In this document: positions 1 to 26,633 of the stretch, piece after piece
How the letters are laid out: each line of letters opens with the position of its first letter
Position numbering within the stretch: the stretch's first letter is position 1
DNA from: an uncultured Caryophanales bacterium
Lineage (GTDB): Bacteria; Bacillota_I; Bacilli_A; Izemoplasmatales; Hujiaoplasmataceae
Direction: 5' to 3'
Length of the DNA stretch: 26,633 bases
NCBI GenBank assembly: GCA_937958685.1
Contig: CALGNF010000084.1
Coordinates: 1 to 26,633, forward strand
The notes under the pieces: generated by a model
Databases searched by the model: none
What the model was told of the DNA's origin: nothing
What the model saw: the letters and a program-made list of their open reading frames with translations, nothing else
Position numbers and translations under genes: made by a program

Positions 1-51
1 CGGCGAACACCGATATCTACACTCTTTCCCTACACGACGCTCTTCCGATCT
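1..51 (+). other. Illumina P5/read-1 adapter (artefact)
   Basis: This stretch matches the Illumina universal adapter that ends in CTCTTCCGATCT. I see two mismatches to the standard sequence, at positions 7 and 14. It is library-construction sequence and not part of the genome. The genomic reading frame begins immediately after it, at position 52. Confidence 0.97.
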
Positions 52-384
52 GCCGACATCAACGAAGAATTCGAAAGCAAGCCGAAATCCGCGTATGCCA
101 AAGGCGCCGGCGCGGCCCGTTTCCATCTGAATCTGGGCAAACAGGACAATCTCACGATCAACGACATCATCGCCTTCGTGAGCGAATCCACCGGCATCAA
201 CCGGGCCAAGATCCAAGACATCGCGATCCTGACCGAGTTCTCCTTCTTCACCGTCAGCGGTTCCCAACCGGAGGCGATCAGGAAAACTCTGGAAAACCGC
301 AAACTGAGAGGGAAGACCGTCACCGTGCGGGTCGCCTACAAACCCCGGAAGCGACTACCCTATCAAGAATCGCCGGGCCGTTGA
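52..384 (+). CDS. DEAD-box RNA helicase, C-terminal RNA-binding domain (5' truncated)
   Basis: The frame is open from the adapter junction to the TGA at 382-384 and gives 110 residues, the end of a longer protein. After a short linker comes a DbpA/CsdA-type RNA-binding domain. Visible signatures are the LNLGKQDNLTINDIIAFV segment, which resembles the family's 'G...i...dIv..i' pattern, then GINRAKIQDI, EFSFFTV and the closing LRGKTVTVRVAYK. In DEAD-box helicases such as DeaD/CsdA, CshA and DbpA, this domain follows the two RecA-like helicase domains and directs the enzyme to structured RNA or ribosome assembly intermediates. The helicase core lies off the contig, so the exact paralogue cannot be named. 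The stop codon overlaps the promoter of the next gene. Confidence 0.8.
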   Translation, partial: ADINEEFESKPKSAYAKGAGAARFHLNLGKQDNLTINDIIAFVSESTGINRAKIQDIAILTEFSFFTVSGSQPEAIRKTLENRKLRGKTVTVRVAYKPRKRLPYQESPGR

Positions 385-408
385 CTTTTCGGTGGCAAAC
401 GCTATAAT
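381..408 (+). promoter_or_regulatory. Sigma-A type promoter for the degV gene
   Basis: TTGACT (381-386) and TATAAT (403-408) are separated by 16 bases. The -35 box contains the TGA stop codon of the upstream helicase gene, so the promoter begins inside that gene. Transcription would start near 415, about 20 bases before the DegV start codon. Confidence 0.7.
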
Positions 409-436
409 AAAAGCAAAGAAGAAAAGAGGTATCCAT

Positions 437-1291
437 ATGAATAAACTAGGTGTTTTGGTTTGCACCAACGCGGCAATCGATTATATCCCCCATGATTACG
501 ACATCCGTGTCATCCGTTCGACGATCCTGATGGGCGGCAAGGAATACGTGGACTTTGAGGAACTCACCGCCAACCAGTTCTATGAAATGCTCGAAAACGA
601 CCCATCGCTATTTCCGCGAACAGCCATGGCCTCAACGGGCACGATGCTCGAAGCCTACGAGAAACTGCGGGACGAAGGCTGCGACGAAGCGCTGTTTGTG
701 ACAATCTCCTCCAAGATGAGCGGCATCTACGATAACGCGATGATCGCCGCCAAGATGGTCGAGGGCATCAAAGTCACCGTCTTTGACTCCAAGACCGTCG
801 GCTACCTCCAGTGCAAGATGGCGTTTCTCGCCCACGATCTCGCCAAAGCTGGCAAGTCGATGGCGGAAATCCTCGAAGAACTAGGCTACATTCGCGACAA
901 CAACCATATCTACTTCGCCGTCAACGACCTCTCCTATCTTGTCAAAAACGGCCGGCTCTCGAACGCCGCCGGATTTCTGGCCGGCGTCCTGAAAATCAAG
1001 CCGTTGTTGGAGGTTGACAAGACCGGCGCTGTGGTCACCGTGGAAAAGATCAGAACCTTCCACAAGGCCGTCGAGCGCGTCATCGAAAAATTCCTCGAGG
1101 AGACCGAAGGCAAAAAATACGAGCCCTTCATCATCCATGCCAACAATCCCGAAGCCGCCGCCGACATCAGGGAAAAAGTCCTCGCTGCCAGACCGGAACT
1201 CAAGGAAATCAAGGAATATATCCTCACTCCGGCCGTCGGCGCCCATTGCGGCCCGAAAGCGGTAACAATCGGCTATCTCTTGGAAAAATAG
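437..1291 (+). CDS. DegV family protein (fatty-acid-binding, FakB-like)
   Basis: The 284-residue product has the DegV fold signatures: an N-terminal segment with FPRTAMAST in place of the usual TSQPS, then TISSKMSGIYDNA, a VFDSKTVGY strand, a DLSYLVKNGRLSNAAGFLAG helix region and LKIKPLLEV, and a C-terminal VGAHCGPKAVTIGYL close to the family's GAHxGPG motif. DegV proteins bind a fatty acid. FakB members present it to the FakA kinase for entry into phospholipid synthesis, but no fakA is nearby, so the role here is inferred from family. I chose the ATG at 437 because AGAGG lies just upstream. An in-frame GTG at 392 would fall inside the promoter. Confidence 0.88.
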   Translation: MNKLGVLVCTNAAIDYIPHDYDIRVIRSTILMGGKEYVDFEELTANQFYEMLENDPSLFPRTAMASTGTMLEAYEKLRDEGCDEALFVTISSKMSGIYDNAMIAAKMVEGIKVTVFDSKTVGYLQCKMAFLAHDLAKAGKSMAEILEELGYIRDNNHIYFAVNDLSYLVKNGRLSNAAGFLAGVLKIKPLLEVDKTGAVVTVEKIRTFHKAVERVIEKFLEETEGKKYEPFIIHANNPEAAADIREKVLAARPELKEIKEYILTPAVGAHCGPKAVTIGYLLEK

Positions 1292-1301
1292 AGGTGGAAG
1301 C

Positions 1302-1634
1302 GTGATCAACAGCGACGTCATCCGCGGGCATATCGACGCCATCATCCTCAAACTGCTCCTCGAAAAGGACATGTACGGATACGAGCTGGTCAGCGAGATC
1401 AAGGAACGCACGCACAACAAATTTGCAATTAAGGAAGCGACGCTGTATTCGGTCGTCCAACGCCTGGAACAACGCGAACTGATCGATTCCTACATGGGTG
1501 AGAAGTCACTGGGACGCAAGCGCCGCTACTACCGCGTCACCGCTTTTGGCAGGGCGTATTACCAGGAAGCGATCCGCGAATGGCGGTTGCTCAACGAGAT
1601 CATGGTCTCGATGTTGGGGAGTGATGTCTCATGA
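1302..1634 (+). CDS. PadR family transcriptional regulator
   Basis: The 110-residue winged-helix protein has the PadR layout: an opening helix (ILKLLLEKDMYGYELVSEI), a recognition region (FAIKEATLYSVVQRLEQREL), the wing (SLGRKRRYYRVTAFGRAYY) and a short C-terminal dimerisation helix. The start is GTG at 1302, supported by GAGGTGG at 1291-1297 overlapping the degV stop. It overlaps the next gene by four bases (ATGA at 1631-1634), so the two are translationally coupled. PadR-like regulators often pair with a small membrane protein carrying a permease-prefix type domain, as here. The regulated target is probably its own operon (inference). Confidence 0.9.
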   Translation: MINSDVIRGHIDAIILKLLLEKDMYGYELVSEIKERTHNKFAIKEATLYSVVQRLEQRELIDSYMGEKSLGRKRRYYRVTAFGRAYYQEAIREWRLLNEIMVSMLGSDVS

Positions 1635-2050
1635 ACAAGATCAAAAGTTTCGTCACCAAACTCCTCAGGGGCATCTTGAACGACGAAGACAAGCGCGAAC
1701 TGATCGAGATCCTCACCCTCAGCCTTCAGGAGAAGGTCGACGACCTCGTCGAGGCCGGAACGCCGGTCGAAGAGGCGATCGCACGCTCCTTAAGCGAGTT
1801 CGGCACCTCCACCGACGTTCTCAAAGCCTTCCCCGAAACCGAGAAACAGAAACGCATGTCCAGCAGGCACCACCTCAACAACTTCATCTTCGCACTCTGC
1901 AGTTATGTGATCATCTGCAGTCTGGCCGTCTTCATCAATTATTCATTCCTTGGTTTCTTCCAGACATTCTGGTGGGCCGGCATCGTCGGCATCGCCACCC
2001 TGTTTTGGCCCCTGGCGATGTTCTACGTCTATCTGAAAGCAAAAAGATAG
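1631..2050 (+). CDS. Small two-TM membrane protein with N-terminal helical (permease-prefix/DUF1700-like) domain
   Basis: The 139-residue protein starts with a charged helical domain (residues 1-75). Its pattern of ELIEILTLSLQEKVDDLVEAG followed by EEAIARSLSEFG resembles the permease-prefix or DUF1700 N-termini that accompany PadR regulators. Two hydrophobic segments follow, at roughly residues 85-105 and 110-133, and the protein ends in a basic tail (LKAKR). It overlaps padR by four bases and ends in the left arm of a terminator. A role as a membrane partner or sensor in the PadR circuit is inferred from the arrangement only. Confidence 0.65.
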   Translation: MNKIKSFVTKLLRGILNDEDKRELIEILTLSLQEKVDDLVEAGTPVEEAIARSLSEFGTSTDVLKAFPETEKQKRMSSRHHLNNFIFALCSYVIICSLAVFINYSFLGFFQTFWWAGIVGIATLFWPLAMFYVYLKAKR

Positions 2051-2074
2051 CCTGATCCGGCTATCTTTCGTTTG
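2043..2074 (+). terminator. Rho-independent terminator after the padR operon
   Basis: AAAGATAGCC (2043-2052) pairs perfectly with GGCTATCTTT (2059-2068) around a six-base loop. The left arm includes the stop codon of the membrane protein gene. The U-tract (CGTTTG) is weak. Confidence 0.75.
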
Positions 2075-2100
2075 TAAATCACCACCGGCGGTGGTAGAAT
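2072..2100 (+). promoter_or_regulatory. Promoter with an internal inverted repeat, upstream of the Gx transporter gene
   Basis: TTGTAA (2072-2077) and TAGAAT (2095-2100) lie 17 bases apart. The spacer is almost filled by ACCACC-GGC-GGTGGT (2081-2095), a perfect six-base inverted repeat that touches the -10 box. A repressor bound there would block RNA polymerase. That function is inferred from position. Confidence 0.5.
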
Positions 2101-2116
2101 ACTTGCGGTGAAAGCA

Positions 2117-2632
2117 ATGAATCTGAGAAAACTGGTTTTCCTGGCGATCATGGTGGCGGCCAGCGTCGTCCTGAGCATCGTCGAATCGCTGATCTCCGTC
2201 GCCATCTTCATCATTCCCGGCGTCAAACTCGGACTCGCGAACATCCTCACGCTGGTCATCCTCTACATCTATACGGAAAAAGACGCGGCCATCGTCGTTT
2301 TCATCCGGATCTTCCTGGTCGGGCTGGTCTACAGCGGGTTGTTCCAACCCACCTTCTGGATGAGCCTCGCCGGCGGCGTGTTCGCCTTTGTCGCGATGGT
2401 GCTCATCAAGCGTCTCACAAGCCTGTCGCTGATCAGCGTCAGCGTCGCGGGCTCGCTCTTGCACATGCTTGGCCAGATCCTGATGGCGATGCTGGTCCTG
2501 AGCACGGAAACCCTGATCTTCTATCTGCCCTACATGTTGCTGATCGCGGTCCCGACCGGAATCTTCACAGGTATCATCGCCCGCAAGTTGATCGATGTCT
2601 TCCACAGCCAATTGAGCAAACAAGAAGAATGA
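2117..2632 (+). CDS. Gx transporter family protein (heptaprenyl diphosphate synthase component I-like)
   Basis: This is an integral membrane protein of 171 residues with about five hydrophobic segments. It carries the family signatures GVKLGLANILTLVILY and FMSLAGG-like FWMSLAGGVFAF, followed by VAGSLLHMLGQI. The family (Pfam Hpre_diP_synt_I) is often annotated as a heptaprenyl diphosphate synthase subunit, but many members sit with NusG domain II, ApbE and FMN-binding proteins and are thought to serve flavin- or quinone-linked extracellular redox systems. ApbE and a NusG domain II gene lie next door here. I prefer ATG 2117, with GGTGA five bases upstream, over GTG 2108, which would sit almost on the predicted transcription start. 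Confidence 0.82.
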   Translation: MNLRKLVFLAIMVAASVVLSIVESLISVAIFIIPGVKLGLANILTLVILYIYTEKDAAIVVFIRIFLVGLVYSGLFQPTFWMSLAGGVFAFVAMVLIKRLTSLSLISVSVAGSLLHMLGQILMAMLVLSTETLIFYLPYMLLIAVPTGIFTGIIARKLIDVFHSQLSKQEE

Positions 2633-2663
2633 AAAGGAACTTCGGCCGAAGTTCCTTTTTCTT
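2632..2663. terminator. Bidirectional terminator between Gx transporter and apbE
   Basis: AAGGAACTTCGG and CCGAAGTTCCTT form a long perfect hairpin, flanked by an A-run on the left and a T-run on the right. It therefore serves the two convergent genes on opposite strands. Confidence 0.88.
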
Positions 2664-3840
2664 AAGGGATCATATACAGGTACAAATCCTCGAAGTTATC
2701 CGAATAGACCAGCGTGCCGTCGGTTTTGTACCAGACAGCCTCCAATCCGGGAGTCGCGTTCACGAACGCGACGCCTTCTTCAATCGTGAGCAGGTAGACA
2801 GCCGTCGAGTAAATGTCCGCCAGCGCACCGTCCTCATGGAAGACAGTGACGCTCATCGCCTCGCCTCCCGGATAGTTGGTCCGCGGATCGATGATGTGGT
2901 GATAGACGACATCATCATCAATGCCCTTGAAAAACCGTTGGTAATTGCCGCTGGTGACGACGCTGATGCCGCTTGGGATCTTGATGTAGGCATAAAACGT
3001 CTTGGTCAGCGTGAACTCGATCGTCGGTCGGATCAGACCGATATAGAAAAGGCCGTCATCTCTTTCGGTGTTGCTGCCGCCGGCCTTGACGTTGCTGTTG
3101 CCGGCATTGAGAAGATAGCGGATCCCCAGGTCGTCGAGATAATCGGTGATGAGCTCGGAGACGTAGCCCTTGCCAAAACCGCCCAAATCGATTTCCATCC
3201 CCTCGCCAAGAAAGGAAACGCTCAGCGTTTCCCGGTCGAGAACGATGTCGTCGGGGTTCGTGGAGATCGTACTTGCTGCCAGTTCGGCAGTGGGAACCGG
3301 ACAATAGGAATAGGCGAGAGTATCCTCGCATGCGGCGCTTTCCCGGGCATCATGCCAGATAGAGAGGATCGGTCCCAGAGCGATATTGAACAAGGACTCA
3401 TCTCCGGCCACGACCACATCCTCATGGGCGAGCGCATATTCGATGATTGCGAACAAATCGGCGCCGACGACGATGTCATCACCGCTTCTATGGTTGATGG
3501 AATAGGCGTTGATGATGCCGTCATAGGGGTTGTATTTGTCCATCAGCCGGTGATAGTCTCGGAGCAGGGCTTCAACAGCCGCGAAGATCTCATCAAGATT
3601 GAAGGTATCGTCAGCGTCGGTATAGATCTTAAGTGAGATCGGCGCGTCAAAGTAACTCGACCAGGTCTTGGTGCAGACAAAAACGCCAACATCACGGCCC
3701 GGGACACAGTAATCGGGGTTGGGATTGGTGATGGCGGCAGTGGAAACATTCGTGGTCGGGGTGGTCGTCGTGGTGCCATTGCAGGCGGCCATGGACCCAA
3801 AAGAAAACAGCAACAATAAGACAACAAGCAGTTTTTTCAT
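2662..3840 (-). CDS. apbE: ApbE-family FMN transferase lipoprotein
   Basis: The 392-residue product starts with a lipoprotein signal peptide (MKKLLVVLLLLFSFGSMAAC, lipidated Cys20), followed by a Thr/Pro/Asn-rich linker. The ApbE domain shows LMDKYNPYDGIINAYSIN, a DLGGFGKGYVSELI segment, NAGNSNVKAGG, and the C-terminal signature HHIIDPRTNYPGG (about residue 316) followed by ALADIYSTAV, with the metal-binding Asp/Thr pair. ApbE enzymes use FAD and Mg2+ to attach FMN covalently to Ser/Thr of FMN-binding domains outside the membrane. No target with the [ST]GA[ST] motif is evident in this window. The start is fixed by AGAAGGTGA just upstream; a longer frame to 3924 lacks a signal peptide. Confidence 0.9.
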   Translation of the reverse strand: MKKLLVVLLLLFSFGSMAACNGTTTTTPTTNVSTAAITNPNPDYCVPGRDVGVFVCTKTWSSYFDAPISLKIYTDADDTFNLDEIFAAVEALLRDYHRLMDKYNPYDGIINAYSINHRSGDDIVVGADLFAIIEYALAHEDVVVAGDESLFNIALGPILSIWHDARESAACEDTLAYSYCPVPTAELAASTISTNPDDIVLDRETLSVSFLGEGMEIDLGGFGKGYVSELITDYLDDLGIRYLLNAGNSNVKAGGSNTERDDGLFYIGLIRPTIEFTLTKTFYAYIKIPSGISVVTSGNYQRFFKGIDDDVVYHHIIDPRTNYPGGEAMSVTVFHEDGALADIYSTAVYLLTIEEGVAFVNATPGLEAVWYKTDGTLVYSDNFEDLYLYMIP

Positions 3841-3856
3841 TGAATTCACCTTCTCT

Positions 3857-3862
3857 ATTATA
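3857..3862 (-). promoter_or_regulatory. -10 element of the apbE promoter
   Basis: On the minus strand this reads TATAAT within TGTATAATAGAGAAGG. A weak -35 (TGGATT) lies 17 bases upstream. The divergent NusG domain II gene has a very similar TGTATAATAGAAA element at 3930-3942, so the two may be co-regulated. Confidence 0.5.
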
Positions 3863-3931
3863 CATAATCGGCGCTGATTAATCCAGCGAATATTGTCTAC
3901 GGATACGCTGGCGGCTTTGCCCAAAATCGTG

Positions 3932-3937
3932 TATAAT
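3932..3937 (+). promoter_or_regulatory. -10 element of the NusG domain II gene promoter
   Basis: TATAAT is preceded directly by TG, as in the divergent apbE promoter. No convincing -35 is visible. Confidence 0.45.
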
Positions 3938-3971
3938 AGAAATATATCTTGACAAGAGGGGAAGTGGGACC

Positions 3972-4472
3972 ATCAAAAGACAAGACCTGATTTTCATTGT
4001 CAGCGTGCTTTTTGTCGGGGTGGCCCTGCTTTTTGCTTTCAAGTTGTGGGAGTCCCTGACCAGCACAGGCTACGCCTTCGCCAGGGTCACCTACCGGGAC
4101 CAGACGATCCTGATGATCGATCTGAACACCAAAGAATACAAAGTATATGACACCATTTACAAGGATCAGGTGATCGTGACGCGGGCAAACGAGGGCATCT
4201 TCTATGTTCCCGGCTCGACGACGACCGACATGAGCGCGCTCTATGATGTCGACAGCTATGCCAGAACCAACAACATCGTCGGGGTCAAACTTTTGGTCGA
4301 AGACGGCAAAATCCAGGTTCTCTACCAGGAAAGCCCGCGCAACATCTGCCAACTGCAACGCCCGACATCCTCGAGTCTCGAACCGCTTGTCTGTCTTCCC
4401 AACGAACTGGTGGTCTCGATCCTGACGAACATGGAATCGGAGGCTTTCGTCCCCGATTCGGTATTGGAGTGA
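3972..4472 (+). CDS. NusG domain II-containing membrane-anchored protein
   Basis: One N-terminal membrane anchor (about residues 6-26, LIFIVSVLFVGVALLFAF) is followed by an extracytoplasmic NusG domain II. Typical family elements are VGVKLLVEDGKIQVL, the SPRNICQLQRP cysteine segment and LEPLVCLPNELVVSIL. The two cysteines (ICQ and VCLP) are conserved in this family. The domain is common beside Gx transporters and ApbE. The start is unusual: homologues begin M-K-[KR]-x-D-[IL], and here I-K-R-Q-D-L is encoded from an ATC at 3972, with no in-frame ATG, GTG or TTG until GTG 4005, inside the membrane segment. AGAGGGG lies upstream at 3955-3961. ATC may be a true rare start or a base error. Confidence 0.78.
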   Translation: MKRQDLIFIVSVLFVGVALLFAFKLWESLTSTGYAFARVTYRDQTILMIDLNTKEYKVYDTIYKDQVIVTRANEGIFYVPGSTTTDMSALYDVDSYARTNNIVGVKLLVEDGKIQVLYQESPRNICQLQRPTSSSLEPLVCLPNELVVSILTNMESEAFVPDSVLE

Positions 4473-4479
4473 TAAGCTG

Positions 4480-4701
4480 ATGATCGACCCGAGAGTGTTT
4501 CTGATTGCCCGGATCATCTTGTTTTTCGTGGCGACCTGGTTTGTCTACACATCCCTGCAGGCCATGGACTTTTCCCGCGTCTTCAAACAGAACTCGACAA
4601 ACCAGATCCGTTTCATCCTGATGGTCGCCTCCGTCATTCTCGGTTATCTGTTCGTCGACGCCTTCATCTCGCTGTTCGAGATGGTGAACCAACTGGTCTG
4701 A
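4480..4701 (+). CDS. DUF1146-like small membrane protein
   Basis: This 73-residue protein has two hydrophobic helices (about 7-27 and 44-66) joined by a polar loop. The pattern SLQAMDFSRVFKQNS, then RFILMVASVILGYLFVDAFI, resembles the DUF1146/YwzB family, small membrane proteins of unknown function in Bacillota. It starts seven bases after the NusG domain II gene with GGAG at 4466-4469 and is probably co-transcribed with it. The gene is followed by a strong terminator. Confidence 0.6.
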   Translation: MIDPRVFLIARIILFFVATWFVYTSLQAMDFSRVFKQNSTNQIRFILMVASVILGYLFVDAFISLFEMVNQLV

Positions 4702-4730
4702 AACGCTGCCGTCACGGCAGTGTTTTTTTT
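4701..4730. terminator. Terminator shared by DUF1146-like gene and yigZ
   Basis: AAACGCTGCCG (4701-4711) pairs with CGGCAGTGTTT (4715-4725) around TCA, followed by a run of T on the plus strand. On the minus strand the same bases encode the last residues and stop codon of yigZ, so it acts mainly as the plus-strand terminator. Confidence 0.85.
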
Positions 4731-5341
4731 GAAAGATATGCCGTTCTCATGCCCATGAGGCGAATGATGGCGTTATTGTTGGTGTGATTCTTGATCTGGC
4801 TGCTGAGCGCCTCAAACTGATCATGGACGCACTCGGCGCCAAAAACGACCTTGTCGGTGTAATTCTTGTCAAGCACGACGCCGTTCTGGCCGAGCAGTTT
4901 CTCAATGCTTTCCGCCCATGAATACGGCACTTCGACAAGGATGCTGGCGATTGGCACCCTCCAAGCGGGTTCGATCAGGGCGACGACGGCGCGGGCGGCC
5001 TGCGAATAGGCGCGAATCAGACCGCCGGCTCCCAACTTGACGCCGCCGAAATATCTGACGACGACCAGTAGCGCGTCGGTCAACTCGCTCTTCTTGAGAA
5101 TATCCAGGATCGGAATGCCGGCGGTTCTCGCCGGTTCCCCGTCATCGACCGCTTTTTGCGTTTCGCCACCAGCCCCGATCACGTAGGCATGGCAATAATG
5201 CGTCGCCTGGGGAAAAGCACGCCTGATTTCGGCCAGTTTGCCGTCAATAGCGGTCTTGGACTCGACTCTTTCAAGATGCGCGATGAAGCGGGAACCTTTG
5301 ACGAGAATCTCGGTGGTTGCCGGTTTTGCGAGCGAATGCAT
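4712..5341 (-). CDS. yigZ: YigZ/IMPACT family protein
   Basis: The 209-residue protein is a typical-length bacterial IMPACT (UPF0029) member. Signatures are KGSRFIAHLERVES near the N-terminus, THYCHAYVIG, the DDGEPARTAGIPILDIL core motif and VVRYFGGVKLGAGGLIRAYSQAA. The C-terminal third is the second alpha/beta domain. The family's cellular function in bacteria is not settled; eukaryotic IMPACT modulates Gcn1/Gcn2 signalling. The start ATG has GGTGA six bases upstream. The last seven residues (LSKKTLP) are encoded by the hairpin and T-run of the convergent terminator, suggesting that the tail is not constrained. Confidence 0.92.
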   Translation of the reverse strand: MHSLAKPATTEILVKGSRFIAHLERVESKTAIDGKLAEIRRAFPQATHYCHAYVIGAGGETQKAVDDGEPARTAGIPILDILKKSELTDALLVVVRYFGGVKLGAGGLIRAYSQAARAVVALIEPAWRVPIASILVEVPYSWAESIEKLLGQNGVVLDKNYTDKVVFGAECVHDQFEALSSQIKNHTNNNAIIRLMGMRTAYLSKKTLP

Positions 5342-5358
5342 GGATAATCACCGGCCCA

Positions 5359-5364
5359 ATTATA
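5359..5364 (-). promoter_or_regulatory. -10 element of the yigZ promoter
   Basis: TATAAT on the minus strand lies just upstream of the GGTGA site of yigZ. The -35 region is poor. Confidence 0.4.
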
Positions 5365-5405
5365 GCACAGGCGGGCGAAATATGATAGAATAACCCCGGA
5401 AGGTA

Positions 5406-5414
5406 TGATATAAT
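5406..5414 (+). promoter_or_regulatory. Extended -10 promoter of the cca-pulA-yhaM operon
   Basis: TGATATAAT is a perfect extended -10 element (TGn followed by TATAAT). A second one with one mismatch, TGATAGAAT, lies upstream at 5383-5391. No clear -35 is seen, which is acceptable for extended -10 promoters. Confidence 0.55.
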
Positions 5415-5430
5415 TATCTAGGTGATTGAC

Positions 5431-6615
5431 GTGAACGAGCAACTGGCGTCCGGTATCGAATTACTTGAGAAATTGCATGATCACGGGCACAAAGCCTTCT
5501 TTGTCGGCGGTTTCGTGCGCGACCGGCTGCTGGGCATGCCAACCGATGACATAGACATCACCACCGATGCGACGCCGGCACAGGTTGCCGGTATTTTTCC
5601 CGAAGCCAAGCCGACAGGGATCAAATACGGAACCGTCACGGTGCAGCGCGGAAGCTTCACATTCGAGATCACGACTTTTCGCAGCGAGAGCCATTACCTT
5701 GATCATCGCCATCCGGAGAAGATCACTTTCGCGGCGAATCTGGAAGACGACCTTCGCCGCCGGGATTTCACGATCAACGCGATCGCCATGACGAATAGCC
5801 TGGAGATCATCGACCCCTATTCGGGAAGGGACGACCTGAAACGGCGCCTGATCCGGGCGATCGGCAATCCCAAGGAGCGATTCCGGGAGGACGCGCTCAG
5901 GATCTTGCGGGCTTTCCGTTTTGTCAGCAAGCTGGATTTCGCGATCGAAGCGGCCACAGCCAAGGAACTGACCGCCTCCGCGTCGCTGCTGGAAAAAATC
6001 GCCAATGAGCGGATCATCGGCGAATTCAGAAAAATCATCAATTATCCCCACGCCTTGAAAGCCTTCAGGTTGTTGCATCAGCTTGGGATCGGCAGCGGGA
6101 TCAAAACGCTGGAAACGATGTTCAATTTCATGCACGGGCAGAAGCGTTTTTCCCTCAGCGAATGGGAATTCTACGCGTTGGCGTTCCATTTGGACGGATT
6201 GTCCGAGATTCCCCATTGCTGGCGGTTTTCTAACAAACAGAAAAGCATTGTCACAAGCATCATGACCCTGGCCGAGGTGACAAAGGCGGATCGCTTCGAC
6301 GAGGTGCTCGTCTATGCTTACGGACTTGACCTCTGCCTTGCCGCCAACAACGTCAACCGGACGCTTGATCCAGGCAACGATCAGGAACAACGAATTCGCA
6401 CCATTTGGGAGAATCTGCCGATCAGGAAAGTCTGCGAGTTGAAGTTCAAGGGGGAAGATATCCTCAAGACGACCGCCATCACCGACGTCCGCCAGATCGG
6501 CGCGATCATCGACGAGGTGGTCATGCGGGTCGTCACCGGACAACTCGAAAACACCTATGAAGCCATCGCCGCTTGGGTCGACGCCTACGGCAAAACCAAT
6601 TCAAGACAGGACTAG
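5431..6615 (+). CDS. cca: CCA-adding enzyme (tRNA nucleotidyltransferase)
   Basis: The 394-residue protein belongs to the class II poly(A) polymerase/CCA-adding family, which builds or repairs the 3' CCA end of tRNAs from CTP and ATP. Visible motifs are GGFVRDRLLG (from residue 26), the catalytic metal-binding pair in TDDIDITTD (Asp40, Asp42), the RRDFTINAIAM flexible-loop motif, IDPYSGRDDL and RFREDALRILRAFRF (motif D region). The C-terminal half is helical and tRNA-binding. I prefer GTG 5431 because AGGTGA ends five bases before it; GTG 5422 lies in frame but overlaps that site. The pulA gene follows after three bases. Confidence 0.93.
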   Translation: MNEQLASGIELLEKLHDHGHKAFFVGGFVRDRLLGMPTDDIDITTDATPAQVAGIFPEAKPTGIKYGTVTVQRGSFTFEITTFRSESHYLDHRHPEKITFAANLEDDLRRRDFTINAIAMTNSLEIIDPYSGRDDLKRRLIRAIGNPKERFREDALRILRAFRFVSKLDFAIEAATAKELTASASLLEKIANERIIGEFRKIINYPHALKAFRLLHQLGIGSGIKTLETMFNFMHGQKRFSLSEWEFYALAFHLDGLSEIPHCWRFSNKQKSIVTSIMTLAEVTKADRFDEVLVYAYGLDLCLAANNVNRTLDPGNDQEQRIRTIWENLPIRKVCELKFKGEDILKTTAITDVRQIGAIIDEVVMRVVTGQLENTYEAIAAWVDAYGKTNSRQD

Positions 6616-6618
6616 GAT

Positions 6619-8718
6619 ATGGAAAAAGACACACGCAAATTCTATTGCTATCTCGATGATTTCGACGAACTGACGATCATCATCCCGCTTTGCAACTACC
6701 GGGATAAGGCAACCTTCAAGTTGTACGGCAACGATGAAATCATCGATCTCACCATCAGAGAGCGGATCGACCTCAAGGATGAGATCAAACTTGTCTGTGC
6801 TTTTTCCGCCTATATCGAGCTCAGGATGATCTATCACGTGATTTCCGATCTCGAGGAGAAATCGGAGCTCTATACCGGCAAGATCGTCCGCACCGACCTC
6901 TTCGACAACATCTACTACTATAAAAAAACCGATTTGGGAGTCACCTATACCAAAGAGGCAACAAAGTTCAAGATTTGGACACCGGTTGCCAAATACGTCC
7001 ATTTGCATCTCGTCTATCCAAATGGCGAGGGCGAGCTGCGACCCATGCTTTATACCAACGCCGGAGTTTGGCGACTGCTGATCGACGGCGATCTCGAAGG
7101 CGTTCGCTATCGCTATCATGTCTACGTGAACGGCAAGGAACAGATCGTCACCGATCCCTATGCGATCGCCAGCACGGCCAACGGCGACTTCAACTATGTG
7201 ATCGACAAGGCGAAACTGCGCCCGTTCAACCACGGATCCCCGTTCACCGGTGGCTACTCGGAGGCGATCGTCTATGAGATGAATGTCCGGGACTTCTCGA
7301 TGGACGAGACCGTGCCGTTCGTCAACCGCGGCAAATACCTGGGCGTTATCGAATCGGGTCTGCAAACCCAAGGGGGCAATCCGGCCGGATTGGACTATTT
7401 GAAGCTGCTTGGCATCACCCACGTGCAACTGATGCCGATCGCCGATTTCGGCGGCGTTGATGAGACCAACCCCGACTTTCGCTACAACTGGGGCTACAAC
7501 CCCGAACAATTCTTCGTCCCCGAAGGCTGGTACTCGACTGACCCCAGTGACCCTTACAAGCGCATCAACGAACTTCGGGAAATGGTCGACACCCTCCATG
7601 AGCACGGCATCAGCGTCGTCATGGACGTGGTCTACAATCATGTCTATGACGCCCTGCGTTTCCCCTTCGAGAAACTCGTTCCCGGCTATGCCTACCATGT
7701 GGACAAGGAAGGCATCTATACCGATTTCTCCGGCTGCAAGAACGATCTCGCCACCCACCGGAAAATGGTCAGGAAACTGATCATCGAGTCGGCATTGCAC
7801 TGGATCCAGGAATACAAAATCGATGGTTTCCGTTTCGATTTGATGGGGCTCATCGATTTCGAGACGATGAACGAACTCCGGCAGGAACTCCATGAGATCA
7901 GCGACCATCTGCTCGTCTACGGCGAAGGCTGGCGCATGCACTCCTCCAACCTGGCCGACCGCATGGCGCACATGCGCAACAAAAACGTCCTTTACACGAT
8001 CGGCTTTTTCAATGACACCTTCCGCGAGGCGATCAAGGGCAAGACCTTCGAACCCAAGGCGAGGGGGTACGCCACCGGCGACCCCGCCAACGCCGACCTG
8101 GTGGCGGAGCTTGTGCTTGGCAGCGCCAAGAACCGTTTCATGTTCAAGTATGCCACCCAATCGATCAACTATGTCGAATGCCACGACAACATGACGTTCT
8201 TCGACAAGGCGATGATGATCAACCAGGATCCCCGAACCGCCAAACGCGAGCAGAAATTGGCCACGGCGATGGTGCTCCTTTCCCAGGGTGTGCCCTTCCT
8301 GCACATGGGGCAGGAGTTTTACCGCACGAAGATGAACGAGGACAACACCTACCAGTCCGGCGATGAGATCAACAAGATCCACTGGAGCGCCATCGACGAG
8401 AATCTGGGCGACATTGAATTCATCGCGAAACTCATCGCGATCCGCAAGCGTTATCCCTGTTTCCGGCTGCGGTCCAGTTCCGAGCTCACCCAGTTTGCCG
8501 AGACGATCGTTCTGGCCTCGAGATCGCTTCTTGTGCATTACAACGACAAATGCAACCTGCTGATCGTCTTCAAGCCGCAGGATACCCGCGAGACGATCGT
8601 CATTCCCGAAAGCTACGGACTCCAACTGACCTCGGCGACCCACTATGAACCGGGCACGGACGGAAGTTATCGCCTCCGCGAACTCGGAACCTACATCTTC
8701 ACCAAGGAAGGCATGTGA
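6619..8718 (+). CDS. pulA: Type I pullulanase (GH13 debranching enzyme)
   Basis: The 699-residue protein has an N-terminal beta domain (1-110), a CBM48-like region (TKFKIWTPVAKYVHLHL, about 115-200) and a GH13 catalytic barrel. The type I pullulanase motif YNWGYNP is at residues 289-295. Catalytic residues fit GH13: nucleophile Asp407 in GFRFDLMG, acid/base Glu436 in YGEGW and Asp523 in ECHDN. It hydrolyses alpha-1,6 links in pullulan, glycogen or branched dextrins. There is no signal peptide, so it probably acts on intracellular glycogen or imported dextrins. It follows cca by three bases and overlaps the next start. Confidence 0.95.
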   Translation: MEKDTRKFYCYLDDFDELTIIIPLCNYRDKATFKLYGNDEIIDLTIRERIDLKDEIKLVCAFSAYIELRMIYHVISDLEEKSELYTGKIVRTDLFDNIYYYKKTDLGVTYTKEATKFKIWTPVAKYVHLHLVYPNGEGELRPMLYTNAGVWRLLIDGDLEGVRYRYHVYVNGKEQIVTDPYAIASTANGDFNYVIDKAKLRPFNHGSPFTGGYSEAIVYEMNVRDFSMDETVPFVNRGKYLGVIESGLQTQGGNPAGLDYLKLLGITHVQLMPIADFGGVDETNPDFRYNWGYNPEQFFVPEGWYSTDPSDPYKRINELREMVDTLHEHGISVVMDVVYNHVYDALRFPFEKLVPGYAYHVDKEGIYTDFSGCKNDLATHRKMVRKLIIESALHWIQEYKIDGFRFDLMGLIDFETMNELRQELHEISDHLLVYGEGWRMHSSNLADRMAHMRNKNVLYTIGFFNDTFREAIKGKTFEPKARGYATGDPANADLVAELVLGSAKNRFMFKYATQSINYVECHDNMTFFDKAMMINQDPRTAKREQKLATAMVLLSQGVPFLHMGQEFYRTKMNEDNTYQSGDEINKIHWSAIDENLGDIEFIAKLIAIRKRYPCFRLRSSSELTQFAETIVLASRSLLVHYNDKCNLLIVFKPQDTRETIVIPESYGLQLTSATHYEPGTDGSYRLRELGTYIFTKEGM

Positions 8719-9653
8719 CCACCATGAATTTCGAAGTCGGCCAAAAATACGACTTTTACGGCAAAGTCGAGAACATCAACCCCTCGACCTACGACACCTA
8801 CGCCGTCAATGTGACCAACGAGGACGGCGAGAGCCTGGTCGTGAGACTCGACAAGGATGTCAGGATCTCCCTCAACAAAATCTACCATTTCCAAACGGAG
8901 GCTGTCCTGTTCAAGGACAAGGTCCATCTACTGGCATCAAGCGCCGTCATCATCGGCGAGATCAAGCTGGACGATGACGAGAAAGAGCGGCTATTGAGGA
9001 TCTTCTATCACTACGCCCCTGTCAATCTCGGCCAGATCCGCAAAGGCATCGAACAGCGTCTGGAGACCATCGCCAACCCCGTCGTGAAGGCGATCACGGG
9101 AAAGATCTATGCGGAATACAAAGACGAGTTCTTCATGTTTCCGGCCGCCACGAAATTCCATCACGCCTATATCTCCGGTCTTGCCTACCACACCCATTCG
9201 ATGCTCGAACTGGCGGAAGGTTTCCTGAAGGTCTATCCCTTCCTGTCGGCCGATCTCGTCTACGCCGGCGTGATCCTCCACGACGTCGCCAAGATCCTTG
9301 AATTTGACTCCTACGAAGGCAGTGAATACACGATCAAGGGACGGCTTGTCGGCCATATCACGATGGGAGCCAACCTTATCGACCGCGCCGCGCGCGAACT
9401 CGGATTCGGGAAGACGGAAGAGGCGCTGCTTCTCGAACATATCATGATCAGCCATCATTACTACGGGAATTACGGCTCGCCGAAACGACCAAACATCGCC
9501 GAGGCGCTGATCATCCATTTTCTCGACAACATCGATTCCAAGGTCTGTGTCCTCGGCGAGGAACTCGATCTGATCGTTGCCGGCGACCTGACCGGCCCCA
9601 TCGGCGTTTTGGACAGGGAAAGATACTACAAACACAAATTGTCGCAAGATTGA
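8715..9653 (+). CDS. yhaM: YhaM-type 3'-5' exoribonuclease (OB-fold plus HD domain)
   Basis: The 312-residue protein has an N-terminal OB-fold nucleic-acid-binding domain (about 1-90) and an HD phosphohydrolase domain. Metal ligands are visible in FHHAYISGLAYHTHS, the HD pair His189-Asp190 (ILHDVAKILEFD), GHITMGANLI and EHIMISHHYYGNYGSPKRPN, and the domain closes with HFLDNIDSK. YhaM enzymes degrade RNA from the 3' end with Mn2+ and are typical of Bacillota. GTG 8715 overlaps the pulA stop (GTGA). An ATG at 8724 is an equally possible start, since the AAGGAAGG site at 8704-8711 is three and twelve bases away respectively. Confidence 0.9.
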   Translation: MTTMNFEVGQKYDFYGKVENINPSTYDTYAVNVTNEDGESLVVRLDKDVRISLNKIYHFQTEAVLFKDKVHLLASSAVIIGEIKLDDDEKERLLRIFYHYAPVNLGQIRKGIEQRLETIANPVVKAITGKIYAEYKDEFFMFPAATKFHHAYISGLAYHTHSMLELAEGFLKVYPFLSADLVYAGVILHDVAKILEFDSYEGSEYTIKGRLVGHITMGANLIDRAARELGFGKTEEALLLEHIMISHHYYGNYGSPKRPNIAEALIIHFLDNIDSKVCVLGEELDLIVAGDLTGPIGVLDRERYYKHKLSQD

Positions 9654-9666
9654 GAAGGTGGCACTC

Positions 9667-10215
9667 ATGAAGGATGTAGCCGTCATCTACAAGACCGTCT
9701 ATGGCTCGACCGAAAAATACGCCGCCTGGATCGCCGGCGAGCTGCAAGCCGACCTGTACAAGCTTGAAGATATCGACATCGCAACCCTTGAGAACTACCG
9801 TCACCTTGTCTTTGGCGCGCCCATGTTCGCCCTGCGCCGGTTTCCCCGGCGCCGCATCGTGATGTTGCTTCGCGATGATCCGGAAAAACATCTCTTCATT
9901 TTCGGTGTCGCGCTCGGCATCATCGTCTTCCATGGCGATGCCCGCCTGGCTTTTCTGGAAAGGCTGCCTGAGGATGTCAGGCCGAGGGTCCGATTCTTCA
10001 CCTATTCCGGAGCGATCGACTACCACCGCCTAAGACCGGGCCATCGCCTCATCCTTCACTTTCTCTACCGCCATCTGCGGCGGATCGTCCCCTCGAAACG
10101 GGACGAACAGACGCAGAAGTTCTTCGACTCCTACGGAATTGCGGCCGACTTCACCGACCTGAAGGCGACCGCCAGTCTTATTGAAGCGTGCCGCCAACTG
10201 ATAAAAAAACCCTGA
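9667..10215 (+). CDS. Flavodoxin-domain protein
   Basis: The 182-residue protein begins with a strand and the FMN-phosphate loop KTVYGSTEKYA, matching the T-x-[YF]-G-[ST]-T pattern of flavodoxins. The next core strand, HLVFGAPMFALRRFPRR, corresponds to the 50s loop, and LFIFGVALG is the central strand. It resembles the Flavodoxin_5/HemG-like group of menaquinone-linked flavodoxin-like oxidases, but the substrate cannot be told from sequence. The C-terminal third is rich in Arg/His. GAGAAGGTGG precedes the ATG at 9667. It is the last gene of the cca operon and ends at a strong terminator. Confidence 0.8.
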   Translation: MKDVAVIYKTVYGSTEKYAAWIAGELQADLYKLEDIDIATLENYRHLVFGAPMFALRRFPRRRIVMLLRDDPEKHLFIFGVALGIIVFHGDARLAFLERLPEDVRPRVRFFTYSGAIDYHRLRPGHRLILHFLYRHLRRIVPSKRDEQTQKFFDSYGIAADFTDLKATASLIEACRQLIKKP

Positions 10216-10245
10216 GAGCGATTTCTCAGGGTTTCTTAATTTTGG
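10204..10245. terminator. Bidirectional terminator between the flavodoxin and foldase genes
   Basis: AAACCCTGAGA (10207-10217) and TCTCAGGGTTT (10224-10234) pair perfectly around a six-base loop, with an A-run before and a T-rich stretch after. It serves both convergent genes. Confidence 0.9.
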
Positions 10246-10252
10246 TGATTGG

Positions 10253-13200
10253 TTATTCGTTGTCGAACTTGCCGTAGATCGCCCAGTAGTAGGCATCGCG
10301 GGTGTCGACGAGCATCTGGACCATCTCCGCCTGGGTCTGGACATGATAGTCGGTCGCCTTGAAGTTGCCGATTGCCAAACGGTCGGCCTGGTTCATGTTG
10401 ATGGTGCCCAAAACGTACAAGTTTGCCACGAGATCGCTGGCATACCGGCCGATCGCGGTTCTGAGGTTGGCGGGGATCTTGGGGATCGTGAAACCGTATT
10501 TCGCTTCCACCCCGGCCTCGGTCAAATCATAGAACTGGTCGTAGAAGTAATACTCGGCATAGAGCTGCAGTTGCGCCAGCGTCGGTTTGCCGGAGGCATT
10601 CACGGCAGCGGGATCATATACCGGGTTTTCCGGATCGCTTTCGGCAAACGCCGCGCTCGGCTGGGTGAAGTAATCGCCTTTGGTTCCCAAGATGAGATGA
10701 TTGCCGAAGGAAGTGGCCACAAGACCCGACATCATCTGGGTGTTGCTGAGGTTCTGCGGCAGATTGTACTCGTCATAGAGCGCCTTGAGTGCAGCGACGA
10801 ACTCCGGCACCAATTCGCCGGCAACGCCGTATTCGCCGAAGTACTCGAGCGAATGCTTCTTGTCTTCGTCATCGGTCTCATTGAGTTCCTGAACGAGGAT
10901 GAAGATGCCTTTCTGCTTGAATTCTCCCCACGTCTCGTTGTCTCTGGTGGCGTTGGCGTAAGCCGAGGCCAGAGTCGTGAGTGTCTTGGTCTCGTCGGTG
11001 AGATAATCCATGATCGCACTCTCGAGCGAAGCCAGAAGCGCCGTGAAGTCATCAGCTTCGGCGGGAGTTAGACCCGCGAGGTAATCGTTGTAGTCATCGG
11101 GACGGTCGTTCTCGTCGAAATCGAAGAAGATCAGCAAATGGGTGACATAGAGGCTGAAATAATTGTCGTAATACTCCTCGAGCTTCGGATAGATGAGATC
11201 GATGAGCTCATATTGGTCGATCGTTTCCTTGACGATGTAAGCCTGCAAGGAGGAAACCACGGCGTCCTCCAAGAGATCGGTTTCCGACTTCGCGCCCTTG
11301 AACTGGAGATAGATGTACTCGTTGAAGGACGCATAGGGGAATTCCATGCCATAAGCCGCGTAGAGCGACTGGAGATACGGATAATAGTCCTTGACCGACT
11401 CCACGTAGCTGAGGAGACTGACCATCCGTTCGGATTTGTTTCGGAGGAGATTCTTTTCAGTGCCGAAGACATTTTCGAAGTAAGAGGTCGCGAGGAGTTC
11501 CTTGAACTGGGAAGCATACATCACGTACAAGGCGGGATTTTTCGTCATCGCGTAGGAGAACAGCTCATCAGCGGTGATCTCGATCGCCTCGTCTTCCGCT
11601 CCGGGACGGCCGGATAGCGTGGCGAACAGGCGTTTGTGGCCTTTCGTCTTGTGGTCGTAACTGGCATAGGTGTTGTGGTATTCCAAACCGATCAGATAGT
11701 CATAGATCTGGAAATCATATTTTTCGCGGAGTTTTGTGAGGTAGGTATTGATGGTCGTGGTCGCGGTCGATGCCGTCATTTTTTCCTCGACCAGTTTCAA
11801 GAGCAGTTCCTGATACAAATCATCGTCGTCGAGAATCGTCTTGAAGGGTATCTCCGTGTCCGCGCTCGGTTCCGCCGGCACGGTCGCGCCATCGGCCAGC
11901 ACCGTGACCGTGATCTTGCCGGAACGGACGCGGCTGTTGAAGGTGATCCGGTAGGTCATTTCGACCTGGGTGTCAACGGAAGGTTTCGTCACGACGCCGG
12001 CACCGGTGATGACGCTGGTGTTGGCCGAGGACCAGACGATGGTGGAACCGTACCAACTCGCTGTCATCGGGGTGATCTTGTCGCCAATGGTGAGAGGGAT
12101 CCGGATCTGGGACTCGATGTGGTCAAGCATCAGTTCTTCGTATGCGGCTTTGTCGTCGTCCTGGGTAAGCTTGAAAACCATGAAGTGATACGTGGAGTTG
12201 GACATTAAGAAACTTCTGGCGGTGGTAGTGTATCTTATGAGTAACTCGTTGTCCAGATCCAGCGTCTTGAACATGTAGGTCGCCAAGCCGGTCTGCACCT
12301 TGTTCACGTCCGCAAAGGCAAAGCTGAGATCATCATTGTCATGCTCGGTGAGTTCAGCGATCGATAAGCCTTCCGGAAGCAAAGCCCGGTAATCGCCGTA
12401 GACATAGTTGTACATCTGGACATATTTTTGCAGCACGGCCTCGTCGGAGAGTTCCGCCGTATTGTGGAGTGTGGCTTTGGAAACGGCCGTGATCGGGGCA
12501 TATACCTTGTTCACGTACAAACCCGAACTGGCGGTGACGTCGTTTTGTTCGGTGTCGTAGATTTTGCCATCCTTGTCGATCGTATAGACGATGGTTTCGG
12601 AAGCGTCCTTGACGACGGCATCCTCTTCTTGATCGAAGGGATCGGCTTTGGATACGGTATAATAGAATGTGTTGGCTTCCTTGTAGGCTTCGGCGGCCAC
12701 GATGTCGTCATGGATCAGTGCCGCCTCGACGACGACTTCCTCATCGGTGTCGATCAGGTTGCCGTCTTCGTCAAGCGTGTATTCGTTGTCGTCCTCATCG
12801 ACGTAGATCTCGCCCTCGCCAAGGGTGTAGACGATTTCCTCCGCGAGATTGAGGATATTCATCTCTTCGTCGAAGTAGAAAGGCTCGACAGTCTTGTAAG
12901 CTTCGACAAGGTTCTCTTCATCATCGAATAGCAGCTCCCGGTTGTAGTAATAGCCAAGGTATTCCCGGAGCGACTCGGCGTTGTAGTCCATGATGTTGAA
13001 TTTCTGCATGACCGCCCTGGCATCGGCAGCGCTGGTGAACCTGATCCGGACGGCTTTGATGTCGCCAAAGGTTTTGTTCAGAAATTCCCTAGCGATCATG
13101 AGATCCGTGATCGAGCCGTCGGTTGCCATGGTTTCCCGGACATACATGTCGCGGACCAGCACCAAAGCGGCATATTCGGCTTCGTTGCCGTCATAGCCGG

Positions 13201-13609
13201 AAAGCACCATATTGAGTTTGAAGTCATTGTCATACTGCGTCCGCTGCTCATCGCTGAATTCGGCAATGGCATCCGGATCGGCGGTTCCATATTTCAGTTT
13301 CAGGATTTTCTCGGCGACCATCTCGTCCGTGACCTGATCAAAATAGTCGGTCAGAAGGGCCGTGTCGACCATGAAAAGGAGCTGTTGCAGGCCGTCGTTG
13401 ACCTTCATCTCCTCGTATAGTTCCTTGTTGGTGATCGAATACTTGACTTTGCCCTGTTCATCGAGCCGTTCATAAAAGATGCCGTCAGGGTCACTCAAAG
13501 ACGGGTAGCGAGTGTTGCCCGTCGTGAAGGCGACGATGACAGCGGAAGCGACGACAGTGATCAGGATGCCGAAGACGATGATGACTTTTTTTGTCAGTAG
13601 ATTATTCAT
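10253..13609 (-). CDS. Giant membrane-anchored PrsA/parvulin-like foldase
   Basis: The 1118-residue protein has an N-terminal signal anchor (about 8-30, no lipobox Cys). Residues 55-170 resemble the SurA/PrsA N-terminal chaperone domain (ITNKELYEEM, VTDEMVAEKILKLKYG). KAVRIRFTSAADARAVMQKF and YHFMVFKLTQDDDKAAYEEL look like the first and last strands of a diverged parvulin module. Residues ~505-577 look like an atypical bacterial Ig domain (VWSSANTSVITGAGVV). A second SurA-like segment (EITADELFSYAM) then leads to a clearer parvulin-like module at ~820-977 (THLLIFFDF, FGEYGVAGELVPEFVAALKAL, ATSFGNHLIL). PrsA itself is ~300 residues. AAGGAG precedes the ATG. Family assignment rests on pattern recognition; isomerase activity is unproven. 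Confidence 0.65.
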   Translation of the reverse strand: MNNLLTKKVIIVFGILITVVASAVIVAFTTGNTRYPSLSDPDGIFYERLDEQGKVKYSITNKELYEEMKVNDGLQQLLFMVDTALLTDYFDQVTDEMVAEKILKLKYGTADPDAIAEFSDEQRTQYDNDFKLNMVLSGYDGNEAEYAALVLVRDMYVRETMATDGSITDLMIAREFLNKTFGDIKAVRIRFTSAADARAVMQKFNIMDYNAESLREYLGYYYNRELLFDDEENLVEAYKTVEPFYFDEEMNILNLAEEIVYTLGEGEIYVDEDDNEYTLDEDGNLIDTDEEVVVEAALIHDDIVAAEAYKEANTFYYTVSKADPFDQEEDAVVKDASETIVYTIDKDGKIYDTEQNDVTASSGLYVNKVYAPITAVSKATLHNTAELSDEAVLQKYVQMYNYVYGDYRALLPEGLSIAELTEHDNDDLSFAFADVNKVQTGLATYMFKTLDLDNELLIRYTTTARSFLMSNSTYHFMVFKLTQDDDKAAYEELMLDHIESQIRIPLTIGDKITPMTASWYGSTIVWSSANTSVITGAGVVTKPSVDTQVEMTYRITFNSRVRSGKITVTVLADGATVPAEPSADTEIPFKTILDDDDLYQELLLKLVEEKMTASTATTTINTYLTKLREKYDFQIYDYLIGLEYHNTYASYDHKTKGHKRLFATLSGRPGAEDEAIEITADELFSYAMTKNPALYVMYASQFKELLATSYFENVFGTEKNLLRNKSERMVSLLSYVESVKDYYPYLQSLYAAYGMEFPYASFNEYIYLQFKGAKSETDLLEDAVVSSLQAYIVKETIDQYELIDLIYPKLEEYYDNYFSLYVTHLLIFFDFDENDRPDDYNDYLAGLTPAEADDFTALLASLESAIMDYLTDETKTLTTLASAYANATRDNETWGEFKQKGIFILVQELNETDDEDKKHSLEYFGEYGVAGELVPEFVAALKALYDEYNLPQNLSNTQMMSGLVATSFGNHLILGTKGDYFTQPSAAFAESDPENPVYDPAAVNASGKPTLAQLQLYAEYYFYDQFYDLTEAGVEAKYGFTIPKIPANLRTAIGRYASDLVANLYVLGTINMNQADRLAIGNFKATDYHVQTQAEMVQMLVDTRDAYYWAIYGKFDNE

Positions 13610-13642
13610 GTGGTTCCACTCCTTAACGAATTTGCACTACTT

Positions 13643-13671
13643 ATGATACCATTTTTTATTTTTAAAAACAA
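13643..13671 (-). promoter_or_regulatory. Promoter of the foldase gene
   Basis: On the minus strand TTGTTT (13666-13671) and TATCAT (13643-13648) are spaced by 17 bases, with an A/T-rich spacer. The element lies about 35 bases upstream of the foldase start codon. Confidence 0.55.
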
Positions 13672-13795
13672 CATTTAAATTTTGAGTTTTGCGTGTCGGT
13701 CGCCCCAGGCGGCGATTTGACGCATTGTAAGGCCGCAACCCGCCTGTTTTCGGGGTGCATTTCCTCCGATTATCACAAAAATGCCCTCAATGTCC
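13672..13795. other. Intergenic stretch between divergent promoters, no gene seen
   Basis: It contains short GC-rich inverted repeats, for example TCGCC/GGCGA around 13699-13720 and CCCG/CGGG around 13739-13756. No open frame, RNA gene or known motif is recognised. It could hold sites for regulators of the two divergent units. Confidence 0.4.
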
Positions 13796-13824
13796 TTGAC
13801 AAAAGCAAACCTAGATAATATAAT
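13796..13824 (+). promoter_or_regulatory. Consensus sigma-A promoter of the c-di-GMP riboswitch operon
   Basis: TTGACA (13796-13801) and TATAAT (13819-13824) are both perfect and lie exactly 17 bases apart. Transcription should begin near 13830-13831, at the very 5' edge of the aptamer. Such a strong promoter suggests that control is exerted mainly after initiation, by the riboswitch. Confidence 0.85.
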
Positions 13825-13825
13825 A

Positions 13826-13903
13826 GGCCCGTAAATAGCAAAACTAACGAAAGTTAGTGACGCAAAGCTATAGGGCCTTCGATAAGATGGTAGCCAGTTG
13901 CCG
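13826..13903 (+). ncRNA. Cyclic di-GMP-I riboswitch (GEMM-I)
   Basis: The conserved core is clear. TAGCAAAAC leads into a helix ACTAAC/GTTAGT (13843-13848/13853-13858) capped by a GAAA tetraloop. Then comes the hallmark GTGACGCAAAGCTATAGGG (from 13857), with ATAGC (13835-13839) pairing GCTAT (13867-13871), and the tetraloop-receptor arm ending in GGTAGCCAGTTGCCG (13889-13903). GEMM-I aptamers bind c-di-GMP and control motility, adhesion and c-di-GMP enzymes. A terminator follows directly and shares bases with the aptamer's 3' strand, which suggests transcriptional control. All four genes to 25312 lie downstream, including two GGDEF/EAL proteins. Confidence 0.93.
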
Positions 13904-13930
13904 TTGTCTTTGAGACGAGGGCGTTTTTTT
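13900..13930 (+). terminator. Riboswitch expression-platform terminator
   Basis: GCC (13900-13902) and TTGTCT (13904-13909) pair with AGACGA (13913-13918) and GGC (13920-13922) around a TTG loop with one G-G mismatch, followed by seven T. The basal GCC is also the 3' strand of the aptamer's closing helix (TTGCCG), so the two structures compete. Ligand binding should therefore disfavour termination, giving an ON switch (inference). Confidence 0.75.
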
Positions 13931-13973
13931 ATTTCCCGGGCGGGTAAATGGAAAACGACTCTTGCAGGACGAT

Positions 13974-13993
13974 GGCTTTTTTATTCAAAAGCC
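13974..13993 (+). other. Short perfect hairpin in the operon leader
   Basis: GGCTTTT and AAAAGCC pair perfectly around TTATTC, between the riboswitch terminator and the first gene. There is no T-run after it, so it is not a terminator. It may be an mRNA stability or processing element (speculative). Confidence 0.4.
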
Positions 13994-14015
13994 TGAATCT
14001 GACTCGTGATCTGCC

Positions 14016-14732
14016 ATGAAAGAAGTGGTGAGGATGCAAGCCAAGGAATTGCGAAGAAAAATGCTGCTCTCGCTGGCGTTGCTGGTCTTTTCCCTATGCC
14101 TGTTCGTCTTCTCCAGCTACGCTTGGTTCACCGGCAAGTTCTCCGAATGGCTGAATGCCGAAGTCGGTTTCGTCGATGTGGACATGCTCGTCTATTTCGA
14201 GGATGATGTCCTCGGATTGGTGCCGGCGGATGATGTTCCCGACGCCAAGGTGGAGATCACCACCGGCGTCTACAAGCCCGGCATCTACGAGATCAACATC
14301 ATCAGCAACCAAAGCGCCAACTACTTCGAGGATTTTCGCCTGAAACTGGAAATCAAGAGCAATGTCGACACTTACTTCCGCATCAAGATCTACGAGCAGC
14401 TGACGCTGACCTATCTCAATTATGATAATTCGATCACCGAACTGTCCGTCCTCATCGACGGCTTTATGCCTTTCAATTATGAACTTGACAACTGGCACGA
14501 CAACCGGGAAATCGACAACTATCTCTATTATAAGAATCCCGTCAGGCGCGTCGGTGTCGACGATCCTCTGGAGATTTGGCTGATCAGCGAATACTTCGAG
14601 GGTCAGAACTTTGCCAATTATTCCTTGGGTTACTCCCTGCAGATCGCCTTTTCGGTGGAAGCCATCCAGGCGCATCAGGGACCGGACAAAGTCTGGGGCC
14701 TCACCGAGACGCCCTGGGGAACTACGTGGTAG
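14016..14732 (+). CDS. TasA/camelysin-like secreted protein with YAWFT-type signal
   Basis: The 238-residue protein has a basic N-terminus and a hydrophobic segment (MLLSLALLVFSLCLFVFSS) ending in SYAWFTGKFSEWLNAEVG. The YAWFT motif at the end of the signal is typical of SipW-dependent TasA-like fibre proteins and camelysin relatives of Bacillota. The mature part is acidic and beta-rich (YKPGIYEINIISNQS, RIKIYEQLTLTYLNYD), consistent with a TasA-like sandwich, but clear homology is limited to the signal. It ends in DKVWGLTETPWGTTW, similar to the end of the next protein. ATG 14016 lacks a good ribosome site; ATG 14034, preceded by GAAGTGG, is a plausible alternative. It is the first gene behind the riboswitch. 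Confidence 0.6.
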   Translation: MKEVVRMQAKELRRKMLLSLALLVFSLCLFVFSSYAWFTGKFSEWLNAEVGFVDVDMLVYFEDDVLGLVPADDVPDAKVEITTGVYKPGIYEINIISNQSANYFEDFRLKLEIKSNVDTYFRIKIYEQLTLTYLNYDNSITELSVLIDGFMPFNYELDNWHDNREIDNYLYYKNPVRRVGVDDPLEIWLISEYFEGQNFANYSLGYSLQIAFSVEAIQAHQGPDKVWGLTETPWGTTW

Positions 14733-14743
14733 GAGGTGCGAAC

Positions 14744-17700
14744 ATGAACAGATACCTGTTGCGAAAACTGATGCAGATGCGCCTGTTGGTCCTTTTCGTT
14801 ATGGGCCTGATGACGCTGTCGCTGCTCTCGCTGTTTGTGGAAAAATCCAGCGCCATCCCGCCAGTGGACAACCATTTCGGCGACCTCATCGTCTTTGACG
14901 GCACCTATCCCTGGGAACAGCCCATGAGCGATCCCGGAAGTTCCGCTGATTATATCACTTATTCTGATCTGCGCGACACCCACTGCAAATACACAACGAC
15001 GCTTTCGGCTTGCGAGATTGCCGTTTGGGGCGTCGACGGTGAGGGTGGTGAAGACGACAAGATCATCAGATTCGATACCGCTGAGGAATTATACCGTTTC
15101 TCCGTGGATGTCTCGTATGAAGAGGTCTATCAGTCTTCCGACCCAAACGAGAATTATAAACTATCGGAGACAAAAGTCGAATTCCTGCTCGGACTCCATT
15201 ATGTTCTTGGCAACAACATCGACTATTCCGTTCTCGGTGCCAAGCGTTTCATCCCGATCGGCTATTTCTTCTATGATTCCCAGGAGGTTCTCTACGAGAA
15301 TGTCTTCACCGGCACGTTCGACGGCCAGGGCTTTGCCATCAGCAATCTCTATCTGGCCGACTACGAGCATCTCGTTCATGAAGAAGAAGTCAACGGCACC
15401 ATCGTCGATATCGCCTTGAGTCCTTATTACACGATGTTCACCATCAACGAAGGCACCATTAGGAATCTCGGACTGATCAATCCGACCTTGGAACTTTTGA
15501 CTCTGCATCTTAGCATCACCAAAGTCGCCAACCTGGTCGGTTTGAACAAAGGCATCGTCGACCATGTCTTCGTGATCGACAATCGCGCTTCCGTGCTCGA
15601 CGCCGGCATTCGCTACAACGTCGGCACTTCCAGCGCGACGTTCCAGGCCGCCGGCATGATCCATACCAACGAAGGCTATTTCACGGACTCCTATTATGTT
15701 TCCAAAGTCGTCGTGAACGGCTCCTACATCAACAAATTCATCAGCCAGCCGGTTCTCTACACCAACACCGGCACGATCGCCAACCTCGTCTATGATTCGT
15801 CGGTCTATCTCCTGCAGGTCCAGGTCGGAGCGCAAACCTTCAATGTCGCGACGCCGAACGCAAATGCTACTGGAGAGACGACAACGATTCTCAAATCGAC
15901 GGATTCCGCGCTCAATCAGGAAACCAACCACTGGTATTTCTATCCCAGCGACACCTATCCGCTCGCTCAGGGCTTGGAATATGACGAAGAGAATGAAGTC
16001 TATTATATCACCGACGCCATCGACCTCGCCTTTTTCTCGAGGCTGATCGCGTTCACAAGCGTCGCCAACGGCAACCTCTATGCCTATTCCGATTATCTTT
16101 TGACAAACAACATCGATATGGGCATTTTGGCCACGGGAGCGTATCGCACGCCGAACGTGACTTTCTACGGCTCCTTCTCCGGCGCCAACCCCGAGGGGGA
16201 GGATTTGAGCGACAACTTCTATATCCACAATCTCCAGATAACCACAGGCACGATCAGAGGCACAATCTATTATGCCGGTCTCTTCAGTTTGCTCGGGGCG
16301 AATAGCCACGTAAGCAACCTCAATATCTATGATTCCGCGATCGCGCTTAACGATACCGAAGGGTACTACAGCCGGACATTCTATATCGGCATGCTTGCCG
16401 GCAGGATCACCGCCGGCACGATCACCGACGTTCTGCTGGATGCCGATATCAATCTCGGGACCCAGGCGATCGGCGAGACCCACGCGGGCAGCCTTGTCGG
16501 CATGGCGTCCGGGACCATCGCCAGGGTGGCTTCCTATGGCGACATCGATGCCGGCAACCACACCTTCCAATCCGGATACAGTGTCAGACCCTTGTACTAC
16601 ATCGGCGGTGTGGTTGGCAGCGCCACCGGTCTCAAACTGAGCGCCACCGATCTTGTCAACCATGGCACGATCACCGGCTTCGGCACGCTGTCGACCTTCA
16701 ACCTGGCTACGGGCATGAACACGATCGACATCAAGATCGGCGGTGTCATCGGCTACATCCTTAATGTAACCGACGCGATCCATGCTTTCACCAACATTGC
16801 CAACAAGGGCGACATCTATTTAAGAAGCGTTATCTTTAGCGCTTCCAGTCCCACTTTGCCCTCACGGCAACGCGTTGGCGGCGTGTTTGGAGAAGTGGGC
16901 GGGTTGGCTCCGGTTCTAGAAGAAGACGGCCAACATAGATTTGCCAATTTCTATAACGAGGGTACTGTTCATGCCGCATATGCCTCAGGAACATCTTTCA
17001 TCCGTTCCGCCGGCATCGGTGTTAGTAATACCACGGCCGCGGTTGAATACGCCTTGATGTTCAACCATGGCAACTTCGATTACAATACTACGGGAGCATC
17101 AGCTGCAAACCAATTGTTCCACTACACGGCAACCATATCCGATGTGGGAAGCGTTGGCATAACGCTCACGCGGGTCTACAATTATGGCAGCTTCACTTAT
17201 GACAACGCCTATTATGCCAATGTTTCGCCATTTTTCCATTCTGTCAACGACAACAACACCTTGATCAGATACAGCGCCAACTACGGTGACATAACCTTCA
17301 TTAACAACAATGGTGCGACGACGATCACGATGACGACACAGATGTCTGTGGCTGGGATCACGACCAGTGCAAATGTCAGTTTCCTGAATGTCATCAATGA
17401 TGGCGATATCACGATTGTCAACGTCAGTGTCGCGACATATACGATGTATGTCGCCGGTTTGGCAACGAACCTGTCCAGTGGGAAGTATATCAAGAATTCC
17501 ATCAATCAAGGCAAGATAACCGTTGCCTATATTAATTCGGGAACCAGTGGTTATCCAAACATCTATATCGGTGGCCTTGTCAATGGCAATTACTCCGGAG
17601 ACCTCCATGAGTCATGGCAGTCGGAAACTCAACCTAAGGCCGCAATTGGCATCATAAATTCACTTAATTATGGTGAAATAACCACAACATATTCCTCAAC

Positions 17701-20700
17701 CTATCTGGGAATACGCAATCGCAGCAACACCTTTGTCGGGGGCATCGCGACGATGAATGCCGGCTCGATCCAAGACAGCGCCAACCTTGGAGACTTGCGG
17801 GTCTATAACTCGTCAACTTCGGGCACCACCACACTGTCAACGGGATCATATACCGCCAACCGCGTTCAGACATACACACACGGTGTGACAGTCGGTGGCA
17901 TCGTCGGCATCACTTTGACGGGCAACGCAAGGGTCTATGACACAGCCAATAACGGCGACATCATCGCTTTGGCTTACCGTTACGTCAGATCCGGGGGCGT
18001 GATTGCCGTCAGCCTCTATGCCGAAGCCTTGGCCGGAGGCATCACTTCAGGTACCCATGGCCTCGAAACCACAGTCAGTGATTCAATCTTGCTTAACGGA
18101 ATGAACTTCGGCAATATCGCCGCGGTTTCCTTCGTAATAGGAGCCTATAGCACATCATCCTACACCACTTCGATCACCACGCTTCGTTATGGAACAGGCG
18201 ACCCATTGGGGGGAACCACCGGCATTGCAGTATATCCGAATACGACTATCGGCTCCAATGATCGCCCTGGCGTCTACGCCGCTGCCGGTGGTGTTGTCGG
18301 CTATGGTCTCTCAGTTATGAAGAATATGCTCAATCATGGAACGATTTCCGGTACCGACGTTGCCGGCGGCATCGTGGGAGCCACATATGTCGAAGGTGCT
18401 GAAGCCACCTTGACGACAGTCGTCGACATTAATACGGCCATCAACTATGGTAACATCAAAGCGATTTCCACATCATCTTACGTTTCAATTGACAAGGAAG
18501 CATTATCATACGCCAATGTATCGTCGTATTTCTTGGCCGATGGAAACACTACGATTTTTCCCGCAAGTTATGGCGTCGACTTCCCGAGCACCAAACGCGG
18601 TTTCGGCGGGATCTTCGGCCGTCTCCAACGAGGTGTCCGTGGCGTCATGTCGACCGACGGTGGCAGCTTCGACTTCATCGTCAACGCCAATCCCAATATC
18701 GATCTCGTCGGTCGCCTTGACCAGGACTATGCTTTCACCAATTCCGCTCGTTATTTCCAGTTTTATGATGCGATCTACTATTCAGCGCGGTTGAACGATA
18801 CAACCCAAGCTGTTTTTACAGGCTTCCAGTATTATTATCTGTTGATCACCGCCCGAACTGGAACCAGGGCTCCTTACTCTTATACCGCGACGATTGTTGA
18901 TGTCTATGAACAGATCGGATGCGTGGCAACGCTGACCGGCAGTCCCAACACACCGGGATACACATTCACATCATCGCAAGCGATCACGGTTGGCAGTTAT
19001 ACGCTCAGATACAGCAACGGTCTTGGTGTAGATTGGATCACCGAAAATCCCAGCGACCCAAATATTACCGACATGGACACCCAATACATGTATGATGCGG
19101 ATTTCCCGATGCGAACCGAAGTCGCTCTTCAAGAATATATTTATTATATGGAAAACGACCTGTTGGCATCACGATTCACAAGCGCCCGTCCCTATGGGAT
19201 GTATGTCCTGTCGACTACAGCCGGTTCAACTTTCGGTGCGGTTTTGCCAGCCAATATCAATCTCGACAAGATGCGCCCCATTGATGAGGATTATGAGGGG
19301 GAGATTTCGCTCTTCATAGATTATGACAACGTTTCTCCAATATATACTGCGGCATTGGCGTCAGGTGTCGTCAGCGCCTATAATTCCCTGCGGCAAACGA
19401 TTTTCAACGACAAGGCTGAACTGATACCGAGCGACTCGGTTTCGCTGACGCTGACCGAGGACGGTGGCAGTGAAACAATCTTGACCGGCGGGGCTGTTGA
19501 TTATGTTAACAAGATTGTCAGTTACACGATTTCCATGGAAGCGTTCCAAGCAAGCCAGACGACCGCCGCTTACGCGGTCACGAGCGCGCTCACATCCGCT
19601 TTTGCACTGGTTGCCGTAAGAGTCGACGACTATTACGGCTACCCGCCATCACAGGCTGAATTGGAGGCGTTCCGCGCGTTGTTGCTGGCCGCCGGTGAAG
19701 TGGCGATATCCACTGCATATCCGGCCCAACTTGAAGTCACTCTGCCGGATAAAACGATCACGACAGCTGTTACTCTGTCATTGGGCTTTATCTCAGTTTA
19801 CTCCGAGGCGTTTGTCGGTGACGACTTGTTCGCTCATCCGCAATACTACAATGATTATGAAGTCGAAATAACGTTCACGCCGGGAATCGAATATGCCGGC
19901 GGCACGACCGCCCTCACCGGCGCCGCTTTCGACGGCGGCAGCCTTGAGGACGTTTCCGCTTCTTCGACGGATGTCAGGTCGTTCGGCGATGTCGGATCCT
20001 CCGGCAGCCTCAGGCTCGTCTTCACCGATACGAATAACGTGTTCACTTTGGGATATGATTTCAAGAGTTATTTCACACTCAAATTTAACGACGGGACCAT
20101 CGTGCCTGCGGAATACTACACGGTGACGAGCGTACCGACTGTCATCGATTCGGGAACCGGCACCTATGAAATCACCTTCACATTTTTGGGAACCACGCGG
20201 ATGGGAGATTATTACTTCGAGTATCGCTACTTCCCGACATCCACACTGAAAACCGTCTATTTCGACAAAGCCGCTTCTTCCGCCAAAGCGATTTTGAATT
20301 TCAGTCACTATTCGATTCTGTCATCGAAAACCATCGATGGTTTGTCGCTCTCATCTTACGTCAATCTCGGATTCGTCCTCGACATCGACAGCAACACGGA
20401 CAATTTCACCGAAAACATCAATGGTTCGCTGCCGTCCTATCAGTCCAACAAGACCTATGACATCAGTTTCATGACAGCGGGAACCTTTGCGATCAGTCCG
20501 TTTGCGGAAGTCACGAGTTCAAGGCTGGTGAGTGTCGCCTACGCTAATGGATACAAGGACTACACGATCGAATACATCATCAGGGCCGAGGACAACACTA
20601 CCAACACTTATACCCATCATGTCTATGAACGGACCATCGACTTTGTATCTGTCCTTCGCAATGGCAACGAAACCGATCCTTCGGAAGTGTATGCCGCCCG

Positions 20701-22030
20701 TGAGGATAATTTGACAACCTTCACCGTTGATTTGGGTTTAGATCAGAATCTTGATCTTTACAATCTCGCCGCCGGCAACGACTCCTATTTCACGGTCGAG
20801 GTCACGGCGACGAGCCTGGACACGCTCGTGGTCTACGATCCCGAAGACATCATCGGTTTGACCTACTCTGTCAATGACTACCTGATGATCTACATGGATT
20901 TCGACACGATCCCGGGAATCTACACCTTCCAATTCTATTTCTACAGGGATGGCACCTCGAACTACGTCACCCTGGCCACGACGCTCGTCATCACCAAGGT
21001 CGAAGGTATCAGCGCCTACCTGACGGACATCCGCTTCTCCCAACTGGCCTTCGAGACTTCCTATCCGGACATGTTCACGACGAATGCCGCCGGCGTGGTC
21101 AACACCGATTATTATCCGGCCGTTTATTTCGCCGGCATCGACTATGACGGCGCCGACACCGCGGGATACCAATATTTCAAGGTCGCGGGCAAAGTTTCCA
21201 AGGTGCCCCTTGAACAATACGTGCCGTTTATGTTAGATTATTTACCGTACGGAGCCACGATCGCCCGTTATGCCTACAACAATGGCTGGTACTGGACCGA
21301 CGAGGTCGGATACGGAGCCTCCTCTGAGGAACAAAGCGTGCTTCTCGCCAACTTCACCGTCTTTCCCGACACTGGCCTCGAACCAGGCGAGAACGAGGAA
21401 GTGATGATTCTCTACCGGGTCACTTCCGAAGATGAAAACCACTTTGTCTACTACTTCATCACCGTCACCGACGTCGAATTCAACGCCACCTTCATCTTCG
21501 ACATCTATTATTGCACCGGAGCGGGAGAGGAAACCTGCACCCTGGCTTCCGAAAGCGTTGATTTCACCGAACAGATGGTCATCATCACCGTCAAGAACTA
21601 TGCGATGCTGCTCGAGGGCGAACCCGCTGACGATACGATCGTCAACGTCAACAATCCCGTTGACTATCCATTGTTCGACGAGATCGACCACCTGATCAGC
21701 ATCACGACACAATTCTTCTATACTTACTCCGCACCCTACAAATACAGTTTCGCCCGCAACCGCAGCGGTTTCTTCATCTTTGATGTCGTGTTACCCGTGG
21801 ATGCCTATTTCCACCAACTCTATACCTATGACATCGAATTTGGCGAATACACCCTCAACGAGGCCGATGATTACATCGACGGACTGCAGGGAAGGTACTT
21901 CTACATCGGTCCCTCGACCAGGAACCGTTCGCGGCGTTTCAATGTCTATATCAGGGAACTTGAGGAAGTGTCGACCGACAGACCGTGGGGCCTGTTCGAC
22001 TTCTTCCGTTCCTGGGGCAACAATGACTAA
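14744..22030 (+). CDS. Giant secreted beta-helix-type surface protein
   Basis: The 2428-residue protein begins with a signal peptide (basic MNRYLLRKLMQMR, hydrophobic core, SSA cleavage site near residue 37). AGGAGGTG five bases upstream fixes the ATG. Residues ~185-1310 contain GLUG-like and right-handed-helix-like repeats: GTFDGQGFAISNLYL, IRNLGLINP, THAGSLVGMASG, YIGGVVGSATG, VAGGIVGATY, and many N-x-G-[DEKNT]-I turns. Residues ~1310-2428 look like successive beta-sandwich segments with many Tyr/Asp/Thr. There is no LPXTG, C-terminal membrane helix or dockerin; the end is DRPWGLFDFFRSWGNND. I infer an adhesin or matrix protein exported by the Sec route. No specific ligand or enzyme motif is recognised. 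Confidence 0.7.
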   Translation: MNRYLLRKLMQMRLLVLFVMGLMTLSLLSLFVEKSSAIPPVDNHFGDLIVFDGTYPWEQPMSDPGSSADYITYSDLRDTHCKYTTTLSACEIAVWGVDGEGGEDDKIIRFDTAEELYRFSVDVSYEEVYQSSDPNENYKLSETKVEFLLGLHYVLGNNIDYSVLGAKRFIPIGYFFYDSQEVLYENVFTGTFDGQGFAISNLYLADYEHLVHEEEVNGTIVDIALSPYYTMFTINEGTIRNLGLINPTLELLTLHLSITKVANLVGLNKGIVDHVFVIDNRASVLDAGIRYNVGTSSATFQAAGMIHTNEGYFTDSYYVSKVVVNGSYINKFISQPVLYTNTGTIANLVYDSSVYLLQVQVGAQTFNVATPNANATGETTTILKSTDSALNQETNHWYFYPSDTYPLAQGLEYDEENEVYYITDAIDLAFFSRLIAFTSVANGNLYAYSDYLLTNNIDMGILATGAYRTPNVTFYGSFSGANPEGEDLSDNFYIHNLQITTGTIRGTIYYAGLFSLLGANSHVSNLNIYDSAIALNDTEGYYSRTFYIGMLAGRITAGTITDVLLDADINLGTQAIGETHAGSLVGMASGTIARVASYGDIDAGNHTFQSGYSVRPLYYIGGVVGSATGLKLSATDLVNHGTITGFGTLSTFNLATGMNTIDIKIGGVIGYILNVTDAIHAFTNIANKGDIYLRSVIFSASSPTLPSRQRVGGVFGEVGGLAPVLEEDGQHRFANFYNEGTVHAAYASGTSFIRSAGIGVSNTTAAVEYALMFNHGNFDYNTTGASAANQLFHYTATISDVGSVGITLTRVYNYGSFTYDNAYYANVSPFFHSVNDNNTLIRYSANYGDITFINNNGATTITMTTQMSVAGITTSANVSFLNVINDGDITIVNVSVATYTMYVAGLATNLSSGKYIKNSINQGKITVAYINSGTSGYPNIYIGGLVNGNYSGDLHESWQSETQPKAAIGIINSLNYGEITTTYSSTYLGIRNRSNTFVGGIATMNAGSIQDSANLGDLRVYNSSTSGTTTLSTGSYTANRVQTYTHGVTVGGIVGITLTGNARVYDTANNGDIIALAYRYVRSGGVIAVSLYAEALAGGITSGTHGLETTVSDSILLNGMNFGNIAAVSFVIGAYSTSSYTTSITTLRYGTGDPLGGTTGIAVYPNTTIGSNDRPGVYAAAGGVVGYGLSVMKNMLNHGTISGTDVAGGIVGATYVEGAEATLTTVVDINTAINYGNIKAISTSSYVSIDKEALSYANVSSYFLADGNTTIFPASYGVDFPSTKRGFGGIFGRLQRGVRGVMSTDGGSFDFIVNANPNIDLVGRLDQDYAFTNSARYFQFYDAIYYSARLNDTTQAVFTGFQYYYLLITARTGTRAPYSYTATIVDVYEQIGCVATLTGSPNTPGYTFTSSQAITVGSYTLRYSNGLGVDWITENPSDPNITDMDTQYMYDADFPMRTEVALQEYIYYMENDLLASRFTSARPYGMYVLSTTAGSTFGAVLPANINLDKMRPIDEDYEGEISLFIDYDNVSPIYTAALASGVVSAYNSLRQTIFNDKAELIPSDSVSLTLTEDGGSETILTGGAVDYVNKIVSYTISMEAFQASQTTAAYAVTSALTSAFALVAVRVDDYYGYPPSQAELEAFRALLLAAGEVAISTAYPAQLEVTLPDKTITTAVTLSLGFISVYSEAFVGDDLFAHPQYYNDYEVEITFTPGIEYAGGTTALTGAAFDGGSLEDVSASSTDVRSFGDVGSSGSLRLVFTDTNNVFTLGYDFKSYFTLKFNDGTIVPAEYYTVTSVPTVIDSGTGTYEITFTFLGTTRMGDYYFEYRYFPTSTLKTVYFDKAASSAKAILNFSHYSILSSKTIDGLSLSSYVNLGFVLDIDSNTDNFTENINGSLPSYQSNKTYDISFMTAGTFAISPFAEVTSSRLVSVAYANGYKDYTIEYIIRAEDNTTNTYTHHVYERTIDFVSVLRNGNETDPSEVYAAREDNLTTFTVDLGLDQNLDLYNLAAGNDSYFTVEVTATSLDTLVVYDPEDIIGLTYSVNDYLMIYMDFDTIPGIYTFQFYFYRDGTSNYVTLATTLVITKVEGISAYLTDIRFSQLAFETSYPDMFTTNAAGVVNTDYYPAVYFAGIDYDGADTAGYQYFKVAGKVSKVPLEQYVPFMLDYLPYGATIARYAYNNGWYWTDEVGYGASSEEQSVLLANFTVFPDTGLEPGENEEVMILYRVTSEDENHFVYYFITVTDVEFNATFIFDIYYCTGAGEETCTLASESVDFTEQMVIITVKNYAMLLEGEPADDTIVNVNNPVDYPLFDEIDHLISITTQFFYTYSAPYKYSFARNRSGFFIFDVVLPVDAYFHQLYTYDIEFGEYTLNEADDYIDGLQGRYFYIGPSTRNRSRRFNVYIRELEEVSTDRPWGLFDFFRSWGNND
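16538..18458 (+). repeat. Coding repeats with N-x-G-[DEKNT]-[IFLV] turns
   Basis: About fifteen diverged copies lie in the giant protein, for example SYGDI (16538), VNHGTI, ANKGDI, YNEGTV, FNHGNF, YNYGSF, ANYGDI, INDGDI, INQGKI, LNYGEI, ANLGDL, ANNGDI, MNFGNI, LNHGTI and INYGNI (near 18441). They recur every 35-75 residues, many preceded by a GG-[IV]-[VI]-G turn. This is the usual look of stacked beta-helix coils. The copies differ at the DNA level and are not recent tandem duplications. Confidence 0.75.
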
Positions 22031-22047
22031 AGAGGCGGTGTCACCGA

Positions 22048-23781
22048 TTGCGTAAGAAACGAGTCAGGAACATCCACAACACCATCTCGCGCCGAATCGT
22101 CAGCCTGACGGTCTTTCTCGATGCGCTTTTCCTCGTCATCACCATGGCTGTTTTAGCCTTCCTGTACATCGAGAAACTCGAAGCAGATCCCGGTGTCGGT
22201 CTCGAAGCGCTGTTTCTGATCCTGGTCGGCGTCATCCTTATGCTCATGCTGCTCGTATCCCTGATCCTCTCCCGCAAGATCTGCGCCATCCTCTCGCCGA
22301 TCAACGATGTCGTCGATGCGATCGGCGAGATCCAGCGGGGCAACTACAATCTCAACATTCCCGTCAAGGATAACAATGAGTTCAAGATCGTGGCGGACGC
22401 GCTCAACATCATGTCCAGGGAGATCAGCAAACAGGTCGAACTCGTCTACCAGAGCTTCGCCTACGATTCGCTGACCGGGCTCAAGATCCTCAAGGCCAGC
22501 CATCAGGATGTCGATGACATCCTCCTGAAGGAAAAAGACAAGATGGCGGTTTGTCTGCTGGAAATCGGCAACCTTAAAAGCATCGCCGTGACCAAGGGCC
22601 AACCGGTCGTCGAGGAGTTGGTGCAGAAGATCGCCAGTCGCCTTGGCGTCTTCGTCAACAACCAGGAGTTCATCTTCAGCAATTCCGGCAATGAACTCGT
22701 TTTCTTGCTTTCCGGCGTCCGTTCGCTCGAAAAAGTCGAGACCGACGTCAACAAGCTGCTCGACATGTTCAAAGAACCGCTGGACATCAAGAATTACAAA
22801 GTCGAGGTCCATCTCAACATCGGCATCGCCATCTATCCCTCGGACGGCAAGGAGATCGCCGGGCTGATCAAGAAATGCGACACCGCGCTCTTCAAGGCGC
22901 GCCAGGCCGGGGCCGGCAAGTTTGTCTTCTACAACGAACAGCTGGTCCGCGAGGTCAACTACAAACAACAGATCTACGAGCAGTTGGCGCAAGCCATCAA
23001 AAACCAGCAGCTGTATCTCAAATACCAGCCGCTGATCGACAACAAGAACGAGATTTACGGCTTTGAGGCGCTGGTCCGCTGGAAATCCCCGACTTTGGGT
23101 GAAATCAGCCCGCAGATCTTCGTCGCCAACGCCGAAGAATCGCACCTGATCATCCCGATCGGCAACTGGATCCTGCGCGAGGCCTGCAAGGCCCAGATGG
23201 AACTCAAGCGGCGTTTTGACAGAAAATTCGTCATCAGCGTCAATGTCAGCCCCGTGCAGCTGATGCAAAAGGATTTCATCGAAAGTCTCCGCCAGGTCGT
23301 GCGGGAGACGGAAATCGATCCCAACTACCTGGTTCTGGAAGTCACCGAGGGTGTGCTCATCGAATCCTCGATCTATCTGGAGGAGATCATCGAGTACCTC
23401 CACCAGATCGGCGCCAAGATCGCCCTCGATGACTTCGGCACCGGCTACGCCTCCCTGACCTATCTCAAGCAGATTCCCTTCGACAATCTCAAGATCGACA
23501 AGACGTTCGTCGACGGCATCTTCGGACCGAAGAAGGATCACGCGATCATCGCGACGATCGTCCAACTCGTCCACAGCCTCGACATCAAGGTCATCGCCGA
23601 AGGCGTCGAGAAACGCAAGCAATACGAATATCTCAAACAGATCGCCACGGACGTGTTCCAAGGCTTTCTGTTCTCCAAGCCGTTGACATTTGACGAGACA
23701 GCGCACTATGTCGACCAGTTCTACAAAGTCGCCAAGGGCAAACGCATCGACGTCTTTGCCGGCAAAGACTTCTATGATTGA
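22048..23781 (+). CDS. Membrane HAMP-GGDEF(degenerate)-EAL c-di-GMP phosphodiesterase
   Basis: The 577-residue protein has two membrane helices (about 17-40 and 54-74), a HAMP linker (75-130), a GGDEF domain with SGNEL at 213-217 in place of GGDEF, and an EAL domain. The EAL site looks complete: Glu340 (FEALVRW), Asn399 (VNVSP), Glu431/Glu434 (LEVTE), Asp461-Asp462 in loop 6 (DDFGTGYASL), Lys482 (LKIDK), Glu518/Glu521 (AEGVE) and Gln538 (FQGFLFSKP). It should hydrolyse c-di-GMP to pGpG but not make it. Start is TTG 22048 behind AGAGGCGGTG; no better start is in frame. It follows the giant gene by 17 bases and should be controlled by the upstream c-di-GMP riboswitch. Confidence 0.9.
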   Translation: MRKKRVRNIHNTISRRIVSLTVFLDALFLVITMAVLAFLYIEKLEADPGVGLEALFLILVGVILMLMLLVSLILSRKICAILSPINDVVDAIGEIQRGNYNLNIPVKDNNEFKIVADALNIMSREISKQVELVYQSFAYDSLTGLKILKASHQDVDDILLKEKDKMAVCLLEIGNLKSIAVTKGQPVVEELVQKIASRLGVFVNNQEFIFSNSGNELVFLLSGVRSLEKVETDVNKLLDMFKEPLDIKNYKVEVHLNIGIAIYPSDGKEIAGLIKKCDTALFKARQAGAGKFVFYNEQLVREVNYKQQIYEQLAQAIKNQQLYLKYQPLIDNKNEIYGFEALVRWKSPTLGEISPQIFVANAEESHLIIPIGNWILREACKAQMELKRRFDRKFVISVNVSPVQLMQKDFIESLRQVVRETEIDPNYLVLEVTEGVLIESSIYLEEIIEYLHQIGAKIALDDFGTGYASLTYLKQIPFDNLKIDKTFVDGIFGPKKDHAIIATIVQLVHSLDIKVIAEGVEKRKQYEYLKQIATDVFQGFLFSKPLTFDETAHYVDQFYKVAKGKRIDVFAGKDFYD

Positions 23782-23791
23782 GGTGGTAATT

Positions 23792-25312
23792 TTGAATAGC
23801 CAATGGTTTTGGTCTCTGGCAGCACAGCCGATCCGGGAAGGCTACGAGGTTGTCGTCGCGACGATCATGGTCATCGTCACGGCCGCGGCGCTCTTTTTCC
23901 TGTTTCGCAACGTGACCGCGGAGATCAGGAAAGGCATCGAGGACCGCAAACTGATCCGCAAAAGCGACGAGCCGGCAGAAGACGGCACGGGAAAGACGCA
24001 CTTGCTCGTCGAAAAGCGCACCGGCAGCAAGAAGTCTGGCGATATGCTCGGCCAGATCAACCAATTGATCTATCAGGCCAAGGAAGGTTCCCTCGGCGTC
24101 CTCTTCTACATGAATTTGGACAATTTCCGGTTCATCAGCGAGAAATACGCGCAGAAAGACACCGACAAAGTCATTCTTGAGATTGACAAGCGGCTCAAGA
24201 AATATGCCCGCAGCGGCGTCGTGGTCGGCCATCTCAAAAACGACATCTTTCTCTATTATCTGACGGGCGAGATCGACAACAAAGTCATCCACGACCAGGC
24301 GTCTTCCCTCCTGCAACTCGTCAATGAGCCGCTCAAGAGCGTCAACGAGCAACTGACGACCTCGATCGGCGTCGTGCTCTTCCCCTATGACGGCATCACA
24401 TCGATGCAACTCGTGAAGAATGCGGAGATCGCCCTGTATGTTTCCAAGAAGGAGGGCAAGAACCGCTATTACCTTTACTCTCAAGATCTGATCGAAAAAG
24501 AACAATTCAACATGAGTTACTACCAGGAAATCAAGCGCTCGATCTCCAACGACGAATTCCTGCTCTACTACCAGCCGATCATCGACCTCAAGACCGGCAA
24601 GATCATCGGCCTCGAGTCATTGCTCAGGTGGAACCATCCGGTGATGGGGATCCTGCCGCCGGGGAAATTTCTCAATGTCATGGACTTGACCGGCGACATC
24701 ACCTGGTTCGGCACCTGGGGATTCGAGAAGATCGTCAAGCAGTATGTCGAGTGGAAGAAGGATTACCGCGTCCGCGACCTCTTCATCTCGATGAACATCT
24801 CGCCCAAGCAGATGGAAGTCGGTAATCTGGCCAAGTCATTCTTCGACATCGTCAAGAAATACGATTTCAACGCCGAGAGCTTCTGTCTGGAGATCAACCA
24901 GTACTACACGATCGTGAAGAACCAGGTGGCGATGAACAATCTCGCCGAATTCCGCAAATACGGTTTCCGCATCGCCATCGACGACGTCGGCGACCAATTC
25001 GAGATCATCAAGGAGATGGACCAGATCCGCGCCGGCATCATCAAGATCAGCCGCGAGCACACGCTCAAACTGATGAACGGTTTCGAGGAGACCGACAAGA
25101 TCGTCCGCGTGATCCAGACGGCGATGCAAAGACAGAAGATCGTCATCGTCGAAAGCATCGAGAACGAGGCGATGATCCGCAAAGTCGCCAAACTCGACGT
25201 CAGGTTCATGCAAGGTTACTATTTCAGCGTCCCCCGCGCCGCCGCCGAGATCAGCGAACTGTTCGTCAGGCCGCAATGGGACATGGAGTCCTTCGTTCGT
25301 TTCTATGAATGA
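23792..25312 (+). CDS. Membrane GGDEF-EAL protein with both domains degenerate
   Basis: The 506-residue protein has one N-terminal membrane helix (about 17-38), a short basic linker, a GGDEF-like domain with LKNDIF (148-153) where LGGDEF is expected, and an EAL-like domain. Substrate-contact residues are partly kept (Glu275, Asn335, Glu367, Asp397-Asp398, Lys418, Glu454, Gln474). However, EAL is ESL, the second Glu of LEVTE is Gln370 and loop 6 reads DDVGDQFEII instead of DDFGTGYSSL. Catalysis is unlikely; a c-di-GMP-binding or scaffolding role is inferred. I prefer TTG 23792 with GAGGTGG five bases upstream, mirroring the preceding gene; ATG 23774 is an overlapping alternative. Confidence 0.85.
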   Translation: MNSQWFWSLAAQPIREGYEVVVATIMVIVTAAALFFLFRNVTAEIRKGIEDRKLIRKSDEPAEDGTGKTHLLVEKRTGSKKSGDMLGQINQLIYQAKEGSLGVLFYMNLDNFRFISEKYAQKDTDKVILEIDKRLKKYARSGVVVGHLKNDIFLYYLTGEIDNKVIHDQASSLLQLVNEPLKSVNEQLTTSIGVVLFPYDGITSMQLVKNAEIALYVSKKEGKNRYYLYSQDLIEKEQFNMSYYQEIKRSISNDEFLLYYQPIIDLKTGKIIGLESLLRWNHPVMGILPPGKFLNVMDLTGDITWFGTWGFEKIVKQYVEWKKDYRVRDLFISMNISPKQMEVGNLAKSFFDIVKKYDFNAESFCLEINQYYTIVKNQVAMNNLAEFRKYGFRIAIDDVGDQFEIIKEMDQIRAGIIKISREHTLKLMNGFEETDKIVRVIQTAMQRQKIVIVESIENEAMIRKVAKLDVRFMQGYYFSVPRAAAEISELFVRPQWDMESFVRFYE

Positions 25313-25349
25313 AAACGGCTGGCACTTGATAGTTGCCAACCGTTTTTTT
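25312..25349. terminator. Bidirectional terminator at the end of the c-di-GMP operon
   Basis: AAAACGG-C-TGGCA (25312-25324) pairs with TGCCA-A-CCGTTTT (25334-25346) with one mismatch, followed by a T-run. It also serves the convergent tetR gene. Confidence 0.88.
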
Positions 25350-25956
25350 AATGTTTGTAGATGCCCGCATCGAGGATCTTCATCGTCTCGTCGACGACCT
25401 TGTCGATGTCGGCCTCGCTCACTTCCTCGCGGAAGAGGATCTGGAGCCCGACGAAATTGGCGATGCCCATCAGGACGTAGGCGAGCGTCTCGAGATCGAG
25501 ATCATCACGCAACTCCTCCTTGTCCACATATTCCCGCAAGTGGAACATGTACGCTTCCGCAAAACTCTGATAATACTCCTGGAAAATCTTGGAATCGATG
25601 AACAACGACTCCCAGATGACCCGATACGCCAGCGGATCCTTGCGCACGTAGGTGATGAAGGCCTTCAACCCCTCGCGCTCGATCTCCCGGCGCGTAGCCA
25701 GACCCCTGATGGCGTCTGCCGACGCCTTGCGGATCCCCAGCCGGTACTCATGGAGAAGATACAGATACAGGGATAGCTTGTTGTCGAAATAGATGTAATA
25801 CGTGCCGGCGGCCACTTTCGCCTTGGCGATGATGTCGTTGATTGAAGTCGCCTGGTAGCCGTTTTTCGCGAACAGCCGCCTGCCGGTCCTGATGATGCGC
25901 AAGACGGTCTTTTCGCCGATCTTGGTCTTTGGCGGATGGAATCCTGGTTGCAGCAT
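25348..25956 (-). CDS. TetR/AcrR family transcriptional regulator
   Basis: The 202-residue protein has a classical TetR N-terminal DNA-binding domain: RIIRTGRRLFAKNGYQATSINDIIAKAKVAAGTYYIYFDNK (about residues 19-60), with the helix-turn-helix ending in GTYYIYFDNK. The C-terminal ligand domain (65-202) includes REIEREGLKAFITYVRKD and resembles acyl-CoA-responsive members, though the ligand cannot be told. AGGTGA lies five bases before ATG 25956; GTG 25965 lies in frame but overlaps that site. The gene is divergent from a thiolase gene, and palindromes lie between them, so it probably controls that gene and itself (inference). Confidence 0.92.
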   Translation of the reverse strand: MLQPGFHPPKTKIGEKTVLRIIRTGRRLFAKNGYQATSINDIIAKAKVAAGTYYIYFDNKLSLYLYLLHEYRLGIRKASADAIRGLATRREIEREGLKAFITYVRKDPLAYRVIWESLFIDSKIFQEYYQSFAEAYMFHLREYVDKEELRDDLDLETLAYVLMGIANFVGLQILFREEVSEADIDKVVDETMKILDAGIYKH

Positions 25957-25973
25957 GATGATCACCTGCCACC

Positions 25974-26002
25974 ATTGTAAGCGATACCGCCCGGCTTTTC
26001 AA
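25974..26002 (-). promoter_or_regulatory. Promoter of the tetR gene
   Basis: On the minus strand TTGAAA (25997-26002) and TACAAT (25974-25979) are spaced by 17 bases, close in front of the tetR start. A TGAAT-type half-site motif (26007-26020) lies just upstream of the -35 box. Confidence 0.6.
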
Positions 26003-26006
26003 GTCC

Positions 26007-26020
26007 AATTCGCATATTCA
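26007..26020. promoter_or_regulatory. Motif AATTCGCATATTCA, copy 1
   Basis: This motif next to the tetR -35 box recurs as AATTCGCATTCA at 26268-26279, just downstream of the thiolase promoter. A related CATATGCGGATTCA lies at 26061-26074. Candidate regulator-binding sites. Confidence 0.4.
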
Positions 26021-26069
26021 TCGTCAAAAAAACCGCTCAAAAACCACATGAACTGATTCTCATATGCGG

Positions 26070-26088
26070 ATTCATAAATGATATGAAT
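26070..26088. promoter_or_regulatory. Candidate operator palindrome ATTCATA-N5-TATGAAT
   Basis: A perfect 7-5-7 inverted repeat in the tetR-thiolase intergenic region. Its half-sites contain TTCATA/TATGAA, also used in the palindrome at 26235-26254. Confidence 0.5.
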
Positions 26089-26139
26089 TTCCCGGGCAGA
26101 CGAAAACGGCCACAACTGGACGCCGATGACGATTGTGAC

Positions 26140-26159
26140 TCTATATATACATATATAGT
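26140..26159. repeat. A/T-only 20-bp palindrome
   Basis: ACTATATAT and ATATATAGT flank a central AC, a perfect 9-2-9 inverted repeat. It sits about 37 bases upstream of the thiolase -35 box. It could be an operator, an upstream element or a cruciform-prone site. Confidence 0.5.
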
Positions 26160-26195
26160 GGGAGAAGACCGCCTTCGCATTTTTCATGAAAGCGC

Positions 26196-26223
26196 TTGAC
26201 AAAGACCGAGGCCTTCGTATAAA
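26196..26223 (+). promoter_or_regulatory. Promoter of the thiolase gene
   Basis: TTGACA (26196-26201) and TATAAA (26218-26223) are spaced by 16 bases. Transcription would start near 26230, leaving a leader of about 130 bases before the thiolase ATG. Confidence 0.75.
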
Positions 26224-26234
26224 ATGTTATTGTA

Positions 26235-26254
26235 ATATGAATATTTGTTCATAT
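26235..26254. promoter_or_regulatory. Candidate operator palindrome ATATGAA-N6-TTCATAT
   Basis: A perfect 7-6-7 inverted repeat placed immediately after the predicted transcription start of the thiolase gene, an ideal position for a TetR-family repressor to block transcription. Confidence 0.55.
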
Positions 26255-26267
26255 TTGGTCTCACACG

Positions 26268-26279
26268 AATTCGCATTCA
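26268..26279. promoter_or_regulatory. Motif AATTCGCATTCA, copy 2
   Basis: Same motif as 26007-26020 with two bases missing in the middle. It lies in the thiolase leader, downstream of the palindrome at 26235-26254. Confidence 0.35.
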
Positions 26280-26301
26280 GCTTCCTCCTAGGTGTCAGAA
26301 T

Positions 26302-26330
26302 ACTGGAGAGCAGCCCTTTTCAGTGTTTTT
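26302..26330 (+). terminator. Possible leader terminator/attenuator before thiolase
   Basis: ACTGGAGAG (26302-26310) pairs with CTTTTCAGT (26316-26324), using two G-U pairs, around a CAGCC loop, followed by GTTTTT. It lies in the transcribed leader about 30 bases before the start codon. Stability is moderate, so this may be only a leader hairpin. Confidence 0.35.
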
Positions 26331-26360
26331 GCTAAATAAAGAGAAAGGACGAATATCATC

Positions 26361-26588
26361 ATGCAGAAAGTTTTTCTTGTCGGTGCCAAACGTAGTCCGA
26401 TCGGCTCATTCATGGGCAGTCTGAAAGATGTCCACCCCGCCGAACTGGGTTCTCAGGTTCTCAAGCAGTTGCTCAAAGAGACAAACTTGCCGCCAGCGGC
26501 GATCACCGAGGTGATCGTCGGCAACATCCTGCCTGCCGGTGTCGGCCAGGGCATCGCCCGCCAGATCTCCATCAAAGCCGGGATTCCC
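26361..26588 (+). CDS. Acetyl-CoA acetyltransferase (thiolase), N-terminal part
   Basis: The 76 visible residues read MQKVFLVGAKRSPIGSFMG, then VHPAELGSQVLKQLL, EVIVGNILPAGVGQGIARQI and KAGIP, the standard N-terminus of biosynthetic thiolases (AtoB/PhaA/ThlA type). The active-site Cys near residue 88 lies beyond the contig. Thiolases condense two acetyl-CoA to acetoacetyl-CoA, or cleave 3-ketoacyl-CoA, in butyrate, polyhydroxyalkanoate or fatty-acid pathways. AAAGGA precedes the ATG. The gene is cut by adapter sequence, not by a biological event. Confidence 0.93.
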
Positions 26589-26633
26589 AGATCGGAAGAG
26601 CACACGTCTGAACTCCAGTCACCGAATACGATC
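26589..26633 (+). other. Illumina read-2 adapter with index (artefact)
   Basis: From 26589 the sequence matches the TruSeq adapter beginning AGATCGGAAGAGC and ending CCAGTCAC at 26622. An eight-base index-like CGAATACG (26623-26630) and ATC follow. This is library sequence, and the thiolase frame must be cut at 26588. Confidence 0.98.

Follow-up and report, generated by a model that had tools for sequence, protein, structure and literature searches.

Analysis of the window (the whole stretch of 26,633 nucleotides) led to a single c-di-GMP-I (GEMM-I) aptamer, one strand of which is the common 5' arm of two serial terminators placed ahead of four tightly packed genes. We consider it probable that this leader switches transcription ON upon ligand binding, with both terminators gated by the one aptamer and with feedback from a phosphodiesterase encoded by the operon. 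Comparison with relatives shows the gene set to be a module conserved among Izemoplasmatales and related Mollicutes, comprising a predicted secreted beta-sandwich protein, a beta-helix protein of 2,428 aa, an EAL phosphodiesterase predicted to be intact and a GGDEF-EAL partner that is degenerate.

Promoter, Aptamer and Terminator Arms

The elements of the leader are the following:

13796..13824, + strand: promoter TTGACA-17-TATAAT, matching the consensus at 12/12 positions
13827..13905, + strand: GEMM-I aptamer (RF01051, 64.4 bits, E-value = 1.1e-10, full length 1-87)
13900..13909, + strand: arm a (GCCGTTGTCT), the 5' arm common to T1 and T2, overlapping the ligand-contact cytosines
13913..13931, + strand: terminator T1, formed by arm a' (AGACGAGGGC, 13913-13922) and a U-tract, pair 4 being a G-G mismatch
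13919..13961, + strand: hairpin H (-14.7 kcal/mol)
13967..13985, + strand: terminator T2, formed by arm a'' (GGACGATGGC, 13967-13976), which pairs with arm a, and a U-tract

The promoter motif TTGAC[A/T]-17-TATAAT stands at a constant distance (±1 base) from the aptamer in all 14 type-A leaders examined, out of 16, and transcription would start at about 13831, the 5' end of the aptamer itself. A sequence-only reading of this DNA had proposed the aptamer, and the RF01051 search agrees, with a score well over the gathering cut-off of 35 bits. No other Rfam family exceeded its gathering score anywhere in the window, and RF01051 matched once, so the leader is not a tandem riboswitch, which has at least two aptamers.

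Arm a directly follows the final base pair of the aptamer in the RF01051 model and includes a conserved CC, one C of which should be the equivalent of Vc2 C92, the Watson-Crick partner of the ligand. The ligand-holding strand and the terminator arm are mutually exclusive, and it is from this anatomy that we infer ON polarity, since the 5' arm of the terminator holds the very CC expected to pair with the ligand. T1 adjoins the 3' end of the aptamer, in line with the competing terminator of the sequence-only reading, which nevertheless overlooked the second 3' arm and hairpin H. The latter pairs the end of a' and the U-tract of T1 with an A-rich sequence downstream, and is mutually exclusive with T1 and compatible with T2. 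Arms a and a'' form 10/10 pairs in the window.

Conservation of the Two Terminators

Twenty-four of 29 type A/B leaders were aligned, type B being assigned mostly from the size and order of the following genes, with sequences inspected for L006, L011 and L055. The five excluded were L009 (which lacks a''), L006 (which keeps both arms and lacks the U-tracts), L067 (by look nearly identical to L008), and L040 and L042 (long middles). Pairing is kept in 231/240 cells for T2 and in 215/240 for T1, against 28-63% in slid controls; the nine unpaired T2 cells fall at pair 4 (three), pair 9 (one) and pair 10 (five). At pair 7, a G in arm a faces C or U and an A faces U only, in T1 (Fisher p = 7.6e-6) as well as in T2 (p = 0.006), values that ignore the relatedness of the leaders. 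The stem bases of hairpin H alternate between A-U and G-C and between U-A and C-G across the 24 leaders. The shuffle control for T2 is modest, because arm a is nearly invariant and most changes in a'' are A/G exchanges opposite U: the paired percentage was reached in 35/500 shuffles, the covariation score in 11/500 and the number of pairs with changes in both strands in 485/500.

When the stretch from a to a'' is folded, the minimum-energy structure contains T2 in 24/24 leaders. The gain from a'' has a median of 8.65 kcal/mol when arm a is free, and a median of 0.0 and a maximum of 1.9 kcal/mol when it is blocked; because a'' gains almost nothing once arm a is blocked, T2 needs the very strand that the aptamer would hold. 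In most leaders a'' has little in the way of a local 5' partner, the largest local gain being 5.3 kcal/mol (L011). The T2 stem spans about 55-95 bases and may fold too slowly for termination.

Of the 22 type A/B leaders from genomes outside the alignment, 20 have a'' with its U-tract, and both operon types are represented (L165 and L170 failed; L188 is not independent, because it looks nearly the same as the aligned L083). A generic scan, which covered loci other than L019-L028, L030-L039, L100-L129 and L130-L159, recovered the two-arm layout in 19 of these 22 leaders and in 2 of the 43 other sites of L040-L099 (28 with T1). The wider phylum sample is a thin control, because only 5 of its 18 sites had a T1 detected by the scan, and two of those five had both arms. 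Arm a'' is also present in five leaders whose first gene is unclassed (L162, L168, L169, L183, L185) and in L052, which is type-C-like by size; it was not found in L160, L174 and L178, which lie outside types A and B.

Genes of the Operon

The aptamer is followed by these features:

14016..14732, + strand: P0001, predicted exported beta-sandwich protein with an N-terminal hydrophobic helix and a Trp-rich C-terminus
14744..22030, + strand: P0002, predicted exported giant protein (2,428 aa), residues 420-1345 modelled as a right-handed beta-helix
22048..23781, + strand: P0003, membrane protein with HAMP, a non-canonical GGDEF (SGNEL) and a complete EAL active site (Pfam, residue audit)
23792..25312, + strand: P0004, membrane-anchored protein with a degenerate GGDEF and an EAL domain with an ESL motif and diverged loop 6 (Pfam, residue audit)
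about 25313..25349, + strand: terminator-like inverted repeat with a T-run, read by eye

The gaps between the genes measure 11, 17 and 10 bases, and the unit, about 11 kb long, ends at the terminator near 25350, much as the sequence-only reading described it (four genes, gaps of 10-17 bases).

The start of P0001 at 14034, after GTGGTGAGG, is likelier than that at 14016. Its relatives number 109 proteins at E ≤ 0.001, P0001 itself included, and its AlphaFold2 model reached a pLDDT of 91 and a pTM of 0.74. The protein had been called TasA-like, a claim that we could not sustain: no Pfam or NCBIfam model, TasA/CalY (camelysin) among them, matched at E ≤ 0.1, the fold search gave no confident match, with TasA absent among the matches listed, and the comparison with PDB sequences gave one chance match (E-value = 0.061). 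The only pointers in that direction are an N-terminus of the ...SYAWFT... type and the occurrence of SipW genes in relatives' genomes. Specifically, a SipW-type peptidase (TIGR02228 above cut-off) occurs in 12/12 relatives' genomes, and a sister GEMM-I operon encodes one at each of two loci tested. Like a product of the Bacillus matrix operon tapA-sipW-tasA, P0001 is a short, predicted exported protein that has such an N-terminus, and SipW-type peptidases are encoded in the relatives' genomes; it differs in matching TasA neither by family model nor confidently by fold. That operon has neither a beta-helix giant nor EAL genes.

P0002 had no Pfam, NCBIfam or PDB match by sequence and was placed by its structure model, in which residues 420-1345 adopt the predicted beta-helix that had been expected of it. 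Assignment as an IgA1 protease (M26) was rejected, as there is neither an HExxH motif nor a Pfam match. Two loci of the P0002 family (L006 and L018) belong to strain zrk2. Both exported proteins would act at the cell surface.

P0003 starts at a TTG after AGAGGCGGTG. Its catalytic residues and loop 6 are intact (EAL, N, ExTE, DDFGTGYAS, K, E, Q) and Pfam confirms its domains, so that it is predicted to be an intact EAL phosphodiesterase, as its active look had suggested. P0004 starts at a TTG after GAGGTGG, the start at 23690 in the ORF list being too early. The description of this protein as a degenerate partner also holds: loop 6 and ExTE are not intact and KNDIF replaces GG[D/E]EF. In its family, FGTGY of loop 6 is lost, ExTE is not kept and ESL is present, each in 12/12 members, while most of the remaining EAL site residues are retained; P0004 is likely a non-catalytic partner of P0003. 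A canonical GG[D/E]EF motif is absent from the 13 and 12 family members of P0003 and P0004, respectively, so neither protein is expected to be a diguanylate cyclase. A LapD-type receptor was rejected for both proteins, with NF045673 scores of 109.1 and 59.1 bits against a cut-off of 1020.

Proposed Mechanism

The strong promoter would yield an RNA with the GEMM-I aptamer at its very start. As long as no ligand is bound, arm a would pair with a' and RNA polymerase would stop at T1; in the transcript of any polymerase that passes this point, hairpin H would form, sequestering the last bases of a' together with the U-tract of T1 and leaving arm a available, which could then pair with a'' and cause a stop at T2. 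When c-di-GMP is bound, the start of arm a would be kept in the ligand pocket, and therefore both terminators would fail and the 11-kb operon would be transcribed. Its output would be the predicted exported proteins P0001 and P0002, together with the membrane phosphodiesterase P0003, which would lower c-di-GMP again, and its likely non-catalytic partner P0004; a negative feedback through the operon's own phosphodiesterase is a fair expectation.

More tentatively, and here we lean slightly to the sceptical side, the arrangement may serve kinetic proofreading, a single aptamer being polled twice, about 55-95 nt apart, through terminators that share their 5' arm. Hairpin H, lying between the checkpoints, would erase T1 and reset arm a, and the operon would open only if the ligand remained in place past both checkpoints. 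Leakage would then be multiplied down, and slowly dissociating c-di-GMP would be favoured over near-cognate dinucleotides. If so, sister lineages may meet the same task with tandem aptamers; in other Mollicutes, related operons are headed by tandem GEMM aptamers (L036, L038, L090).

We regard it as unlikely that the leader is an ordinary ON riboswitch with one terminator, where a'' is either a decayed duplicate or forms a hairpin post-transcriptionally, and plays no part in termination. T1 by itself would be sufficient, the long-range T2 stem is kinetically handicapped, and L009 and L165 retain the operon without a''; however, a'' with its U-tract and hairpin H persist in two operon types and many genomes, and pairing is better kept in T2 than in T1, while a decayed copy should lose it.

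Identity of the Ligand

For the switch with two gated terminators, the likely ligand is c-di-GMP. An ambiguity with cGAMP arises because A13837 aligns with Vc2 position 20 (G20 in Vc2; mapping made here on the Rfam alignment), the position that tunes this selectivity, and the column is A in 24/24 aligned leaders. In c-AMP-GMP variants the base at this position is A. Position 20 is described as a ligand contact at which changes are common in such variants (PMC9481103, in the part bearing on it). That 3',3'-cGAMP, or both dinucleotides, should be the natural ligand nevertheless seems to us quite improbable. Bc2, with a predicted contact base A11, responds to c-di-GMP, the competitors given in that passage not including cGAMP (PMC4933901). 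Hypr-type cGAMP synthesis was rejected, as the Hypr Ser occurs in none of 32 aligned GGDEF rows (31 Asp, 1 Asn; 30 of 51 GGDEF loci from three genomes), the position being Asp in all 26 canonical GG[D/E]EF domains of this set. Moreover, a SMODS cyclase was found in only 1 of 12 relatives' genomes, GGDEF proteins are present in 12/12, and the enzyme encoded by the operon itself is an EAL protein.

Comparison with Known Systems

The nearest studied dual-terminator GEMM-I switch is Bc1 of Bacillus thuringiensis, which, in the passages of its report concerned, likewise has a GEMM-I aptamer, a long expression platform and two serial intrinsic terminators upstream of the gene, and gave no c-di-GMP response in vivo (PMC11218506). 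In Bc1 the second terminator has a hairpin of its own, which remains formed in the presence of c-di-GMP and hides the response. Here T2 draws on the same 5' strand as T1 and the aptamer, a hairpin that buries a U-tract lies between the arms, and the two terminators are not independent hairpins, as a'' needs arm a. A ligand-independent T2 of the Bc1 kind, leaving the operon mostly off and c-di-GMP of little weight, is accordingly very improbable, for although T1 of Bc1 unfolds with ligand while T2 stays (PMC11218506, same passages), that T2 is its own inverted repeat, and here a'' gains next to nothing without arm a.

The proposed two-terminator ON switch shares with Bc2, which precedes a collagen adhesin gene of B. 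thuringiensis, antitermination, an adhesin-type target and an A at the predicted ligand-contact position (A11 in Bc2); Bc2 has a single terminator and another surface protein, and a phosphodiesterase gene is not mentioned in the passage concerned (PMC4933901). In the pilM cGAMP ON switch of Geobacter metallireducens, the terminator likewise captures the ligand-pairing cytosine and is mutually exclusive with the aptamer, but there is one terminator and the ligand is cGAMP (PMC9262584, passage on this switch). Tandem (pseudo-cooperative) c-di-GMP-I riboswitches also place serial decision points on one message, by repeating aptamer and terminator together (PMC9481103, corresponding passage), whereas here there are two terminators per aptamer.

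Searches of the open-licence literature returned nothing on Izemoplasma with c-di-GMP, on Izimaplasma riboswitches, on Acholeplasma joined with c-di-GMP and riboswitch, or on c-di-GMP riboswitches with tandem terminators. If the proposed switch is correct, its layout of one aptamer strand, two serial terminators and a reset hairpin is one not found in the literature searched, and a single RNA could be used to ask whether a second checkpoint sharpens the response or proofreads the residence time of the ligand. In 11 of 12 relatives' genomes the Mur-ligase family is represented by a single gene, which has FolC size, and in the remaining genome by two, which suggests that these bacteria lack a wall; the operon would then point to a c-di-GMP regulon made up of exported surface proteins in apparently wall-less bacteria.

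Operon Layout and Conservation of the Module

The only Rfam match above the gathering score in the window is a c-di-GMP-I riboswitch (GEMM-I, RF01051) at 13827-13905 (64.4 bits), which bears out the aptamer proposed in the sequence-only reading; the coordinates given in that reading are correct. The promoter upstream matches the consensus at 12/12 positions, and the promoter recurs as TTGAC[A/T]-17-TATAAT, equally spaced from the aptamer to within a base, in all 14 type-A leaders examined (type A being the P0001-P0002 operon). Transcription probably starts near 13831, so that the RNA would begin with the aptamer. Intergenic gaps in the four-gene unit are 11, 17 and 10 bases.

Features of the unit in the window
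13900-13909, arm a (GCCGTTGTCT), immediately 3' of the model's final aptamer pair
13913-13922, a', pairing with arm a as terminator T1, T-run next
13967-13976, a'', pairing with arm a as predicted terminator T2, T-run next
near 25349, terminator-like repeat closing the unit, read from the sequence

A gene on the minus strand (10253-13609), oriented head to head with that promoter, encodes an aBig_2-domain protein of 1,118 aa. The G+C content of the window is 52.8%, which is high for Mollicutes. Its final 45 bases (26589-26633) we take to be Illumina TruSeq adapter and index, so that the thiolase ORF (26361-26633) runs at its 3' end into non-genomic sequence.

At E <= 0.001, and with the query's own protein counted, P0001 (predicted exported beta-sandwich protein) has 109 matches and P0002 (beta-helix protein) 112, most of those with a named source coming from Candidatus Izemoplasmatales, Acholeplasmatales and further Mollicutes or from unplaced Bacillota, and a few bearing odd labels. 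Scanning genome contigs for the module gave 39 loci; a P0001-type gene stands immediately 5' of a P0002-type gene in 32, and in the other seven the DNA ends at or just before P0002. The gene for the EAL phosphodiesterase candidate (P0003 type) is next in 12 loci and that for the degenerate GGDEF-EAL partner (P0004 type) in 11. Many of the more distant loci have the P0001-P0002 pair without them within the locus DNA examined. The four-gene set picked out in the sequence-only reading recurs complete with an aptamer in eight loci, window not counted. The gene set is thus a conserved module and not a one-off.

P0003 in the window (22048-23781) lacks a dCache-like sensor region of ~270 aa that is present in 9/11 full-length family members; the L008 member lacks it likewise. 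Trp-rich C-terminal motifs occur in P0001 (14700-14732; ...VWGL..PPWG..W) and in P0002 (21980-22030; PWGLFDFFRSWG), with W among the last two residues of 94/109 P0001-family proteins and WG near the C-terminus of 67/100 long P0002-family proteins, a possible sorting or assembly tag common to both exported proteins. Some P0002-family homologs (P0119, P0125 and others) have an additional lamin-tail domain (PF00932). In two Acholeplasmatales MAGs a single in-frame TGA interrupts the P0002-family gene (L031:1988-1990, L034:11911-11913), possibly by decay, error or a UGA-sense code. In a further locus the DNA downstream of the P0002-family gene encodes another, distinct EAL protein, whose N-terminus is of membrane type (L014:19042-20679), so the phosphodiesterase association may have arisen more than once.

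GEMM Regulon in Relatives

Genome-level statements concern relatives of the window's organism. RF01051 was found in 35/38 genomes bearing module loci, 71/90 genomes of the order and 66/392 of the phylum sample. Sixty GEMM neighbourhoods, classed by eye on gene size and, for some, on sequence, fell mainly into types A, B and C. Type B combines a SipW-type peptidase with a 255-aa protein, a weakly AAA ATPase-like protein and proteins that carry ...STYAWFTV... at the N-terminus; type C, a small exported protein and a signal-peptidase-like protein. The SipW-type identity rests on TIGR02228 (79.5 and 69.1 bits in two type-B operons, cut-off 51.85), which exceeds its cut-off in 12/12 relatives' genomes. 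The same 12 all have GGDEF matches (4 to 25 per genome). Mur-ligase-family genes (one in 11/12, two in 1/12, all 420-474 aa) are probably FolC, and the relatives would therefore be wall-less.

Further GEMM-led loci
L011:22955-28682, type-B operon directly 3' of the type-A genes
L006:2968-7904, type-B operon just 5' of the type-A genes
L055, type-B operon; as in the two preceding, SipW-type peptidase, ...YAWFT... proteins and weakly AAA-like protein
L028:179-600, L036:5056-5244, L038:8089-8248 and L090:8010-8313, in other Mollicutes, two to four aptamers in tandem ahead of operons for exported proteins

One Aptamer Strand, Two Predicted Terminators

In the leader scan the second arm (a'') was present in 15/16 type-A leaders, two of which (L008 and L067) look near-identical, and missing in L009; all 13 presumed type-B leaders have it, one of them (L006) lacking U-tracts. 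It was absent from four type-C leaders (L043, L044, L068, L087), and L052, type-C-like by size, has it. A generic scan for the second arm was negative in four leaders of other Mollicutes with two to four aptamers each (L077, L082, L084, L090).

Twenty-four leaders were aligned, five of the 29 of types A and B being omitted (L009, L067, L006, L040, L042). Paired cells number 215/240 for T1, whose pair 4 is a G-G mismatch in 19/24 leaders, and 231/240 for T2; with slid partners pairing falls to 28-63%. Among shuffles, 0/500 attained the T1 paired percentage and 0/500 its covariation score. The T2 control is weak (35/500 and 11/500, respectively), because arm a hardly varies; at T2 pairs 5, 6 and 8 the 3' arm shows only A/G variation, facing U.

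Between the arms sits a hairpin (H), in which downstream A-rich sequence pairs with the T1 U-tract and the last bases of a'; H is incompatible with T1 and compatible with T2. Its stem covaries at one pair (A-U 17, G-C 6, G-U 1) and at the next (U-A 20, C-G 3, U-G 1). T2 is part of the minimum-energy fold in 24/24 leaders, and a'' contributes a median of 8.65 kcal/mol with arm a free and of 0.0 (maximum 1.9) with arm a blocked.

A held-out set of 40 regions, from genomes outside the earlier analysis, supplied 11 type-A and 11 type-B leaders. We found a'' with a U-tract in 20/22, one of the set (L188) resembling L083 of the alignment; L165 fails and L170 is without the U-tract. The generic scan was positive in 19/22, and in 24/34 over all sites of the set. 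Among 43 control sites of L040-L099 not classed A or B, 28 have T1 and two pass (L052, L099); of six in L193-L199, one has T1 and none passes. Of the 18 sites of the phylum sample (L200-L223), five have T1 and two pass (L215, L221), so the phylum control is thin.

Ligand, Polarity and Mechanism

Arm a starts with GCC, the segment matching the ligand cytosine region of Vc2 and pilM. Ligand contacts of Vc2 include G20, A47 and C92 (as cited in PMC11218506), and in the pilM ON switch the ligand's cytosine is captured by the terminator (PMC9262584). Because arm a begins with this ligand-contact segment, ligand and both T1 and T2 should exclude each other, which would make an ON switch.

The equivalent of Vc2 position 20 is A in 24/24 aligned leaders and G in L006, L009 and L165. 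A change at this contact is reported as common in c-AMP-GMP variants (PMC9481103); Bc2, with a predicted contact A11, is nonetheless responsive to c-di-GMP (PMC4933901). All 26 canonical GGDEF domains (30 of 51 GGDEF loci, three genomes) carry Asp at the position occupied by Ser in Hypr enzymes, and a SMODS cyclase was found in 1/12 relatives' genomes. We favour c-di-GMP as the probable ligand.

The nearest studied case, Bc1, differs in that its two terminators are independent and its T2 is ligand-insensitive (PMC11218506). In the open-licence literature searched, no riboswitch was found in which successive terminators, two in number, share one aptamer strand as their 5' arm, and the layout is apparently undescribed there. 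In the mechanism that we propose for the module, a single aptamer would act as an ON switch through two terminators in series, coupled to enzyme feedback.
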